Of a DNA stretch of 64,000 nucleotides, positions 1-64,000 are shown piece after piece. Origin of the DNA: Bacteroidales bacterium (GTDB taxonomy: Bacteria; Bacteroidota; Bacteroidia; Bacteroidales; Tenuifilaceae); contig JACABB010000025.1 of the NCBI GenBank assembly GCA_013376985.1, positions 1 through 64,000 on the forward strand, written 5' to 3'. The stretch's first letter is position 1, and the number at the start of each line of letters is the position of its first letter. A program made the position numbers and the translations under genes. The notes beneath the pieces are model-generated. The model was not told where the DNA came from, searched no databases, and saw only the letters and a list, made by a program, of their open reading frames with translations.

Positions 1-129
1 TTAAACAATTACATATCATTAAAAATAAACACATTATTACATTTCTTATATCGAGAGTTTACGTTCAATAAGAAATAAATCTATAATGATATAAATAGTA
101 GGCAATTAGTATTCATCAAAAGCAAAATA

Positions 130-144
130 ATCGCATTTTGCGAT
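130..144. repeat. orphan TCGCA dyad
   Basis: A perfect dyad, ATCGCA-TTT-TGCGAT, lies in otherwise A+T-rich DNA beyond the 3' end of the pseudouridine synthase gene. The same dyad occurs four times in the 21-nt periodic array near 29.6-29.8 kb. The rest of bases 1-205 shows no gene or other recognisable structure. Confidence 0.5.
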
Positions 145-205
145 AATAATAAAGAAAGGAAAGAATTCCCAACTCGGAACACTAAGATACATAAAAGAAA
201 ATCAA

Positions 206-1114
206 CTAGAATAGCTTTAGAAATGCCTTTGGTATTGGTGTTTCAAACCGCATTGGCTCCTTGCTAATTGGATGCGTAAATGAGAGTACCTGTGCGTGTA
301 GCCCCAAGCGGCTAATAGGATTTACGGTTGAACCATACTTTTTATCCCCAATTACGCTATGCCCAATTACCTGCATGTGAACCCTTATCTGGTTCTTTCG
401 ACCGGTTTCGAGATTTACCTCAAGCAATGAGTAACGAGCATTCTTCTTAATAACCTTGTAATTCGTTATTGCTTTTTGCCCTTCCGTAGATTTATTACTC
501 GAGTAAACAATAAGCGCAATGCTCTCCCTGAGATATGAAACAATTGTACCCTTTGGCCTATCAATTTCACCTTCTACTACAGCAAGGTAGGTTCGTTCTA
601 GGATAGTATCATTCCAATTCTCTTGAAGTTTTAGCTGAATCTCCTCGCTCTTAGCAAAAACCATAACCCCAGATGTTTCCCTATCGATTCGGTGAACCAC
701 AAAAATCCTATTCGAAGGGTTTTGCTCCTTAACATGGCGGCTCAATATGCTGTAAGCGGTTTGAACTTTCTCCTTTTCCGTTGCAATTGAAAGTACACCA
801 GTGTTCTTTTCAATAACAATTAGATATTGATCCTCGAACATTATCTTTACTCCGATGTACTGCTTTACAGGTGGCGTTTTTTCCCAACCAACTGTAACCT
901 CCTGACCAGGGGTTAACGGATAATTGTACCATGTTACAATTTCGCCATCAACTCTAACCTGATTATCGTTTAAAAGAGTTTTGAAATTATCGCGATTCTT
1001 ATAGGGTATTTGCGCAAGCAAAAACTTCATTAGGACTGTTCCTTCGGACACAGTCAGCTTTACCTCTGATTTCTTCTTGCTATCAGTTTTATGTAGATAT
1101 TCTTTGCTATCCAT
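206..1114 (-). CDS. RluA-family 23S rRNA pseudouridine synthase
   Basis: Converts specific uridines in rRNA (or tRNA) to pseudouridine in the cytoplasm. The 302-residue protein has an N-terminal S4-like RNA-binding region (about residues 20-80, with RVDGEIV) and a pseudouridine synthase domain. Its catalytic motif HRIDRETSG is at 141-149, and Asp144 is the expected nucleophile. The family usually has HRLD, so Ile for Leu is a mild variant. GRKNQIRVH near residue 235 is the usual RluA-family motif II/III region. The start codon directly abuts the stop codon of the ywbE-like gene upstream (TAA then ATG), indicating translational coupling in a two-gene operon. The exact target uridine (RluC, RluD or other) cannot be decided from sequence. 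Confidence 0.92.
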   Translation of the reverse strand: MDSKEYLHKTDSKKKSEVKLTVSEGTVLMKFLLAQIPYKNRDNFKTLLNDNQVRVDGEIVTWYNYPLTPGQEVTVGWEKTPPVKQYIGVKIMFEDQYLIVIEKNTGVLSIATEKEKVQTAYSILSRHVKEQNPSNRIFVVHRIDRETSGVMVFAKSEEIQLKLQENWNDTILERTYLAVVEGEIDRPKGTIVSYLRESIALIVYSSNKSTEGQKAITNYKVIKKNARYSLLEVNLETGRKNQIRVHMQVIGHSVIGDKKYGSTVNPISRLGLHAQVLSFTHPISKEPMRFETPIPKAFLKLF

Positions 1115-1309
1115 TTATTCCAGTATCTCTTTTACTCTTCCAATTTGACCATCCTCCAGTCTAACCTTTATTCCCCTATGATGCACGGGTGCACTGGTAA
1201 GAATATCCTTAACAAAACCCTCGGTTAGTATTCCTGAACGTTGATCTTTCTTTAGTACAATATTCACATGCAGTCCCGGTTTAATATCAATGCGTTTATT
1301 TCCATCCAT
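1115..1309 (-). CDS. YwbE family protein (DUF2196)
   Basis: A 64-residue protein matching the small YwbE family by eye. It starts MDGNKRIDIKPG, is rich in Lys/Arg and Val, and carries the typical VRLEDGQIGRVK ending, suggestive of a small beta-barrel fold. No biochemical role is established for the family that I can name with confidence. It is the first gene of a two-gene unit with the pseudouridine synthase, separated by zero bases, so a link to RNA modification or ribosome function is a reasonable inference only. Confidence 0.85.
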   Translation of the reverse strand: MDGNKRIDIKPGLHVNIVLKKDQRSGILTEGFVKDILTSAPVHHRGIKVRLEDGQIGRVKEILE

Positions 1310-1480
1310 AAATTTGAGGGTTGAGAAGAAAGTGCAAAGATAGTATAATAAAATAAGTCGGAAGCTAGGAGTCGGAATTCGTAGAAAGGCAGATTGAAAT
1401 TTATCTAAATTACTACAACTTGATATTTAATAGATATTCAACAGTCTAATGTGTGCATGATTAAGCTATCGGAAAAAAGT

Positions 1481-1563
1481 TTCACGCAAAACTCGCAAAG
1501 AATATAACTCATTAATCAGCATTTTGCGAGTTTTGCATTTTGTCTCTACGCCCTCTGCGTGAA
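1481..1563. repeat. nested palindromic intergenic element ('GCAAA' family)
   Basis: An 83-bp nested inverted repeat. Outer arms TTCACGC (1481-1487) and GCGTGAA (1557-1563) enclose perfect 14-bp inner arms at 1486-1499 and 1523-1536. It lies between the stop of the SDR gene and the ywbE start. It resembles the element at 24258-24351 and the half-copy near 26725-26765, so it looks like one member of a dispersed REP-like family. Confidence 0.7.
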
Positions 1564-1583
1564 TTCCAAAAGGAGTTCTAGTA

Positions 1584-2366
1584 TCAATTCTTTTTCTCAA
1601 GAATCATTCTAGTTACCTTAATCACAAGCAATCGAGGTATAAATCTGATTGAGTTAGCCATAATTCTATTCATTAAACCATGAATAACAACTTTTTTCCC
1701 TTTAATCATTGCCTTGTAGCCGTATTTTGCAACATCCATGGAAGTAGGAAGTTTTTTTCCTTCAAAAAGGTTACTTCCCTGCAATGATGCTGCTGCCTGA
1801 AAGCCACTTGTGGTTGCACCAGGGCAAAGAGCCGTAACTGTTACTCCAAATTCTTTAACCTCATTATTTATTGCTTCGGAAAAGCTTAAAACATAGGATT
1901 TAGTGGCACAGTAAACCGCCATTGTTGGTCCAGGTTGAAAGGCTGCGGTTGATGCAATATTCAATATTTTTCCATTTTTGCGTTCAACCATATCTTTCAA
2001 AAATAGCCTTGTGAAGTGAGTAAGAGTTAAGATATTCAGGTTAATCATTTGCTCCTGCTTCTCCCATGCAGAATCAAAAAATAGCCCAGAATCACCAAAT
2101 CCTGCATTATTGATTAGGAAATCAATTGTAATATCCTGCTGTTTTATTTCGGCATAAACCTCAATGGCGGCATTTGGTTTCGATAAGTCTTTACCAATGA
2201 TATAAACCGATATACCATGCTTTTTTTCGAGTTCGTATTTGAGTTCCTCCAATTTATCAGTACTGCGAGCAACCAGTACAAGGTTACCGCCTTTCTCTGC
2301 ATGAATTCGTGCTAGTTCTAAACCTATTCCACTGGAAGCACCAGTGATTAATGCTGTATTTTTCAT
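1584..2366 (-). CDS. short-chain dehydrogenase/reductase
   Basis: A classical NAD(P)-dependent SDR oxidoreductase of 260 residues, the usual length. The cofactor-binding TGASSGIG is at residues 8-15, the structural NNAG at 86-89, and the catalytic Ser139, Tyr152 and Lys156 (YCATK). Arg34 after the second beta strand (VARS) favours NADPH. The C-terminal segment is basic and hydrophobic, as in the DltE/YqjQ-type subgroup that acts on lipid-like substrates, but the substrate cannot be read from sequence. It is transcribed alone between palindromic repeat elements. Confidence 0.9.
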   Translation of the reverse strand: MKNTALITGASSGIGLELARIHAEKGGNLVLVARSTDKLEELKYELEKKHGISVYIIGKDLSKPNAAIEVYAEIKQQDITIDFLINNAGFGDSGLFFDSAWEKQEQMINLNILTLTHFTRLFLKDMVERKNGKILNIASTAAFQPGPTMAVYCATKSYVLSFSEAINNEVKEFGVTVTALCPGATTSGFQAAASLQGSNLFEGKKLPTSMDVAKYGYKAMIKGKKVVIHGLMNRIMANSIRFIPRLLVIKVTRMILEKKN

Positions 2367-2448
2367 AATCTATTAAATTAACGTGAGTTCGATTTAAGAA
2401 ACATAATAATGTATTTATTTTAAGCGATATATAAATACTCAGTTTGGT

Positions 2449-2528
2449 GATGGAAGGTTGGAATATTGGAATATTGGAATGATGAGGTTTCTTCTAACTT
2501 TTTTCTTCCAATATTCCAACCTTCCATC
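2449..2528. repeat. palindromic intergenic element ('GGAAT' family), 23-bp perfect arms
   Basis: Perfect 23-bp inverted arms at 2449-2471 and 2506-2528, made of GGAAGG and GGAATATT blocks, with a 34-nt loop. A related, less perfect copy is at 17890-17968, and a half-copy is near 26806-26820. It lies in the 340-bp gap between the LolA-like gene and the SDR gene, where it could also act as a transcript-end hairpin. I see nothing else in 2529-2706 apart from A+T-rich DNA. Confidence 0.75.
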
Positions 2529-2706
2529 ATTCCAATTAAATTTTACGTGAGTAATTTTAATTAATATGCAATTAAACTTCCTTATATCAAATTGACATTA
2601 AACCATATTCGATTAAAATTAAAAAACTTTGTGTAATTCAGTGGTTAAATTTACTTAGAATTACACAGAGTTTTTTGATAAGTTTTAAGAGTAGAATAAA
2701 ATACTC

Positions 2707-3429
2707 TTATTTTAAAGGCATTACAAAAAGGTTTTCGTCAACAGGTATATTCACTTCAATAGATTCATACTGAGTTTCAGCACTACTTGGTTGCCCTTCG
2801 GAATTGTTCATAATATTAAAAGGAAACATGATACCATCAATGTTTCGATAGTCGCTGAAAGTAATATCTATTTTGTAATCTTTCCCTTTAGCATTTCGAG
2901 TGCCTAATTTCTTTTGAATAAGAAAACTTTTGCTATCAATTAAATAGTATTCAACTATATTATCACTACGTGTTAATTTAATTCTGTAAACATCAGAATC
3001 GCCTAGCTTTTCTATCCCAACAAGTTCAACTATATGACCTTTCTCTTTCCAATTGTAAAGTACTCCATCAAAATCTGCTTGAATTTTCAGATCGCTTAAA
3101 TTTGGTTCTGTAACAACTTGTGGTTTAGGATTTTTTGACCAAGGTGCCGTTGTCCAAGCCGTTTGGCCATCGTAAACTGTTAACCCGGTGATATCGTTAA
3201 AATCCTTCTCCATTCTGTATTTGTTTGGTCTTACTCTGTATGTTTTGGTAGGCATTATTACCCATGTAGTTAACGATCCAGTCATTATTATGGATTTGAC
3301 ATTTTGAAGTTTATCAAGCCCTGTTGCTTTATAATAGCTGTTGAGAACGTCTTCAAGTTTAAGCTCCTGAGAATATAATGTTGAAGTTGCTAAAAATAGT
3401 ACTCCAACCAAGAATAGATATTTCTTCAT
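2707..3429 (-). CDS. LolA-like outer-membrane lipoprotein-sorting domain protein
   Basis: A 240-residue exported protein. A Sec signal peptide (first 20 residues, ending STLYSQ) is followed by an all-beta domain with TYRVRPNKYRME and GLTVYDGQTAWT, typical of the LolA/LolB-like fold found in many Bacteroidota 'outer membrane lipoprotein-sorting' proteins. It probably binds a lipid or lipoprotein in the periplasm. Its neighbour 23 bases upstream is a beta-propeller protein in the same orientation, so the two are probably cotranscribed. The family name is from pattern recognition; a true LolA function is not shown. Confidence 0.72.
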   Translation of the reverse strand: MKKYLFLVGVLFLATSTLYSQELKLEDVLNSYYKATGLDKLQNVKSIIMTGSLTTWVIMPTKTYRVRPNKYRMEKDFNDITGLTVYDGQTAWTTAPWSKNPKPQVVTEPNLSDLKIQADFDGVLYNWKEKGHIVELVGIEKLGDSDVYRIKLTRSDNIVEYYLIDSKSFLIQKKLGTRNAKGKDYKIDITFSDYRNIDGIMFPFNIMNNSEGQPSSAETQYESIEVNIPVDENLFVMPLK

Positions 3430-3452
3430 AATTAATGCTATTAGAGGTTATA

Positions 3453-4673
3453 CTATTTATTTTTGATATCGTAGGCCAATAATGATTTTCCATGCCTTAT
3501 ATATAGAATCCCATTGCAAATTACTGGATGAGAGTAATGTGCCTTGGTACCTTTTGTTATTTTAAATGTACTGATCTGATCAAGTTTCGGTCCATTTGGA
3601 TTGAATAAACCCACTTGACCCTTTTCGTTGTAAAGGTATAGTAGATTATCTGCTGAAATTATTGAACCCCGGGAAAACTTTACGGAATCAGTAATTGCGC
3701 CACTATTTGCATCGAGTGTATAGTATAACCATTTTTCGTAACCAGAGGTATATATGTAATCGTTTACTTTAATGAATGCACCAAACAGATTGTCACATTT
3801 CTTATTGCGCCAAACTTCTGTTATGGCTGAGCCATCGTCAGAAAGTTTAAGTTTTACCGAACCATTACCATCTCCAGTAATGTAGTAGATATAGCCATTA
3901 TCGTAGTATGGAGTATTGCATTGAACATCACCTTCAGATTCCTGTTTTTGTGACCAAATCAGTTTGCCATCCTTAGTGTCGATGCCAAGAAGGGCATGTG
4001 CCGAGAAGGTGACTAGAATATTCCTTTGAGGTAGTTTAATTAGCAATGGTGAACAGTATGCAGTTTTTTCGCCCAGTGCTTTGCTAATCCATAGTGTTTT
4101 ACCAGTAAAACGATCGAGTGCAACGATATTGGTATCAGCACTACCGGGTGATATAAATACTTTATTATCATCAATCAGTGGCGATTCGGAGAATCCGAAT
4201 GTGATTTTCTTTGCATGGAAATCTTTCATCATATCAACCGACCATTTTTCCTTGCCAGAGTTGGCCTCAATACATGCAACTTTTCCCCAGCCAGTAGAAA
4301 TGTAAACAAGATCATTCACAACAGTAGGTGTAGTGCGAACTCCAGGGTAGTTGATAACCCATTCCTTACCGATTTTGGTTTTCCATTGGATTTTTCCTGT
4401 TAAATCAAGGGCGAACAGATAATTAACGGTATCTATCTCTCCCTCAATAAATATATTTTTAGCGGTTATTGCTGGTGAACCATATCCATTGCCAATACCC
4501 TCGCATTCCCATAAAAGGTTTGGCCCTGTAGCTGGCCAACTTTTTAGTAGGTTCGATTCTTTATAGATTCCGCTTCTATCAGCCCCACGGAATTGAAGAA
4601 CCTCTTGAGCAATACCACTTGCTGAAACAATAAAACACGCAGCAGATAGAAAAAATAACTTTTTTAAATTCAT
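3453..4673 (-). CDS. PQQ-like beta-propeller repeat protein, secreted
   Basis: A 406-residue protein with a signal peptide (first 22 residues, ending ASGIAQ) and repeated blade motifs of the PQQ/BamB type, such as LDLTGKIQWKT, IEANSGKEKWS, LDRFTGKTLWIS and DTKDGKLIWSQ. These form an eight-bladed propeller. The start LQFRGADRSGIY matches a Bacteroidota/Planctomycete group often called outer-membrane protein assembly BamB-like. It is unlikely to be a dehydrogenase because the PQQ-dehydrogenase Trp-dock and metal ligands are not evident. It is more likely a periplasmic or surface scaffold. It lies just upstream of the LolA-like gene (23 nt), presumably as one operon. Confidence 0.8.
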   Translation of the reverse strand: MNLKKLFFLSAACFIVSASGIAQEVLQFRGADRSGIYKESNLLKSWPATGPNLLWECEGIGNGYGSPAITAKNIFIEGEIDTVNYLFALDLTGKIQWKTKIGKEWVINYPGVRTTPTVVNDLVYISTGWGKVACIEANSGKEKWSVDMMKDFHAKKITFGFSESPLIDDNKVFISPGSADTNIVALDRFTGKTLWISKALGEKTAYCSPLLIKLPQRNILVTFSAHALLGIDTKDGKLIWSQKQESEGDVQCNTPYYDNGYIYYITGDGNGSVKLKLSDDGSAITEVWRNKKCDNLFGAFIKVNDYIYTSGYEKWLYYTLDANSGAITDSVKFSRGSIISADNLLYLYNEKGQVGLFNPNGPKLDQISTFKITKGTKAHYSHPVICNGILYIRHGKSLLAYDIKNK

Positions 4674-4859
4674 AATTATTATTGATTTAACATGTTTATA
4701 AATAGATATATCATATTATCTAAACTTTGAAACTTAATCAAAATTTAGATAGCAATTAGGTTAAATTGTTTAACGAGTAAATGTTAAAAATATGAAGATA
4801 ATTTGCAAAACGGTAAACTAAAATCATATCCCTCTGTTTTGTTTTATTCCTTCTTAAAT

Positions 4860-7800
4860 CTATTGTTTAATAAAACATTTGGTTATTCTTTTTTGGTCTT
4901 TACCATTATTAATCACAATATAAAAAATTCCTTTTTGCAAACTTGAAATATCAAGAGTAATCGATTCATTCAAAACATAAGATTCAGATTTTATTAACTT
5001 TCCATCAATGGAAAATATTTGAATCTCAATTTTTGAATTACTGATTTTCTTATTTTGAACAGTTAAAAAATCATTTGCTGGATTTGGAAAGATTTTGTAA
5101 TCGCTGACTGTTTCTTCGTTATTTACATCGATTGAAGTGCTGAATTCATCTAATACAATGATTTTTATTTCTTTGTCAAGTGAACATCCAAACTGATTGG
5201 TTGCTTTCACAAATATTGGTACGGTAATGTTATAATCAACAACAAAATATCCATTATTAGTATACAACGATTTTCCATTAATATAAAAATACTGTGAATA
5301 AGGGTTACTGATCTCATCTGAAAAAGAATAAGAGTGATAACTTAAAGGATCAGGGTCGTAAGTAATAAACTCTCCGATGAATGTATAAGGAGGTTTTTTT
5401 TCATACACTTTATCGTTGGTTAATTGAAGATCGTGCGGAGGATATTTCCTAACATATTGAAATTCGTATGCTCCAATGTCAATTAATTTGTCATGTATTC
5501 GAGGGTTATTAATTATATCCTTTTCAGGTATGTTTGAAGCATCATTTAATCCTTTATTAATACAAGGGGAACATCTAGTAATGCTCCAATCTGCTTGAAA
5601 AGCATTTGCCGAAAAACCAACGTCTGCAATTGGATTATAAAAATAGGGCAAACTGTCAATATTATTAATAAACTTTTCTTCAGGTAAATTGAATTTATTC
5701 CCTTCATTAATGTCTGAATGATCTATTGTCACAATACTTTTATTGCCAAATTTTAGCTGATTTAATCCAGTATTTCCCATATTACCCCATAGAATTGTGT
5801 TTTGGATAAGCAAAGTATCTGCTATGTTATACTCGTCAGAATAAACTCCTCCAGAATATATTGGACTACTAAAATTAAAGTGGCCAGCATTATTTGTAAT
5901 AGTTGAATTAATAATTGAGTAGTTTGATTGCGTACTAAATATTCCACCAACTTTATACCCGCTATTATTTGCTATTAAACAATTTACTATTTTACTAAAA
6001 CTCTTTATCAAATATATACTACTAACTTGATTGCAGTAATTATTTATTATCTTGTTATTTATTAAAAGTGGTCTAGATTCTTCAAAATAAATGGCAGCTC
6101 CATTATTATCGGATATATTACTATTAATTATGGAATTTGTAATTTTCACATTAGAATTAGAACAGAATATTCCACCACCAATCCCGTCAGATTTATTGCT
6201 AATAATTTCAGAATCAAAAATCTTAACATCTGATCTGAAGCAATATATTCCACCGCCACTTTTATAAGCTGAGTTATCTTTAATAACCATATTTTTAAAA
6301 GTAATATCAGAAAAACGACACTTGATTCCGCCTCCATCTCCAGTATACAGAGCTTCGCTTGCATTTCCCTTTTCAATTGTAAAGCCATCTAAAACTGAGG
6401 TTGAATCTAATCCTTCACAAAAAACTACATGGTATGAATTATCTGTTTTATTTCCAGTTATTCCAATATCACCTGATAAAATAGTAATATTCTGTTTCCA
6501 GTTTCGGTCTTCCCTCTTAGCTTCACTTCCATCAAACCCACCATAAATTTCGATATGTTTTTTGAGTTTAAAGGTTGCATTTTTGTGATCATCTAAACCT
6601 AATGTATCAGGCAAATATGTCCCCTTGGCTACCCATATTTCTCTTTTCTTGTAGCATTCCATTGAAAAATCAATTGCCTTTTGAATATTGTTTGTAGCAT
6701 CGTTCCAGGATTGGCCATTCCCTTTTCCATCTGGTTTAACATAAATTATTTGTATTCCACTTAAACTAGTAATCTGACCATTATATTCATAAGGACCAAT
6801 ATCAATAATATCACTATAAATTCTTTCATTCTGGTTTATATCCATATTTGGAATAATAAATGAGAGATTTGACGTTGTCCCTTTGTTTATGCAAGGAGAA
6901 CAGGAGCTGATACTCCAATCTGCAATTAAACCATCCTGACTTGCTCCCACCACAAAGAATGGGTTTTTAAATCTTGGATATTCATCAATATTGTTTAAAT
7001 AATTATTGTTTGTGATTCCATATTTATTTCCTCCCTCAATATTACAATTTGTAACTTTGATATTTAAATTGCCATCTCCAAAAAAATGGTTCAATCCAGA
7101 GACACCATAATTATTCCACATAATAGTGTTTATGATATCTGGAAAAGAATTTGAATTACAATAAATGCCAGCACCTTTATTCAAAGAACTATTATTGGCT
7201 ATTAGGGAATTAACTATAAAGGGACTTGAATTCGAACAATATATTCCTCCGCCATTGTTACAATAATTATTGGTAATTATTGTATTAATAATTTCTGGTT
7301 TAGAGTTATTAAGATAAAATCCAGCACCGTTATTAAAACTCTTATTGTTAATAATTTTACACGATTGTATTATCGGAGACGAGTTATAAAGATAAGCCCC
7401 AGCACCTTCCTCCGCAATATTATTATATAAATTTGTATTAAGAATTGATGGGTCAGAAAAGTTAAGGTAAATACCTCCTCCGCTACATGAACGATTATTT
7501 TGTATTAAAGCATTTCTAATTATTGTTTTTGAGTGATATAAGTAAATGCCAGCTCCATCACAATTAGCAGAATTTGAATTAAATGCACTCCCATCTGATA
7601 TGCATAACCCATCAATAACAGAAGTGGAATCGAGATATGTTGCCTTTACTACAGAATATGATCGACCTAAATAGCTGTCGGTTTTACCAAAATTCCCGCT
7701 TAAAATGGATACGTTTGATTTGTAATCTCTTTGTTCTACTTTTGTTTCATTACCAATAAATCCTCCATAAATAGCTACATTGTTTCGCAAAACAAAGGAT

Positions 7801-9290
7801 GCTTTACGCTTATCAGCTAACCCATCTGTATCGGGGTAATAAGTGCCTTTAGCCAGCCATATATCAACTCCATCATAACAACCTAAAGGATTATTAATTG
7901 CACCTTGCAGATTTCCCATTGCATCACTCCATGAACTACCACCTCCCGTTCCGCCTTCTTTTACAAAAAGTATTTTTCGTCCATTTGTTGGAACTTTATT
8001 TTCTTGTACTTCAAAAGCACCAATATCTATAGTACCGTTATATATCCTAGACTGCTTGTTTAAATCATAAATTAAAGAATCTGGAAGCAAATTATTATTC
8101 CCTCCATTAACACAAGGCGAGCAGGAAATAATATTCCAGTTGGCAATTAAGGCTTTTGCATTAAATCCAATAGCATCTATCGGATTAATAAATTTGGGGT
8201 CGGTGCTAATACTATTAATGTAAAGAGAGTCTGGAATATTTAACTGTTTTCCGTTACGTATGTCAGAGTTAATAATCTTTGGATAACCTGAACTAAATGT
8301 TATTTCCTTGTTCTCGAAGCCACTATTATTCCAAAGAATAGAATTTTTTATTATGGGTTTTGCAGACCAACAATATACGCCCCCATAATCACGATTATTA
8401 ACAATGGTTGAGTTAACTATTATTGGATTGCAAGAAGTAATATAGATTCCACCATTATTATTGGCTATTAATGTATTGGCTATTGTTATGTTTGAACTAG
8501 TTAAATCGACACCTCTGCTATTATTATTTTGAATTTTTGAACTATTTATGAATCCTTTGCATTCACGAAGCCAGATAGCCTCGCTTGAATAGTAATTATT
8601 TATAACATCGCAATCTTGAATAATTAGGTTAGATTTTTGTATGTACATTGCAGATCCAAAAGGAGACGTGTTATGAATAAATGAGGAATTTTGAATAATA
8701 GCATTGGAGTTTTGGATAAACAATGCTCCCCCATAAAATTGGGAACTATTATTACAAAATTTACAATTTGCAATTTTTATATCGGCAAAATTAGCGAAAA
8801 CAGCACCTCCATCATCTCCAATATCATTAAAAGATAGTTTACAATTACTTATCCTTAATTTATTAAACTTATTTATTTCAATTACACCTGTTAAAGTATA
8901 CTGAGGGTTAGCGGATTTAAAATTTGATATTTTACAATAATCAAATATTGAGCTATCTGATGCAATCCACATACTATCAAATCTAATTCCCTGTAGACCG
9001 CTATTTATGTTTGTGCTCTTAAATGTTATAGAGTCTATTGAATTACCAATGGCTTTAATTTTCCCATTTTCCTTAACATAAACTTTAAATTGATTTTGAA
9101 ACTCAATATAAGTACCAGGTCTAACAATCAACTCTCCATTTTGTCTAATGGTAATATCCCCCGTTATTTTAATTGTATCTGACCATTCCTCATGAGTTGA
9201 AATTATACCACTCTTATTAACGGTTTGTGCTGTTAAATGAATATTGGTTGATAATGAAAATAAGAAAATAAGGAATTTTAAATTTTTCAT
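4860..9290 (-). CDS. giant parallel beta-helix protein with T9SS sorting domain
   Basis: A 1476-residue secreted protein. A signal peptide (ending HLTAQ) is followed by three consecutive right-handed beta-helix regions full of short Asn-rich rungs (GGGIYC, NNS, SSPxIxN). Each is closed by a 'choice-of-anchor Q'-like segment: IDIGAFEVQ, IDIGPYEYNG and IDIGAYEFQ. The second and third start with a SWxDA..NxQxAI segment and an IWxAKGTYxPD motif. The C-terminal ~80 residues (YKIFPNPANDFL to the end) form a type A T9SS sorting domain, so it should cross the outer membrane and be anchored or released at the surface. Such helices often bind or cleave polysaccharide, but no catalytic residues can be assigned. 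It is transcribed alone. Confidence 0.9.
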   Translation of the reverse strand: MKNLKFLIFLFSLSTNIHLTAQTVNKSGIISTHEEWSDTIKITGDITIRQNGELIVRPGTYIEFQNQFKVYVKENGKIKAIGNSIDSITFKSTNINSGLQGIRFDSMWIASDSSIFDYCKISNFKSANPQYTLTGVIEINKFNKLRISNCKLSFNDIGDDGGAVFANFADIKIANCKFCNNSSQFYGGALFIQNSNAIIQNSSFIHNTSPFGSAMYIQKSNLIIQDCDVINNYYSSEAIWLRECKGFINSSKIQNNNSRGVDLTSSNITIANTLIANNNGGIYITSCNPIIVNSTIVNNRDYGGVYCWSAKPIIKNSILWNNSGFENKEITFSSGYPKIINSDIRNGKQLNIPDSLYINSISTDPKFINPIDAIGFNAKALIANWNIISCSPCVNGGNNNLLPDSLIYDLNKQSRIYNGTIDIGAFEVQENKVPTNGRKILFVKEGGTGGGSSWSDAMGNLQGAINNPLGCYDGVDIWLAKGTYYPDTDGLADKRKASFVLRNNVAIYGGFIGNETKVEQRDYKSNVSILSGNFGKTDSYLGRSYSVVKATYLDSTSVIDGLCISDGSAFNSNSANCDGAGIYLYHSKTIIRNALIQNNRSCSGGGIYLNFSDPSILNTNLYNNIAEEGAGAYLYNSSPIIQSCKIINNKSFNNGAGFYLNNSKPEIINTIITNNYCNNGGGIYCSNSSPFIVNSLIANNSSLNKGAGIYCNSNSFPDIINTIMWNNYGVSGLNHFFGDGNLNIKVTNCNIEGGNKYGITNNNYLNNIDEYPRFKNPFFVVGASQDGLIADWSISSCSPCINKGTTSNLSFIIPNMDINQNERIYSDIIDIGPYEYNGQITSLSGIQIIYVKPDGKGNGQSWNDATNNIQKAIDFSMECYKKREIWVAKGTYLPDTLGLDDHKNATFKLKKHIEIYGGFDGSEAKREDRNWKQNITILSGDIGITGNKTDNSYHVVFCEGLDSTSVLDGFTIEKGNASEALYTGDGGGIKCRFSDITFKNMVIKDNSAYKSGGGIYCFRSDVKIFDSEIISNKSDGIGGGIFCSNSNVKITNSIINSNISDNNGAAIYFEESRPLLINNKIINNYCNQVSSIYLIKSFSKIVNCLIANNSGYKVGGIFSTQSNYSIINSTITNNAGHFNFSSPIYSGGVYSDEYNIADTLLIQNTILWGNMGNTGLNQLKFGNKSIVTIDHSDINEGNKFNLPEEKFINNIDSLPYFYNPIADVGFSANAFQADWSITRCSPCINKGLNDASNIPEKDIINNPRIHDKLIDIGAYEFQYVRKYPPHDLQLTNDKVYEKKPPYTFIGEFITYDPDPLSYHSYSFSDEISNPYSQYFYINGKSLYTNNGYFVVDYNITVPIFVKATNQFGCSLDKEIKIIVLDEFSTSIDVNNEETVSDYKIFPNPANDFLTVQNKKISNSKIEIQIFSIDGKLIKSESYVLNESITLDISSLQKGIFYIVINNGKDQKRITKCFIKQ

Positions 9291-9459
9291 AAATTAAAAA
9301 TCGTTTTTCAGTTGAAATCTATTTGCTTAGATGTTTGATGTTAAATTGCATTAGATCAAAATTAATAAATTTTTCCTAACAAATAAGGTTGCAAATATTT
9401 GGCTATACCTTTTTGACTAAATCTTGAGTGTAACTGTACACTAATATTGGCCACAACCT

Positions 9460-10944
9460 TTATTTCCTTAATTTAAACACAGTTCTATAATGATAACCAA
9501 AAACTGTTAAAGTTGCTGCATTTACAAAAAGATTTGGTCGTCTCAGTAAAGTCCAAAGAATGAATTTCCAATACTCACCTCTTCCTCTTTTAATTATCCC
9601 AATAATAATAACAGATTTTATGAACCCACTTATGAAAGAAAATTCAAACTTCTTTTGCCTTTTATGATGCTGTTTATGGTTAAGTAAAGACATGCGTGCC
9701 CTTTTATAGTATGGTTTTGACGAATATATATTTTGAATTATTGATTTATATCCGCTCATGAGTTCACTTAAATTCATTTTGGGAATAAAGTTTATGGAAA
9801 GATCAGTAGTATTGCCAGTTGCATCGGTAATAATTCTGTTTTCAGCCTCGAGTCGATTATATAGTTTTGTGTGTTTGGGAGCATTTAGCATCCCAATCAA
9901 TGCCGAAACAATTCCACTCTTCTGAATAAAGTCAATCTGATGCTGAAAAACGGATGAGGAATCGGTATCAAATCCAACAATAAAACCAGCTGTAACTTGA
10001 AATCCAGCATTTTGTATTGTTTTCACACTTTGAAGTAAATCTCTATTTCTGTTTTGAACCTTGTTGCAATCCTTTAAGCCTAATTCATCAGAAGTTTCTA
10101 TGCCAATGAACACGGAAAAGAAGCCTGCTTCAATCATCATCGACATTAGTTCATTGTCATCTGCAAGATTAATAGAGGCTTGGGTATTAAAAGTAAACGG
10201 ATATTTATGTTGTTTCATCCATTCAATCATTGCGGGAAGCAAGTCGTTTTTAATTTCATTTTTATTCCCAATGAAATTATCATCAACCACCGAAACAATA
10301 CCTCTCCAATTAAGGTTATAAAGAGCATCAAGCTCTTCAATAATTTGATGGGTCTGTTTCATTCTAACTTTATGGCCTAGAAGTGAAGTGATTTCACAAA
10401 AATCACAAGCAAAGGGACAGCCTCGTGTTACTTGTAAATTCATTGCGAAATAGTCCTTCATCGAAAGCAATTTGAAATCGGGGACAGGCGTTGTTGTAAT
10501 ATCAGCATAATCATCGCTTCTATATATTCTTTGGAGAGGATTTTCTGATTCTAAATCTTTGAGGAAAAGTGGTAATGTAATTTCTGCTTCATTAAGTATT
10601 AAGTGGTCTATTTGAGGATAGTGATTGAAATTCTGAGTGAAAAGCGGACCACCTGCAACAATTTTAACTTCATGCTTTTTACATTCTTCAATTACTTTAT
10701 TTACAGATTCAGTTTGAACATACATTGCGCTGATGAAAACATAGTCTGCCCATTTAATATCACGTGGTAACAATGGCGATACATTTAGGTCTACTAATTT
10801 TTTTTGCCATGTTGGTGGTAATAACGCAGATACTGTTATTAAACCCAAAGGTGGAATTGATGATTTTTTTGAAGTAAAGCGCAGAGCATGTTTAAAACTC
10901 CAGAAAGTGTCAGGATTTTGAGGGTAAACCAATAAAATGTTCAT
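9460..10944 (-). CDS. B12-binding-domain radical SAM enzyme (DUF4070/HpnP-like)
   Basis: A 494-residue radical S-adenosylmethionine enzyme. Residues 1-140 form a B12-binding-like Rossmann domain starting MNILLVYPQNPDTFWSFK. This opening is typical of the group that includes hopanoid C-2 methylase HpnP. The [4Fe-4S] motif C-x3-C-x2-C is Cys176, Cys180 and Cys183 (RGCPFACDFC). A TIM-barrel core and a basic C-terminal domain follow. The B12 domain lacks an obvious DxHxxG, which is common in this subgroup. No hopanoid biosynthesis genes lie nearby, so hopanoid methylation is not supported; the substrate is unknown. A terminator separates it from the operon upstream. Confidence 0.87.
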   Translation of the reverse strand: MNILLVYPQNPDTFWSFKHALRFTSKKSSIPPLGLITVSALLPPTWQKKLVDLNVSPLLPRDIKWADYVFISAMYVQTESVNKVIEECKKHEVKIVAGGPLFTQNFNHYPQIDHLILNEAEITLPLFLKDLESENPLQRIYRSDDYADITTTPVPDFKLLSMKDYFAMNLQVTRGCPFACDFCEITSLLGHKVRMKQTHQIIEELDALYNLNWRGIVSVVDDNFIGNKNEIKNDLLPAMIEWMKQHKYPFTFNTQASINLADDNELMSMMIEAGFFSVFIGIETSDELGLKDCNKVQNRNRDLLQSVKTIQNAGFQVTAGFIVGFDTDSSSVFQHQIDFIQKSGIVSALIGMLNAPKHTKLYNRLEAENRIITDATGNTTDLSINFIPKMNLSELMSGYKSIIQNIYSSKPYYKRARMSLLNHKQHHKRQKKFEFSFISGFIKSVIIIGIIKRGRGEYWKFILWTLLRRPNLFVNAATLTVFGYHYRTVFKLRK

Positions 10945-11029
10945 CTTTTATTAAACAAATTTTAACAATATTTTTTACAAATTCTACATAAAAACAGAAT
11001 TGTAATCAAAGATAGTATTTTATTGATAC

Positions 11030-11066
11030 AAAAAAAACGAAGGGTTATCGCTCCTGCAATAACCCT
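11030..11066 (-). terminator. rho-independent terminator
   Basis: On the minus strand, an AGGGTTAT...ATAACCCT stem (11041-11066, 10-nt loop) is followed by TCG and a run of eight T. It lies just after the stop of the OB-fold protein gene at 11088. It would end the operon that runs from about 13.9 kb and insulate the radical SAM gene. Confidence 0.85.
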
Positions 11067-11087
11067 CTGCTTAAAAAGAAAATTCTT

Positions 11088-11507
11088 CTATTTCTCCATA
11101 GAGCATTTATTAAGCACAACATCCATTAGATAGCCAGTGCAAATTCCCTTTACCCTAATTGAGTTACCTAATTTTATGGTTGATTTATCAATCATGGTTT
11201 TGTTAAAACCGCATATCACGCCAGAAACATCCTCTGGATTTTTTATATACACCGAAACGATGGTGCTATCCTCGGTTATTTTATCAATTGTCCCCGAAAC
11301 GATTATAACTTTGCCCAAGTATGCGGTGTTTGCCTCAGACTCGTTCGATTCAAATTTCTTTAAAAGGTCGGTTGCAGCTATTTCGGTTTCGGCTCTCTGC
11401 GAAGATGCACTTAAATCAGCTTTACGAAATGCATATAACCAAATGAATATTGCAACTATTAAACCAAAGAAGACGATTGCTATGGCAAACCAGATTGTTC
11501 TTTTCAT
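11088..11507 (-). CDS. OB-fold (tRNA_anti-like) membrane-anchored protein
   Basis: A 139-residue protein with one N-terminal transmembrane helix (about residues 4-26) followed by a small extracytoplasmic domain. Its pattern (GKVIIVSGTIDKI, VICGFNK, GNSIRVKGICTGYL) fits the 'tRNA_anti-like' OB-fold found in Bacteroidota envelope proteins. It has two or three Cys (ICGF, GICTG, NKCS) that could form a disulfide. It is the last gene of a same-strand group with YceI, a DUF5777 barrel and cytochrome-like lipoproteins, and a terminator follows. Function unknown; nucleic-acid binding should not be assumed from the domain name. Confidence 0.72.
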   Translation of the reverse strand: MKRTIWFAIAIVFFGLIVAIFIWLYAFRKADLSASSQRAETEIAATDLLKKFESNESEANTAYLGKVIIVSGTIDKITEDSTIVSVYIKNPEDVSGVICGFNKTMIDKSTIKLGNSIRVKGICTGYLMDVVLNKCSMEK

Positions 11508-11620
11508 CTGTTTAAATTTTGTTTGTTAAGGTCAGATGGAATGTCCATGATGTTAAAATTTATTCATTTCGGTTTGTGTTTTGCCAATCATGGACATTTC
11601 ATATAATTGGGTTATTATTT

Positions 11621-12166
11621 TCAATTTGCAGCATACGGTATATCAACCGTTATATCCATCTCCTTAGCAATCTTATTCTCTACGAGTTGGGGAATTTGAA
11701 TGCCATAATCCTTTGGAACTATTTTAAATTTTGCCTTTGCGGTAATTGCACCTCCGGCAATTTCAATTGTTCCTGATGTTGTAATACTCTTTGTTACCCC
11801 ATGAATTGTCAAATCTCCAGTAACATCGGCTGGATATGTTCCATCTTTCTTGAAATCTATCTTATCGAGATTTGTTATTTTTCCTTTAAAGGTAGATTTT
11901 GGAAATTTAGTTGATTCAATATAATTCTCATTGAAGTGTTCCTGCATTAGGGCAACCTTAAACTCAAACGATTTGACCAGTAGGTTAAAAATAATATCGC
12001 CAGTTGAGATATCAAGTATACTAACTACCTGATGGTTGTGGGCTTCAATTACCTCCATAGGCGTGTAGGAATAAAACCAGATATACCCTGTTTTAGCGAT
12101 ATGCTTCTGCGCAAATGCAACCTGAGTAATTAAGAAAAGTGGTAGAAACAAGAATTTAGTCTTCAT
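11621..12166 (-). CDS. YceI family periplasmic protein
   Basis: A 181-residue protein with a clean signal peptide (first 19 residues, ending QVAFA) and the YceI lipocalin-like beta-barrel. Recognisable elements are KFPKSTFKGKI, the family hallmark GDLTIHGVTKSI, and the C-terminal strands FKIVPKDYGI. YceI proteins bind polyisoprenoids or amphiphiles in the periplasm. In Bacteroidota they often sit next to cytochrome-like and DUF5777 genes, exactly as here (42 nt downstream of the DUF5777 gene). A role in handling a lipophilic electron carrier or lipid is plausible but inferred from context. Confidence 0.88.
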   Translation of the reverse strand: MKTKFLFLPLFLITQVAFAQKHIAKTGYIWFYSYTPMEVIEAHNHQVVSILDISTGDIIFNLLVKSFEFKVALMQEHFNENYIESTKFPKSTFKGKITNLDKIDFKKDGTYPADVTGDLTIHGVTKSITTSGTIEIAGGAITAKAKFKIVPKDYGIQIPQLVENKIAKEMDITVDIPYAAN

Positions 12167-12208
12167 AGTCGTTTAATTTTGATGTTTGTATGTATAACAA
12201 ACTAATGC

Positions 12209-13093
12209 CTATTTAGCTCGCTTTAAACCAAAAACTCGTGAGATATTAAATCCTAAATGTATTCCTGCATCATTCCATTTACTTGTAGTTTCGCCAATAA
12301 AGCCTTTTTCAATCATGGCAAGGGAGTTAGTAAGCATTATCTGGAAAACGTGTCCTCCAGTTTCAAGATCAAAGCCAATGGCCAAAGGGTTGTAGGTTTT
12401 GGAAGTTCTAAAGTCGTTGATGGGTGGAATAACGTAATAGTATTCGGCGTTTATCGAAATTCTTGATGTAAGTTTAAATCTAGCCCCAGTACCTACCGAC
12501 CATACATCGTTAGGATCCATTTCGTTACCCACCATATTGCGATGTACGTAAGTTGGGTTAATCTCAAGTGAGAATCGTTCGTTAAATTTACGGGCAATGA
12601 GTAGCTGATGTACATAACTTGCTCTATCCCAGAAGTAAAGTTTAGGCAAATCTGTTTTTAGGGTATTAATGGCAAGGCTGGTGAAGTAGGAAAGGGATAT
12701 CGGCATATTTTTCTTCCCCTTGGATTGCCTGAGTATCGAAAGTTTTATTGAACCATCGTAGGTTTTTTCATATGTTCCACGACCAATTCCGACCATAATC
12801 CAATTTGTAATTCCATAATCGAGTCCAAAGTGAATATTTGCCTGATCTAAGCCCCAAAGGTTATAGGATCCGCTGTTGAATTGCCCAAATCGATGTGAGA
12901 TTCTAAAATCGAGTTGCCCTTCGGGCATGCGTTCAATGGAATGCCCGTTGATTATTCTTGTTGATTTAAAGGTTGCTGTAGTGTATTCGGTATCGCTACC
13001 TGTTGCTTCCTCCAGTAGTTTATCAATATCTTGGGAATAGCAGGCTAATGCTGGTAAAAATATAGCTAGTAGGAGAATTATTCTTAATCGCAT
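12209..13093 (-). CDS. DUF5777-type outer-membrane beta-barrel protein
   Basis: A 294-residue protein with a signal peptide (ending LACYSQ) and alternating beta strands. It matches the DUF5777 family by RIINGHSIERMPEGQLDF, HRFGQFN, DQANIHFGLDYG and a C-terminal strand pattern of an outer-membrane barrel. The family has no known function. It lies 20 nt downstream of a mono-heme lipoprotein gene and 42 nt upstream of yceI, so the group probably forms one transcript of envelope redox or stress proteins. Confidence 0.82.
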   Translation of the reverse strand: MRLRIILLLAIFLPALACYSQDIDKLLEEATGSDTEYTTATFKSTRIINGHSIERMPEGQLDFRISHRFGQFNSGSYNLWGLDQANIHFGLDYGITNWIMVGIGRGTYEKTYDGSIKLSILRQSKGKKNMPISLSYFTSLAINTLKTDLPKLYFWDRASYVHQLLIARKFNERFSLEINPTYVHRNMVGNEMDPNDVWSVGTGARFKLTSRISINAEYYYVIPPINDFRTSKTYNPLAIGFDLETGGHVFQIMLTNSLAMIEKGFIGETTSKWNDAGIHLGFNISRVFGLKRAK

Positions 13094-13113
13094 ATCTTTC
13101 AGTTTAAAGTTAG

Positions 13114-13488
13114 CTAATTGTTGGGTGCGCTAGCGTTAATCCATTTTTGAATGGTTGTAATTTTACAACTTTCTAGCTGTGATGAACCCTTTGGCATTGG
13201 GTAACTGCTTGGCCAAATTATAGAACTTAAGAGTTTTCCATCATCAACTCTTAGTTTCACATCGCTATAATTTTCAAGCCTTATATTTCCACCATATGCT
13301 ACTGCGGTACTGTTACTATGGCAAGAGAGGCAAGAGTTTTCAAGAATGGGTTTAACTGCTCCCGAATAGGTAAAGTTTGTTGTATCGCAGGATGTGCTAA
13401 GCTTAGGATATAGAAACTCTTGACTATCATAGTAACAGCCCGACATGGCGAAAATAAATATAGCGACTATGGGAATTATTATTTTCAT
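13114..13488 (-). CDS. mono-heme cytochrome c-like lipoprotein
   Basis: A 124-residue protein with a signal peptide and likely lipobox cysteine (FAMSGC, Cys18), so probably membrane-anchored on the periplasmic side. It contains one heme-c motif, CLSCH, in the context KPILENSCLSCHSN, and a downstream YPMPKGSSQLES segment whose Met may be the sixth heme ligand. This layout matches the 'planctomycete cytochrome C' (PF07635-like) type common in Bacteroidota. It is followed at 20 nt by the DUF5777 gene. Confidence 0.8.
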   Translation of the reverse strand: MKIIIPIVAIFIFAMSGCYYDSQEFLYPKLSTSCDTTNFTYSGAVKPILENSCLSCHSNSTAVAYGGNIRLENYSDVKLRVDDGKLLSSIIWPSSYPMPKGSSQLESCKITTIQKWINASAPNN

Positions 13489-13555
13489 AGGATGTAATTT
13501 CTAATCATTATTTAACATTTCTGTCTGGGTAATATTTTATTGATTTCCAGTACCT

Positions 13556-13948
13556 CTAAGGATTACAAGTAGTGTTATTTGCTCCTTGCTCAATCCAAAC
13601 TAAGATTAAAGTCCGCTGATCCTTTGTCAGCGGTCTTTTGGGGGGCATCATATTCCCATTAACGGCAGTAATTACTTGGTAAATTTTACTTTTAGCAGCA
13701 CTACCGGGTTTAACAATTGGCATAATTGTTTGGTAACTATCGGTTGTAAACTCTCCTCCTTCACCACCTGCATCATGACACCCAGCTATACCACAAGATG
13801 TTTGCAGAATGGGCAAAATCTGAGTTTGGAAACATACAGTGTCAAGTTGACTAATGCCCATTGGATCGTGTTTACAAGAGTTGCTGAAAAATAAGGGAAG
13901 CAGCACAATCATTAGCATTAACGGGTATACAATTCTTTTTAAATTCAT
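13556..13948 (-). CDS. cytochrome c-like lipoprotein with C-x4-CH motif
   Basis: A lipoprotein of about 130 residues. I place the start at 13948 because MNLKRIVYPLMLMIVL gives a proper signal peptide with lipobox FSNSC; an in-frame start at 13981 adds 11 residues that would precede the signal. The heme-binding candidate is CGIAGCH, with four residues between the cysteines instead of two, and a later MMPPKRPLT supplies a possible axial Met. The surrounding sequence (ILPILQTSCGIAGCHD) is that of the PF07635-like family, in which this longer spacing is seen. It heads the operon toward yceI. Confidence 0.75.
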   Translation of the reverse strand: MNLKRIVYPLMLMIVLLPLFFSNSCKHDPMGISQLDTVCFQTQILPILQTSCGIAGCHDAGGEGGEFTTDSYQTIMPIVKPGSAAKSKIYQVITAVNGNMMPPKRPLTKDQRTLILVWIEQGANNTTCNP

Positions 13949-14040
13949 AATATTATACATTTGTAATGCTCGAAGGTACAATGAAATTGGTATTCACAAC
14001 CAAAAATTGATATATATCAACTTAAAACAGCTGAATATCT

Positions 14041-14341
14041 AAATAATTAATCTAAGTTGCTAGTTACTGGTTGCAAATTGCTAGTTTGTTGATTTACAGT
14101 ATTTAATTCTTTTTGCATTTAACTTTAATTTTAAGAGGCTAAAAAGGCTGTAGCTAAGAATAGCGAGTTAAACTTTGTGTTTTCTTAGTGTTTTAGTGCC
14201 TTGGTGGCTAAATAAAAGAATGCCCCAAAGCCACAAAAAATCACTATTGCAAATTACAACACAATTATAAACTACAACCACGAAAAATTCTACCAATCAT
14301 AATATCAGCAACTAGCATCTAGCAACTTGAGTTAATTATTT
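14041..14341. mobile_element. MITE-like inverted-repeat element, copy 1
   Basis: Terminal inverted repeats start AAATAATTAA with C(T)AAGTTGCTAG following: left at 14041-14065, right at about 14318-14341. Both subterminal regions match the element at 56965-57100 for some 50-60 bp each. The middle of this copy holds extra sequence, including a fragment of another repeat (TTAGTGTTTTAGTGCC). It fills almost the whole 391-bp gene-free stretch 13949-14339, and no transposase is encoded. The right end overlaps the stop codon of the neighbouring gene. No target-site duplication is evident. Confidence 0.6.
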
Positions 14342-15023
14342 AAGTTGTTCTAATCCGCTGAAGATTTGAGTTAAAAGCCTCTGAGTTGTAACTGGGATTA
14401 AATTGTTTATTACTTACTACCTCACCAGTTTCGTAATTAACATAGCCCTTGATATAATGGTTTGATAGCGTGAATACTTCATCATTATTATCATTAAAAC
14501 AAGGAATGATATCAGTTAGAACCTGTTCAACCTGCATGTTCAGTTTGCTTATAAGTTTGATCTCTTCGTCGTAATGGTTATATATACTATTCGATATACA
14601 GATAACTATTATATACTTGCCGTAGTATTTTCGAATATTATGTTTATACGTTAAATCAACGCTATCATTAATTATTTGCTCTGCAGTTTTTTCAAAGGAA
14701 TCGGCAAACTTGAACCCCTCTTCAAATATTTTTTTGGCGACATTTACATCTTTTGTATAATGCACAAATATTTTTGAATCCTTCTCGTTTGCAAAAAGGA
14801 ATTTCATTACAGTTTCATCAAAGAGTCTATCACGCTTTATGATTGTTTCATTCCCTAATAATCGGAGTTTTTCGAGTAGATTTAATACATGATTATTATC
14901 CCACTCCTTTTCATATTTAGTTAGCTTACCAACCATTGTTTCAATTAGGTGGTTTTTCTTACTAAGTTGAAAATGAAGAAAGACAATATAACCGAACAAT
15001 ATGCCAATTATGATATACTCCAT
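14340..15023 (-). CDS. unknown membrane-anchored protein
   Basis: I do not recognise this 227-residue protein as a named family. It has one N-terminal transmembrane helix (residues 2-18, YIIIGILFGYIVFLHFQ), a short charged coiled-coil-like stretch (20-60), then a globular domain. That domain contains FVHYTKDVNVAKKIFEEGF near residue 100, a pattern reminiscent of ADP-ribosyltransferase-like folds (His-Tyr-Thr strand then an 'xIxxEGF' helix). The rest of an ART triad is not obvious. The stop codon is formed at the edge of an inverted-repeat element, so the C terminus may have been altered by insertion. Confidence 0.6.
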   Translation of the reverse strand: MEYIIIGILFGYIVFLHFQLSKKNHLIETMVGKLTKYEKEWDNNHVLNLLEKLRLLGNETIIKRDRLFDETVMKFLFANEKDSKIFVHYTKDVNVAKKIFEEGFKFADSFEKTAEQIINDSVDLTYKHNIRKYYGKYIIVICISNSIYNHYDEEIKLISKLNMQVEQVLTDIIPCFNDNNDEVFTLSNHYIKGYVNYETGEVVSNKQFNPSYNSEAFNSNLQRIRTT

Positions 15024-15359
15024 AGTCTACAGCAAGATAGATTCTAAAAATATTATCCAATGAAGTTTCTAACAAAAGAGTGATGTACAGTGTTCAATAA
15101 TAATCAACAATACACTACTAGTCTTAAAAACTTCTCAACTTTCTATCTTTTAATAAGAACATTAACCAAAAGGAAATCATCGAAATTAATCCTCGGTTAG
15201 GTTATTAATGGCATGAAGAAAAGATTCTTTAATTAGCAAACTAAGTTATTGGTTTTTATTATGAAATACAAATTAGCAGGTAACAATAGGAAATATTGTA
15301 TGATGAATTGATTGAGGTAGAGAATAATGATTGAGTGATTTGATATTTTAGGCCTAAAA
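15024..15359. other. gene-free stretch upstream of the unknown membrane protein
   Basis: A+T-rich DNA of 336 bp with no convincing ORF, RNA gene or repeat. The only structure seen is a perfect 16-nt palindrome (ATTTTAGG/CCTAAAAT, 15345-15360) touching the smpB stop codon. It could be a weak transcript-end hairpin but lacks a T-run. Confidence 0.5.
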
Positions 15360-15809
15360 TTAACGTTTTGAGTACCTATCAATTTCCCTTTTAGCATCAT
15401 TCTGCTTAATGGTTTCGCGTTTATCGTGAGTTTTCTTGCCACGAGCCACAGCTATTTCAATTTTGGCGTAGCCTTTATCGTTAACGAATAATTTTAAAGC
15501 TACGATGGTAAGTCCCTTTTCGTTGGATTGACGTGAAAGTTTTATTAACTCTTTGCGGGTTAGGAGAAGTTTACGCTCTTGCCTAGGATCGTGATTATTG
15601 TATGTACCCCAATCGTATTCAGCAATATTTAACCCTTTTACCCAAAGTTCCCCGTTAACAAAATGGCAGTAAGCATCAAGAAAATTGGCTTTGCCTAATC
15701 TTATTGATTTTATCTCAGTTCCAGTAAGCACAATACCCGCAATATATTTTTCGATAATCTCGAACTCAAAGTAGGCTTTTTTGTTCTTTACCTGTGGGTT
15801 GCTATACAT
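15360..15809 (-). CDS. smpB: SsrA-binding protein SmpB
   Basis: Binds tmRNA and brings it to stalled ribosomes for trans-translation. The 149-residue length is typical. The N-terminal NKKAYFEFEI, the core GTEIKSIRLGKANFLDAYC, and the basic C-terminal tail GKKTHDKRETIKQ are SmpB hallmarks. The family usually has LxGTEVKSLRxGxANLxD near residue 35. No tmRNA gene is seen near it. It is transcribed alone from a Bacteroidota-type promoter just upstream. Confidence 0.97.
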   Translation of the reverse strand: MYSNPQVKNKKAYFEFEIIEKYIAGIVLTGTEIKSIRLGKANFLDAYCHFVNGELWVKGLNIAEYDWGTYNNHDPRQERKLLLTRKELIKLSRQSNEKGLTIVALKLFVNDKGYAKIEIAVARGKKTHDKRETIKQNDAKREIDRYSKR

Positions 15810-15862
15810 CGGTTATGTTGAATCGAATTATATTGATACTGGTTCATTCTTAAATGCAGTTG

Positions 15863-15897
15863 CAAAAATAGCTATTTTTACAGCATTGGGAGAACAA
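15863..15897 (-). promoter_or_regulatory. putative promoter of smpB
   Basis: On the minus strand a TATTTTTG box (complement of 15863-15870) fits the Bacteroidota -7 consensus TAnnTTTG. A TTG (complement of 15895-15897) lies 24 nt upstream, slightly beyond the usual spacing. It is 54 nt before the smpB start codon. Confidence 0.45.
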
Positions 15898-15999
15898 ATT
15901 TATTCGATTTGCTCTGATATTTTGAAATATAGCTAATTAACGTGAGCTATATGTAAGTTTAACATATTGATCCTAAGCATAGTATTAGATTGTTGCTTT

Positions 16000-16093
16000 G
16001 TCATGCTGAACGAAGTGAAGTATCTATTGTTTAGATAATTAGTTCCTTTTCTTCGCTCAGAACCGAGCTTGCGAGTTCGGCGTAGCCAATGAC
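16000..16093. repeat. dispersed 'GTCAT' palindromic element, copy A
   Basis: A 94-bp element starting GTCATGCTGAACGAAG and ending in the complement of GTCATTGGCTACGCC, in the smpB-miaA divergent intergenic region. Copy B (24430-24526) is nearly identical in the opposite orientation, and copy C (29134-29227) is more diverged. The remaining parts of the 379-bp gap hold only the two promoters. Confidence 0.75.
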
Positions 16094-16106
16094 AACTTAC
16101 ATTGAG

Positions 16107-16139
16107 TTGACGTTAATTAATTGACTGACGCTAATTTTA
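16107..16139 (+). promoter_or_regulatory. possible promoter of miaA
   Basis: TTG at 16107-16109 and TAATTTTA at 16132-16139, 22 nt apart, approximate the Bacteroidota -33/-7 pair. The last base of the -7 box is A instead of G, so support is modest. It is 50 nt before the miaA start and directly downstream of the dispersed palindromic element. Confidence 0.35.
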
Positions 16140-16188
16140 AAGATTAGCTAGGATCAGAAATCTCCTTTTTTATAATAATCACTTAATA

Positions 16189-17112
16189 ATGAAAACTTCA
16201 AAATACGATTTGATTACAATATTGGGTCCTACCGCAAGCGGAAAAACCCAACTAGCCGCTCATGTGGCTCAAAAACTCAACGGTGAGATTATAAGCGGAG
16301 ATTCGCGGCAAGTTTATAGAGGAATGAATCTTGGTACAGGAAAGGATTATCAGGATTATACGGTAAACAATATCAATATACCTTACCATTTAATTGATAT
16401 TGTTGATGCAGGCACAAAGTATAATGTTTATGAATTTCAGAAAGATTTTTTCAGAGTTTACAACGAAATAAAGTCAAGGGGGAATACTCCAATACTATGT
16501 GGCGGTAGCGGTCTTTATATTGAATCTGTGATTAAGGGCTATAAACTAATTGCAGTTCCCGATAACACAGAACTAAGGCTTATTATGAAAGGCAAAAGCG
16601 ATGATGAGCTAATAAAGCAGCTATCATCGTATAAAAAACTACACAACGAAACGGATACAACTAATAGGAAAAGATTGGAAAGGGCTATAGAGATTGAAGA
16701 GTACTATGCTAATAATGATGTTGATGAATCGCCATTGCCAAAATTAAATAATATAATATTTGGTGTTAGATATAGCCGAAATAACGAGAGGAACAGAATA
16801 TCATGTCGTCTTAAACAGCGATTAAAGGATGGAATGGTTGATGAGGTTAAGGCTCTCCTTGATTCTGGTATTAAAGCCGAAGATTTAATTTATTATGGAT
16901 TGGAGTATAAATATCTAACCCAATACATAATCGGCGAAATTAGTTGGGATGAAATGTTTAATCAGTTAAATAATGCAATAGCGCAGTTTGCTAAACGCCA
17001 GATGACTTGGTTTAGGCGGATGGAACGTAATGGAATTGATATTAAATGGATTCAAGGGAACTTACCTATAGCCGAGAAATTAAATATTGCTCTGAATTTA
17101 ATTAATGGTTGA
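16189..17112 (+). CDS. miaA: tRNA dimethylallyltransferase MiaA
   Basis: Transfers a dimethylallyl group to the N6 of A37 in tRNAs reading UNN codons. The 307-residue protein has the P-loop GPTASGKT at 13-20, the DMAPP/tRNA-binding SGDSRQVYRGMNLGTGKD at 36-53, and GGSGLYIESV near residue 105, all MiaA signatures. The C-terminal FAKRQMTWFRRM is the tRNA-contacting helix typical of the family. Its last 8 nt overlap the start of the GNAT gene, so the two are translationally coupled. Confidence 0.96.
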   Translation: MKTSKYDLITILGPTASGKTQLAAHVAQKLNGEIISGDSRQVYRGMNLGTGKDYQDYTVNNINIPYHLIDIVDAGTKYNVYEFQKDFFRVYNEIKSRGNTPILCGGSGLYIESVIKGYKLIAVPDNTELRLIMKGKSDDELIKQLSSYKKLHNETDTTNRKRLERAIEIEEYYANNDVDESPLPKLNNIIFGVRYSRNNERNRISCRLKQRLKDGMVDEVKALLDSGIKAEDLIYYGLEYKYLTQYIIGEISWDEMFNQLNNAIAQFAKRQMTWFRRMERNGIDIKWIQGNLPIAEKLNIALNLING

Positions 17113-17827
17113 TATGTTTTTGCCCGACGATGAAAGGTTACTTAAAGCGGATTCGATTTCAAATATGAGCATGCTTGGTTTCTTTGCAAAGCAAAGCATA
17201 GTTAGAACTTTAAGGGTTGGTGATTCTTTAATGGCGCAAGGAAAAAGTGATGAGGAGTGGTGGTACCTATCTTGCAATAAGCCTGAAGATTTTGAATGGT
17301 TTCTTGATAAAACAGGGAAAGAGGATCGATTTCTTGCAGCAATTAATGATATGTTGCTAGATAAAGTTAGGTGCAAGTTTTCTTGTACATGGACATTGTC
17401 GTGTATCCGATTTTATTTACCCAACGAAACTATTATTCCCGAATCTTCATTACTTATTTCTCATCTATCTATGGCTGATGCGGAGCATATCTACTCTAAT
17501 TCCAATTATAAGATTTACTCAAGCGTAGATTATATGCGTGAGCAAATAAAACAAGGTATTGGAAGCGCATATCGTCAGGGACAAACCCTTGCTGGTTGGG
17601 TACTTACGCATGATGATGGGGCTATGGGAATGCTCCATGTTCTACCAAATTTTAGAAAGCGAGGGATCGCCAGAGCTTTAGTAACCGATCTTATTAGAAA
17701 AATACGGAATATAGGATTAATGCCTTACACCTATGTAGAGCCTAGTAATACTGCCTCAATGGAACTAGTTAAAAGTTTAGGATTTGTTCCCGATAGGAAT
17801 GTTCATTGGGTTTGTATGAATAGGTAA
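17105..17827 (+). CDS. GNAT family N-acetyltransferase
   Basis: A 240-residue protein whose C-terminal half is a GNAT acetyl-CoA-binding domain. The acetyl-CoA motif A is LPNFRKRGIARALVTDLI (pattern R/QxxGxG/A, around residues 182-200), followed by motif B EPSNTASMELVKSLGF. The N-terminal ~115 residues have no motif I can name and may recognise the substrate. It starts within the last codons of miaA (8-nt overlap), so it is made from the same transcript. The acceptor is unknown. Confidence 0.87.
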   Translation: MVDMFLPDDERLLKADSISNMSMLGFFAKQSIVRTLRVGDSLMAQGKSDEEWWYLSCNKPEDFEWFLDKTGKEDRFLAAINDMLLDKVRCKFSCTWTLSCIRFYLPNETIIPESSLLISHLSMADAEHIYSNSNYKIYSSVDYMREQIKQGIGSAYRQGQTLAGWVLTHDDGAMGMLHVLPNFRKRGIARALVTDLIRKIRNIGLMPYTYVEPSNTASMELVKSLGFVPDRNVHWVCMNR

Positions 17828-17889
17828 TCTAATATAACGTCAGTTCAATATAAGGAATAATCTATAAATCAATTTACTTTATTTGAAAC

Positions 17890-17968
17890 AATGGAATATT
17901 GGAAAAATGGAAGATCTAAGCAAAAATTTAACCTTGTGTCTTCCATTATTCTACCATTCCATTTTTGA
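17890..17968. repeat. palindromic intergenic element ('GGAAT' family), second copy
   Basis: Imperfect inverted repeat with about 20 of 25 arm positions pairing. It is built of the same AATGGAATATTGG and CTTCCATT blocks as the element at 2449-2528. It lies in the convergent region after the GNAT gene, upstream of the shared terminator. Confidence 0.6.
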
Positions 17969-18038
17969 ATATTATAATTTTAAATAATTGTTTATTAGAT
18001 TGTTAATATGATTTCTTATATCGAACTCACGTTAATAT

Positions 18039-18070
18039 AAAAAAACCTCGGGTTGAAACCCAAGGTTTTT
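18039..18070. terminator. bidirectional rho-independent terminator
   Basis: A run of seven A, then CCTCGGGT-TGAA-ACCCAAGG, then a run of five T. The 13-bp stem has one mismatch and poly-A/poly-T flanks. It would serve both the convergent GNAT transcript (plus) and the S9 peptidase transcript (minus). Confidence 0.85.
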
Positions 18071-18103
18071 CAAATGGAACAATACGGATAATCAAACTGA
18101 TAA

Positions 18104-20209
18104 TTACTTAAGCCATTTATCCAACCAACCAAAAAACTCGCGCTGCCATACTACCGCATTTTGAGGCTTTGCAACAAAGTGAGTTTCGTCGGGGAATACC
18201 AAAAGTTTGCTAGGAATACCACGAAGTTGTGCGGCATTAAATGCTTGTAAACTCTCTGTATATGGAATTCTATAATCTCTCTCACCAGTTATTATCATAA
18301 TTGGAGTATCCCAATTTTGAATGAACTTATGGGGCGAATTTTCAAATGATTTCTGAGCAATCTTATTATTCTTATCCCAGAATGGCCCACCAAGATCGTT
18401 GTTGGGGAAGAAGGTTTCTTCGGTAGCACCATAGAAACTCTCAAGGTTGTACATCCCGCAATGGGCTATAAAAGCCTTAAATCTTTTCTGATGATGACCT
18501 GCTAAATAGAATACCGAGTACCCACCATAGCTTGCTCCTACACAACCTAGTTTATCGTTATTAACCCAAGATTCTTTTCTTACATCATCAATTGCACTTA
18601 GGTAATCTTTAATGTTTTGACCACTATAATCACCCGATATTTGAGCATTCCAAGCCTGTCCGAATGAAGGAACTCCCCTGCGATTAGGTGCAACGATCAC
18701 GTATCCGTTTGCAGCCATTATTTGAAAATTCCAACGGTAGCTCCAAAACTGACTTACTGTACTCTGTGGTCCACCCTGACAGTAGAGTAGCGTAGGATAT
18801 TTCTTGGTTTTATCGAAATTTGGAGGGAGAATAACCCATACCAACATATCCTTACCATCTGTGGTTTTAACCCAACGCCCTTGTACCTCAGCCATCTTGA
18901 TATTATCGTAGATATTTTTATTGGTGAATGTTATTTGAGTTTCAGCACCAGTTGCTTCATCTACCTTAAAGAATTCGGGAGCCATACTCATGCTCATTTT
19001 TTCACCAATTAGAACACCACCTTGCTTTTGGCAAAGGGTATAATCATGCGTCCCTTTTGTAATTTGGGTTATTCCCTTTGTCTCAATATTTATTTTATAT
19101 AACTGCTTTGTGCCTTTTACGCCGCTTGAAAAATATATTGATTTATTGTCCTCGCTCCAAACGTATTGATCAACATTTTGGTCGAATCCTTGGGTTAAAT
19201 AGGTTTTTTGACCTGTTTTAATATTTACAATAAACAGCCTTCTTTGATCTGCCTCATTCCCTGGCGTAGCCATGCTACACCAAGCAATATATTGACCATC
19301 TGATGAGTATGAAGGATGCCTATCATAACCCATATTATCGCTAGTTATATCTTCTGTCTTTCCACTTTCCAAATCGTAGACGTAGATATCAGAATTTGTG
19401 CTAACGGCATAATCTTTTCCATAGAGTTTCTTTGAGCAGTAAACGATCTTTTTACCATCGGGACTCCATTGAACCTCGTTGATCTCAAAATCGGTTGCCA
19501 TTGGAGTATCCCATTTTTCGCCTTCATTAATATCTTTGGGATTCTGAATAGTCCCGTCTTTCAGGTTGGCTACAAAAATATGGCTATAAGCACCATCTTC
19601 CCAATAATTCCAATGTCGATACATTAAATTATCAATAATCCTAACGTTTGCCTTGTTCATATCAGGGTGGATGTCAAGGCTAAGTTTCTCAAGTTTAACT
19701 GCTTTAGAGTATAGGATTTTTGTACCATCGGGTGAAATACAGAAACCATCAATATCACCTTCGATACCACTAATTTGGTGTAGTCCAGTTCCATCAGTTT
19801 TCACTTCCCATAGCTTTGAATTACCACTTTCGGTCGAAATAAATCTGATAGTTTTGCCATCCGAACCCCATTGGGGGTTATATTCTGAACCTACACCATT
19901 TGTTAACTTCTTAGGCTCTCCACCTTCAGTTGGTACTACGTAAAGATGAGTAATCCCTTTGTTTTCCTGCAAATTGTAGTATGTGGTTGTAAATGTTAGC
20001 ATTTTTCCATCAGGAGAGAGGCATGGGTTGTCAACCCTACCAAATTTCCACATAATTTCAGGAGTCAATAGTCCTTTTGATATCTCATTTTGAGTTAATG
20101 AAACATCTATTTTAAGAGGTTCTTTTATCTTCTCCTTTTTTTCGGATGTGCAAGAAACATTAGCTATTAGTAAAGCAATAGCAATTAGGTTGATAAGTTT
20201 GCTTTTCAT
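18104..20209 (-). CDS. S9 family (prolyl oligopeptidase/DPP-type) peptidase, lipoprotein
   Basis: A 701-residue exported serine peptidase. The N-terminal signal ends in a lipobox (IANVSC), so it is probably lipid-anchored. Residues ~50-430 form a WD40/TolB-like beta-propeller (CLSPDGKM, ISPDGTKI, WSPDGKK, YSSDGQ repeats). The alpha/beta-hydrolase domain follows with triad Ser560 (GASYGG), Asp645 (GERDYR) and His677 (PDETHF). Such enzymes trim dipeptides or acyl-peptides from oligopeptides. A paralogue of the same architecture is at 24551-26638, and an M28 peptidase lies between them, suggesting a peptide-scavenging region. Confidence 0.93.
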   Translation of the reverse strand: MKSKLINLIAIALLIANVSCTSEKKEKIKEPLKIDVSLTQNEISKGLLTPEIMWKFGRVDNPCLSPDGKMLTFTTTYYNLQENKGITHLYVVPTEGGEPKKLTNGVGSEYNPQWGSDGKTIRFISTESGNSKLWEVKTDGTGLHQISGIEGDIDGFCISPDGTKILYSKAVKLEKLSLDIHPDMNKANVRIIDNLMYRHWNYWEDGAYSHIFVANLKDGTIQNPKDINEGEKWDTPMATDFEINEVQWSPDGKKIVYCSKKLYGKDYAVSTNSDIYVYDLESGKTEDITSDNMGYDRHPSYSSDGQYIAWCSMATPGNEADQRRLFIVNIKTGQKTYLTQGFDQNVDQYVWSEDNKSIYFSSGVKGTKQLYKINIETKGITQITKGTHDYTLCQKQGGVLIGEKMSMSMAPEFFKVDEATGAETQITFTNKNIYDNIKMAEVQGRWVKTTDGKDMLVWVILPPNFDKTKKYPTLLYCQGGPQSTVSQFWSYRWNFQIMAANGYVIVAPNRRGVPSFGQAWNAQISGDYSGQNIKDYLSAIDDVRKESWVNNDKLGCVGASYGGYSVFYLAGHHQKRFKAFIAHCGMYNLESFYGATEETFFPNNDLGGPFWDKNNKIAQKSFENSPHKFIQNWDTPIMIITGERDYRIPYTESLQAFNAAQLRGIPSKLLVFPDETHFVAKPQNAVVWQREFFGWLDKWLK

Positions 20210-20471
20210 TATTCAACATTTTAGACTTTAATTATTATTAAAACCTTCAAATAAAACGTATAAAATTACTAATTCTTTAATCAGTAATATCAACACAAAT
20301 TAACTTTCATTTTCTAGGGTTTCTCTAACATTACTTTCTAGTGTAATTATAAAGGAGTATTTATTTTTATTAACAAGAACAAAATAAATGAAATAATTAG
20401 TATAGTTTTAGCAGTTAAGAAATTTGCAATTATTAATTAATCACCAATCCAATTTGCTTAAAAACAATTAG

Positions 20472-22085
20472 ATGAGATATATATTAATAGCATTTATTCT
20501 AATATTCTGCTCTTGTGTAAACAAGCATGAATTGGCAATATCATCAATAAATAGTAAGGATTTAGAGAAGGATCTTTTAATATTATCGGATGATAGCCTT
20601 CAAGGAAGAGCCCCTCTTACAATAGGTGAAACTAGAACAGTTGCCTATCTCCAAAAACGAATGAAGGAGATTGGACTTGAACCGGCTTTTGGTAGTAGTT
20701 ACAAGCAAGAAGTACCTTTGGTTCAGCTAACCAGCCATGTTCCTGACAATTTTATTATTCGCACACCTAATGGTCAAATCTCGTTAAAATCGGGTGAGGA
20801 TTATACCGCTGGATGTCCCGTTTTGAGGGAGGAAATAGATATTAAATCATCCGAAATAATTTTTGCGGGTTTCGGGGTAAATGCGCCTGAAAAGGGTTGG
20901 AATGATTTTGAAGGTATTGATGTTAAGGGTAAAACAATTATAGTTCTTGTTAACGATCCGGATTTTTACACTGGTGATACATCTTTGTTTAATGGTAAAG
21001 CCATGACCTATCAGGGTAGATGGCGCTATAAGTTCGAAGAGGCTGAACGACAAGGTGCTGTGGCTTGTTTTATAGTTCATGAAACAGCAGCAGCGGGCTA
21101 CCCTTGGAGTGTTACAACTTTGCAAACAAATAAGGCAGAATTAGATATTGATGATCAACATCTTGAAAAACCTAAATGCTTGTTAACAGGTTGGATTACA
21201 AAAGATGCTGCAATTAGGTTATTCAGCTCATGCAATATGGATTACGAAACGATGAAATTGAAGGCCTCAACGAAAGGATTTCATTCAATTAGCATGAATG
21301 CCAAGTTTGATATTAATATCAAGAATAAATGGGTGAAAGCGTCTTCTAAAAATGTTGCAGGTTTAATTAAAGGAACAGAAAGACCGGATGAGGTTATAGT
21401 TTACTGTGCCCATTGGGATCATTTAGGAATTGGAAACCCAGTAAATGGTGATTCAATATACAATGGAGCCTCTGATAATGCTGCCGCTATAAGCTGGATG
21501 TTTTCTATTGCAAAAGCATTTAAAAAGGGAGAAGCCCCTAAGCGTTCCGTTTTGTTTTTCTCACCAACGGCGGAAGAGGCTGGTTTGCTTGGTTCAACTT
21601 ATTTTGTTAACCATTCTCCATTTTTAACATCTAAAACAGTAGCATGCATAAATACCGATGTAATTCTATTCCTTGGTAAATTTAAGGATGTTACTGTAAC
21701 GGGTTTAGGTCACTCGGAATTAGATAAGTATGTTGAAGAGGAGGCAAGTAAGCAAGGTCGCTATGTTTGCGCTGATCCAAATCCTGAGAATGGAATGTTT
21801 TTCCGGTCGGATCAATTACCTTTCTTAAAAGCAGGAGTGCCTGCTATATTTGCCAAAGGGTATAGCAACCAGGTTGATTTAGGGAAATCAAAGACTCAGG
21901 AAAAAATAGATGAGTATTGGAATAATACTTACCATAAACAGTGCGATGTTTATGATCCCAAAACCCAATCCCTTGATGGGTTGTGCGAAGATGCGAAATT
22001 ATTTTATAGTTTAGGCAATCGATTGGCAAATGAGACTTATTTTCCTAAATGGTACAAACAATCCGAATTCTATACTCAACGGTAA
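20472..22085 (+). CDS. M28 family zinc aminopeptidase, lipoprotein
   Basis: A 537-residue exported metallopeptidase. The signal peptide ends in a lipobox-like IFCSC, so it is probably a lipoprotein. A PA-domain-like insert occupies about residues 75-270. The M28 zinc ligands follow in order: AHWDHLG (His/Asp), GASDNAAA (bridging Asp), TAEEAGLLGS (catalytic Glu and Glu ligand), NTDV (Asp) and a late YHKQCD (His). It likely removes N-terminal amino acids from peptides in the periplasm or at the surface. It is divergent from the S9 peptidase gene and fits the same peptide-degradation theme. Confidence 0.92.
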   Translation: MRYILIAFILIFCSCVNKHELAISSINSKDLEKDLLILSDDSLQGRAPLTIGETRTVAYLQKRMKEIGLEPAFGSSYKQEVPLVQLTSHVPDNFIIRTPNGQISLKSGEDYTAGCPVLREEIDIKSSEIIFAGFGVNAPEKGWNDFEGIDVKGKTIIVLVNDPDFYTGDTSLFNGKAMTYQGRWRYKFEEAERQGAVACFIVHETAAAGYPWSVTTLQTNKAELDIDDQHLEKPKCLLTGWITKDAAIRLFSSCNMDYETMKLKASTKGFHSISMNAKFDINIKNKWVKASSKNVAGLIKGTERPDEVIVYCAHWDHLGIGNPVNGDSIYNGASDNAAAISWMFSIAKAFKKGEAPKRSVLFFSPTAEEAGLLGSTYFVNHSPFLTSKTVACINTDVILFLGKFKDVTVTGLGHSELDKYVEEEASKQGRYVCADPNPENGMFFRSDQLPFLKAGVPAIFAKGYSNQVDLGKSKTQEKIDEYWNNTYHKQCDVYDPKTQSLDGLCEDAKLFYSLGNRLANETYFPKWYKQSEFYTQR

Positions 22086-22156
22086 GTTAGTAAAATAGGG
22101 GTAACTATTTGCATTAAAATAAAAAACAATATTTTTGCTCAAAATAAAAAAAATGA

Positions 22157-22230
22157 AACACCCATGTTGGGCAGCTAACACAAACACAGATGAACAAAAT
22201 ATGGGTGTTCCATCCTCTAAAATGGGTGTT
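22157..22230. repeat. inverted/direct short repeat AACACCCAT / ATGGGTGTT
   Basis: One AACACCCAT (22157-22165) faces two ATGGGTGTT copies (22201-22209 and 22222-22230). The left arm can pair with either right arm, giving two mutually exclusive hairpins between the M28 gene and the membrane-protein gene. The setting resembles a transcript-end or 5'-leader switch, but there is no clear T-run. Confidence 0.45.
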
Positions 22231-22282
22231 TAAATCAGTGTTGTAGCATATTAATTATTAATATATTAAAATCTTTGTAAGG

Positions 22283-24235
22283 ATGAAAATATCTGATATT
22301 TTCCGCTCATTGAATGGGTACTTCATCGAAAAGCGATTCGTATTACTCACTGTATCATCGATATTTGCGTTATTTCTTATAGTGCTATTTTTATCCAATG
22401 GCTTTGCCGGTGGAGCCGAAAGTATTGGTAATTTTAATTATACCCACTTCGCTTTTAAAACGCCTAAATTTTTTCTCGATATTTTGGCTAAACCTGTATT
22501 CACTCTATTAAGTGCACCATTTGCAATTTTTGGATTAAAAGGTTTACAATTATTTAATATACTAGTTGGAATTGCTGCAGGATACCTCTCTTATCTAGTT
22601 GCAAAGGAATTAAAGATGAAACAGCCAATTCTTGCCATAATACTTTGTAGTTTTACCCCCGTTTTTGCATATAACCTTTTTTCGGGACTTGCAGAGATTC
22701 TATTTGCATTTGTAGCCATCCTAACCTCTTATTTACTACTCAAGAATAGATACACTATTGCTTCAATTGTTGTTTCGTTCCTACCACTAATCCGAACCGA
22801 AGGCATTTTCCTGATTCCAATTTTTGCAATATTTCTAATATATCGAAAACAATACTGGCATATACTATTAATGCTAACAGGTATTCTGGCTTATAGTATT
22901 ATAGGAGGTTTTGTAAATCATGACTTTTTCTGGTTGATAAACCAAAATCCCTTTTTTAGAACAACTGGTATTTATGGAACAGGCAGTTTTTTCCAATTTG
23001 TTAAACGAAGCCCTGGCTTTTTTGGAATACCAAATGAGATTTTTTATGTAATGGGATTTGTTGCAGGTATAACTCTTTTTTTAAGAGATAAAAAAGCGCT
23101 GATTCTAGAGTTTTTACTCGTTTTCCTTCCTTTTTTAACCTATTTCTTTATTCACTCGTTCATGTGGTGGTCTGGGATAGGAAACTCTCAGGGAAATAAT
23201 AATTATATGGCAGCAATTGTTCCTTTTATGGCTGTAATGTCAACCAGAGGGTTAACGCTTTTCTCCTTAATGTTTGAGATAATCTTTAAAAGAGCATGGG
23301 TTAAAACTGCCGCTTTGTACATTGGTATTCTTTCTGTTATTCATATCCCGTTTGTAGTACAAAACTATCCCGTTTCTTCTGATCCTTACACTAGAGTAAT
23401 TGAACATGCATCAAATTGGTTGAAACAAGAAGATTTTAGGAAAAGTAAAGTTTACTTTATGGATGCTACTTTCCCATATATGCTTGGTTTAAATCCATTC
23501 GATGAAAGTAAATGTAAGAGAATCGCTAACAATCCAGAAGATTTCAGTAAAAACATCGAAGTTGGTTCTTTAGTCTTATACGATGAACGTTTTTTCCCTA
23601 TTGAGAAAGTTGAGTTTGATTCATTGGTTAACAATCATAACCTAGAACTTCAAAAAATCTTTGAGTTTGATAGAAGTCTTCGAGTTTATGGTCGCGATTA
23701 TCGTGTTGCCATTTTTAAACGGATAAAACCAGATAGTTTGGTATTAACTCAAAATAGGATGGTTGCTTATGGCTCAAAGGAACAGTTTAAGTCCTTAGTT
23801 TTTTATGACTTTGAGAGAAGGTATAATAAAGCAGACTCATTGTATTTTGCCTTTGACGATAAATACGATACTAAATGTTTACGAATAGATTCGTCAAAAG
23901 AAAAACATTTGGAAAGTGAATTTGATTTGTCAACAATTAGCTTTGAAAAGCCCTTAGAACTTTACCTTAAACTTAAAATTTGCTTTAAAGACACTCTTAA
24001 TAAACCATTGTTGTATGTTGTTGAGGTGAATAAGGATAACAAACAGGTATACCGTGATGAAATTTTATTAGAGCCTAAAATTATCAGCCTAAATAATTGG
24101 TCGAACCTTGAGTATAAAATAAATCTACCTGCCGAAATTTCTTTTAACGGAATCCTAAAACTATACATCCTAAATAGAAATAAAAGCACCTATTTGATTG
24201 ATGACTATCAGGTTGGATACTGTTTTAAACGATAA
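22283..24235 (+). CDS. GT-C-like polytopic membrane protein
   Basis: A 650-residue inner-membrane protein. Residues 1-370 contain roughly ten transmembrane helices with short loops, including LPLIRTEGIFLIP and FMWWSGIGNSQGNNNYMAA, resembling GT-C fold glycosyltransferases or mannosyltransferase-like proteins of Bacteroidota that use lipid-linked sugars. Residues 390-650 form a soluble, probably periplasmic, beta-rich domain. The usual GT-C acidic motif in the first loop is not clear (GGAESIGNFNYTH is the region). The activity is inferred. It is followed by repeats and no cotranscribed gene. Confidence 0.6.
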   Translation: MKISDIFRSLNGYFIEKRFVLLTVSSIFALFLIVLFLSNGFAGGAESIGNFNYTHFAFKTPKFFLDILAKPVFTLLSAPFAIFGLKGLQLFNILVGIAAGYLSYLVAKELKMKQPILAIILCSFTPVFAYNLFSGLAEILFAFVAILTSYLLLKNRYTIASIVVSFLPLIRTEGIFLIPIFAIFLIYRKQYWHILLMLTGILAYSIIGGFVNHDFFWLINQNPFFRTTGIYGTGSFFQFVKRSPGFFGIPNEIFYVMGFVAGITLFLRDKKALILEFLLVFLPFLTYFFIHSFMWWSGIGNSQGNNNYMAAIVPFMAVMSTRGLTLFSLMFEIIFKRAWVKTAALYIGILSVIHIPFVVQNYPVSSDPYTRVIEHASNWLKQEDFRKSKVYFMDATFPYMLGLNPFDESKCKRIANNPEDFSKNIEVGSLVLYDERFFPIEKVEFDSLVNNHNLELQKIFEFDRSLRVYGRDYRVAIFKRIKPDSLVLTQNRMVAYGSKEQFKSLVFYDFERRYNKADSLYFAFDDKYDTKCLRIDSSKEKHLESEFDLSTISFEKPLELYLKLKICFKDTLNKPLLYVVEVNKDNKQVYRDEILLEPKIISLNNWSNLEYKINLPAEISFNGILKLYILNRNKSTYLIDDYQVGYCFKR

Positions 24236-24257
24236 AAAAAGCTGTCCAAAAAGTCAA

Positions 24258-24351
24258 TTAACCGCAAAGGATTAGGAGATTTCGCAAAGTTCGCAAAGAG
24301 GAATAACCTTTGTGTTCTTTGCGTTTCCTTCTTTGCACTCTTTGCGGTTAA
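24258..24351. repeat. palindromic element ('GCAAA' family)
   Basis: Outer perfect 12-bp arms TTAACCGCAAAG (24258-24269) and CTTTGCGGTTAA (24340-24351) enclose further GCAAAG/CTTTGC pairs. It resembles the element at 1481-1563 and the half-copy near 26725-26765. It occupies the first part of the 315-bp gap 24236-24550. Confidence 0.75.
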
Positions 24352-24429
24352 AAATTAATCTTTTGGGAGAGCCACCTCTTTTTAGAAATAAACAATAGCC
24401 TCTAATTTAGTATAAACTCAAGGTGAGTT

Positions 24430-24526
24430 GTCATTGGCTACGCCGAACTCGCAAGCTCGGTTCTGAGCGAAGCGAAGTATCTAATGGTTTATCTGTCAAA
24501 AGATGCTTCACTTCGTTCAGCATGAC
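24430..24526. repeat. dispersed 'GTCAT' palindromic element, copy B
   Basis: A 97-bp element nearly identical to the reverse complement of copy A (16000-16093). Both share the 40-nt block from GTCATTGGCTACGCC through GCGAAG and the GTCATGCTGAACGAAG end. It lies 24 nt beyond the stop of the second S9 peptidase gene and fills the rest of the gap. Confidence 0.8.
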
Positions 24527-24550
24527 ATTATACTTACATCTCTCTACCCC

Positions 24551-26638
24551 TTACTTTACTTTTAGCCACTTATCGAGCCAGCCAAAGAATTCACGTTGCC
24601 ATAGAATCCCATTCTGTGGTTTAAGCACCCAGTGGTTTTCGTCGGGGAAGATTAAAAATTTACTTGGAATTCCTAACATCTGTGCAGTGTTAAAGGCCGC
24701 CATTCCCTGAGTGTATGGAATACGAAAATCTTTACCACCATGTACAATAAGGATTGGTGTATCCCAATTCTTCACAAACTTATGTGGGCTTTGAGCGTAG
24801 CTATGCATTGCAACTTTATTATCGGTTTCCCATGGAGCCCCGCCATTCTCCCATTGATCAAAAAACATCTCCTCGGTTGTTAAATACTCCATTTCGGAGT
24901 TGAAAACGCCACAATGGGCAATAAATGCTTTAAAACGTTTATGATGATTTCCAGCTAACCAGAATACGGTTTCGCCACCATAGCTGGCACCAACTGCGCC
25001 TAAATGATCTTTATCTACCCATGGATCTTTACTTATCTCGTCTATTGATGATAGAAGATCTTTCATCTCCTGTCCACCATGATCTTTACTGACTTGATCA
25101 GTCCATTGTTGTCCAAAAGTTAATGTTCCTCTCCTGCTTGGGGCAACAACAATGTATCCGCTTGATGCCATTATTGAGAAGTTCCAACGATAGCTCCAGA
25201 ATTGACTTACTGCACTCTGTGGGCCTCCTTCGCAGAAAAGTAATGTTGGGTATTTTTTTGTTTTATCGAAATTGGGAGGTAGTACAACCCAATTGTGTAC
25301 CATTTTGCCATCGGTGGATTTGACCCAACGTTTCTCAACTGTTGGCATGGTAAGCTGATCGAGAATGTCTTTGTTGATAAAAGATAATTCATCCTCTTTA
25401 CCCGTGGTGGGATCTATTGAATAAATTTCGGATGGTTTGATGATGCTAACCTTATCGCCAATTAGTTTATTGCCAGCAATGGTGTATGAGTGGTAATCGT
25501 GGTTGCCTTGGGTAAGGGGTTTGAGTTCCTTTGTACCTATGTCCATCTTATAGATTTGATAGGTTGCCTCAACCCCAGCAATCATATAAATTGCTTTTCC
25601 ATCGGGTATCCATTGAACGTTTGATACGGAATAGTCAAAGTTCGGTGTTAAGTAGGTTTTTTGGCCTGTTGAAAGATCTAGCATGAATAAACGATCTTTA
25701 TCGGCTTCGAATCCGGGGCGTTCCATCGAGAGCCATAGCATTTTGCTTCCATCGGGGGAGAACACGGGGCATTTGTCGTACCCAGGCATACCCTCGGTAA
25801 GGTTTTTTACATTGCCATTCTCTAAATTATATAGGTAGATATCGGAATTGGTGCTAAAAGCGTATGCTTTCCCTTTGAGCTTTTTGCAGGTATAGGCAAT
25901 CTGCTTTCCATCGGGGGTCCATGATATTTCTTCCATTCCACCGAAAGGTTTTTGGGGGCTATCGTAGGGTTCGCCGGGCATAATATCTTTTACATTTGTA
26001 ACCAAACCATCGGCAAGATCGGCAACAAAAACATGGCTGTAAAGTCCATCTTCCCATGTATCCCAATGCCTGTACATCAAGTCGGTGATAATCATTCCAG
26101 TTGTTTTTGGAAGATCGGGGTATACATCGGCAGTGTTTTTATCAACTTTAACCTCACTAATGAATAGGATTTTATCGCCCTTTGGTGAGATTTGAAAGCC
26201 GTTGATATCGGATTCAAACGATGATATTTTTTTCTTGTTGCTTCCGTCTACACCAATTGTCCAGATTTGAGCTGTTTCGCCTTCGGTTGATAGATATGCA
26301 ATCTGACTATCGTTAATCCAAACGGGGTTGAATTCGCTTGCTCTGGTGCAGGTGAGCTGTTTTTTGTTGCTCCCATCGGAGTTCATGATGTATAGGTCGG
26401 AGTTGCTTTTGTTCTCCTCAATTGAGTACCAGCTTACGGTATAGGCTACGAGGTTTCCATTTGGTGATACTGCTGTTTCGCCTAATCGGCCGAACGACCA
26501 GAGTACTTCGGGGGTTAAGATTCCATTTTCGATCTTTAGCTTTTTAGGGCCAATGATCGATTCTGTAGGTTGCTCCTTTTTGCCGCAGGAGAACAATAGG
26601 AGAGTTACAGCTATACAAACAAGAATTTTTTGGTTCAT
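24551..26638 (-). CDS. S9 family (DPP-type) peptidase, paralogue 2, lipoprotein
   Basis: A 695-residue paralogue of the peptidase at 18104-20209, sharing its whole architecture. A lipobox (LLFSC) is followed by a beta-propeller (SPNGNLVAY, SPKGDKI, WTPDGKQ, FSPDGSK) and a hydrolase domain with triad Ser552 (GASYGG), Asp637 (GGKDFR) and His669 (PDENHW). The two share long identical stretches such as LPPNFDKTKKYPTLL and SQFWSYRWNF. The duplication is old, since the sequences differ throughout. Different residues around the active site (GGYSVF versus GGETVF) suggest different peptide preference. Confidence 0.93.
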   Translation of the reverse strand: MNQKILVCIAVTLLLFSCGKKEQPTESIIGPKKLKIENGILTPEVLWSFGRLGETAVSPNGNLVAYTVSWYSIEENKSNSDLYIMNSDGSNKKQLTCTRASEFNPVWINDSQIAYLSTEGETAQIWTIGVDGSNKKKISSFESDINGFQISPKGDKILFISEVKVDKNTADVYPDLPKTTGMIITDLMYRHWDTWEDGLYSHVFVADLADGLVTNVKDIMPGEPYDSPQKPFGGMEEISWTPDGKQIAYTCKKLKGKAYAFSTNSDIYLYNLENGNVKNLTEGMPGYDKCPVFSPDGSKMLWLSMERPGFEADKDRLFMLDLSTGQKTYLTPNFDYSVSNVQWIPDGKAIYMIAGVEATYQIYKMDIGTKELKPLTQGNHDYHSYTIAGNKLIGDKVSIIKPSEIYSIDPTTGKEDELSFINKDILDQLTMPTVEKRWVKSTDGKMVHNWVVLPPNFDKTKKYPTLLFCEGGPQSAVSQFWSYRWNFSIMASSGYIVVAPSRRGTLTFGQQWTDQVSKDHGGQEMKDLLSSIDEISKDPWVDKDHLGAVGASYGGETVFWLAGNHHKRFKAFIAHCGVFNSEMEYLTTEEMFFDQWENGGAPWETDNKVAMHSYAQSPHKFVKNWDTPILIVHGGKDFRIPYTQGMAAFNTAQMLGIPSKFLIFPDENHWVLKPQNGILWQREFFGWLDKWLKVK

Positions 26639-26842
26639 ATAAATAGTTTAAGGTTTTATTAGTGAAAGTAGTATGACTAGGAATAAATTTTAAAGTTTAA
26701 TGGGCTGTTTGGTTAGTTTGATTAACCGCAAAGTATTAAAAGTTTTCGCAAAGTTAGCAAAGAGTGAATATATTGTTTAACAAGGGTTCTAATCTTTTAA
26801 AAGGGTTGGAATGATGGGGTTTAAGGATGTTTGTTCGTTTAC

Positions 26843-26875
26843 AACCCTGACAGGGTTTTGAACCCTGTCAGGGTT
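26843..26875. repeat. double palindrome AACCCTG(A/T)CAGGGTT
   Basis: Two 15-nt palindromes, AACCCTGACAGGGTT (26843-26857) and AACCCTGTCAGGGTT (26861-26875), separated by TTG. They are also mutually complementary, so a long hairpin is possible. It lies 18 nt beyond the stop of the 596-residue TPR protein. A similar hairpin follows the 1021-residue TPR gene (29889-29920), so it may be a shared transcript-end element. The rest of the 254-bp gap holds half-copies of the GCAAA and GGAAT repeats. Confidence 0.7.
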
Positions 26876-26892
26876 ATAGCCCGTTGCCAGCA

Positions 26893-28683
26893 CTATTTTG
26901 ATTTACACTCCTCGTAATTCTTTTTTATTGCCTCAATATCTATTTCTCCTTCTTTTACATCTTTACAAAGTAACAATGCTTTCTCAAACAATGGCAATGC
27001 TTTATCCTTTTGCCCATAATGACAATATGCATTTGCCATGTTTTGGTAGATGTTTGCCCAATAGGCATCCGTTTTAGGAGTATTACTCTCCTCTAAAAAC
27101 TCAAGAGCTAACTGGTGAAAATTTAAGGCCTCCTTGTATTTACCTTTTTTTAAATTAAATACTCCTAGCCAATTTAAGATGTATGATTTTTCGTGGGCTG
27201 GCATTTTCGAGAAAGAGGTTTTTGTCATATAGTTTAATCCTTTTTCTTTATCACCTCTTGCAATAAGCAGTAAACCGATATTCTCATAGATGGTTATAGT
27301 GCTGAGGTGTTCTTTTCCGAGTACTTTTTCGTCAATAGTTAATGCTTTGCCAAAGCACTCCAACGCTTGAGCATAATCACCTTTAGCTTTATTCACCACG
27401 CCAATGTTAATATACAAGGTGGCTGTGCTGGGATGGTCTTTTCCGAGTACTTTTTCGTCAATAGTTAATGCTTTGCCAAGGTACTCCAAGGCATGGTCAT
27501 AATCTCCTTTACCACTATACACCCCACCAATGTTATTATATGTGGTAGCTGTATTGGGATGGTCTTTTCCGAGTACTTTTTCGTCAATAGTTAATGCTTT
27601 GCTGAAGTACTCCATGGCTCGGTCATAATCTCCTTTATCACTATACACCTCCCCAATGTTATTATACAAGGTGGCTATGTCGGGGTGGTCTTTCCCGAGT
27701 ACCTTTTCATCAATAGCTGATGCTTTGCCAAGGTACTCCAAGGCATGGTCGTAATCATTCTTATAATCATATACCGTACCAATGTTACTATACGAGGTGG
27801 CTGTGCTAGAGTGGTCTTTCCCGAATACTTTCTCATCAATAGCTAATGCTTTGCGGTGATACTCCAGAGCTTGGTTATAATCACCTTTATGGCAATACAC
27901 TACACCAATGTTATTATATGCACTAGATTTTAAAGTATCGTTAATATTGTATGTAATTATTTTAATAAAAAGGGCAAGGCTTTCATCATAATTTGGTATA
28001 TCAAAATTGATATCCGCCTTTAAAAATAGGTAATCGATATTTTCTTTATCATACTCTAATGCCTCGTTAATTTGGGACAAGGCCGCAGAGTAGCTAAAAT
28101 TATCGTAATTGTTTTGAGCCTGTAAGTATGAAGCTTGCGCAATTTCTTTTAGCTCTTGGTTTACCTTGTTTTTTTTCTTCGTTTTATAATACTCTAATAC
28201 TTTTTGGTAGCCATCGTTATCATACTCCTCCAATTTTTTGTTAGCCTCCTCTAATGCTTTAGTAAAATCGGCATCGGTGGTTTGCTTTCTAAGCTCTTCG
28301 AGTTCTTTTTTTAATTTTTCGGTTTCTTTTTCTTTTTCCACGTAACATTCTAAGAATTTTTTGGGACTAAAAACGCTCTCATCGGTAATTTTAGCATATA
28401 TTTTAGTGACTATATCAAGCGTTGTTTTATCGTATTTCAATATCTGCTTTATATTGTCGTTCAGGTTAGGCAGGTTTCTTAAATATTCAAGAAATTTTGG
28501 AGCATCGTTTTCATCGAGTAGGTTATATTTTACAATGTTGCCATTGCCTTGTATTACGGTAATGATGTTATTACTCCCTTGTATTCCGCTTATTTGGGAT
28601 TTGTTTGAATTTTCTAGAGGCAATTTTACCTGCGCTACCGAGGTGGCGTAGATAAGGATGAGGAGTATGGTGAGTTTTTTCAT
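26893..28683 (-). CDS. secreted tetratricopeptide-repeat protein (KLC-like TPRs), short paralogue
   Basis: A 596-residue exported protein. The signal peptide MKKLTILLILIYATSVAQ is followed by a Gln/Gly/Asn-rich stretch (SQISGIQGSNN, VIQGNGN), a helical/coiled-coil region (about 60-190, rich in Lys/Glu), and two degenerate TPRs. Five or six 42-residue TPRs of kinesin-light-chain type follow, with the repeated GDYDxALEYxxKALxIDEKVLGKDHPxTATxYNNIG pattern, and then C-terminal TPRs. TPRs mediate protein-protein contacts; partner unknown. It matches residues ~135-1021 of the larger neighbour at 29931-32996, and lies 55 nt downstream of the 114-residue gene that matches that neighbour's N terminus. 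Confidence 0.85.
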   Translation of the reverse strand: MKKLTILLILIYATSVAQVKLPLENSNKSQISGIQGSNNIITVIQGNGNIVKYNLLDENDAPKFLEYLRNLPNLNDNIKQILKYDKTTLDIVTKIYAKITDESVFSPKKFLECYVEKEKETEKLKKELEELRKQTTDADFTKALEEANKKLEEYDNDGYQKVLEYYKTKKKNKVNQELKEIAQASYLQAQNNYDNFSYSAALSQINEALEYDKENIDYLFLKADINFDIPNYDESLALFIKIITYNINDTLKSSAYNNIGVVYCHKGDYNQALEYHRKALAIDEKVFGKDHSSTATSYSNIGTVYDYKNDYDHALEYLGKASAIDEKVLGKDHPDIATLYNNIGEVYSDKGDYDRAMEYFSKALTIDEKVLGKDHPNTATTYNNIGGVYSGKGDYDHALEYLGKALTIDEKVLGKDHPSTATLYINIGVVNKAKGDYAQALECFGKALTIDEKVLGKEHLSTITIYENIGLLLIARGDKEKGLNYMTKTSFSKMPAHEKSYILNWLGVFNLKKGKYKEALNFHQLALEFLEESNTPKTDAYWANIYQNMANAYCHYGQKDKALPLFEKALLLCKDVKEGEIDIEAIKKNYEECKSK

Positions 28684-28738
28684 GTATGTATTTTTTTGTT
28701 TTTAAGGGTACAGATGGAAGACTATTATTATAAATGTT

Positions 28739-29083
28739 TCATTTTCTTTTACGGATTTTCTTTAGGGTTTGTATTCCTGCCCAAACCGATGCAATAAAGG
28801 CGGCTATGGAACCAAGTAATATAAATAGGTTGTTGGTGTTGGATATCCACTCCTGAAATCCGCCTGGTTTTGGGGTTGAGGCTGTGCTATCGTTCTTACT
28901 ATCCTGTGCTACTTTATTGTTGTTGCCTATTGTGTTGTTATTGCCTTGTATTACGGTAATGTTATTATTGTTGCCCTGTACCCCGTTTATTTGGGATTTG
29001 TTTAAACTATCTGTTGGCTGCTTTACTGCTTGCGCTACTGAGGTGGCGTAGATAAGGATGAGGAGGATGGTGAGTTTTTTCAT
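28739..29083 (-). CDS. small secreted/membrane protein with Asn-Gly-Gln-rich repeats
   Basis: A 114-residue protein with the same signal peptide (MKKLTILLILIYATSVAQA) as its two TPR neighbours. A repetitive segment (SQINGVQGNNNNITVIQG, NNNTIGNNN) is followed by a Ser/Thr/Pro linker, then a C-terminal transmembrane helix (about 83-105) and a basic tail KKIRKRK. The region FQEWISNTNNLFILL is shared with the 1021-residue TPR protein. With the downstream 596-residue TPR gene it looks like the split form of that larger protein. Function unknown; the Gln/Asn-Gly repeat recalls curlin-type strands. Confidence 0.7.
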   Translation of the reverse strand: MKKLTILLILIYATSVAQAVKQPTDSLNKSQINGVQGNNNNITVIQGNNNTIGNNNKVAQDSKNDSTASTPKPGGFQEWISNTNNLFILLGSIAAFIASVWAGIQTLKKIRKRK

Positions 29084-29133
29084 GTGTTTTAAGTTTGCTT
29101 ATATATATCAATATCGTTTAGTTAATGCTTTTT

Positions 29134-29227
29134 TCATGCTGAACGAAGCGAAATTCGAAGGATTCGCTGAAAGCAACCATCTCTATTAATAATGGAAAAT
29201 AGCTCCTTCGCTTTCGCTCAGGATGAC
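29134..29227. repeat. dispersed 'GTCAT' palindromic element, copy C (diverged)
   Basis: A 94-bp element with 19-20-bp imperfect terminal inverted repeats, TCATGCTGAACGAAGCGAA and the complement of TCATCCTGAGCGAAAGCGAA. It has the same length and ends as copies A and B but a different middle. It sits between the 114-residue gene and a segment homologous to the upstream region of the 1021-residue gene, as if inserted into a duplicated promoter region. Confidence 0.65.
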
Positions 29228-29502
29228 AAAAACGGATCTATTTACCTTATAATGGTGAAACTACAGATGGTAGCTCTTAACCCGTTTATATATTTAACAG
29301 TTTATACACAATTATACTAAAAATGTTTGGATGTGGTTGTGTTTTGTTAAACAGTTCTTTTTGGGGATGCATAATTTACCTCCCTTAAAAAAGGAGGGGA
29401 GTCGCTTTTTACAATCAGTTTACACGATTGACTTTACACTTTCACTTTACATTTCTATTCTGTTTACACAATTGACTTTATACTTCCTTATAATCTATTC
29501 AC

Positions 29503-29838
29503 GGATGGTATTTCGGGGTTGTTGGGTGGCATTGCATTATCTATGGGTGGCTTCGCAGTATTCACGGATGGCATTTCTGAACTCTTGGATGGCTTCGCGG
29601 CATTCTCGGAAGGCGTTTCCATGTAAAAATATCGCAAAGTGCGATAAATATATCACATCTTGCGATTGTTTTATGACATTGCGACAGCGTTGATTGGCAT
29701 TGTAAGAATCATTTCTGACATTGCGACAGTCTCGGAAGGTGTTTCGGTATAATTATATCACATCTTGCGATAAATATATCGCATATTGCGATTATTTGAT
29801 AGCGTTTGGTGTATAGTGTATGGTGTTTTGTGTGTAGT
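29503..29838. repeat. 21-nt periodic degenerate repeat array (16 units)
   Basis: About sixteen consecutive 21-nt units in perfect register, beginning at 29503, 29524, 29545 and so on to 29818. The loose consensus is (g/a)(g/t)atggcatttcg followed by a variable tail. Units at 29629, 29650, 29755 and 29776 contain dyads TATC(G/A)CA-N3-TGCGAT(A/T). The array lies in the 847-bp gene-free stretch 29084-29930 between the two TPR loci. Because 21 is divisible by 3, every reading frame gives a 7-residue periodicity, which explains short overlapping ORFs there. None looks like a real gene. Confidence 0.75.
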
Positions 29839-29888
29839 GCTTGGGGGTTCTGATTTTTTATCGGGGTTATAGGGTTTAGGGTTGGTTG

Positions 29889-29920
29889 AACCTGCCAGGT
29901 TTTGCAGACTCTGGCAGGTT
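29889..29920. repeat. hairpin AACCTGCCAGGTT...CTGGCAGGTT
   Basis: AACCTGCCAGGTT is followed by a short loop and CTGGCAGGTT, allowing a 10-bp stem. It lies 10 nt beyond the stop of the 1021-residue TPR gene, in the same position as the double palindrome after the 596-residue paralogue. A conserved 3'-end structure or a REP-like element are both possible. Confidence 0.6.
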
Positions 29921-29930
29921 TATGGGGTTG

Positions 29931-32900
29931 CTATTTTGATTCGCATTCTTGGTAGTTCTTTTTTATTTCTTCGATGTCTACGATTCCTTCTTCTACATCT
30001 TTACATAGCAGGAGTGCTTTTTCGAATAATGGCAGTGCTTTTTCTTTTTGCCCATTATGGCTGTATGCGTTTGCCATGTTTTGGTAGATGTTTGCCCATA
30101 GGGCATCGGTTATGGGTGTGTTGCTTTTTTCTAAGAATTCAAGGGCTAGCTGGTAAAAGTTTAATGCCTCTTTGTGTCTCTCTTTTTCAAAAACAAATCC
30201 TCCGTAGCTGTTTAGGTAATCGGATTTGTTGTAGGCCGATAGTTCGGAGAAGGGTGTTTTTGCCATGTAGCTTAGCCCTTTCTCGTTCTCGCCTTTTGTA
30301 ATGAGCAGTAATCCGATATTTTCGGTGGTGATTATGGTGTTGGGGTGGTTTTTATCGAATATTTTTTCGAGAATGGCTAATGATTTTTCATAGAATTCCA
30401 ATGCTTTATCGTAATCGTTCATTGCATCGTACATCTCGCCAATGTTGCTATACGAGTTGGCGGTGGTGGAGTGTTCTGTACCAAATACTTTTTCCTGAAT
30501 GAATAATGCTTTTCCGTAGTACTCCAATGCTTTGTCGTAATCGTTTTTTGCATCATACATTCCGCCAATGATGCTATAGGAGTTGGCAATGGCGGAGTGT
30601 TCGGTGCCGAATATTTTTTCCTGAATGGCTAATGCTTTTCCGTAGTATTCTAATCCTTTGTCGTAATTGCCTATTTCGTGATACAACAAACCAATGTTGA
30701 TATACAAAGTGGCTGTATTGGGGTGTTCTTTACTTGATAGTTTTTCCAAAATAGCCGATGCTTTTCTGAAGTACTCCAATGCTTTTTCATAATCGCCTGT
30801 TTCTTTATATACAATACCAATGTTACTGTACGAGGTGGCGGTTCTAGGGTGTTCCGTACCAAGTATTTTTTCTCGAATAGCTAACGCTTTGCTATAGTAC
30901 TCCATGGCTTTGGTATAATCGCCCTTTTCCTTATAAATGGAGCCAATGTTATTATATGATGTGGCGGTGTTGGGATGTTCTAATCCGAGTTTTTTTTCTC
31001 TAATGGCTAACGCTTTGCCATAGTATTCCAACGCTTTGGTATAATCGGCCTTTTCCTTATAAACAGAGCCAATGTTATTATAAGTAAAGGCGGTACTGGG
31101 GTGGTCGCTCCCGAGTACTTTTTCATCAATGATTAATGCCTTTTTATGGTATTCCAATGCTTTACCATAATCGGCTTTTTCCTTATAAACTAAGCCAATG
31201 TTATTATAAGAAGTGGCGATGCCGAGGTTGTCTTTACCGAGTACTTTTTCATCAATTGCTAACCCTTTGCGGTAGTACTCCAATGCTTGGTCGTATTCCC
31301 CTTTATTATAGTATACTAAGCCAATGTTACTATAAGAGATGGCGGTGAGGGGGTGGTCTTTCCCCAGTACTTTTTCATCAATAATTAATGCTTTGCCATA
31401 ATACTTAAGGGCTTGGTCATAGTCGCCTTTGTCATTATACACCTCCCCTATGTTATTATACGAGGTGGCGGTGAGGGAGTGGTCTTTCCCCAGTACTTTT
31501 TCTCGAATAGTCAACCCTTTGCGGTAGTATTCCAGGGCTTGATCATAGTCACTTTTATTTTTGTACACCAAGCCAATGTTGCTATGTGAGGTGGCGATGT
31601 TGGGATGGTCTTTGCCGAGTATTTGTTCTTGTATAGCCAACCCTTTGCGGTAGTACCCCAGCGCTCGGTCATAATCAGCTTTATGATAATACAACAAGCC
31701 AATGTTACTATACGAGGCGGCAATGCTTGAGTGGTTATTTCCGAATACTTTTTCATCAATAGCTAATACTTTGCGGTAGTACTCTAAGGCTTGGTCATAG
31801 TCACCTTTATTTTTGTACACCAAGCCAATATTATTATACGAGGTGATGGTGAGGAGATGCTCTTTCCCGAATATTTTTTCATTAATTGCTAATGCCTTAC
31901 CAAAGTACTCAAGAGCCTGGTCGTAATCACCCTTTTCATGATACACTAAGCCAATGTTATTATAGGCGTTAGATTTTAAAGTATCGTTGTTATTGTGTGT
32001 AATTATTTTAAGGTAAAGAGCAAGACTTTCGTCATAGTTTGCTATTTCAGAATAGATTTGCGCCTTTAAGAATAGGTAATCAACATTTTCTTTATCATTC
32101 TCTAACGCCTTGCTGATTTGAGCTAAGGCTGCAGAATAGCTGAAATTATTGTAATTGTTTTGGGCTTGTAGATAGGAGGCCTGTGCAACGTCTTTTAGTT
32201 CTTCCTTAATTTTATTTCCTTTTTTGGTTTTATAATTCTCTAATACTTTTTGGTAGCCATCGTTATCGTACTCCTCTAATTTCTGAATGGCCTCCTCCAA
32301 TGCTTTTGTAAAATCGGGATTGGTGGTTTGCTTCCTATGCTTTTCGAGAGTTACTTTTAAATTATCATTTTGTGTAATTACATTCTCATATCTTTCAGAA
32401 AATTTATCGGGGCTAAAAACACCTTCGTCGGTAATTTTATCATAAATTTTGGTGATTGTTTCAAGGGTTGCTTTATTGTATTTCAGTAACTGCTTTATTT
32501 TATCGTTCAGGTTGGGCAGGTTTCTTAAATATTCAAGGAATTGTTGGGCATCTTTTTCATCGAGCAGGTTGTGTTTTTTAATGTTGCCTTCGCCTTGTAT
32601 TACGGTAATGGTATTATTGTTATGTGTTTCGCTTATTCCATTTTTAGCTAAATTACTAGAAGTTTGCCTGACCATTTGCTCTTTTGGCTTTTTCTTTAGG
32701 AGTTGGGAACCCCAAATTAATCCAATAAAAGTAGTTATGGATATAAGTAATATAAATAGGTTATTGGTGTTGGATATCCATTCTTGAAATTCGTTTGTTT
32801 TTGAGGTTGAGTTTGTGATATCACTTTCATCATCCTGTGCTATTTTATTGATGTCGCTTCCTTGTATTGCGGTAGTATTATTGCTACCCTGTATTCCATC

Positions 32901-32996
32901 TATTTCGGTTTGTTTTGAATTATCTATGGGATGCGCTGGTATTTGCCCTATCGAGGTTACATAGATAAGGATAAGGAGTATGGTAAGTTTTTTCAT
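29931..32996 (-). CDS. secreted large tetratricopeptide-repeat protein (13-14 KLC-like TPRs)
   Basis: A 1021-residue protein. Order of parts: signal peptide (MKKLTILLILIYVTSIGQ), Gln/Gly/Asn-rich segment, EFQEWISNTNNLFILL leading into a transmembrane helix (about 78-95), a second Gln/Gly/Asn segment (TITVIQGEGN), a helical region with coiled-coil character (about 145-290), and two degenerate TPRs. Thirteen or fourteen 42-residue TPRs of the kinesin-light-chain type follow (YNNIGLVYxxKGDYDQALEYYxKALAIxEKVLGKDH), and then C-terminal TPRs. The topology implies a periplasmic N-terminal bit, one membrane span and a large TPR domain. It appears to be a fusion of the two neighbouring genes. Role unknown; a scaffold is likely. 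Confidence 0.85.
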   Translation of the reverse strand: MKKLTILLILIYVTSIGQIPAHPIDNSKQTEIDGIQGSNNTTAIQGSDINKIAQDDESDITNSTSKTNEFQEWISNTNNLFILLISITTFIGLIWGSQLLKKKPKEQMVRQTSSNLAKNGISETHNNNTITVIQGEGNIKKHNLLDEKDAQQFLEYLRNLPNLNDKIKQLLKYNKATLETITKIYDKITDEGVFSPDKFSERYENVITQNDNLKVTLEKHRKQTTNPDFTKALEEAIQKLEEYDNDGYQKVLENYKTKKGNKIKEELKDVAQASYLQAQNNYNNFSYSAALAQISKALENDKENVDYLFLKAQIYSEIANYDESLALYLKIITHNNNDTLKSNAYNNIGLVYHEKGDYDQALEYFGKALAINEKIFGKEHLLTITSYNNIGLVYKNKGDYDQALEYYRKVLAIDEKVFGNNHSSIAASYSNIGLLYYHKADYDRALGYYRKGLAIQEQILGKDHPNIATSHSNIGLVYKNKSDYDQALEYYRKGLTIREKVLGKDHSLTATSYNNIGEVYNDKGDYDQALKYYGKALIIDEKVLGKDHPLTAISYSNIGLVYYNKGEYDQALEYYRKGLAIDEKVLGKDNLGIATSYNNIGLVYKEKADYGKALEYHKKALIIDEKVLGSDHPSTAFTYNNIGSVYKEKADYTKALEYYGKALAIREKKLGLEHPNTATSYNNIGSIYKEKGDYTKAMEYYSKALAIREKILGTEHPRTATSYSNIGIVYKETGDYEKALEYFRKASAILEKLSSKEHPNTATLYINIGLLYHEIGNYDKGLEYYGKALAIQEKIFGTEHSAIANSYSIIGGMYDAKNDYDKALEYYGKALFIQEKVFGTEHSTTANSYSNIGEMYDAMNDYDKALEFYEKSLAILEKIFDKNHPNTIITTENIGLLLITKGENEKGLSYMAKTPFSELSAYNKSDYLNSYGGFVFEKERHKEALNFYQLALEFLEKSNTPITDALWANIYQNMANAYSHNGQKEKALPLFEKALLLCKDVEEGIVDIEEIKKNYQECESK

Positions 32997-33457
32997 CTTT
33001 TTTATATATTATATATGGTGAATTTTCTAAAGATAGCTTACTGTTGTTTTATATTTTATTTTTTTATACATAAATATATCAAAAATGGTTAAATATGGTT
33101 GTGTTCTATTAAACGGAGTTGTTTGGTTTGCTGCAAATAGTTGAATTACTAACTTTTGCTTCTTAAACTATCAACCTAAAATCTCTTAAATAACCTTCCA
33201 ATCCTCCTTGAAGAGGAGGACTAATTGATTGCTATAATTGATTCTATTTTTTGGAAGAAAGGTTATGATTTACTATGGAATGCTTTTAAGAGGAGGCGGT
33301 TGTTTTACCTCTATAAGAATCATAAAACGTAATATCAAACGTTTGCATAGTGAGTTTTGGCTGAAAATTTTTACATTTGCTACCCATATTAATATTATTC
33401 TATAATTGGCCATTAAATCATTGAATTTACTCATTAAGAATAACTAAAACACTTTTT
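32997..33457. other. divergent intergenic region, TPR gene / phosphofructokinase
   Basis: A 461-bp gene-free stretch. Its segment at about 33084-33125 (AAATATGGTTGTGTT, TTAAACGG) resembles 29318-29360 upstream of the 114-residue gene, so the TPR loci share an ancestral leader or promoter. The half nearest 33457 contains the likely phosphofructokinase promoter. No ORF of substance or hairpin terminator is seen. Confidence 0.5.
33343..33379 (+). promoter_or_regulatory. putative promoter of the phosphofructokinase gene
   Basis: TACATTTG at 33372-33379 is an exact TAnnTTTG -7 box, 78 nt before the start codon. The best upstream TTG (33343-33345) is 26 nt away, longer than usual, so the -33 box is uncertain. 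Confidence 0.45.
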
Positions 33458-34696
33458 ATGAGGTGCGAACATAAACTGTTTCATGGAAAAACCCTAGCAA
33501 TACTAACTGGTGGGGGTGATACGCCAGCAATAAATTCAAGCATTGAAGCAATTAGAAATAGGGCTTCATTTTTAGGGTACAAAGTTTATGGTATTCGGCA
33601 TGGATGGAAAGGCCTACTGGGTAATGGAGATGTTTTAGACCTTACCAATCAACCATACGATGGGTTTTACGGAGGAACGGCCTTACGTTCGAGTAGAACA
33701 AATCCATTTCCATCGAATAAAAATCCAGAAGATCGTGTACCACAGGTATTGAGAAATCTTGAGCGATATAAAATCGATGTAATTGTTACAATAGGTGGCG
33801 ATGATACCAATGGGGTAGCCAAAGCCCTTTACGAAAAATACAATATTCCTGTTATTGGATTCCCCAAAACAATCGATAATGATTTAAGGACAAGAACAAT
33901 GCACAATTTTAATGGTAAAGAAATTGAAGCGGTTCTCTGTCCTGGATTCCCATCTGCTGCCAAAGGAGTAATGGAGTATGCAGGGAGAATTAGAACAACA
34001 GCCGAATCCCATTCAAGAATTATTGTGCTTGAAGTAATGGGTCGCGATGCTGGGTGGTTGAATGGAGGAGCATCTTTTGGAGGTGCTGAAATGGCTCTTA
34101 TCCCTGAGTTTGAAATTACAAAGGAGCGAAAGGATTTTTTCTTGGAGTGTGTTAAGGAGGAATATTTACGATCCCCTAAAAAATCATTAGTTATTTCTGT
34201 TTCCGAGGGAGTACGTTGGTACGATGCTGTTACAGATAAGACTGATGTTGTTTATGCCAGCTCCGAGGTGGATGAATTTGGACACCCACGCTTTGGAGGA
34301 ATAAGTGGAATTGTTGCATCCGAAATATCAAATAAATTAGGAATTCAGGCTAGGGCTGAATCAACCGGCTACTATGCAAGATCTGGTGAATGTAGATTAT
34401 ATGATCGTCGGCTAACCACTACACTTGCCGATAAAGTAGTTGATTTACTTTTGCGTGAAGACTATGGACAAATGCCAGTTCTTAAAAAAACTTGCAAATA
34501 TCAAGAATTAGAGGAGTTTAATACAACTTCAATAGATATGGGAGAAATCTGTAACCACCCTTTGCCTGGTGTTTACTATGATATTAATAAGTTCAGATTC
34601 TCCGATGCGTATATGGATTTTATGTCCTATATCCTTGAAAAGCCACATTTCCTAAAATTTGATTACGATTTTCCTGTGGTAATTCCAGAAGATTAG
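33458..34696 (+). CDS. diphosphate-dependent 6-phosphofructokinase
   Basis: Phosphorylates fructose 6-phosphate to the 1,6-bisphosphate in glycolysis, and can run in reverse. The 412-residue protein has GGGDTPAINS at 18-27, GGDDT at 113-117 and PKTIDND at 136-142. In ATP enzymes the latter two read GGDGS and PGTIDND; Asp at the first and Lys at the second mark PPi as phosphate donor. EVMGRDAGWL is the sugar-phosphate-binding region. It is transcribed alone, convergent with the retropepsin-like gene. The call to PPi use rests on these two residues. Confidence 0.93.
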   Translation: MRCEHKLFHGKTLAILTGGGDTPAINSSIEAIRNRASFLGYKVYGIRHGWKGLLGNGDVLDLTNQPYDGFYGGTALRSSRTNPFPSNKNPEDRVPQVLRNLERYKIDVIVTIGGDDTNGVAKALYEKYNIPVIGFPKTIDNDLRTRTMHNFNGKEIEAVLCPGFPSAAKGVMEYAGRIRTTAESHSRIIVLEVMGRDAGWLNGGASFGGAEMALIPEFEITKERKDFFLECVKEEYLRSPKKSLVISVSEGVRWYDAVTDKTDVVYASSEVDEFGHPRFGGISGIVASEISNKLGIQARAESTGYYARSGECRLYDRRLTTTLADKVVDLLLREDYGQMPVLKKTCKYQELEEFNTTSIDMGEICNHPLPGVYYDINKFRFSDAYMDFMSYILEKPHFLKFDYDFPVVIPED

Positions 34697-34724
34697 GTTG
34701 AAAGGTTACAAGTTGTTTTTTCAA

Positions 34725-35645
34725 TTAGTTAACTAGGTACAATTTCTTTTCAAAATTATCAATAATTACAGATTCATATCTTTTCAAAAAAGGTATACCC
34801 AACAGGGCACCTATTTTTCTTGATCCAAAAATCGAAAAAATATTTGGTTCTTGATAAAAAATAAATGCCTTAATATTTGATGAATACTGGTTTTTGAATA
34901 ATCGATATTTCAAAAAGGTGTAGTCTAACACCTTTTTTAAACCAATAAAATTGTCATATTTTTCTTTACCACAGCTTAGATTTCTAATTATTGAACTATC
35001 AGTTACCATTAGGGCAATCTCAAATTTAGATCCTGTATCAATGAGAAATTGAGTGTTGATTTTTGAAGTATCAGACAATAGGATTTCTCCAGAAACTGAA
35101 ACTGCATTTCCCGTGAATAAGCTGACATCTGTTTCATATCCTTTAGATGGTTTGTCAATAGCCAAAACTTCAATATTTGCCGAGCAAGTTGGTTTGGCAT
35201 TACGATCAATTATTTTAATTAAGTTTTCAGCAAAACAAATATCAATTGTATATTTCTTTAGTAATTCAGAAGCACCAACTAAACCATCAATATTACATTC
35301 AGTTTTCAAAATAAGGTACTTATCAATTGAACACCAACGCCCTCCAAAAATATTCTCATCTATATAATTAGTCCTTTTTAATTTTAAGTCAAAATAACTA
35401 ACATTAATTTTATTAACCTCGTCGCTAAATTTTGCATTTAATAGATGTGCTTTGTCAAGATTTATAATATTTAAGTTTGAACCTGAATCAAAAATAAATT
35501 TTAAAGAAGTATCTTTTACAGGATAATGAATAACTATTCTATCCTGACATATCTCAAAAGGGAACACTGTATTATTTTGTGACTTAGTTATAAAATTGAA
35601 TAGGATAAGAAAGATCATTGAGAAGATTGCCAATTTTAGTTTCAT
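34725..35645 (-). CDS. retropepsin-like aspartyl protease fold protein
   Basis: A 306-residue exported protein with a signal peptide (ending TKSQ). It carries two aspartyl-protease-type motifs: FIFDSGSNLNII near residue 49 and FLIDTGSKFEIAL near residue 200. Each is followed by hydrophobic strands (LVGASELLKK and LGIPFLKRYE, the latter a typical 'G-x-P-x-L' end segment). Two half-domains suggest a pepsin-like bilobal enzyme rather than a retroviral-type dimer. The first motif has DSG instead of DTG, which is allowed. Similar proteins in Bacteroidota are annotated 'aspartyl protease family protein'; substrate unknown. Confidence 0.8.
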   Translation of the reverse strand: MKLKLAIFSMIFLILFNFITKSQNNTVFPFEICQDRIVIHYPVKDTSLKFIFDSGSNLNIINLDKAHLLNAKFSDEVNKINVSYFDLKLKRTNYIDENIFGGRWCSIDKYLILKTECNIDGLVGASELLKKYTIDICFAENLIKIIDRNAKPTCSANIEVLAIDKPSKGYETDVSLFTGNAVSVSGEILLSDTSKINTQFLIDTGSKFEIALMVTDSSIIRNLSCGKEKYDNFIGLKKVLDYTFLKYRLFKNQYSSNIKAFIFYQEPNIFSIFGSRKIGALLGIPFLKRYESVIIDNFEKKLYLVN

Positions 35646-35690
35646 ATTGATTTATGTTTGCTTATCAATATCGTATCTATCAATCTAAAC

Positions 35691-36857
35691 TTAGTTCTCT
35701 TTTTTTCTCTTCATCCTCGAGTAGATAAGTTCCCCAAACCGTTTCATAAACGGAACTCCTATATCATCGTACTCATACTTGTTATCATTAAGGATCTCAT
35801 CCTTGTTAACGTACATGTAGATTGATAGAAAGAATTCCACGTTATTTACTGTATCTTTCAGATAGGAGCAATCTGCAAGAAAGCCATAAGCCATTGCGGA
35901 TTTATTGAAGTATTCGATGTTAGGATATTGAATTTTTTTATCGCGACCAAAAAGTGTAAACCGCAGGAAATTAGGATGGAATACAGAAGTATCAGAGTAA
36001 TCGGTTGTATTTGGGTGTAAAGGGCTTGTTTTAAGGAATTTAATTATTGTTTCTCTTTGATTTTCAGTAATATTAAAAGGATTTCGATTTACTAAATTTG
36101 GGTACTTTAAAGATATCATCATATCATGAATATCTCGGATATCGACATAATTGTGGAATTTAAAACTTTTAGGTTTTGGAATCAAGGAATCATTGAGGAA
36201 GTATCCAATCCCAATAAGGCTATCCGCCATACCATGCCGAATGGGAGAGTAGATAGGATCTGCAGGATGCCTATAAATAGTATCACAAGTTGAATTTACA
36301 ACTGTAACTGGTAATGCGGTTTGGTGATAATTTGTGCTACCCGATTCAAACCGATGAATAATAATTGTATTTAAATACTTCTTTTTAATTAGGTTAATAT
36401 TGATATACTTGCAACCCACCATATTATAAATCCTATTGAATGCACGATTATCGCTAGCAGATAGCATTAGCATCATATCATCGTATAGTGGTCTCTCTTT
36501 CACATAATTGGATGAGTCGATTAGGATGTCGGAAAGATCAGAATTAAAAACCTTTTTTTCGTTCATAAACTGCATAGTTGTTAAAGCCAAAGGTATTTTG
36601 GCTAAACTCGCAGGGTAAAAGTATTCGGTAACAGTATCACGGAAATGCCAGGTAGATAGTTTTTTATAACCAAAGTCATCGGTTGAAACTTCGGTGAAAA
36701 TAATTTTTAGCCTATAGTATTTTGCATGTGAAAACACCTCCTTGATTATCAAGGAGGTATCAGTATCAATTATTTTTTGTATGGAATCGGTAAACTGCGA
36801 TTTTGCGGCAAATGTAAAGCAAAATAAAGCTATAAGAATACCACTAAGTCGCTTCAT
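35691..36857 (-). CDS. serine hydrolase, class A beta-lactamase-like
   Basis: A 388-residue exported protein with a signal peptide (ending AAKSQ). The active-site S-x-x-K is SLAK (in FYPASLAKIPLAL, near residue 83) and the SDN-type loop is ASDNRAFN near residue 133. A KTG-like motif is replaced by NKSAMAYGF near residue 313. This places it in the penicillin-recognising serine hydrolase superfamily, but true lactamase activity is doubtful. The stop is immediately followed, without overlap or gap, by the upstream lipoprotein gene, so they form one operon with the permease. It may process a cell-wall or peptide substrate. Confidence 0.8.
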   Translation of the reverse strand: MKRLSGILIALFCFTFAAKSQFTDSIQKIIDTDTSLIIKEVFSHAKYYRLKIIFTEVSTDDFGYKKLSTWHFRDTVTEYFYPASLAKIPLALTTMQFMNEKKVFNSDLSDILIDSSNYVKERPLYDDMMLMLSASDNRAFNRIYNMVGCKYININLIKKKYLNTIIIHRFESGSTNYHQTALPVTVVNSTCDTIYRHPADPIYSPIRHGMADSLIGIGYFLNDSLIPKPKSFKFHNYVDIRDIHDMMISLKYPNLVNRNPFNITENQRETIIKFLKTSPLHPNTTDYSDTSVFHPNFLRFTLFGRDKKIQYPNIEYFNKSAMAYGFLADCSYLKDTVNNVEFFLSIYMYVNKDEILNDNKYEYDDIGVPFMKRFGELIYSRMKRKKEN

Positions 36858-38042
36858 TTACTTCCCGACGGGCAGTTTCATTTTACCTTTTTTAACAGCA
36901 TAAAGCATGTTAATTGACTTTGTTTTCCAGTTATAGCCAAGTACAAAAGGTACTTTTCGGTAAACTGAATCTTTGTATGCTTTAGCTAAATCAGGCTCAT
37001 TGATGTTTCCAAATTCCTTGTTGGGTTTTTGGTATTTACCATAAAGGCGAATATCCCATTTTGTTTTATCAAAGTACTGGTATCCAATGCCAGAATCATC
37101 CTGAAGAATACAATCACTCTTCTCGAAAATTGTATTACGAATCATCGAAAACTCTTTCCACTGCATTAGATAGGAGGCTGCTTTTAAATAAGAATATGAG
37201 TTAGGTAGATGTGATAGGTATTTTCTAAATCCTGGATTGAGGTTTAGCCCATTATCAGATAAATCGGTTTTGAAGTAGAATACGGATTGTGGTTTATCGC
37301 AATCAACATCAACAAAATCAATCTTTACACCTTTTGTAACACCTTTCATGCTTTTTAAGCTATCCAAATATTTCCAGTTGCCAGTCGGATCAACACCAAT
37401 CGGTTTAATCGACACAATATTATGGCCTGTACGTTTTATGAATAGGCTGATTAAGGGAACCGTACCGTTTACGCTATCTTTATTTAGTGCGCCAAGCATT
37501 TTCATGGTGATGAAATAGCTGCGCATAAATATATCTGACAAAGAGTGATTTACATTTGTAAGGTAGTTGTTTATCCCTTTGGGTTGCATCTTGCAAAGGT
37601 TTGGTATATCGCCAATTGGCTCGAGGGCAATCATTATATAATTTTGAGCCTTTGGAAAGAAAACATTTGCGTTAAGGAAATCGGGTCCTGAAAATGGGTA
37701 GAATACTGTTGTTGGGGCTTGATTATTTACCAGCTCACTATCAGCCCAATCTCTCATTTTCTGCAAACGATTAACTTCAATTTTTTTGAACATTGAATCC
37801 ATTGCGTAAGAAAATGACTTCCATTTGGTTGTTGTATCAAGACCTCTTAAACACTCTGTTTTACCATGAGCAACACCTGAAATAAACGCAACTCTATTAT
37901 CGATGATAGTATCGTAAGGGAATGTAATCCTTTTTATTACTGTAGTATCAGCAGAGGTTTTAACGTTTGCAGGTTTCGAATTGCACGAAAGGGCTATTAC
38001 GGGTAACAGTGCAAGACAAACAATGAGTTTTCTAGTTGACAT
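36858..38042 (-). CDS. unknown lipoprotein
   Basis: I do not recognise a named family. The 394-residue protein has a signal peptide with lipobox VIALSC (Cys20), so it is anchored in a membrane. The mature part is globular, with the conserved-looking stretches FISGVAHGKTECLRGLD, VFYPFSGPDFLNANVFFP and GVKIDFVDVDCDKPQSVFYF. The gene starts inside the last codons of the APC permease (11-nt overlap) and ends exactly where the serine hydrolase begins. This tight packing suggests that the three act together on the same substrate. Confidence 0.75.
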   Translation of the reverse strand: MSTRKLIVCLALLPVIALSCNSKPANVKTSADTTVIKRITFPYDTIIDNRVAFISGVAHGKTECLRGLDTTTKWKSFSYAMDSMFKKIEVNRLQKMRDWADSELVNNQAPTTVFYPFSGPDFLNANVFFPKAQNYIMIALEPIGDIPNLCKMQPKGINNYLTNVNHSLSDIFMRSYFITMKMLGALNKDSVNGTVPLISLFIKRTGHNIVSIKPIGVDPTGNWKYLDSLKSMKGVTKGVKIDFVDVDCDKPQSVFYFKTDLSDNGLNLNPGFRKYLSHLPNSYSYLKAASYLMQWKEFSMIRNTIFEKSDCILQDDSGIGYQYFDKTKWDIRLYGKYQKPNKEFGNINEPDLAKAYKDSVYRKVPFVLGYNWKTKSINMLYAVKKGKMKLPVGK

Positions 38043-39336
38043 GTTTCTTCGATTTAATTAGTATGTAGTAGAATATAAATCCTATTAAAGTTATTGCAAT
38101 TCCAGTTAATGATTGTAATGGTTTGTTCTGAAACACATAAATCATCATACAGCCCTCAATTAATATAAAGAGTAGTGGAATATATGGGTATCCAAATGTA
38201 TGATAGATATTTTCGCCATTCTTTTTCAACCTATATCTAAGTACGAATATTCCAGATACTGAAGATATTGTGAAAATACTTAGGGTGAAGCCAATTATTG
38301 TCATTATTTGCTCAAAGGTCGATGTCCAAATAAGAAGGAGCGAAATAATGGTTAAAAAGATTGTAGAGTAGACTGGCGCACCGTGCTTATTTTCAATGCC
38401 AAACCAATGAATTGCTTTGTAATCTAATGCAATTGCTTGGCTAACTCTAGGCCCAAGGATTAGTAATGAGTTTATTGATGCAATTAGACCTATTGAAATA
38501 AGTACAGCAACAAATTTCCCTCCAGTTTCACCAAATATTTTTTGTGCTGCTATAAAAGCAACATCTATCTTACCCGATAGTTCTGGAATTGGAACAGCGT
38601 AAAGAAATATGAAGTTGAGGAGAGTGTATAAAATCATTACTATAAGAGTTCCAATTATTAGAATAAATGGAAGATTCTTAACAGGATCTTTTATTTGATG
38701 GGTAATATAGGCTGCTGAATTCCATCCCGAGTAAGCAAATGAAACATAAACTAGTGAAACTGCAAACGAAGAGCTGAAAATTTGCTTAATATCACTTACA
38801 TGAGCCGTGAAGTGAAAATCAGCGTGATGTCCTTTGAATAGGCCGAAGATGCAGAAAGCAATAATTAAAACAATATTTATTGTAGTGGCAATAAAATTGA
38901 AATTGGCTCCAATCCTAAAACTGCTTGAATTTAATATTGTAAGAATCACTATTACAGCAATTGCAATTACAATTGGAGAAATAGCCAAAAAGTTACCAGC
39001 ATATGTGCCCAAGGCTATCGCCAACATGGCCATAGGTGCAGCAAACCCAATTGTCATGGATATAAACCCTGATAAGAAGCCAAATGACGGGTGAAATAAT
39101 TTTGATAAAAAGATATATTCACCACCGGAGCGTGGCATCCGTGCTGCCAACTCCCCATACGTTAGTGCACCACAAATAGCAACTATACCACCTGTTATCC
39201 AAATAAATATTAGAGCAAGAATTGAGTTGATTCCCATGGCTTGAAATCCAAGGCTTGTGTAAACTCCAACACCTATCATATTTGAAACAACTATGGCAAT
39301 TGCGCGCGAGGGGCTAATAAGCTTTACAGATTCCAA
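38032..39336 (-). CDS. APC-family amino-acid permease
   Basis: A 434-residue inner-membrane transporter with about twelve transmembrane helices. The N-terminal ISPSRAIAIVVSNMIGVGVYTSLGF carries the helix-1 GxG(V/I)xxxxG signature of the amino-acid/polyamine/organocation family. ARMPRSGGEYIFLSKLF on helix 3 and SFAYSGWNSAAYI on helix 6 are further family landmarks. Substrate is not readable. It is the first gene of a three-gene operon with an unknown lipoprotein and a serine hydrolase; uptake of a peptide- or wall-derived amino acid is a plausible but inferred role. Confidence 0.9.
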   Translation of the reverse strand: MESVKLISPSRAIAIVVSNMIGVGVYTSLGFQAMGINSILALIFIWITGGIVAICGALTYGELAARMPRSGGEYIFLSKLFHPSFGFLSGFISMTIGFAAPMAMLAIALGTYAGNFLAISPIVIAIAVIVILTILNSSSFRIGANFNFIATTINIVLIIAFCIFGLFKGHHADFHFTAHVSDIKQIFSSSFAVSLVYVSFAYSGWNSAAYITHQIKDPVKNLPFILIIGTLIVMILYTLLNFIFLYAVPIPELSGKIDVAFIAAQKIFGETGGKFVAVLISIGLIASINSLLILGPRVSQAIALDYKAIHWFGIENKHGAPVYSTIFLTIISLLLIWTSTFEQIMTIIGFTLSIFTISSVSGIFVLRYRLKKNGENIYHTFGYPYIPLLFILIEGCMMIYVFQNKPLQSLTGIAITLIGFIFYYILIKSKKHVN

Positions 39337-39552
39337 TTGTATTATAATTTAAAATTGAACAAAAATAGTAAAATGATTCATACCGTGACTGCAATGGGTT
39401 CAATCGTGACAAAATTTTTATCTAGTGGTAGTGTCGAAAACTATACTGAATGAATCTTTATATATATCTTTCAATTAATATTTTATAGATTTTCAACCAA
39501 AAATAGTTAACAATTACTATGTATAGTGTTTTATTATTGCTAACCCCTCACA

Positions 39553-41154
39553 TTAGAACCTAATTCTGAGTTGCCCATAGATTGTGTTAAACCTATCCTT
39601 TTGCTGGAAAGTTCCTTCGTAGTTTACGGATAGTAAGATATTCCTATAGATTTGCCATGAAAGATTTATATCGCCTACTTGTTGATGGATATCTAACTTG
39701 CTTATTACAAGATCGTAATCTAAAAAACGACATCCAAGTTCAGTTTGAAGTTTTCCTTTCAAAATGTCTCGGGAAATGTTGATCCCGTAAATTTCTCCTA
39801 TTAAATAGTTTGATTTCAAATAAGTACCTGAAACAGTAGCTGAAATATTTATACCTGGGATATTGTAGAAGGATAAATAGCCGTATGCGTTGTAGGCAGG
39901 ATGTGGATCCGATTTCAACGATCTGTAACCTCCTTGCAACCCAAACATAATACTCTTTGTAATCTGGTAATTTGCTTGAAGTCTGTAACTTTGCCGTTTC
40001 TCCTTTTCAAAAGTACTATCAATTAGGGTTTTGAACGACTCATAGTAAATAATATTTTTTCGTGCATCGTATGAGCCAGTTAAAGTTAACCTCTTAGTCA
40101 TCCGATACCGTAACGACAGGTACATTCCTGTAAGATTTGCGGTATTTTGAGGTTGATTATTATTAACTTTATATAAGTCTAATTCGAATGTACTATAAAA
40201 GTAAATGTTCTTAATGAGTGAATTTGAGTGTTGAAGGTAAAGAAATCTACGATCGGTTTTGGAACCATTCATCTGATTCATGAACGCTACTGAACTTTCG
40301 GTAAATGTATTTTCTGATTTAGTATCAAATGCCAGATATGCTCCATATTGAAGGAGTTTGGAGTTAAAACCATAATCCATATAATCGGGTCTTGAACCAA
40401 CAACAGCACCAAAACCAAATCCTTTTATCTTTTTATCAAATTGAAGTCCATCCATTGCTCCAATACTGGAAATCCTTGAATTCAATTTGCGACCAAAGCT
40501 GATTTGAGTAGTTTTGTTAAGATCATATCTTACCGCCAAATCATATACTTTCAGAGCATTAAAAACATTACTCTTTACTTCAGCCCAGTCACCAATCTTA
40601 TGTCTAAATGATAAATAGCTTTCAAAAGATAATCTGGAATTTGAGATATTGTCAGCATTAATTGAAAATGTATATCGAAAGAGTTGAGAGTTTTTGGCGG
40701 CAGTATTTGAGAAATAAGAATAGGAACTAGTTGAAATATTTCCTCTAACTTTTTCACTGTATTCGCTATCTATATGTTTTTTATCTGGTTTTTTAGTCTC
40801 TTGAATTTGATTTTCTGTAATAGTTTTTTCAATAACCTTTTCTTGTTGATTTACTTTAATAGTCTTGGGTTTTGCTATAATCTTATCGGCAACAGAGAGA
40901 CTTACTTGTGATAGCAATGAGCAAACGCATGAAGTTGACGACAGGTTGTTAACCTTCAGAACTGGTGTTATGTTACCGTTAAGTGAGGAGTAGAGCGTAT
41001 CGCCAATAGAGATACCTTTAGTGGAATTGAATTTTACGTAAACATTTTCGGAACTCATAAAAGTAACTTGACCAGATAGTTGTACACCAGTCACTTGTCC
41101 GAAAAGCGTATTACCAAAGACGATAAAACAAATTGCAAAAAGTATTTTTCTCAT
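39553..41154 (-). CDS. outer-membrane beta-barrel protein of the multiheme operon
   Basis: A 533-residue exported protein. A signal peptide (ending NTLFGQ) precedes a small domain with a TSCVCS cysteine pair (near residue 76) and a Lys/Glu-rich linker (about 100-135). About 400 residues of alternating amphipathic strands follow, such as FSFGRKLN, YLSLRYRMTKRL and TLTGSYDARKN, ending in the aromatic strand YGQLRIRF typical of outer-membrane barrels. I know no named family. It is the last gene (9 nt after the 22-heme gene) and would be the pore component of a porin-cytochrome-like conduit. Confidence 0.75.
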   Translation of the reverse strand: MRKILFAICFIVFGNTLFGQVTGVQLSGQVTFMSSENVYVKFNSTKGISIGDTLYSSLNGNITPVLKVNNLSSTSCVCSLLSQVSLSVADKIIAKPKTIKVNQQEKVIEKTITENQIQETKKPDKKHIDSEYSEKVRGNISTSSYSYFSNTAAKNSQLFRYTFSINADNISNSRLSFESYLSFRHKIGDWAEVKSNVFNALKVYDLAVRYDLNKTTQISFGRKLNSRISSIGAMDGLQFDKKIKGFGFGAVVGSRPDYMDYGFNSKLLQYGAYLAFDTKSENTFTESSVAFMNQMNGSKTDRRFLYLQHSNSLIKNIYFYSTFELDLYKVNNNQPQNTANLTGMYLSLRYRMTKRLTLTGSYDARKNIIYYESFKTLIDSTFEKEKRQSYRLQANYQITKSIMFGLQGGYRSLKSDPHPAYNAYGYLSFYNIPGINISATVSGTYLKSNYLIGEIYGINISRDILKGKLQTELGCRFLDYDLVISKLDIHQQVGDINLSWQIYRNILLSVNYEGTFQQKDRFNTIYGQLRIRF

Positions 41155-41163
41155 AAATCAACA

Positions 41164-42834
41164 TTAATCACTAGTTCCTCTTGGATGACAATGGAAGCAA
41201 GAAGGACTGTCATAGGAGTAACCTGTTCTCCCTCTATGCTTATTGTCCATATCAGTTTTGTTATGTTCATGGCAGCTGATACAGGTAAATTGCGCATAAC
41301 TCGAAGGATTTGAATGACAGTCGGTGCATGAGTTCCATTGATTTCTATGTTTTCCAGAATATATTGGAAATGATTGGCTATCGTGTTGCAGATACGATGC
41401 CGGTTTCCAACCGGGATTAGTTGTATGGCATTGTGTACATACGCTTGAAAATCCTAATGTTTGATGATTAGGATTGACCGTTTTATTGTAATCAGTTTGA
41501 TGACATGTGATACAATCCGATGATGTTGAGGTGTAGTTTCCTTTATGACAATCATTACAGGTTGGCGTTGAATGCCCAAGCGTGAGCGCAAAACTACTAT
41601 GATTAAAGGTTGTTGGCTTCCAACCCGGATTAGTTGTATGACATTGAGTACATACTGTTGAAAAACCGGAAGTGCTGTGATTAGGGTTTGTTGTGGATTG
41701 AAAATCCTTTTGATGGCATGAATAGCAATCCGTAGAAGTTGAAGCGTAATTGTTATTGATATGGCAATCGGAGCATTTTGGTCCAGAGTGACCTAACGTA
41801 AGTGGAAATTTGCTATGGTCGAATTTGGCTGGAGTCCAACCCGGATTGGTTGTATGGCACTGCGTGCAAACTGTGGAAAAACCTGATGCGCTATGGTTAG
41901 GATTATTAGTTCCTGCATAATCCTTTTGGTGGCATGTGTAGCAATCGGTAGATAATGAACTATATGTGCCGCTTGTATGACAATCGATACACTTTGGTCC
42001 AGAGTGACCTAATGTAAGAGGGAAACTTCCATGATCAAAACTTGCAGGCTTCCATCCGGGATTAAGAGTATGGCAATTCCCACAAGTTGTAGGAAAACTG
42101 GATGCGCTATGATTTGGATCTGTTGTTGAGGTGTAATCCTTTTGATGGCATGAGTAACAATCAGTTTTTGCATCTGAATATCTTCCTGTTGTGTGACAAT
42201 CAGAGCATTTTGGGGTTGCGTGCCCTTGTACAAGAGCAAAGAAACTATGATTAAAACCTGCACCACTCCACTGCATTGAGGTTGATGGATGGCAAGTGGA
42301 ACAATCCTCAGAAAATCCTGCCTGAATGTGATTGGGGTTTGTGGTTGCCATGTAGTTTTGACGGTGGCAGTCGATGCAATTTACGCCAGCAACATCAAAA
42401 CTAGTTTGGCTCTCAGATTTGTGACACTGAATGCAATCGGCAGTTTTGTGAGCACCCAGCAATGGGAAGTGGCTCATTTGATGAATTTCACTTATATTGT
42501 TTACCAACCATGAATTTGGAGTGTGGCAACGTGAGCAGTCAGGGCCAGTTGTTGTTTTATGCACATCTGTATGACATTCGTTGCATTTGTTTTTTGCTCC
42601 TTTAAATATAAGCGTTTGGTGGCATTGCCTACAATTCACATCAGCATGACGACCAACAAGCGGAAATCTAGTTGTGTTGTGGTCAAAGGAGTATACTTCC
42701 TTATCAAGTTGCCAACCTTTGGAACTATGACATGTTTTGCAGCTAACCTTAAAATCAGCACCATGAGGCGATTGGGTCTTCTGATTTAAAACGATTAGCA
42801 ATGCAGGGATGATCAAGAGTGACAAGATTCGCAT
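41164..42834 (-). CDS. 22-heme c-type cytochrome
   Basis: A 556-residue exported protein with 22 CxxCH heme-c motifs, about one per 25 residues. The N terminus is a hydrophobic signal region (MRILSLLIIPALLIVLNQ) with no clear lipobox. Residues ~150-510 consist of five tandem modules of about 70 residues with three hemes each (pattern CxxCHQxDY, NPNHSxSGFSTVCTQCHTTNPGW, FPLTLGHSGPKCxDCH). Extra His residues before hemes probably supply the sixth ligands. It overlaps the 23-heme gene by 22 nt. It should form a multi-heme wire in the periplasm or cell surface. Confidence 0.95.
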   Translation of the reverse strand: MRILSLLIIPALLIVLNQKTQSPHGADFKVSCKTCHSSKGWQLDKEVYSFDHNTTRFPLVGRHADVNCRQCHQTLIFKGAKNKCNECHTDVHKTTTGPDCSRCHTPNSWLVNNISEIHQMSHFPLLGAHKTADCIQCHKSESQTSFDVAGVNCIDCHRQNYMATTNPNHIQAGFSEDCSTCHPSTSMQWSGAGFNHSFFALVQGHATPKCSDCHTTGRYSDAKTDCYSCHQKDYTSTTDPNHSASSFPTTCGNCHTLNPGWKPASFDHGSFPLTLGHSGPKCIDCHTSGTYSSLSTDCYTCHQKDYAGTNNPNHSASGFSTVCTQCHTTNPGWTPAKFDHSKFPLTLGHSGPKCSDCHINNNYASTSTDCYSCHQKDFQSTTNPNHSTSGFSTVCTQCHTTNPGWKPTTFNHSSFALTLGHSTPTCNDCHKGNYTSTSSDCITCHQTDYNKTVNPNHQTLGFSSVCTQCHTTNPGWKPASYLQHDSQSFPIYSGKHRNQWNSCTDCHSNPSSYAQFTCISCHEHNKTDMDNKHRGRTGYSYDSPSCFHCHPRGTSD

Positions 42835-44621
42835 GTGAATGTTTTTAGTTTATATTTAACATAAGTCTGTGATCCTTCTTGTTGTGGTTTATGGCATTTT
42901 ATGCAAGGTACGTTAATATGTTTACCATCAAGTTTAAAAGCTGCTGTATTGTGATCGAATTTAGAATCATTCCAATTATCGGTACTATGGCATTCAGTAC
43001 AATTTGTTATCCCGTTTTTCTCAAACTGTTTAAAGTGATTATCGGTATGGCAACTTGAACAATTTGATGGTAACCCAGTAAATTTTTGCTGTTCATTTCC
43101 ACCTACATCTTTTTTAAAGTGACATTCTTTACAGTTTCGTTTAAGATGTGCACCAGTTAGTTTGAAGTTGGTTTTTGAATGGTCGAATGAAACATCTTCC
43201 CATTGGGATTCATTATGACAGATTTTGCAATTTGCGTTGGGATAGTATTTTGATGGAATATAGGTTTGGTGTATATCTGTATGGCAATCTTTGCAATTAT
43301 TACCAATATCCTTGAAACTCCACTTCTCCTGTTTTTTGTGACATTCATTACATGCTGTTGCCATATGCGCACCCAAAAGTGGGAACAAACTTTTATTGTG
43401 TTGCTCAATAGTGTAAGTGACAAAATTAAATCCTTTCACAACGTGGCATTGCGAACAATCAGGTGATACTCCGTTTTTAGAAAATTGATTATTGTGGTAA
43501 TCGGTATGACAATCTTTACAATTTTTCCCAATATCCTTGAAACTCCATTTCTCCTGTTTCTTATGACATTGGTTACAAGTTACTGGTGCATGAGCACCAA
43601 GTAGAGGGAAGGGGCCTATATTATGCTGTTCAATTGTAAATGTGTATAAGTTAAAACCTTTTGTAGAATGGCATTGGGAGCAGTCGGGCGAAATGTTGTT
43701 TTTAACAAACTGGTTATTGTGGTAATCGGTATGACAATCGGTACAACGATCATGTTTAATTGGATCGGTAAGCTTTGTCTTATGGCACGATTTGCAATCA
43801 ACGCTGAGGTGTTTATCCACAAGGTTGAAGTTTGTCTTACTGTGATCAAAGTTTTTACCCTTAATTGCATGGAATGATTCCTCGCTATGGCATTGTCGAC
43901 AATTTTGTCCGAACTGATTCTGATGAGGATCTTTATGGCAATTAGTACAATTAGTATGTGCAACTCCCTGAAACTCCTGAAATCTTTTCCCGTCTTTCAC
44001 ATCAACTTTATGGCATTTTAAACACTCCACATTAGCATGTTTTCCCACCAATTGAAATTTAGCGTTAGCATGATTAAATTTAGTGGCTGGCTTAAATGCA
44101 TCGGGATTATGACAATTCAAACAAGTTGAAGAAAGTGTTTTCTGGTGATAATCTTCGTGGCAGCTTAAACATTCCCTGTTTAAACCCATGTAGGTGTAAT
44201 TTTTTGCCTTTATCTTCTGATCTGAAATGGATTTAGCGTTGTGACAATCTTTACATTCCTTTTTAGAGTGGGGAATAGACAAAGAAAATCCTGTAAGATT
44301 ATGGTTAAAAGTTTTAACATCAAGGCGAATAAGCTGAAAGTTTTTTCCATGATGATCGTTATGGCAGTCAAAACACTGTTTCCCCTTAACATCAGTGGAT
44401 GAATGATACCCTTTTTGAAGATTAATTTCTGTATGGCAAGCCAAACATTTTTCGCTAGCTACTTTGCTGCCTAGAACATGGCATTGAGTACAATTTGAAA
44501 TACCTTCGAGATGCGAGTGTGGGTTAGATAAATCACCGGGTGAAATTTGTGCTGTAGTATTAAAAAACAGCAACATCAACGTAAGAAAAACTCCAAAAGA
44601 TATTCCTGATTTACCGTGCAT
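42813..44621 (-). CDS. 23-heme c-type cytochrome
   Basis: A 602-residue exported protein with 23 CxxCH motifs. A signal peptide (ending FFNTTAQ) is followed directly by the first heme. Recurring units (FDHSKTNFxLxGxHxxxxCxxCHK, CTDCHTDYHNNQF, SPDCSQCH) mark a repetitive heme chain, again with abundant non-motif His for axial ligation. Family resemblance is to the large multiheme cytochromes used in periplasmic or outer-surface electron transfer. Its end overlaps the start of the 22-heme gene, so both are made together. Electron path and substrate are not determined. Confidence 0.95.
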   Translation of the reverse strand: MHGKSGISFGVFLTLMLLFFNTTAQISPGDLSNPHSHLEGISNCTQCHVLGSKVASEKCLACHTEINLQKGYHSSTDVKGKQCFDCHNDHHGKNFQLIRLDVKTFNHNLTGFSLSIPHSKKECKDCHNAKSISDQKIKAKNYTYMGLNRECLSCHEDYHQKTLSSTCLNCHNPDAFKPATKFNHANAKFQLVGKHANVECLKCHKVDVKDGKRFQEFQGVAHTNCTNCHKDPHQNQFGQNCRQCHSEESFHAIKGKNFDHSKTNFNLVDKHLSVDCKSCHKTKLTDPIKHDRCTDCHTDYHNNQFVKNNISPDCSQCHSTKGFNLYTFTIEQHNIGPFPLLGAHAPVTCNQCHKKQEKWSFKDIGKNCKDCHTDYHNNQFSKNGVSPDCSQCHVVKGFNFVTYTIEQHNKSLFPLLGAHMATACNECHKKQEKWSFKDIGNNCKDCHTDIHQTYIPSKYYPNANCKICHNESQWEDVSFDHSKTNFKLTGAHLKRNCKECHFKKDVGGNEQQKFTGLPSNCSSCHTDNHFKQFEKNGITNCTECHSTDNWNDSKFDHNTAAFKLDGKHINVPCIKCHKPQQEGSQTYVKYKLKTFTCESCHS

Positions 44622-44645
44622 ATTTGTATTGTTTTTGACTTACCA

Positions 44646-45992
44646 CTAATGTTTCAAAACTGTTTCACCAAATTTCTTCGTAATTTTAATTCCAGCTTTT
44701 TCCAGGAATTGAGTTGGTAGTTCGCCTCCTGCAAAAATATAGACAAGATCATTTTTTAATGTAAGATTTTCACTCTCTTTACCTACCGAAAGTGTAACTG
44801 TATCGTCTTCAATTGATAAAAGATTAGAACCTAACCGAACCTCAATTTTTCCTTCAGCGACAGCCTTATTCAAGGCCATACTATTTTGTGGTTTAATTCG
44901 ATTAAAAACCTCATTGCGGTAGGAGAGGATTACATGGTTTTGATCTGCTAGGAGTAGGGCTGATTCAACAGCAGAGTCACCACCTCCTACAACAATTACA
45001 TGCTTACTAGATATTGCCTCGGGTTCCAAAAGGCGATATGCCACTTTTTCCTTCATTTCTCCGGGAATATTCAATTTTCTTGGTGTTCCACGCCGACCTA
45101 TGGCTAGCAAAATGGCTGCAGAGGAAAATTCATCACCTTTTATGGTTGAAACTTTAAATATTCCATCTGCTGGAACAATAGACTCTACCTTTGAATTCTC
45201 ATTAACGGAAATATTGTTTTTCTTTAACACTGTTTGCCACAAATCAAGCAACTCAGTTTTACTAGTCTCGAAAAGTTTAATCTTCCCATAAAGAGGTAGA
45301 TCCATTGGAGAGGTCATTACAATTTTTTTCCGAGGAAAAGTAAAAACAGTACCACCTAAAGTATCCTGTTCAAGAAGCAAGAATTTTAATCCATGCTTCT
45401 TTGCATTCAAGCAACCAGAAATTCCAGCAGGCCCTGCGCCAACTATGATCAAATCGTACGTGGCCGAATGATTTTTCTTAATCGATTTAACAATATTGTC
45501 AACCGCCTGTCTGCCTTGTTCTACCGAATTTTTTATCAGACCCATGCCACCTAATTCTCCGGCAATAAAGATTCCTGGTACGTTTGTCTCAAAGTTCTGA
45601 TTTACATGTGGAAGATCAACACCACGCTTTTCGGTTCCGATGCGTAAGCTAATGGCTTCGGTTGGACATGCATGAAAACATGCTCCGTGCCCAATGCACT
45701 GGGATGCATTGATGATAGTTGCTTTGCCATTTCTTATGCCTATAATATCATGCTCGGGGCAAGCAGCAACGCAGGCACCTGTCGCAATGCAGCTATTTAC
45801 ATCAACAACTGGATGAAGCGAAATGGGTTCGTAAAGACCGTCTTCTTTTGCCTTTTTTATCTTTTCATCAACGATTTTTGATTCTCTCTTTTTTTTACGC
45901 AGATAAATTGCAACCACAACAATACAAAGGATTGCTGCAAAAGAGTAAATCAATATGCTTTCAATTAATTGTTCCATACTCAAAAAATCCAT
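44646..45992 (-). CDS. membrane-anchored ferredoxin/FAD NAD(P)H oxidoreductase
   Basis: A 448-residue fusion. An N-terminal transmembrane helix (about 13-31) is followed by a ferredoxin-like domain (60-115) and a thioredoxin-reductase-like FAD/NAD(P)H domain. FAD motif GAGPAG is at 185-190, and the NAD(P)H motif GGGDSAVESALLLA follows. The two Fe-S motifs are C68-x5-C74-x3-C78-P and C99-x5-C105-x3-C109-P. The cysteine normally in the middle is Thr71 in one and His102 in the other. No redox CxxC of thioredoxin reductase is present, so it likely passes electrons from NAD(P)H to the Fe-S centres and a membrane partner. It overlaps the upstream gene by 13 nt. Confidence 0.85.
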   Translation of the reverse strand: MDFLSMEQLIESILIYSFAAILCIVVVAIYLRKKKRESKIVDEKIKKAKEDGLYEPISLHPVVDVNSCIATGACVAACPEHDIIGIRNGKATIINASQCIGHGACFHACPTEAISLRIGTEKRGVDLPHVNQNFETNVPGIFIAGELGGMGLIKNSVEQGRQAVDNIVKSIKKNHSATYDLIIVGAGPAGISGCLNAKKHGLKFLLLEQDTLGGTVFTFPRKKIVMTSPMDLPLYGKIKLFETSKTELLDLWQTVLKKNNISVNENSKVESIVPADGIFKVSTIKGDEFSSAAILLAIGRRGTPRKLNIPGEMKEKVAYRLLEPEAISSKHVIVVGGGDSAVESALLLADQNHVILSYRNEVFNRIKPQNSMALNKAVAEGKIEVRLGSNLLSIEDDTVTLSVGKESENLTLKNDLVYIFAGGELPTQFLEKAGIKITKKFGETVLKH

Positions 45993-46855
45993 CTATAACC
46001 AAATGCGATAGTCACCGCAACATGAATAATCATAATAATAAGCATTACAAGTGCAAAAGGAGAATGAACCACATGCCAATATTTGAATAAATTTTGCATC
46101 GTATCAAGTCGTTCAATTCGCCGGTTCAATTTGATATCATTTTTAACTAACGCAAGTATCTTTTTGTACTCATCTTTTTTTAGGTTGTTCTTTTTGAGTG
46201 AGGCTTTAACCGTTTTAATAGTTTTGCGGTCATCGAAATATTTCCTGATATAACGAACAATAGCGTATTTATGGTATAATTCAACTTTCTTTTTGATAGA
46301 ATCGGCTAAAATGCTATAGCTCTCCTCGTCTAGGTTGTAAGATTTTTTTACTATATCTGCCACATCGCTTTTCATCTCCCTAACTTCATTTAGGCTAAGT
46401 TCACGACCTTCAATTGATCTTGGAATTTGAATATAAATAAACCTTCCTATCACTCCGCTCAGAAAAACGGCAACCATACTCCAAAAGCTTATTGCGACCA
46501 ATCCTCCAAATTTAAATGCTGTATGAAATAGAATCAAAATTGGTCCTAGTGTACATAGGAAGATATGAAATTCGAGCCAGTATTTTAATAGCCCCAATCG
46601 CGATAATAACCGATATCTTTTCCTAACCATATAAATGCTCACTCCAATAATCATAAACAAAGATCCAATAATCCCCATACCATGTCCCAAAATACCACTT
46701 GGTTTTAATAAACTATGATCTGGGTGATAGAATCTTTCTTCAATACCTACTTTATAATAAGATATCCCTTTGTATAAAAGAGTAATTAATGTGACGATTA
46801 CGATTACAACTAATATGCTTATAAATATTCTGTGAGCGATTTTAGACATATTCAA
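45980..46855 (-). CDS. His-rich four-helix membrane protein, possible cytochrome b
   Basis: A 291-residue inner-membrane protein with four predicted helices (about 9-28, 55-76, 95-142 as one or two helices, and 265-288) and a large charged cytoplasmic loop (150-250). Histidines lie in or at the helices: His58 (GHG), His97 and His111 in the third, His261 and His264 (WHVVH), and His278 in the last. This is a pattern that could bind two b-hemes. I do not recognise a named family. As first gene of the multiheme operon it would link the quinone pool to the periplasmic cytochromes, but that is inference. Confidence 0.62.
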   Translation of the reverse strand: MNMSKIAHRIFISILVVIVIVTLITLLYKGISYYKVGIEERFYHPDHSLLKPSGILGHGMGIIGSLFMIIGVSIYMVRKRYRLLSRLGLLKYWLEFHIFLCTLGPILILFHTAFKFGGLVAISFWSMVAVFLSGVIGRFIYIQIPRSIEGRELSLNEVREMKSDVADIVKKSYNLDEESYSILADSIKKKVELYHKYAIVRYIRKYFDDRKTIKTVKASLKKNNLKKDEYKKILALVKNDIKLNRRIERLDTMQNLFKYWHVVHSPFALVMLIIMIIHVAVTIAFGYRWIF

Positions 46856-47269
46856 CGATTATTTCATTTTATAATTTACGTAAGATATTTTCAAATTTTA
46901 AAAAAGTCAATGATTACCGGATAAATCTTTCCATGTAGTCTACTGGTATTAACTACTCAAATTGATAACAATAAATTAAAATAATTGTTGTGTTTTAAGT
47001 CTTGTGATAGTTATCAACTCGATAGCTGAGATAAAAATAATATTAGTAATCCTCAAAATATTCTCATTAACAGATTGATCAATTGTAAATATACCTTTGC
47101 TTTGTAAACCAGCAATTTAAACAATATAAGCGAACGTGCAAGATATTAATACAAGTTTTAGCATTAGTAAGCAAAAACAACTTCAGACTATTTATTTGAT
47201 AAAAAAAGAGGCTGCTTTAAATGCAACCTCTTCATCTTATTTCCCACTGTTGTATTCACTTAATGGATA
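46856..47269. other. gene-free stretch upstream of the multiheme operon
   Basis: A 414-bp A+T-rich region. It holds the terminator of the YDG protein gene (47201-47232) and, within 47033-47100, a plus-strand TACCTTTG box (47092-47099) with no gene after it. On the minus strand I could not find a convincing TAnnTTTG promoter for the five-gene operon. No small ORF or RNA gene is evident. Confidence 0.5.
47201..47232 (-). terminator. rho-independent terminator
   Basis: On the minus strand a perfect 10-bp stem with one G-T pair, AAGAGGTTGC...GCAGCCTCTT, a 7-nt loop, then a run of seven T. It is 38 nt beyond the stop of the YDG-repeat protein and separates it from the multiheme operon. Confidence 0.9.
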
Positions 47270-50200
47270 TTACTTGTTAAGTAATACCTTTTGAGTGTAT
47301 ACTTTATTACCAACAATCAGTTTGATGATATAGGTACCAGGAATAAAGTTACCGTTAATCCTATTCAATCCTTGGGTTAAATTAACAGTTGTGTATAGCT
47401 GATTCCCAAGAATATTAAATACGCCAAGTTGTGCAATACCTTCAAAAACGGGAATTTCAACAAAAATACTCTTCGTGTCGGAGTAAATTGTGATTTTATT
47501 TAGCTCATTTGGATCTACATAGGTGTTTGGAGAAATAGTAAAATCTGCTGAGACAAACGATATATTATAGTTTGTTCCTGCTGTTAGAGTTCCTAATTGT
47601 ATAGCGTAGGTTCCTACCGTTTCCCCTGTAACCCGTGTCAGTTCTCCTGTAAGTGCATCGCCAGATATTAGACTACCACTAGTAATCGTGTAAGTAAACA
47701 CGGGATCGACTTCTCCTGTTTTTTTGGATTGGTTTGCTGTGGCTGTAATTTCAAGTGGGCGAGCAGTGATATCTGCTGTTAATCCAGTTTGCTGGATAAG
47801 GTTATAATTGTCAGCATCAGTCCCTGAAATAGTTACGCCAGTTATGGTTATTGACTTACCAGTATCAACATTTTTATTGGCAAATGAACCAGTAGAGGTA
47901 CCGCCAACATTCACAATGTCATTACCTAAAGTGGTTACTGCAGCAGCACCCCCTAGGTTTGCAGTAGTTGTTCCGTCATAAACCTTACTGCTTGCTGTAA
48001 TACCAGTAACTGTTAGAGTTGCTTTGTTGATATTTGCTGTTAATCCAGTTTGCTGGATAAGGTTATAATTGTCAGCATCAGTCCCTGAAATGGTCACACC
48101 GGTTAAGGTTATCGATTTACCAGTACCAACATTTTTATTAGCAAATGTACCTATAGCAGTACCGCCAGCATTCACAACATCACTGCCTAAAGCGGTTATT
48201 GTAGCAGCACCTCCTAGATTTGCAGTTGTAGTTCCGTCATAAACCTTACTGCTTGCTGTAATACCAGTTACCGTTAGATTTGCTTTGCTGATATTAGCGG
48301 TAGCAGTGGGTGCGCCCGATAAGGAAAGCGTATAGTTCGAGGCACTTGTCCCTGTGAGAGAAGAGCCAGTGAGTCTGACCATTTTCCCAGATGTCTTCGA
48401 ATCAATAACATTTTTGTCAGCAAAAACTAAAACAGGAGTAAGTACAACATCATCGCCACTGATTTTTGTGATCAATGTTAAATTGTTTTGATCAATGGTT
48501 GCATCAGTGGTACCATCGTATACCTTATCTTCAGCAGTGAACGATCCACCAATGGTAAGTTCCTTTGCCGTAATATTTGCTGTAGTTGTAGGAGCACCAA
48601 CCATTGATAGTGTATAATTAGCGATATCGGTACCCAAGAGCGATGAACCAGTTAGATTAACAGTTTTGCCCGATGTTTTAGTAACAATAACATTCTTATC
48701 AGCAAAGAAGGCTGTTGGATTAAGGGTAACATCATCTCCGCTAATCTTTGTGATCAGAGTTAAATTGTTTTGATCAATGGTTGCATCTGTTGTTCCATCG
48801 TATACCTTATTTTTAGCAGTGAATGATCCACCAATGGTGAGTTCCTTTGCTGTAATATTTGCTGTTGCCGTAGGTGCATCACTAAATGAAAGTGTATAGT
48901 TTGATACATCAGCACCTCCGAGCGATGAACCTGTTAAACTAACAGTTTTTCCAGAAGGACCACCACCTTTCGTTGTGTTAACATTCTTATCTGAAAAAGA
49001 TGCGACAGCGGTAATCGTAACATCATCGCCGCTAACTTTTGTAATCAATGTTAAACTGTTCTGGTCGATGGTAGCATCAGTTGTGCCATCGTACTCTTTG
49101 TTTTTAGCAGTAAATGAGCCGCCAATTGTAAGACTCTTTGCCGTGATTAAAGCGCTTGCAATAGGAGCGCCTGTAAAGGATAAAGTGTAGTTCGATGCAT
49201 CAACACCTCCCAATGTTGACGCATTTAAATTTACCAATTTTCCGGGTATTTTAGAGATTAAAACATTTTTATTAACAAAATTTGCAACTGCGGTAAGGGT
49301 AACATCGTCTGAACCAACTTTTGTGAGCAATGTTAGGCTGTTAGTAGCAATGGTTGCATCTGTTGTTCCATCATACACTTTGCTACTTGCAGTGAACGAA
49401 CCTCCAATGGTGAGTTCTTTTTTCGAAACAGTTATGCTTATTGGATCAGAGAATGCCTCAGTACACGTACCGCTTTTTACATAAGCTCTGTATTGCCATG
49501 TGCCAATCGATGATGGATCTTCGCTATAGGTTGCAATTGTATTAGTAATATCTTCCCAAGAACCTGTACCAACCATTTTCTGCCATTTTACTATTGTTCC
49601 GGTATACCCTCCAAGGGTTATAGTTCCAGTAGAACCACCATAGGTAATGGAACTGTTTCCACCAGTTATGCTTCCACCAACAGAAGCTGGATCAACGGTC
49701 ATCTTCACTACATTCGATTCTGCTGCTCCTATCCAATCGCTTTTGCAGGCCACACGGGCAACTCGCTTATACCAAGTAGTTACAGAAATTGAGTTAGGAT
49801 CGTAAGTAGATGCATTGCTGCTTGCAATATCTGAAAAGCCAGAACTACTGCTTGTTGTAGATTGTTGCCACTTATACTCAAGCGTTCCAGTATGTCCAGT
49901 TGGTAGAGTAGAGCTCGTTATTAAAGCGGGATCGAGTGAAGTACAACCAGTTTGATCTTCTGCTATTGCTCCACCATCAGTTGGATTAACACATGGAGTA
50001 TTGGTTGTTTGACTCTTTGGATTATTCGTGGCGGTAGCGATGTTGTACTTTTCGCTACCGGCGACATCGTTATATTCAAATACTTGCACAGTATATTGTG
50101 TGCCAGCAGTAAGACCAGTTAACGTAACGGAGTTACTGCTATTATTGTATATGCAGTAATACCCTGATGTACCTAACTGTGTTCCTTTTGAAGTCCAGTC

Positions 50201-51373
50201 GGTGCTGGCAGTGTAGGTTGTATTATCGCTAGGATTTGTGATTGCTCCAGTTCCCTCTTTTACAAATACTACTCTGTTTGCTCCATTTCCACTAGTCCAA
50301 CCAATAGTCATTTGGGTTGTTTGTATGCTTGTGAAAACAATTTCGGATGCTTGAGTGGTTGGAGCTACAACAGAAATTATCTGCCATGCTAAATGAGGAT
50401 AACCCTCGTTATCAGTTGAGTTTATATGCCAAATAGGGGTTGTAACAAAATCCCAACCTGCATCAGAGAATGTGGTTTGCGTTTTCATTTGTGCAGTGGT
50501 TTTCCCAGTTCCTCCTGAACTACTTGCTGCACCTGATGTTTGAGTGTCCCAAAAAGAATTTGTTGTAGATGCACTTGCACCTTGTCCTCCTAAAAGACCT
50601 CCCTTTGAAGCGGGTGCTGTTACCGTACCAGTTGAATAACATTTATCAACTGTTCCCGTTGAATTATTATAACCTAATAACCCACCAGCGGTTGTGGCGG
50701 TTGCTACTACGGAACTCTTTGAATAACAATTATTAATGTTGCCACCGTAGCAGTATCCACCAATTCCACCTACCATATCATGGCCTGTGATTGTTAGCCC
50801 TGTGGTATAACATTGGGTGATTGTACTGCCTGAGTAAGGACTTCCACATATACCAGCAACATAGGAATACCCTGATATAGTTCCTGATGATACATAGCAA
50901 TTTTGTACAATTGCTCCAGGAAATGTCCATCCAGTAATACCGCCAATCCCATTCTTGGTGGAGGTAATATTTACATTTTCTAAACCTAAATTCTTTATGC
51001 TCCCATTCATATAACCACCAAAAAGTCCAACGCCATTGCTTAGCGTGGTATTGTTTATAAACAGATTCGATATTTTATGCCCATTACCATCATAGGTGCC
51101 GCTAAACTTGTAGGAATCATTCCCAATGCAAGGCCATCCTGTTCCAGTATTGTAAGGAGATACATTTAGATCAAGATCTGCTGTTTGCTTGAAGTATATT
51201 CCTGAGTAATTTGTTCCGCTGTTGACATTGGTGGCGAGAGTCCCTAGGTCAGTTACTGATGAAATAAGGTAAGGATCACCTGAAGTACCAGATCCCCCAC
51301 TATATAATAAAATAGCGTTAGCATTTTGAATGAAAATACCAACTAGTAGAGTAAGAGTAAAAATCTTTTTCAT
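47270..51373 (-). CDS. YDG/MBG-repeat adhesin-like protein with T9SS sorting domain
   Basis: A 1367-residue secreted protein. A signal peptide (about 19 residues) is followed by GLUG-like repeats (about 90-260, GGLLGYNNSTGTVDKCYSTG), a fibronectin type III-like region (about 350-450), and Ig-like segments. Six YDG repeats follow, each starting with (T/A)SKVYDGTT or KNKVYDGTT, then one MBG domain. The last ~75 residues (ITIYSDTKSIFVEI... to KVLLNK) look like a T9SS type A sorting domain. It should be displayed on or released from the cell surface as an adhesin or filament. A terminator follows; the gene is transcribed alone. Confidence 0.9.
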   Translation of the reverse strand: MKKIFTLTLLVGIFIQNANAILLYSGGSGTSGDPYLISSVTDLGTLATNVNSGTNYSGIYFKQTADLDLNVSPYNTGTGWPCIGNDSYKFSGTYDGNGHKISNLFINNTTLSNGVGLFGGYMNGSIKNLGLENVNITSTKNGIGGITGWTFPGAIVQNCYVSSGTISGYSYVAGICGSPYSGSTITQCYTTGLTITGHDMVGGIGGYCYGGNINNCYSKSSVVATATTAGGLLGYNNSTGTVDKCYSTGTVTAPASKGGLLGGQGASASTTNSFWDTQTSGAASSSGGTGKTTAQMKTQTTFSDAGWDFVTTPIWHINSTDNEGYPHLAWQIISVVAPTTQASEIVFTSIQTTQMTIGWTSGNGANRVVFVKEGTGAITNPSDNTTYTASTDWTSKGTQLGTSGYYCIYNNSSNSVTLTGLTAGTQYTVQVFEYNDVAGSEKYNIATATNNPKSQTTNTPCVNPTDGGAIAEDQTGCTSLDPALITSSTLPTGHTGTLEYKWQQSTTSSSSGFSDIASSNASTYDPNSISVTTWYKRVARVACKSDWIGAAESNVVKMTVDPASVGGSITGGNSSITYGGSTGTITLGGYTGTIVKWQKMVGTGSWEDITNTIATYSEDPSSIGTWQYRAYVKSGTCTEAFSDPISITVSKKELTIGGSFTASSKVYDGTTDATIATNSLTLLTKVGSDDVTLTAVANFVNKNVLISKIPGKLVNLNASTLGGVDASNYTLSFTGAPIASALITAKSLTIGGSFTAKNKEYDGTTDATIDQNSLTLITKVSGDDVTITAVASFSDKNVNTTKGGGPSGKTVSLTGSSLGGADVSNYTLSFSDAPTATANITAKELTIGGSFTAKNKVYDGTTDATIDQNNLTLITKISGDDVTLNPTAFFADKNVIVTKTSGKTVNLTGSSLLGTDIANYTLSMVGAPTTTANITAKELTIGGSFTAEDKVYDGTTDATIDQNNLTLITKISGDDVVLTPVLVFADKNVIDSKTSGKMVRLTGSSLTGTSASNYTLSLSGAPTATANISKANLTVTGITASSKVYDGTTTANLGGAATITALGSDVVNAGGTAIGTFANKNVGTGKSITLTGVTISGTDADNYNLIQQTGLTANINKATLTVTGITASSKVYDGTTTANLGGAAAVTTLGNDIVNVGGTSTGSFANKNVDTGKSITITGVTISGTDADNYNLIQQTGLTADITARPLEITATANQSKKTGEVDPVFTYTITSGSLISGDALTGELTRVTGETVGTYAIQLGTLTAGTNYNISFVSADFTISPNTYVDPNELNKITIYSDTKSIFVEIPVFEGIAQLGVFNILGNQLYTTVNLTQGLNRINGNFIPGTYIIKLIVGNKVYTQKVLLNK

Positions 51374-51866
51374 AGTCGAAAGGTTTAGTTAATAATTTTT
51401 TTCTGAAGTGAACTGCAAAACACTCCTTTTTTCGAAGTTTTTGGGATTCTAATTTTGAAAAACAAATTACGGAATCATTAAGATCAATATCGATTTATGC
51501 AGTGATTCGAAACACTGAAAAAGATGATTTTGCTCATATAGATATTTGATTATCAAACATATTATGTATAGAAGTGGTACTAGATTTTAAGTTATTAAAT
51601 GAAAACCTAGAAGAATGGTTAATAAAAGAGATGATAAAATTACGGAATCATCAAGATCATTAATATCTAATGAGATGATGTGAAACAAACTATACTATGA
51701 TTTGGCTCACCTAATCAGATAGTTGTATAAACAGTAAGGTTGCCTAAGTTACAATCGATTTTTGTTTACTTGTTCATCTATGGTAATCATAAAGCAAAAT
51801 ATGGACAAATTTGGAATTCAATTCCAAATTTGTCCATATTTTTTTAAATGAACTTAATACCAAACT
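51374..51866. other. gene-free stretch with diverged tandem duplication
   Basis: 493 bp without an ORF. It contains a diverged direct repeat (AAATTACGGAATCAT at 51464-51478 and 51637-51651, with weaker similarity for about 90 bp after each) and the terminator hairpin at 51796-51845. The function of the duplicated segments is unknown; they flank the start of the YDG-repeat gene. Confidence 0.5.
51796..51845. terminator. long perfect terminator hairpin
   Basis: A 21-23-bp perfect inverted repeat (arms 51798-51818 and 51820-51840) around a single central C. It is flanked by A and T runs, so it works in either direction. It is 22 nt beyond the stop of the LOG gene. The stem is much longer than usual for a terminator. 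Confidence 0.85.
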
Positions 51867-52442
51867 TTATACAGCAGCAAATTTAATAGCAGAACTATCC
51901 CATTTGGGAGCGTTTTCAATTGCTGGGATTATATCTTCGGGTTGATCAACGAATTGCCATATTTCAACGTGTTCGGAGCGCATAAAGTTTTCGTGGATCA
52001 TCTTTTCTAAAAGCAATTTAAGGTGGTCGTAAAAGCCATTGGTGTTTAGGATAACTATTGGCTTAGTAAATTTGCCCAGCCTTTTTAAGGTGATAACTTC
52101 CATAAGTTCTTCTAGAGTTCCACAACCGCCTGGTAGAGCAACAACCCCATCAACATCTTTTATCAGCAATTTTTTACGTTCATGCATATCCCTAACAAGG
52201 GTGAGTTGGGTGAGGTTTTTATGTCCCCATTCAACTTTATCCATAAACCTTGGTAGTATTCCTACTACTTGGCCTTTATTTTTGAGCACATTATCTGCTA
52301 TACATCCCATTAAACCGGCAGATCCACCACCATAAACTAAAGTAATCCCTCTTGCAGCAATGTCCTCGGCTAGTTTTTGAGTGGCTTCAAAATAGGCTTT
52401 ATCAACCTTTGAACTGGAGGCGCAGTAAACGCAAATTCGCAT
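51867..52442 (-). CDS. LOG family protein (nucleoside-5'-monophosphate phosphoribohydrolase type)
   Basis: Cleaves N6-substituted AMP (cytokinin-type) to the base and ribose phosphate; bacterial members often act on AMP or related nucleotides. The 191-residue protein has YGGGSAGLMG at 37-46 and the PGGCGTLEE signature at 104-112, and matches the usual length. Other names for the family are 'TIGR00730' or 'lysine decarboxylase family', but decarboxylase activity is not expected. It is transcribed alone between two strong terminators. Confidence 0.92.
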   Translation of the reverse strand: MRICVYCASSSKVDKAYFEATQKLAEDIAARGITLVYGGGSAGLMGCIADNVLKNKGQVVGILPRFMDKVEWGHKNLTQLTLVRDMHERKKLLIKDVDGVVALPGGCGTLEELMEVITLKRLGKFTKPIVILNTNGFYDHLKLLLEKMIHENFMRSEHVEIWQFVDQPEDIIPAIENAPKWDSSAIKFAAV

Positions 52443-52460
52443 TAATTGAAATGTATTTGT

Positions 52461-52500
52461 TAAAAAAAAAGTTAATGAATGCTAGATTTAGCATTCATTA
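52461..52500 (-). terminator. rho-independent terminator of trxA
   Basis: A perfect 12-bp stem (TAATGAATGCTA, loop GATT, TAGCATTCATTA) on 52473-52500 is followed on the minus strand by AAC and a run of nine T. It is 55 nt beyond the trxA stop and upstream of the LOG gene start. Confidence 0.9.
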
Positions 52501-52554
52501 GATAAAAACAAACCGAAGAGATTACCTCTGGCTTAAACTTTCTGAGAGTTATGG

Positions 52555-52872
52555 TTATAGTAAAGCTTCTAGTTTAGATACTAGACCGCTTTTAGGCACT
52601 GCACCAACTTGTTTATCAACAACCTGACCTCCTTTTATAAAGAGGATAGTTGGGATATTTCTAATACCAAATCGACCTGCAATACCTGGGCAGTTGTCTA
52701 CGTCAACTTTTACAATAAGAGCTTTGTCTTTGTATTCGTCAGCCATTTGCTCAACGTAAGGTGCAATCATTCGGCATGGGCCACACCATTCAGCCCAGAA
52801 ATCGACCATTGCTGGTTTGTCAGATTTAATTACAATCTCCTCGAAATTAGAATCGTTTACTGCTAATGCCAT
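52555..52872 (-). CDS. trxA: thioredoxin
   Basis: Reduces protein disulfides in the cytoplasm. The 105-residue length is standard. The active site is WAEWCGPCRM with Cys30 and Cys33, and RNIPTILFIKGG contains the conserved cis-Pro. It is followed by a strong terminator and preceded by dnaE, 74 nt upstream in the same orientation, which could allow some read-through. Confidence 0.95.
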   Translation of the reverse strand: MALAVNDSNFEEIVIKSDKPAMVDFWAEWCGPCRMIAPYVEQMADEYKDKALIVKVDVDNCPGIAGRFGIRNIPTILFIKGGQVVDKQVGAVPKSGLVSKLEALL

Positions 52873-52946
52873 GGTTTCATCTATTTAAATTTCAAACAAT
52901 AAAATTATAAAAAATAACACTTAAAGCGCAAAAATGTTTCAACAAG

Positions 52947-55900
52947 TTAGTCTCTTACCCTAAATTCAAATTCATTACTTCTAAGATAGTTTAAGAATTT
53001 AGGTGATAGATTTACCTTCATCGTTCTGGAAAATAGGTCGATAGATATCTTGCTTTCAGGATCAATAACTTTGAATTTTAGTTGAATTTTTCCTTTGTTA
53101 GATTCTATCTGTTTTTTTAACTCATCAACTAAATTATCGGTTATTTCGTGAATTGGGATGGTGATGTTCACCATTTTTATCATCTCCTCCTTAACGTCCG
53201 ATAGCATATTTATGCTTTTAATCTTATACTCTAATTCGGAAGGATTATATGATTTTGGTTGAACTCTTCCTTTGATTAAAAGCGAATACCCCTCGAAACA
53301 AAACTTTCTGTAGTTTTCAAAATCCTTACCAAAAAGTGCCAACTCCCAAGAATCGGAATAATCCTCAAGGCTGATTTTCCCAAAATAGTTACCATTTTTA
53401 CTTGTAGCAACCTTTGCCGAGGTTATCATCCCTGCAATAGTAACATCTTTCCCATTAAGTAAAGGCAAATCTTTCATTTCAGTTAGTGAGGTGTTGCTGA
53501 AATTATCAATCTCTAACCGGTAATCGTCCAAAGGGTGTGCAGAAAGGTAAATACCGATAACCTCCTTTTCACGATTTAGTTTTTCAAGTTTTGACCAGTC
53601 TTCGCCCACGGGTGTTTCAGGTTTTTGCAGATCATAGCCAGTACTTGCTCCAAATAATGAACGTTGGTTATTGCTCTTTTCAACTTGTACCTTTGAACCG
53701 TAGCGCATTATCTGTTCGATGAACGATACTCCTTTTGAATCCAATGCAAAGTATTCGCTACGTTTAATTGAACCAAGACCATCGAAAGCACCAGCAACTG
53801 CTAGTGCTTCAAAATTTTTCTTGTTTACTGTTTGAAGGTTAACCTTTTCGGCAAAATCGAAAATATCCTTGTATTTTCCTAGGATTTTTCGTGCTTCGAT
53901 AATATTGGCAACAGCATTTTCGCCAACTCCTTTAATTGCACCAAGCCCAAAACGAATGTCGCCACTTTGGCTAACGGTAAATTTGTAAGCACTTTCGTTT
54001 ACATCGGGTCCGAGAACCTGCATTCCTAGCCTCTTACATTCATCCATGAAGATTGTTATCTTCTTGATATCGGAGATATTTCGGCTAAGTACAGCTGCCA
54101 TAAACTCACCGGGAAAGTTAGCCTTTAGGTAAGCGGTTTGGTAGGAGATGTAAGCGTAACAGGTTGAGTGTGACTTATTGAATGCATATTGTGCAAAGGC
54201 TTCCCAATCGTTCCATATCTTATCAATCTTTTCCTGTTCATAGCCATTTGCAAGGCAACCTTTGGTGAACTTCTCCTTAAGTTCATTCATCACCTTAATA
54301 AGTTTCTTTCCCATGGCTTTACGAAGACCATCGGCTTGACCTTTGGTAAAACCAGCCAGTTTCTGGGACAGGAGCATAACCTGTTCTTGATACACAGTGA
54401 TTCCGTATGTATCTTTCAGATATTCCTCCATTACAGGAATATCGTATTCGATTTTTTCCCTGCCGTGCTTACGATTAATGAAACTTGGGATATACTCCAT
54501 TGGCCCTGGACGATAGAGCGCATTCATAGCAATCAGATCTTCGAACCTATTGGGTTGAAGGGCTCTGAGATGCTTTTTCATTCCCGGCGACTCAAACTGG
54601 AATAACGCTGTTGTTTCACCTCGTGAGTATAGTTGAAATGTTTTTTTATCGTCGAGGGGAATTGCATCAATATCAAGATCAATACCTTTTGATTCCTTGA
54701 TAAAATCAAGCGCATCCTTAATTATGGAAAGGGTTTTGAGACCTAAGAAGTCCATCTTTAGCAGACCAATATCCTCAACCTGCGATCCCTCGTACTGAGT
54801 TACAAATAGATCAGCATCCTTGGCAGTGCTTAGCGGAATGTACTCCTCCAGATCATCACGACCGATGATAACACCACATGCATGAACGCCTGTTTGGCGG
54901 ACATTGCCTTCAAGTACCTCTGCATATTTAAGGGTATCTCTAATTAGGGCATTTTCGGAATTTCGGGCTGCTGCAAGTTCAGGTACCTCCTTGAATGCCA
55001 TTGCTAGCGTCGTACCTGGTCGTTCAGGAACTAGTTTGGCAAGTTTATCCGATTCAAAGAGAGGTAATTTTTGTACACGTGCAATATCACGAATAGCCAT
55101 CTTGGCTGCCATTGTGCCAAAGGTGATAATTTGGGCAACCCTTTTTCTGCCGTACTTTTCAACAACGTATTTCAGAACCAGTTCACGACCATCCTCGTCA
55201 AAGTCGATATCGATATCGGGCATCGAAATACGCTCTGGGTTTAGGAAACGCTCAAACAGCAGGTCGTACTTAATTGGGTCGATATCGGTAATTCGTAAAC
55301 AATAGGCAACTGCTGAACCGGCTGCTGATCCTCGACCTGGACCAACCGAAACACCCATTTCGCGCGCAGCCTTGATAAAATCCCAAACAATTAGGAAATA
55401 TCCGGGATACCCCATTCGGGCAACAACCTCAAGTTCAAACTCAATGCGTTCCGTGACTGTTTCGGAAAGATTATCTCCCCAACGCTTTTTTGCCCCTTCG
55501 TAGGTTAGATGCCGTAGATAAGCATTATCATCCTGAAACCCATCTGGAAGTGGGAAATAGGGCATGATGGGAGCACTAGAGAGGCTATAAAATTCAACTT
55601 TATCAGCAATTTCAGCAGTATTATAAATTGCTTCAGGAAAATCGGGAAAGTTGGCAAGCATCTCCTCCTCGCTCTTGATATATTCCTGCATGGTATACCT
55701 TAGCCTATCAGGATCGTCAAGATCTTTGCCAGTGCTAAGACATATTAACCTATCGTGAGCCAGAGCATCCGTGGCTTTGATAAAATGTGCATCATTGGAG
55801 GCAATACACTTAACCCCAGTTTTCTTTGATAGTTCTATTAATGTTTTATTGACCTTAAGCTGATTCTCATACACCTCCTGATCGATCCTGTAATCGCCCG

Positions 55901-56555
55901 ATTGGTGGAGCATTAGTTCGAGGTAGAAATCTTCGCCAAATATCTCCCTATACTCATAGATTAGTTTTTCAGCGTGATCTTCATTACCAGCAAGGATTGC
56001 CTGCGGTATTTCACCTCCTAAACATGCGCTACAGGCTATTATACCTTTGCTGTATTTTCTTAGCAACTCCTTGTCCATTCGGGGTTTGTAGTAAAACCCT
56101 TCAGTCCAACTATAAGAAACTAGTTTTACAAGATTATGGTAACCCTCGTTGTTCTTAGCAAGAAGAATTAGGTGATATCCTCCACGATCATCTTTTTCAG
56201 TGCGGTCGAAACGGCTATTCTTGGCAATATATGCTTCGCACCCAATAATAGGCTTAAATAGTTTACTTTTCTCTGCTTGCAGTTGCTTTGTAAGTTCATC
56301 AAACTTTTCAGGATTTTCGCTCTGGGTAATGCCATCGAATTCACATTTTATCCGCTTAATTTCGGCATTAACCGGGTCATTCTTTTTTTCAACTGTATTG
56401 ATGAACTCCTTAACACCAAACATGTTACCATGGTCGGTAATGGCAACAGCTTTCATGTTCAGCTCCTTTGCCCTTTCGATTAGGATTTTGATATTCGAAG
56501 CCCCATCGAGGATTGAATATTGAGTATGGACGTGTAGATGAACGAAGCCGCTCAT
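52947..56555 (-). CDS. dnaE: DNA polymerase III alpha subunit
   Basis: Catalytic subunit of the replicative DNA polymerase. The 1202-residue protein starts with the PHP domain (HLHVHTQYSILDGASN, AITDHGNMFG). The family-C polymerase core follows, with the catalytic Asp pair in PDIDIDFDEDGR and GPGRGSAAGS. The helix-hairpin-helix region (VGENAVANI) and a C-terminal OB fold (KDVTIAGMITSAKV) come next. Length is close to the Bacteroidota norm, with no intein or frameshift visible. It is transcribed toward trxA. Confidence 0.97.
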   Translation of the reverse strand: MSGFVHLHVHTQYSILDGASNIKILIERAKELNMKAVAITDHGNMFGVKEFINTVEKKNDPVNAEIKRIKCEFDGITQSENPEKFDELTKQLQAEKSKLFKPIIGCEAYIAKNSRFDRTEKDDRGGYHLILLAKNNEGYHNLVKLVSYSWTEGFYYKPRMDKELLRKYSKGIIACSACLGGEIPQAILAGNEDHAEKLIYEYREIFGEDFYLELMLHQSGDYRIDQEVYENQLKVNKTLIELSKKTGVKCIASNDAHFIKATDALAHDRLICLSTGKDLDDPDRLRYTMQEYIKSEEEMLANFPDFPEAIYNTAEIADKVEFYSLSSAPIMPYFPLPDGFQDDNAYLRHLTYEGAKKRWGDNLSETVTERIEFELEVVARMGYPGYFLIVWDFIKAAREMGVSVGPGRGSAAGSAVAYCLRITDIDPIKYDLLFERFLNPERISMPDIDIDFDEDGRELVLKYVVEKYGRKRVAQIITFGTMAAKMAIRDIARVQKLPLFESDKLAKLVPERPGTTLAMAFKEVPELAAARNSENALIRDTLKYAEVLEGNVRQTGVHACGVIIGRDDLEEYIPLSTAKDADLFVTQYEGSQVEDIGLLKMDFLGLKTLSIIKDALDFIKESKGIDLDIDAIPLDDKKTFQLYSRGETTALFQFESPGMKKHLRALQPNRFEDLIAMNALYRPGPMEYIPSFINRKHGREKIEYDIPVMEEYLKDTYGITVYQEQVMLLSQKLAGFTKGQADGLRKAMGKKLIKVMNELKEKFTKGCLANGYEQEKIDKIWNDWEAFAQYAFNKSHSTCYAYISYQTAYLKANFPGEFMAAVLSRNISDIKKITIFMDECKRLGMQVLGPDVNESAYKFTVSQSGDIRFGLGAIKGVGENAVANIIEARKILGKYKDIFDFAEKVNLQTVNKKNFEALAVAGAFDGLGSIKRSEYFALDSKGVSFIEQIMRYGSKVQVEKSNNQRSLFGASTGYDLQKPETPVGEDWSKLEKLNREKEVIGIYLSAHPLDDYRLEIDNFSNTSLTEMKDLPLLNGKDVTIAGMITSAKVATSKNGNYFGKISLEDYSDSWELALFGKDFENYRKFCFEGYSLLIKGRVQPKSYNPSELEYKIKSINMLSDVKEEMIKMVNITIPIHEITDNLVDELKKQIESNKGKIQLKFKVIDPESKISIDLFSRTMKVNLSPKFLNYLRSNEFEFRVRD

Positions 56556-56638
56556 TGGATTAGTATTGAGATATTTAAGGTGATTACTATTTTGAATTAT
56601 TCCTTCTTCAAATGTAGTACAATAAAAGCCTCGGGTGG

Positions 56639-56950
56639 GTGGATGTTAATAACTATTGGATAAAATTGATTTGGGAAGACGGAAGTCCGAAGTCAGAAGA
56701 CGGAAGTCAGGAGATGGAGGTGAGAAGACCGAAGTTAAGTGTCAAAAAAATAAGGGGTGAAGAATGCGTTGGTCTAGGAGAGATGAATGCTAAACTTCTA
56801 CAGAAGATTGAGGAGTTAACACTTTATATGATTGAGCAAAATAAAAAGATTGAGAGAGTTGAAGAGCAGAATAATTTATTAATGAAAGAGGTGGAGCAGT
56901 TAAAGGCTAGTAGTGTAAATTTGATATTACAAATCATATTAACATTCTAA
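56639..56950 (+). pseudogene. fragment with coiled-coil tail of a surface/tail-fibre-type protein
   Basis: A 103-residue ORF that is probably a remnant. Its first half is encoded by a GAAG(A/T)C-type short repeat (56673-56736) and is not protein-like. The second half, from GLGEMNAKLLQKIEELTLY through IERVEEQNNLLMKEVEQLK, is a coiled coil very like the C terminus of Bacteroidota tail-fibre (S74-like) and similar repetitive surface proteins. No N-terminal domain, signal peptide or good ribosome-binding site is seen. Confidence 0.5.
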
Positions 56951-56964
56951 TAAACTATTATTTT

Positions 56965-57100
56965 ACTCAAGTTACTAGATACTAGTTGCTGATTTCTTTT
57001 GATTGGTACAGAATTTTACCTCTTAAAAAGAATGAAATTCTGTAAAAACAAACTAGCAATCTGTAGCCAGTAACCGGCAACTTAGGTTAATTAGTATTGA
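56965..57100. mobile_element. MITE-like inverted-repeat element, copy 2
   Basis: A compact (about 135-bp) copy of the element at 14041-14341, in opposite orientation. The left end CTCAAGTTACTAGATACTAG and the right end, complement of CTAAGTTGCCGGTTACTGG, match the two ends of copy 1. The middle is an ACAGAATTTT...AAATTCTGT hairpin. It lies just upstream of the rpsP promoter. Confidence 0.65.
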
Positions 57101-57133
57101 ACCAATAATACATTCTAATTATTACTACTTTTA

Positions 57134-57165
57134 TTGTCTGATAATCAAAAATTCTACTACCTTTG
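57134..57165 (+). promoter_or_regulatory. rpsP-rimM promoter
   Basis: TTG at 57134-57136 and TACCTTTG at 57158-57165, separated by 21 nt, fit the Bacteroidota sigma-A -33/-7 consensus (TTG, TAnnTTTG) exactly. Transcription would start near 57170, about 38 nt before the rpsP start codon. Confidence 0.75.
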
Positions 57166-57207
57166 CCGCGCTAAAAATATGTAGGATAATTAAAAAAAGC
57201 GTAAAGT

Positions 57208-57744
57208 ATGCCTGTAAAAATCAGACTAAGCCGTCAAGGAAGAAAGAAACTTCCTTTTTACCACATTGTGGTAGCGGATAGCAGGGCGCCACGTGATGGC
57301 AGATTCATCGAGAGGATTGGTTCATACAATCCTATTACTAATCCTGCTACTATTGAATTAAATTTTGATAGGGCATTAGATTGGCTGCAAAAGGGCGCTC
57401 AACCTACCGAAACATGTAGGGCTATCCTATCGTACAGAGGTGTTATGATTAAGAAACACCTACTTGAGGGTGTGAAAAAAGGTGCTCTCACCCTTGATCA
57501 AGCGGAAGTAAAATTCCAAGCATGGATTACTGATAAAGATTCAAAAATCCAAGCTAAGAAAGATTCTCTTGTAAAAGGGAAACGTGATGACATGAAACAA
57601 CGCATCGAGGCTGAGAATAAGGTGAAAGAGGCTCGTGCACAAGAAATCGCTAAAAAAAGAGCCGCTGAGGCTGCAAAGGAAGCAAAACCTAAGGCAGAAG
57701 AAGCTTCAGAAGGTGCTGCTGAAGGCGAAACCGCAGAAGCTTAA
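57208..57744 (+). CDS. rpsP: 30S ribosomal protein S16
   Basis: Small-subunit assembly protein. Residues 1-85 are the conserved S16 domain ([32 protein letters not shown]). The usual bacterial length is about 80-90; this 178-residue form carries the Ala/Lys/Glu-rich C-terminal extension typical of Bacteroidota. It is cotranscribed with rimM, whose start is only 5 nt after the stop, which matches the classic rpsP-rimM order. Confidence 0.97.
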
Positions 57745-57749
57745 AGCTT

Positions 57750-58280
57750 TTGCCTATGAGTTCTAATCAATTTACTGAAATTGGTACAATTCAACGAACT
57801 CATGGAGTGAACGGCGAGTTCCAAGTAATTTGGAATCACGACTTTTACCTCGAAGAACAAAATTTGGAATCGGTATTCATCGAATTTGAAGGAATACCGA
57901 TTCCTTTTTTTATATCATCAATCCGCAATAAAGGCGAGGATAAGGCTTTGATAAAGTTCGAAGATGTTGATGATGTAAATATTGCCAACGAATTTGTTGG
58001 AATGAAACTTCTACTCCCCTCGGATCAGATTGAATTGGATGATGAGCTTTTGATGAGCGATTTAGTTGGTTACACCTTGATAAGTAATCATAACCAACTG
58101 ATTGGAAAAATTATTGATTACCAAGAATTTCAAACGAACTCAGTTTTTACGGTTATTCATCAATCAGGAAGTGAGTTAATGATTCCTGCTGCTGAAGAGT
58201 TAATTGTAGAAGTTGAACCAGAAGGGAAAACAATTGTGATGGAAATCCCGGATGGACTAATTGATCTATACCTTGAATAG
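57750..58280 (+). CDS. rimM: ribosome maturation factor RimM
   Basis: Assists assembly of the 30S head and binds S19. The 176-residue protein has the N-terminal RimM barrel (IGTIQRTHGVNGEFQV) and a C-terminal PRC-barrel (LVGYTLISNHNQLIGKI, ending MEIPDGLIDLYLE). Its position directly after rpsP is the usual arrangement. The stop overlaps the thioesterase gene on the other strand by 15 nt. Confidence 0.96.
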   Translation: MPMSSNQFTEIGTIQRTHGVNGEFQVIWNHDFYLEEQNLESVFIEFEGIPIPFFISSIRNKGEDKALIKFEDVDDVNIANEFVGMKLLLPSDQIELDDELLMSDLVGYTLISNHNQLIGKIIDYQEFQTNSVFTVIHQSGSELMIPAAEELIVEVEPEGKTIVMEIPDGLIDLYLE

Positions 58281-58709
58281 AATATCGTGTTCGTAGGCGA
58301 TGATTCTTTTTCGCCAACGTTCAGGAATAATAACCGTTATCTCTTCTGTATTATTATAACCAACCATTGTAGATTTGCTAGTTGCAGCAATTTTCTCTGT
58401 TGATTTATTGTAGAGTTCCTGAACCATCTTAAGGCTTTTGTTACCAATATGATGTATTTTGGTACGAACAATTACCTCATCGAATAGTTTTATAGGGAAA
58501 AGGTAATCAATACTGATACTTGCAAGGATTAAACCTACATCCTCCCAGTCCATCTGCTCTTGGAGAATATCGTTGAAATAATCCATTTTTCCCAGATCAA
58601 AATATTGTTGGTAAACTGAGTTTGTTACATGATTCAGTTTATCTATATCGTTGAAACGAATTTGAATAGGGGTCGTGTGAAAATAGTTAACCAGCCTTTG
58701 TTCTGTCAT
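58266..58709 (-). CDS. 4HBT-type acyl-CoA thioesterase
   Basis: Hotdog-fold enzyme that hydrolyses acyl-CoA thioesters. The 147-residue length is standard. QIRFNDIDKLNHVTNSVYQQYFDLG matches the 4-hydroxybenzoyl-CoA thioesterase motif (D-x-D/N-xxxHVNNxxYxxYF), with Asp/Asn variation and a conserved His. It overlaps the capD-like gene by 23 nt and is cotranscribed with it. Physiological substrate unknown. Confidence 0.88.
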   Translation of the reverse strand: MTEQRLVNYFHTTPIQIRFNDIDKLNHVTNSVYQQYFDLGKMDYFNDILQEQMDWEDVGLILASISIDYLFPIKLFDEVIVRTKIHHIGNKSLKMVQELYNKSTEKIAATSKSTMVGYNNTEEITVIIPERWRKRIIAYEHDILFKV

Positions 58710-60591
58710 TCACTATAAATTTTTTATGGCGGTCGAGTTCTTCGAATATGGAATTTTGACTTTCAAATTCAGGAACAATCTCCTTCATCAGACCAACTAA
58801 TTTAAAGTTGTTGTGTGATGGCAAGGTTTCAATGAGGTTATTGATTTGGTTAAAAATAATCATAGGGTCATATTCCCGAACCTTTGCAATCATTATCTGA
58901 GGGTGATGTGTTGAAATAGTATTTTCTTTATTGTTAAGCAATTCTTCGTAGAGTTTTTCGCCAGGACGTAATCCAGTAAAATTCAGTTGAATATCACGAC
59001 CAAGGGTGAGTCCAGAGAGTTTGATCATTTTTTTTGCTAAATCGATAATTTTTACAGATTTTCCCATATCGAAAATAAATATTTCGCCCCCTTCACCCAT
59101 TGCTCCTGCCTCAAGGACAAGTTGGCAAGCCTCTGGAATTGTCATAAAAAAACGAGTCACTTCTGGGTGGGTAATGGTAACTGGTCCACCATTTTCAATC
59201 TGTTTTTTAAATCGCGGAATTACAGAGCCGTTAGAGCCAAGTACATTACCAAATCGAGTGGTTATAAAGCGTGTTGAGTTGTGTTTGTTCAATGTTTGAA
59301 TATATATCTCGGCAATTCGCTTACTTGCACCCATAATATTTGTTGGGTTAACAGCTTTGTCAGTAGAAATCATGACAAATTTATCAACTCCATATTCAAC
59401 GGCTAAATCAGATATTACTTTTGTGCCATAAACATTGTTGTGAATAGCTTCCGATGGGTTATTTTCCATCAAAGGAACATGCTTGTAGGCAGCAGCATGA
59501 AAAACGATTGAGGGCTTAAATGCTTCAAATACCTTTCTTATTCGGTATTCATTTGTGATACTACCGATAACAATTTCAAAATCAAAAAAATGCAATGTTT
59601 CTCTGAGTTCGATATCAATATCGTAAAGGGGGGTTTCAGCATTATCAAAGAGGATAATCTTTTTGGGATTAAATCTGGTGATTTGTCGGACTAACTCGCT
59701 GCCAATTGAGCCTGCAGATCCAGAAATCAATACCACCCGACCTTTAATATCGCTTTGAATCCTCCTTTTGTCAAGGACAATGGGTTGGCGTTCGAGGAGG
59801 TCTTCAATTTTAATGCTTTTAATTTGGTTAAGGCTAAGTTCTCCGTTTATCCAAGTATCAGCATCAGGTACGGTTAATGCTTTAACATTGTATTTAAAAC
59901 ACTTTTCAACAAGTTTGTTCTTTTTAACGGGGTCGATACTTTTTTTGGCAATGATAAGTTTTGATATTTTATGCTTTTGCATTAAATAGTCAAGTTTATC
60001 AGTGTTGTAAATACTAATGCCTTCAAGTTTTTTCCCTTCATTTTTATTAAAGGGATCAATATATGCAATAACTTTAAAGTTAGTTCCAGCATCCCTATCT
60101 AAAGTCTTCTTTGTTAACACCCCAAATTGATCAACTCCGTAAATAATTATAATTTCTTCTTCCGAACTATCGTTTATTATGCTATAGTAGATGGCTTTTA
60201 CAGCTAATCTTGATCCAATAAGTATAATTGATGTTGCAAAATAATCAATAACCAAAATTGAGTTAGGAATGATAAAAGATCCAAAAGAATTAAAGTATAT
60301 TAGGTTTGCAACGAACAATAGGAGGCTACCAGCAGTAACAACAATAAAAATTCTTTCAGCATCTTTTGCACTGGTATACCTAATTAATCCTGCGAAAGTT
60401 CTGAAAATTAAGAAGGTTACCGCTCTTATAAAAAGTAATATGGGTATAGCTATTTTTAGGGCCTCCATTTCAGATTCCCCAATTCTGAATTCAAATCTAA
60501 CGTAATAAGCAATGCTCAAAGAAAAGAGACAGATTAAAAGATCAATAAGAAAAACGATCCACCTGGGGGTGTGTCTAATTGGTGCTGACAT
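58687..60591 (-). CDS. CapD/PglF-type nucleotide-sugar dehydratase, membrane-bound
   Basis: Likely UDP-N-acetylglucosamine 4,6-dehydratase (or related) for surface-glycan synthesis. The 634-residue protein has four N-terminal transmembrane helices (about 10-125), a CoA-binding-like Rossmann domain, and a C-terminal SDR domain. That domain has GSAGSIGSEL for NAD and the catalytic ISTDKAVNPTN-MGASK segment typical of the FlaA1/PglF/CapD group, plus YKHVPLMENNP. The downstream glycosyltransferases lie beyond two other genes, so a shared glycan pathway is possible. Confidence 0.92.
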   Translation of the reverse strand: MSAPIRHTPRWIVFLIDLLICLFSLSIAYYVRFEFRIGESEMEALKIAIPILLFIRAVTFLIFRTFAGLIRYTSAKDAERIFIVVTAGSLLLFVANLIYFNSFGSFIIPNSILVIDYFATSIILIGSRLAVKAIYYSIINDSSEEEIIIIYGVDQFGVLTKKTLDRDAGTNFKVIAYIDPFNKNEGKKLEGISIYNTDKLDYLMQKHKISKLIIAKKSIDPVKKNKLVEKCFKYNVKALTVPDADTWINGELSLNQIKSIKIEDLLERQPIVLDKRRIQSDIKGRVVLISGSAGSIGSELVRQITRFNPKKIILFDNAETPLYDIDIELRETLHFFDFEIVIGSITNEYRIRKVFEAFKPSIVFHAAAYKHVPLMENNPSEAIHNNVYGTKVISDLAVEYGVDKFVMISTDKAVNPTNIMGASKRIAEIYIQTLNKHNSTRFITTRFGNVLGSNGSVIPRFKKQIENGGPVTITHPEVTRFFMTIPEACQLVLEAGAMGEGGEIFIFDMGKSVKIIDLAKKMIKLSGLTLGRDIQLNFTGLRPGEKLYEELLNNKENTISTHHPQIMIAKVREYDPMIIFNQINNLIETLPSHNNFKLVGLMKEIVPEFESQNSIFEELDRHKKFIVNDRTKAG

Positions 60592-60746
60592 TTGGGTTAA
60601 GTTTGTGACCGAGAAATTAGTTAATGAAAATACACTGTAAAGTTAAAAAACTTTAGTTATATGCAGCGTTAAGATGTTTAATTTCGTCAATATGTATAAA
60701 ACTATTATACTTAATTTTAATAATTTAACATTTAAAATCTATAGGC

Positions 60747-61463
60747 ATGAAAAAATTATCATTTTTACTTAGAATTGCGACTGCATTTGTTCTAATCATT
60801 TCCCTTTCTAATTGTGCTAGTGCACAAAAGCGTGATGTTCGTAAATTATCTGGTTTTACAGGGATTAGTTTATCAATTGCTGCTGATATTTATTTAACCC
60901 AAGCAAGCGACTATAAAGTTGAGATTGAAGCTGATGCCGACTACCTTGAAAAAATTGAAACCGTGGTTGATGGTGATGTTTTGAAGATTAAGAACAAGGA
61001 TCATTTTAGCTTTGAATTTCACTCAAAAAAGGTAAAGATTTACATTTCGATGCCTCAGATAAATAGTATAAATGTATCTGGTTCGGGAGATATTCTTGCT
61101 CAAACCGCAATTAAAACGGAAGATCTAAAAATCAAGATTAGCGGTAGTGGAAATGTAAAGGTTGAAAATTTGTCAGTTAAAAATTTGACTTTAGCTATTT
61201 CTGGTTCTGGTGATATAAAATTGGCTGGAACAGATGTTGCTGAAAGCGCTTCCTATGCTGTAAGTGGTTCAGGAGATATTGATAATGAAAATTTGCAGTG
61301 CAAAAAGGTTGAAGTTCAGGTAAGTGGTTCAGGAGATGTTCGAGTTTGGGCTGTTGATGAACTTAATGCTCGTGTATCGGGCAGTGGTGATGTATACTAT
61401 AAAGGACGTCCAATAGTTGATGCAAAAACTTCAGGCTCTGGTGGAATTCATTCTATAAAATAA
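60747..61463 (+). CDS. DUF2807 (head GIN domain) secreted protein
   Basis: A 238-residue exported protein. A signal peptide with possible lipobox (LSNCASAQ) is followed by the DUF2807 beta-solenoid with multiple SGSGDI/SGSGNV repeats (about residues 110-235), each one rung. Such proteins in Bacteroidota are common and have no established biochemical role; adhesion or envelope sensing are guesses. A strong terminator follows. Confidence 0.88.
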   Translation: MKKLSFLLRIATAFVLIISLSNCASAQKRDVRKLSGFTGISLSIAADIYLTQASDYKVEIEADADYLEKIETVVDGDVLKIKNKDHFSFEFHSKKVKIYISMPQINSINVSGSGDILAQTAIKTEDLKIKISGSGNVKVENLSVKNLTLAISGSGDIKLAGTDVAESASYAVSGSGDIDNENLQCKKVEVQVSGSGDVRVWAVDELNARVSGSGDVYYKGRPIVDAKTSGSGGIHSIK

Positions 61464-61485
61464 TCGACTTTGATTTATAATATAG

Positions 61486-61518
61486 TGGGAGACTGTTCAA
61501 AGCGGCCTCCCATTTTTT
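61486..61518 (+). terminator. rho-independent terminator
   Basis: TGGGAGACTG...CGGCCTCCCA, a 10-bp stem with one mismatch and one G-T pair, then six T. It follows the DUF2807 gene by 22 nt and overlaps the 3' end of the convergent tsaC-like gene (stop at 61517). Confidence 0.85.
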
Positions 61519-62080
61519 ATTCTCTTATTATTTTAATCTCGCCTTTTAGCCCAAGTTTAATAATACCAGATGGCTTATCGGAAACGGGATTGTCAAATTC
61601 TTTGGAAACAATAAAGTCAACCTTTTCCTTAATTTCTTTATCAATATTATTGAATGAAGTGGGGGATGGTTTACCAGATATATTTGCTGATGTAGAAACA
61701 ATTGGTCTTCCAAACCGACCAATTAGTTTTTTGCAAAACTCATGATTAACTATACGTATTCCAATTGAACCATCAGGGGCGATTAGGTTTGGAGCCAAAT
61801 TCTTTGCTTTGGGGTAGATAATTGTTAGTGGTTTATCCGCAAGTTCTATTAAATCCCAAGCAATTTCGGGCATTTCCGATATATATGAAGGAATTCGTCC
61901 GGGTTGATCAATTAGAACAAGCATGCTTTTTGAATCTTCACGTTGCTTTAGCTGATAGATTTTAGAAACTGCTTCGGGGTTGGTTGCATCACAACCAATG
62001 CCCCAAATTGTATCGGTTGGGTAAAGAATAATACCTCCCGATCTAAGAATTTTAACAGCCTGATTGATATCTTCTAACAT
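61517..62080 (-). CDS. L-threonylcarbamoyladenylate synthase (Sua5/YrdC/YwlC)
   Basis: Makes threonylcarbamoyl-AMP from threonine, bicarbonate and ATP for t6A37 modification of tRNA. The 187-residue protein is the YrdC/TsaC type without the Sua5 C-terminal extension. Recognisable segments are GGIILYPTDTIWGIGCDA near residue 14, KQREDSKSML near 45, IGIRIVNHEF near 125 and STSANISGKPSP near 152. The gene is followed by a terminator hairpin and preceded by a glycosyltransferase gene at 22 nt. Confidence 0.95.
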   Translation of the reverse strand: MLEDINQAVKILRSGGIILYPTDTIWGIGCDATNPEAVSKIYQLKQREDSKSMLVLIDQPGRIPSYISEMPEIAWDLIELADKPLTIIYPKAKNLAPNLIAPDGSIGIRIVNHEFCKKLIGRFGRPIVSTSANISGKPSPTSFNNIDKEIKEKVDFIVSKEFDNPVSDKPSGIIKLGLKGEIKIIRE

Positions 62081-62102
62081 TAGAAATATATTTGATAATT
62101 TT

Positions 62103-63050
62103 CTATTTTCCTTTTGATGAGGTACTATTGTAGGAGAATTTACCTATCGTTTTCCCAGTTCCTTTAATTAGCCATAAAAATCTTTTGATATTTCCCTTCA
62201 ATAGAGATTTTTTTAAACCTTTATCGTTGTAATTTACAATTACATCACCTTGATATTTTTGACCTCTCTTTAGAAAGTACCTAGTAAAAGCGGATGATGT
62301 AATCCCCCATTTATTTAGAAACTGCAAGCTTCCGTTGTTCATGGTAATTCGTCGAGTTGATTTTGAGCCGAAATGGTATGCACGGCTAGCATCAACTCCC
62401 TTAAAAAGGCGGACACCCGCTTCGTAAAGTTTCATTGAAAAATCGGGGTCGGAGTAAAGCCCTGGGTAATACTCGATGCTATACCCTCCAATGAGATCCC
62501 AAATTTCTCTGTGGACAATATTTGGCGGCCATGTTGCCCCATTCCAATCTTCTCCCTTTATTGTTTTATAATCTCTTAGTAGTTCAATTTCCTTGAAATT
62601 CTCTGGGTTTGTGCCATAATCATAGGGTGAAATTATTTCCCTGTGGGCAGAGGTTTTTGGTTCAATAATGGTTGAGGATAAAAAGAAAAACTTATGGGGT
62701 ATGCTTTCAATCTCTTTCCATAGTTCAAGATCCCAGTTGGGTAAAAAGTACATGTCATCATTCATGTAGACGATATAATCGGTTTTAACTAGCGATCTAC
62801 ATGCGTTTACCGCCCAGCAAATTCCAACATTTTCTGCACTATAAGTATGATCATATCCTTGTTGACGTACCCATTCAAGAGTACCATCAATTCCCTCGTT
62901 TACGTGGATTACAAGTTGATGTTTGAATGCAGAATTCTTTTCTATGCTTTTGATGCAAAGTTTAAGCAGTTCCAGATTATTCCATGTTGGGATAATTATG
63001 GAAAACCTGCTATTCTCGTCGTAGTTATTACTGGTATGCCAGCTTATCAT
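62103..63050 (-). CDS. family 2 glycosyltransferase
   Basis: A 315-residue cytoplasmic or membrane-peripheral GT-A enzyme. The N-terminal nucleotide-sugar-binding SIIIPTWNNLELLKLCIKSIE and the metal-binding DxD-like YMNDDMYFLPNW near residue 95 are clear. A later NGATWPPNIVHREIW and YSDPDFSMKLYEAG fit the acceptor-side conserved segments of this family. It lies between a second GT2 gene (56 nt upstream) and tsaC-like (22 nt downstream). Acceptor and sugar unknown; likely surface polysaccharide. Confidence 0.9.
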   Translation of the reverse strand: MISWHTSNNYDENSRFSIIIPTWNNLELLKLCIKSIEKNSAFKHQLVIHVNEGIDGTLEWVRQQGYDHTYSAENVGICWAVNACRSLVKTDYIVYMNDDMYFLPNWDLELWKEIESIPHKFFFLSSTIIEPKTSAHREIISPYDYGTNPENFKEIELLRDYKTIKGEDWNGATWPPNIVHREIWDLIGGYSIEYYPGLYSDPDFSMKLYEAGVRLFKGVDASRAYHFGSKSTRRITMNNGSLQFLNKWGITSSAFTRYFLKRGQKYQGDVIVNYNDKGLKKSLLKGNIKRFLWLIKGTGKTIGKFSYNSTSSKGK

Positions 63051-63105
63051 TACTTTATTTTTGATAAATATTTATTTTACAATCTGATAATTAATGCTTT
63101 CCGGA

Positions 63106-63978
63106 CTATGGAATGATTTTGTAGTTTTTGTACTCAAATAGTCTATAGCCAAAAAGTTTCTCGATCCAAAAGAGAATATAACCCTTAAAATTAAACTTTA
63201 TTTTACTTTCATCGAGTTGTACATGCCAATTAAGATTTTTCACCAAATCCCCCATAATCTTGGGATGTGTATCGTTGAATCGTTTTACTGCATCAATCTC
63301 CGAATAATCAAAATCGGCTACTTCAGTCACTTTTTCTTCAAGTGCTGTGTCGGAGTGATATAGGGCATGAAAACTTCTCATTTTGTTCTTGATTACCTCT
63401 GGAGGTCTTACCCAGCCATAGTGGTAGACATAAGCATCGATAAGTTTTACATTTAGCTTTCGATCCTCTTTTCTAAAACCTTGGGCATCCCTAAAGGATC
63501 TTATCCTTTTATCATTCCTTACAATTCTAATTTCCCTACGATACCATTTCCTACTAACCCCAACAAAATCGAAAGTACCCCAGAAATGCAAATACTTGAA
63601 GAGCAGCCCTTCCACTTTTGGGTGGTTTAACCAGCGTTCCATTTCGTTTCGAATTATTGGCAGGTATTTTTCGTGAACCACCTCATCTGCTTGAATATAG
63701 AAACACCAATCGAAATCCTCTGCTATAGCATCCAATGTTTTATTGGTTTCCACAGCAAGAACCTGTCCGCCTGCTCTGAGGGTATCGTCCCAAACCGTTT
63801 CTACAATGGTAATTTTATCAGGATGGATGCTTTTAATTAATTCGAGAGTTCCATCATCGGAGTTTCCAACTGCAACTACAATTTTGTCACAAATTGGCAG
63901 AATAGATTTTATTGACTCTACTACAGGGTAGCTATATTTGATGGCATTTCGAACAATGGTGAAACCGCAAACTTTCAT
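63106..63978 (-). CDS. family 2 glycosyltransferase
   Basis: A 290-residue GT2-type protein with VCGFTIVRNAIKYSYPVVESI at the N terminus, VAVGNSDDGTLELI, and a DxD-equivalent YIQADEVVHEKYLP near residue 95. This pattern is common in Bacteroidota glycan clusters. The gene is complete; its start ATG is at 63978, 22 nt from the end of the window. It lies 55 nt upstream of the next glycosyltransferase in the same orientation, so the two form one operon. Confidence 0.88.
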   Translation of the reverse strand: MKVCGFTIVRNAIKYSYPVVESIKSILPICDKIVVAVGNSDDGTLELIKSIHPDKITIVETVWDDTLRAGGQVLAVETNKTLDAIAEDFDWCFYIQADEVVHEKYLPIIRNEMERWLNHPKVEGLLFKYLHFWGTFDFVGVSRKWYRREIRIVRNDKRIRSFRDAQGFRKEDRKLNVKLIDAYVYHYGWVRPPEVIKNKMRSFHALYHSDTALEEKVTEVADFDYSEIDAVKRFNDTHPKIMGDLVKNLNWHVQLDESKIKFNFKGYILFWIEKLFGYRLFEYKNYKIIP

Positions 63979-64000
63979 GCTAAATTTGTTAGTGGTTAAT

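Follow-up and report, generated by a model that had tools for sequence, protein, structure and literature searches.

The 64,000-nucleotide window analysed here (positions 1 to 64,000 of contig JACABB010000025.1, from a Bacteroidales bacterium of the Tenuifilaceae) contains a dense run of cytochrome, membrane and outer-membrane-type genes and raises the question of whether they form a route for electrons out of the cell, and from what source such a route would be fed. The original prediction, made from the DNA letters alone, described five closely packed same-strand genes and read them as a Bacteroidota extracellular electron-transfer conduit with an NAD(P)H or quinone input. The open-reading-frame list bears out the five genes, all on the minus strand, at their coordinates, their spacing (gaps of -13, +24, -22 and +9 nt) and the heme motif numbers, with 23 CxxCH in the first cytochrome, MHC-A (42813..44621, minus strand), and 22 in the second, MHC-B (41164..42834, minus strand), for a total of 45. 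The window otherwise holds no further open stretch of more than 60 aa with more than one CxxCH, and a chance origin of the motifs was ruled out by 2000 residue shuffles per cytochrome, which yielded a mean of 0.3 and a maximum of 3, versus 22 and 23. Promoter and terminator scans returned shuffled-level numbers (29 versus 30.7 +/- 5.0 and 4 versus 5.5 +/- 2.2, respectively) and are uninformative on transcript ends. As argued below, the products of the five genes probably act together to lead electrons out of the cytoplasm and the cell, as an NAD(P)H-driven conduit across both membranes.

The original prediction had staked itself on conservation of the gene order in relatives and on the barrel nature of the protein encoded at 39553-41154, and both have held. 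The complete set of five, arranged in either of two orders, is present in 95 of 133 non-redundant loci; in order B the flavoprotein gene is relocated to the far end and still retained, and in both main orders the barrel gene directly follows the cytochrome genes. A part is missing in the other 38 loci, in 29 of which the gene run reaches a contig or stretch end. The remaining nine depart otherwise: L171 and L196 are counted among them because an existing match to the membrane protein (MEM) was lost to the frame filter, the flavoprotein (FDX-FAD) of L150 lies ~15 kb away, MEM is broken in L170, and one or more parts are absent from L027, L045, L070, L082 and L180, so that six loci (the last five and L170) carry partial gene sets despite sufficient downstream sequence. 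Three loci (L045, L180 and L183) were assigned by hand from the listing, contrary to the script label.

Carriers include many Bacteroidota, among them cultured genera (examples of cultured carriers being Emticicia aquatica, Aequorivita antarctica, Ulvibacter antarcticus and Hanstruepera spp.), and also Ignavibacteria (as seen in the relatives' loci and the flavoprotein tree); the attribution to Bacteroidota thus stands, but a restriction to that phylum does not. In the flavoprotein tree, built by a quick method and with a midpoint root distorted by one wrong-frame row (L189), orders A and B separate with a branch support of 61%. The first four genes, up to the contig end, are also present in an assembly labelled Melioribacter roseus (L073), an organism described in the accessible text of one report as an Fe(III) user (PMC3534657).

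At the outer end of the proposed route, BBP (39553..41154, minus strand) is predicted by AlphaFold to comprise a signal-peptide-like helix, a small beta domain (residues 26-94) and a 22-strand outer-membrane-type beta-barrel (residues 135-532; model pLDDT 83.9). The best 50 Foldseek matches listed are all outer-membrane proteins (best E 2.2e-10), with modest TM-scores and no MtrB-type barrel among them, and together with the 22-strand model they support the predicted barrel. TIGR03509, the model of the MtrB/PioB barrel family (which also has a Pfam counterpart), gave 0 matches in a search of the genome in which the controls were silent too, and 41 barrel relatives compared with Pfam and NCBIfam at E 0.01 matched no MtrB/PioB model and no informative family. 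Given the 22-strand model, the 45 CxxCH motifs and the signal-peptide-like starts of the cytochromes, the locus would, by prediction, encode an outer-membrane barrel together with exported multiheme cytochromes, as do porin-cytochrome systems in general.

The two window cytochromes both begin with a hydrophobic, signal-peptide-like stretch, but they lack a Cys available for lipidation before their first heme motif and carry no sorting domain detectable by Pfam, observations that weigh against surface exposure. Neither matched any PDB sequence at E 0.01 (phmmer), the OmcS, OmcE and OmcZ nanowires included. MHC-A falls below threshold for the DmsE/MtrA decaheme family TIGR03508 (44.9 bits versus 192.2) and for the selenite/tellurite proteins ExtN/ExtO (33 bits versus cut-offs of 200). 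Its length is nearly fixed, with 20 motifs in 78 and 23 motifs in 39 of 124 complete frames among relatives. Presumably these motifs are loaded with heme; the genome encodes, in a 1034-aa frame, a Cytochrom_C_asm protein, a type required for attaching c-hemes, and 23 of the 133 loci have a ResB/Cytochrom_C_asm gene (identity taken from one representative) at a distance of no more than about 6 kb.

The strongest feature of the locus, unnoticed in the original prediction, is the triheme-quantised length of MHC-B. Its heme motif number in relatives runs from 10 to 88 (82 and 73 in the Saprospiraceae loci L040 and L072), and L166 and L168 differ by 12 (31 and 43 motifs) at 98% flavoprotein identity. 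Among the 120 complete frames of cytochromes other than the first, the number equals 1 modulo 3 in 104 when CxxCH alone is counted, or in 109 when CX3CH and CX4CH are allowed, the latter a figure biased toward the rule by the admission of looser motifs after the exceptions had been seen; in both counts related loci are non-independent samples. The 11 frames that stay off the rule include split MHC-A frames (L059, L075 and L157), split MHC-B frames (L163 and two of L197) and a frame that stops 149 nt short of the contig end and lacks its C-terminal cap (L068), while the third cytochromes of L178, L179 and L181 (9 motifs each) and L201 (12 motifs) are real exceptions. The unit measures 72-76 residues, with a heme spacing of 31/16/25 in the window's own repeat, and is visible in the DNA as a 216-bp (72-aa, triheme) tandem repeat at 41619..42018 on the minus strand (Tandem Repeats Finder: 1.9 copies, 76% matches). 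All 924 of the 924 triheme units counted contain three extra His, and hence enough for bis-His hemes, and the repeats therefore show no sign of a heme left open for catalysis. Barrel length stays at 544.6 +/- 18 aa across 90 loci while MHC-B ranges from 10 to 88 hemes; heme number correlates only weakly with the length of the barrel (Spearman 0.20, p 0.054, n = 90), and this is not counted as a positive result.

At the inner end, FDX-FAD (44646..45992, minus strand; 448 aa) carries a membrane anchor at its N-terminus, then two three-Cys ferredoxin sites and, behind these, a thioredoxin-reductase/YpdA-type FAD/NAD(P)H domain, an assignment drawn from Pfam/NCBIfam and PDB sequence matches, an alignment, and Cys/His counts in 128 sequences (one of which, L189, is a wrongly chosen frame). 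The domain is apparently circularly permuted, as residues 116-173 match a thioredoxin reductase C-terminus (E 1.9e-4, the one significant match behind the permutation); the PDB matches of the second domain are individually insignificant and informative by their order alone. Against TIGR04018 the protein scores 161.9 bits (cut-off 339.9). The 2[4Fe-4S] ferredoxin motif CxxCxxCxxxCP does not occur at both sites, the second Cys position being occupied at site 1 by Ser (65), Thr (42), Cys (13), Gly (7) or Ala (1) and at site 2 by His in 127 of 128 sequences, and sites with three Cys might hold an atypical cluster or no cluster at all. In 30 aligned relatives no Cys other than the six of the ferredoxin sites is invariant, and the redox-active Cys of the flavin domain, the hallmark of thioredoxin reductase/YpdA disulfide reductases, is absent as a conserved residue. 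An FAD/NAD(P)H domain that itself conserves no redox Cys favours NAD(P)H of the two inputs first envisaged; the quinone alternative keeps a place through MEM, which may hold a quinone site.

The frame of MEM (45980-46855) opens at TTG, and relatives begin at an ATG two codons later, giving a 289-aa integral membrane protein (45980..46849, minus strand) with an all-helical predicted structure (pLDDT 76.9). Its earlier description as His-rich amounts to 10 His among 291 residues, although relatives keep five of them almost without exception. In 126 relatives H95 and H109 are each conserved in all 126, H262 in 124 and H276 in 125, and the pairs H95/H109 and H262/H276 are each 14 residues apart. 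Two His pairs about 14 residues apart on alternate helices are the pattern seen in cytochrome b of the bc1 complex, and MEM is accordingly regarded, from its alignment, His counts and helical model, as a candidate transmembrane diheme b-type cytochrome. Similarity searches offered little further guidance: the window protein reached the cut-off of no Pfam or NCBIfam model, DUF4405 (PF14358) was weakly matched by 11 of 43 relatives at E 0.01 (best E 3.7e-5) and scored 14.4 bits with the window protein versus a Pfam cut-off of 26.7, a fold search with the model returned nothing significant (best E 0.27), and the profile found only chance-level matches among PDB sequences.

In the proposed conduit, NAD(P)H would reduce the FAD of membrane-anchored FDX-FAD, from which single electrons would pass via both Fe-S sites of the protein to the MEM heme on the cytoplasmic side, traverse the membrane to the periplasm-side heme and enter MHC-A, whose 20 or 23 hemes would bridge the periplasm. 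If the proteins form a complex, electrons may then exit through a core of about 10-13 MHC-B hemes seated in the 22-strand barrel, with added triheme units lengthening the wire, presumably exposed at the cell surface. The most likely role would be the dumping of NAD(P)H electrons, under scarce oxygen, on extracellular acceptors such as Fe/Mn minerals, humics or partner cells. A more specific version is advanced only tentatively and is somewhat doubtful: a quinone-independent, one-operon device leading from NAD(P)H in the cytoplasm out of the cell and ending in a single-chain wire of genetically set length. In it, the 20/23-heme partner would cross a periplasm of constant width, and a 10-13-heme barrel core would be followed by triheme units of 72-76 residues in any number; the wire, free at its end, would thus vary between no extension and an overall 88 hemes (some 65 nm when stretched out).

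Other readings of the same genes differ chiefly in what feeds the hemes and where the electrons go. Diheme b cytochromes often have quinone sites, so MEM might instead act as a quinol oxidase, with the flavoprotein as a side branch or redox-control enzyme, and known conduits are described as being fed by quinol oxidases, for example CymA, CbcL and ImcH (PMC6295460, accessible text). This is nevertheless unlikely, as the flavoprotein gene adjoins the others in both arrangements and its product is 58-86% identical across the 80 loci kept, although these were collected through the flavoprotein itself. Electrons from Fe(II), another metal or a partner cell could also run inward through the same conduit, where the two heme-copper oxidase family (PF00115) matches in the genome could consume them; the inner end, however, is an NAD(P)H-type flavoprotein with no oxidase link and NAD(P)H formation from Fe(II) is energetically uphill, making such a reversal quite improbable even though such conduits are described as potentially bidirectional (PMC8258643, accessible text).

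Alternatively, the hemes might serve as a periplasmic capacitor that stores NAD(P)H electrons during short anoxic spells, the barrel providing anchoring or export and cytochrome length setting capacity. As many as 88 heme motifs per chain would suit a store, as would the presence among the hosts of probably aerobic Flavobacteriaceae, for which mineral respiration is not obviously the main need. One report, in its accessible text, likewise speculates that the long cytochromes secreted by activated-sludge bacteria have a capacitor-like role (PMC11495043). A store, however, needs neither a barrel gene directly after the cytochrome genes in the two main orders nor the arrangement of L167, L169 and L176, which have only a 10-heme second cytochrome alongside the barrel in their 19-kb stretches, and the capacitor is judged improbable. 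Least probable, indeed very unlikely, is a reductase dedicated to a small or soluble oxyanion in place of a general conduit, as the similarity of MHC-A to ExtN/ExtO that might suggest it is far under cut-off and the triheme repeats offer no apparent catalytic heme. The outward, NAD(P)H-driven conduit is thus preferred; having come through both the gene-order and the barrel comparison, the extracellular reading is partly supported overall.

Several known systems share elements with the proposed conduit. In enzymes of the NADPH oxidase/ferric reductase type, electrons pass from NAD(P)H through flavin and two stacked b hemes to the outside, the same route as is suggested here, but no family relation was detected (Pfam, NCBIfam, PDB and fold searches), and Fe-S sites and a c-heme wire are added in the present case. 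Thioredoxin reductase-type ferredoxin:NADP+ oxidoreductases and YpdA share the FAD/NAD(P)H fold, whereas FDX-FAD is apparently permuted, is fused to ferredoxin sites and a membrane anchor, and has no invariant redox Cys. MtrCAB, MtoAB and PioAB likewise encode a barrel together with multiheme cytochromes for proposed outer-membrane electron transfer, and MHC-A shows sub-threshold similarity to DmsE-type decahemes; those systems use decahemes, in contrast to the 20/23 plus 10-88 hemes found here, the barrel relatives of the present operon have no MtrB/PioB match at E 0.01, and the operon additionally encodes an NAD(P)H-type flavoprotein and a candidate b cytochrome. Periplasmic cytochrome, barrel and second cytochrome are also clustered in Geobacter Pcc (OmaB-OmbB-OmcB) and OetABI, although these cassettes, in the accessible text, are described without a cytoplasmic electron input, and OetB is described as an extracellular lipoprotein, unlike window MHC-B with no Cys before its first heme motif (PMC4245776; PMC10553843). 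Among Bacteroidota, activated-sludge Saprospiraceae cytochromes resemble MHC-B, by description only, in their very many heme motifs, but the available text describes neither an operon nor a triheme rule (PMC11495043); the Bacteroidetes_1 bioanode cluster combines cytochromes and a barrel, with closest database matches in Bacteroidetes and Ignavibacteriae, yet its seven genes are described as encoding a barrel and six multiheme cytochromes, with no flavoprotein mentioned in the accessible text (PMC8258643).

No prior description of this gene set was found in the accessible open-access literature, a scope outside which most subscription journals fall; the new elements are the two-His-pair pattern of MEM, the membrane-anchored permuted flavoprotein with mostly three-Cys ferredoxin sites, and the triheme steps of MHC-B. 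A profile search of this one phylum found MEM in 41 of 394 sampled Bacteroidota-phylum genomes, and if the proposed conduit is real, about a tenth of those genomes would thus have an unrecognised route for exporting NAD(P)H electrons. Such a route could help to explain the occurrence of Bacteroidetes and Ignavibacteria on anodes, as described in accessible text (PMC7399161). A family of homologous wires that share their partners and carry 10 to 88 hemes would, moreover, make the dependence of conduction and function on wire length directly testable, and, should the quinone-independent wire reading be true, evolution would already have supplied molecular wires in a graded series of lengths.

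The five genes of the operon all lie on the minus strand with the spacings of -13, +24, -22, and +9 nt given in the original prediction, and their presumed transcription runs from the open frame of MEM (45980-46855; a membrane protein and candidate diheme b-type cytochrome) through those of the ferredoxin/flavin protein FDX-FAD (44646-45992), the first multiheme c cytochrome MHC-A (42813-44621), and the second, MHC-B (41164-42834), to that of the predicted beta-barrel BBP (39553-41154). MEM probably does not begin at the TTG, since its relatives align from the ATG at 46849. The 23 and 22 CxxCH motifs predicted for MHC-A and MHC-B were likewise recovered (shuffled mean 0.3, maximum 3), and elsewhere in the window open stretches of more than 60 aa contain one CxxCH at most.

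When species genomes were scanned with FDX-FAD, 91 relatives were found, of which the best 80 loci, with best-segment identities of 58-86%, were kept; the record titles of FDX-FAD loci include Bacteroidales, Saprospiraceae, Flavobacteriaceae, Cytophagaceae, and Ignavibacteria. With a MEM profile, matches came from 26 of the 197 genomes in the order and from 41 of 394 in the phylum (both counts include the genome of the window itself), and 59 more stretches from MEM-profile genomes brought the total to 139 loci, or 133 after removal of six whose flavoprotein was identical over a stretch of 280 residues. MEM, FDX-FAD, at least two cytochromes, and BBP follow one another in 81 of the 133 (order A), and MEM, the cytochromes, BBP, and FDX-FAD in 14 (order B). 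Among the remaining 38, 29 run to the end of a contig or stretch, unlike the other nine: two lost the MEM that had retrieved them to the frame filter, one (a closed genome) has FDX-FAD and MEM about 15 kb apart, one combines a MEM interrupted by stops with no full-length FDX-FAD among the frames listed, and five are without one or more parts. All loci were retrieved via FDX-FAD or MEM, and the frequency of cytochromes without either lies outside the scope of these counts. In L027 (beyond MEM and FDX-FAD) and in L045 (beyond MEM, FDX-FAD, and MHC-A) none of the other parts occurs in the roughly 8-10 kb that follow; a reduced version, a rearrangement, or a misassembly is possible in each. Named families mostly cluster together in the FDX-FAD tree (built by a quick method, with one artefactual row), a pattern suggesting that inheritance has been old and mostly vertical, with loss.

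The window's MEM reached no cut-off in Pfam or NCBIfam (weak DUF4405 matches occur in 11 of 43 relatives), and a fold search gave no match. Its predicted structure (pLDDT 76.9) is all-helical at the hydropathy peaks (about 8-26, 57-75, 94-112, 116-134, and 265-283). Conserved His among 126 relatives are H95 and H109 (all 126), H259 and H276 (125 each), and H262 (124). The pairs H95/H109 and H262/H276 have a spacing of 14 each, and their layout resembles that of bc1 cytochrome b, whose two stacked hemes are held by two such His pairs on helices n and n+2. Since the loop joining helices 2 and 3 is Arg/Lys-rich, the positive-inside rule would put the loop between helices 4 and 5, which is long and variable, on the cytoplasmic side, as a possible docking place for FDX-FAD. 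The latter begins with one hydrophobic helix, a basic stretch, and two ferredoxin sites, and its body should be cytoplasmic because the helix precedes the basic stretch. The six ferredoxin Cys are present in 127 or 128 of 128 aligned sequences, one of which is a wrong frame (L189); the usual second Cys position is Ser in 65, Thr in 42, Cys in 13, Gly in 7, and Ala in 1 at site 1 (n = 128) and His in 127 of 128 at site 2, a CxxHxxC site being known in mycobacterial [3Fe-4S] ferredoxins. The remainder of FDX-FAD forms an FAD and NAD(P)H domain of the thioredoxin-reductase/YpdA type, in which residues 178-442 align with positions 4-271 of a solved relative and residues 116-173 match thioredoxin reductase positions 237-294 (E 1.9e-4; the same order recurs weakly in a second comparison); the C-terminal FAD-binding piece appears to be placed ahead of the N-terminal one. 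A disulfide reductase is unlikely, since FDX-FAD has no invariant Cys besides the six ferredoxin Cys, and the simplest reading is an NAD(P)H dehydrogenase splitting hydride into single electrons for MEM.

The heme number of MHC-A is nearly constant, with 20 motifs in 78, 23 in 39, and 19 in 3 of 124 complete first-cytochrome frames and four shorter frames (18, 12, 10, and 5 motifs), three of them split. That of MHC-B ranges from 10 to 88 motifs across loci and changes quickly: where flavoproteins are at least 80% identical (30 pairs), counts agree in only 9, and L166 has 31 motifs vs. 43 in L168 at 98%. Because MHC-B appears built of 72-76-residue three-heme units (heme spacing about 31-37, 15-16, and 25-28), motif counts equal 1 modulo 3 in 104 of 120 complete frames by CxxCH alone and in 109 of 120 with CX3CH and CX4CH included; its DNA holds tandem repeats of 216 bp in the window and 225/228 bp in L042. 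As extra His occur in 924 of the 924 triheme units counted (at least two in the first segment, one in the third), each heme of a unit can, judging from sequence, have a distal His. Parts of MHC-B can be separate genes in order B, where a 40-motif array adjoins a 10-heme protein resembling the C-terminal part of MHC-B (L165; E 1e-49) or, of these two, only the 10-heme protein is seen within a 19-kb stretch (L167, L169, and L176); we infer that 10-13 hemes make up a core and that the wire is optional. L008, L009, L018, L049, and L184 carry, within the operon or next to it, a second MHC-B-like gene of 13 hemes, and cytochrome genes are split over two frames in L163, L197, L059, L075, and L157, by possible sequencing error or real frameshift.

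The assignment of BBP as a beta-barrel is supported by a model (mean pLDDT 83.9) in which a signal helix and a small beta domain are joined to 22 strands by a low-confidence link, and by its best 50 Foldseek matches, all outer-membrane proteins (FimD/PapC ushers, AlgE, TonB-dependent receptors, and Occ and other porins; best E 2.2e-10, TM-scores modest, up to 0.51), among which there is no cytochrome-bearing barrel such as MtrB. BBP measures 544.6 ± 18 aa (n = 90), compared with the almost ninefold variation of MHC-B.

Parts, linkage, candidate ligands, and quantised length are thereby documented at the level of sequence, and electrons would pass from NAD(P)H through FAD, Fe-S, the b hemes, MHC-A, and MHC-B/BBP to the outside. 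In OmcS, OmcE, and OmcZ each heme takes up roughly 0.7-0.85 nm; 20 hemes would span ~15 nm, close to the periplasm width, and 88 hemes, if extended, ~65 nm, too long for the periplasm, which points to a periplasmic MHC-A and an MHC-B at the open end. A folded-back or storage role would escape this geometric argument. Beside the preferred reading, a conduit from NAD(P)H to the cell exterior, stand a conduit reported in Ignavibacterium album (PMC4245776), OmbB-like conduits with cytochromes of up to 40 motifs in two Ignavibacteria (PMC7399161), putative novel conduits in lake Bacteroidetes (PMC6344600), a barrel-cytochrome cluster in an anode Bacteroidetes (PMC8258643), and, from activated sludge, undescribed cytochromes of Bacteroidota whose motifs number over 100 (PMC11495043). 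Heme number varies among homologues in Burkholderiales and Anaerolineales, a topic termed unexplored (PMC7399161). Neither the flavoprotein/b-cytochrome input nor the triheme rule is described in the available text of these five reports, relative to which both would be new.

Upstream of the operon, 47270-51373 encodes a large secreted-type protein (six YDG stretches plus one MBG and one fn3 domain) with no sign of belonging to the conduit. Elsewhere in the window, at 36858-38042, lies the gene of a 394-aa protein whose start is lipoprotein-like and for which Pfam gave no family at E 0.1. A lipoprotein-like gene (e.g., L008:1635-2102, minus strand) is near the operon in 33 of 133 loci (25 downstream, 6 upstream, 2 inside), the one representative tested matching no Pfam or NCBIfam family; a TPR protein gene (e.g., L151:4888-5484) occurs in 22 of 133, inside the operon in 19 of the 22 and between MEM and FDX-FAD in the loci examined (L146 and L151). 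In L160 the operon is followed at about 11646-16170 (reversed orientation) by a second array of cytochromes, of 34 and 10 motifs, together with a short MEM-like gene; this may be a sister system. On contig C27 of the window's own genome, a further, respiratory-looking cytochrome locus (L214:413-3930) encodes a 7-CxxCH protein alongside two others, a membrane protein and one whose start is twin-arginine-like. Since this host genome (5.26 Mb, 85 contigs) holds, besides this further cytochrome locus, two PF00115 heme-copper oxidase family matches, molybdopterin oxidoreductase family matches in three frames, and a Cytochrom_C_asm protein, the operon probably offers its host one respiratory option among several.
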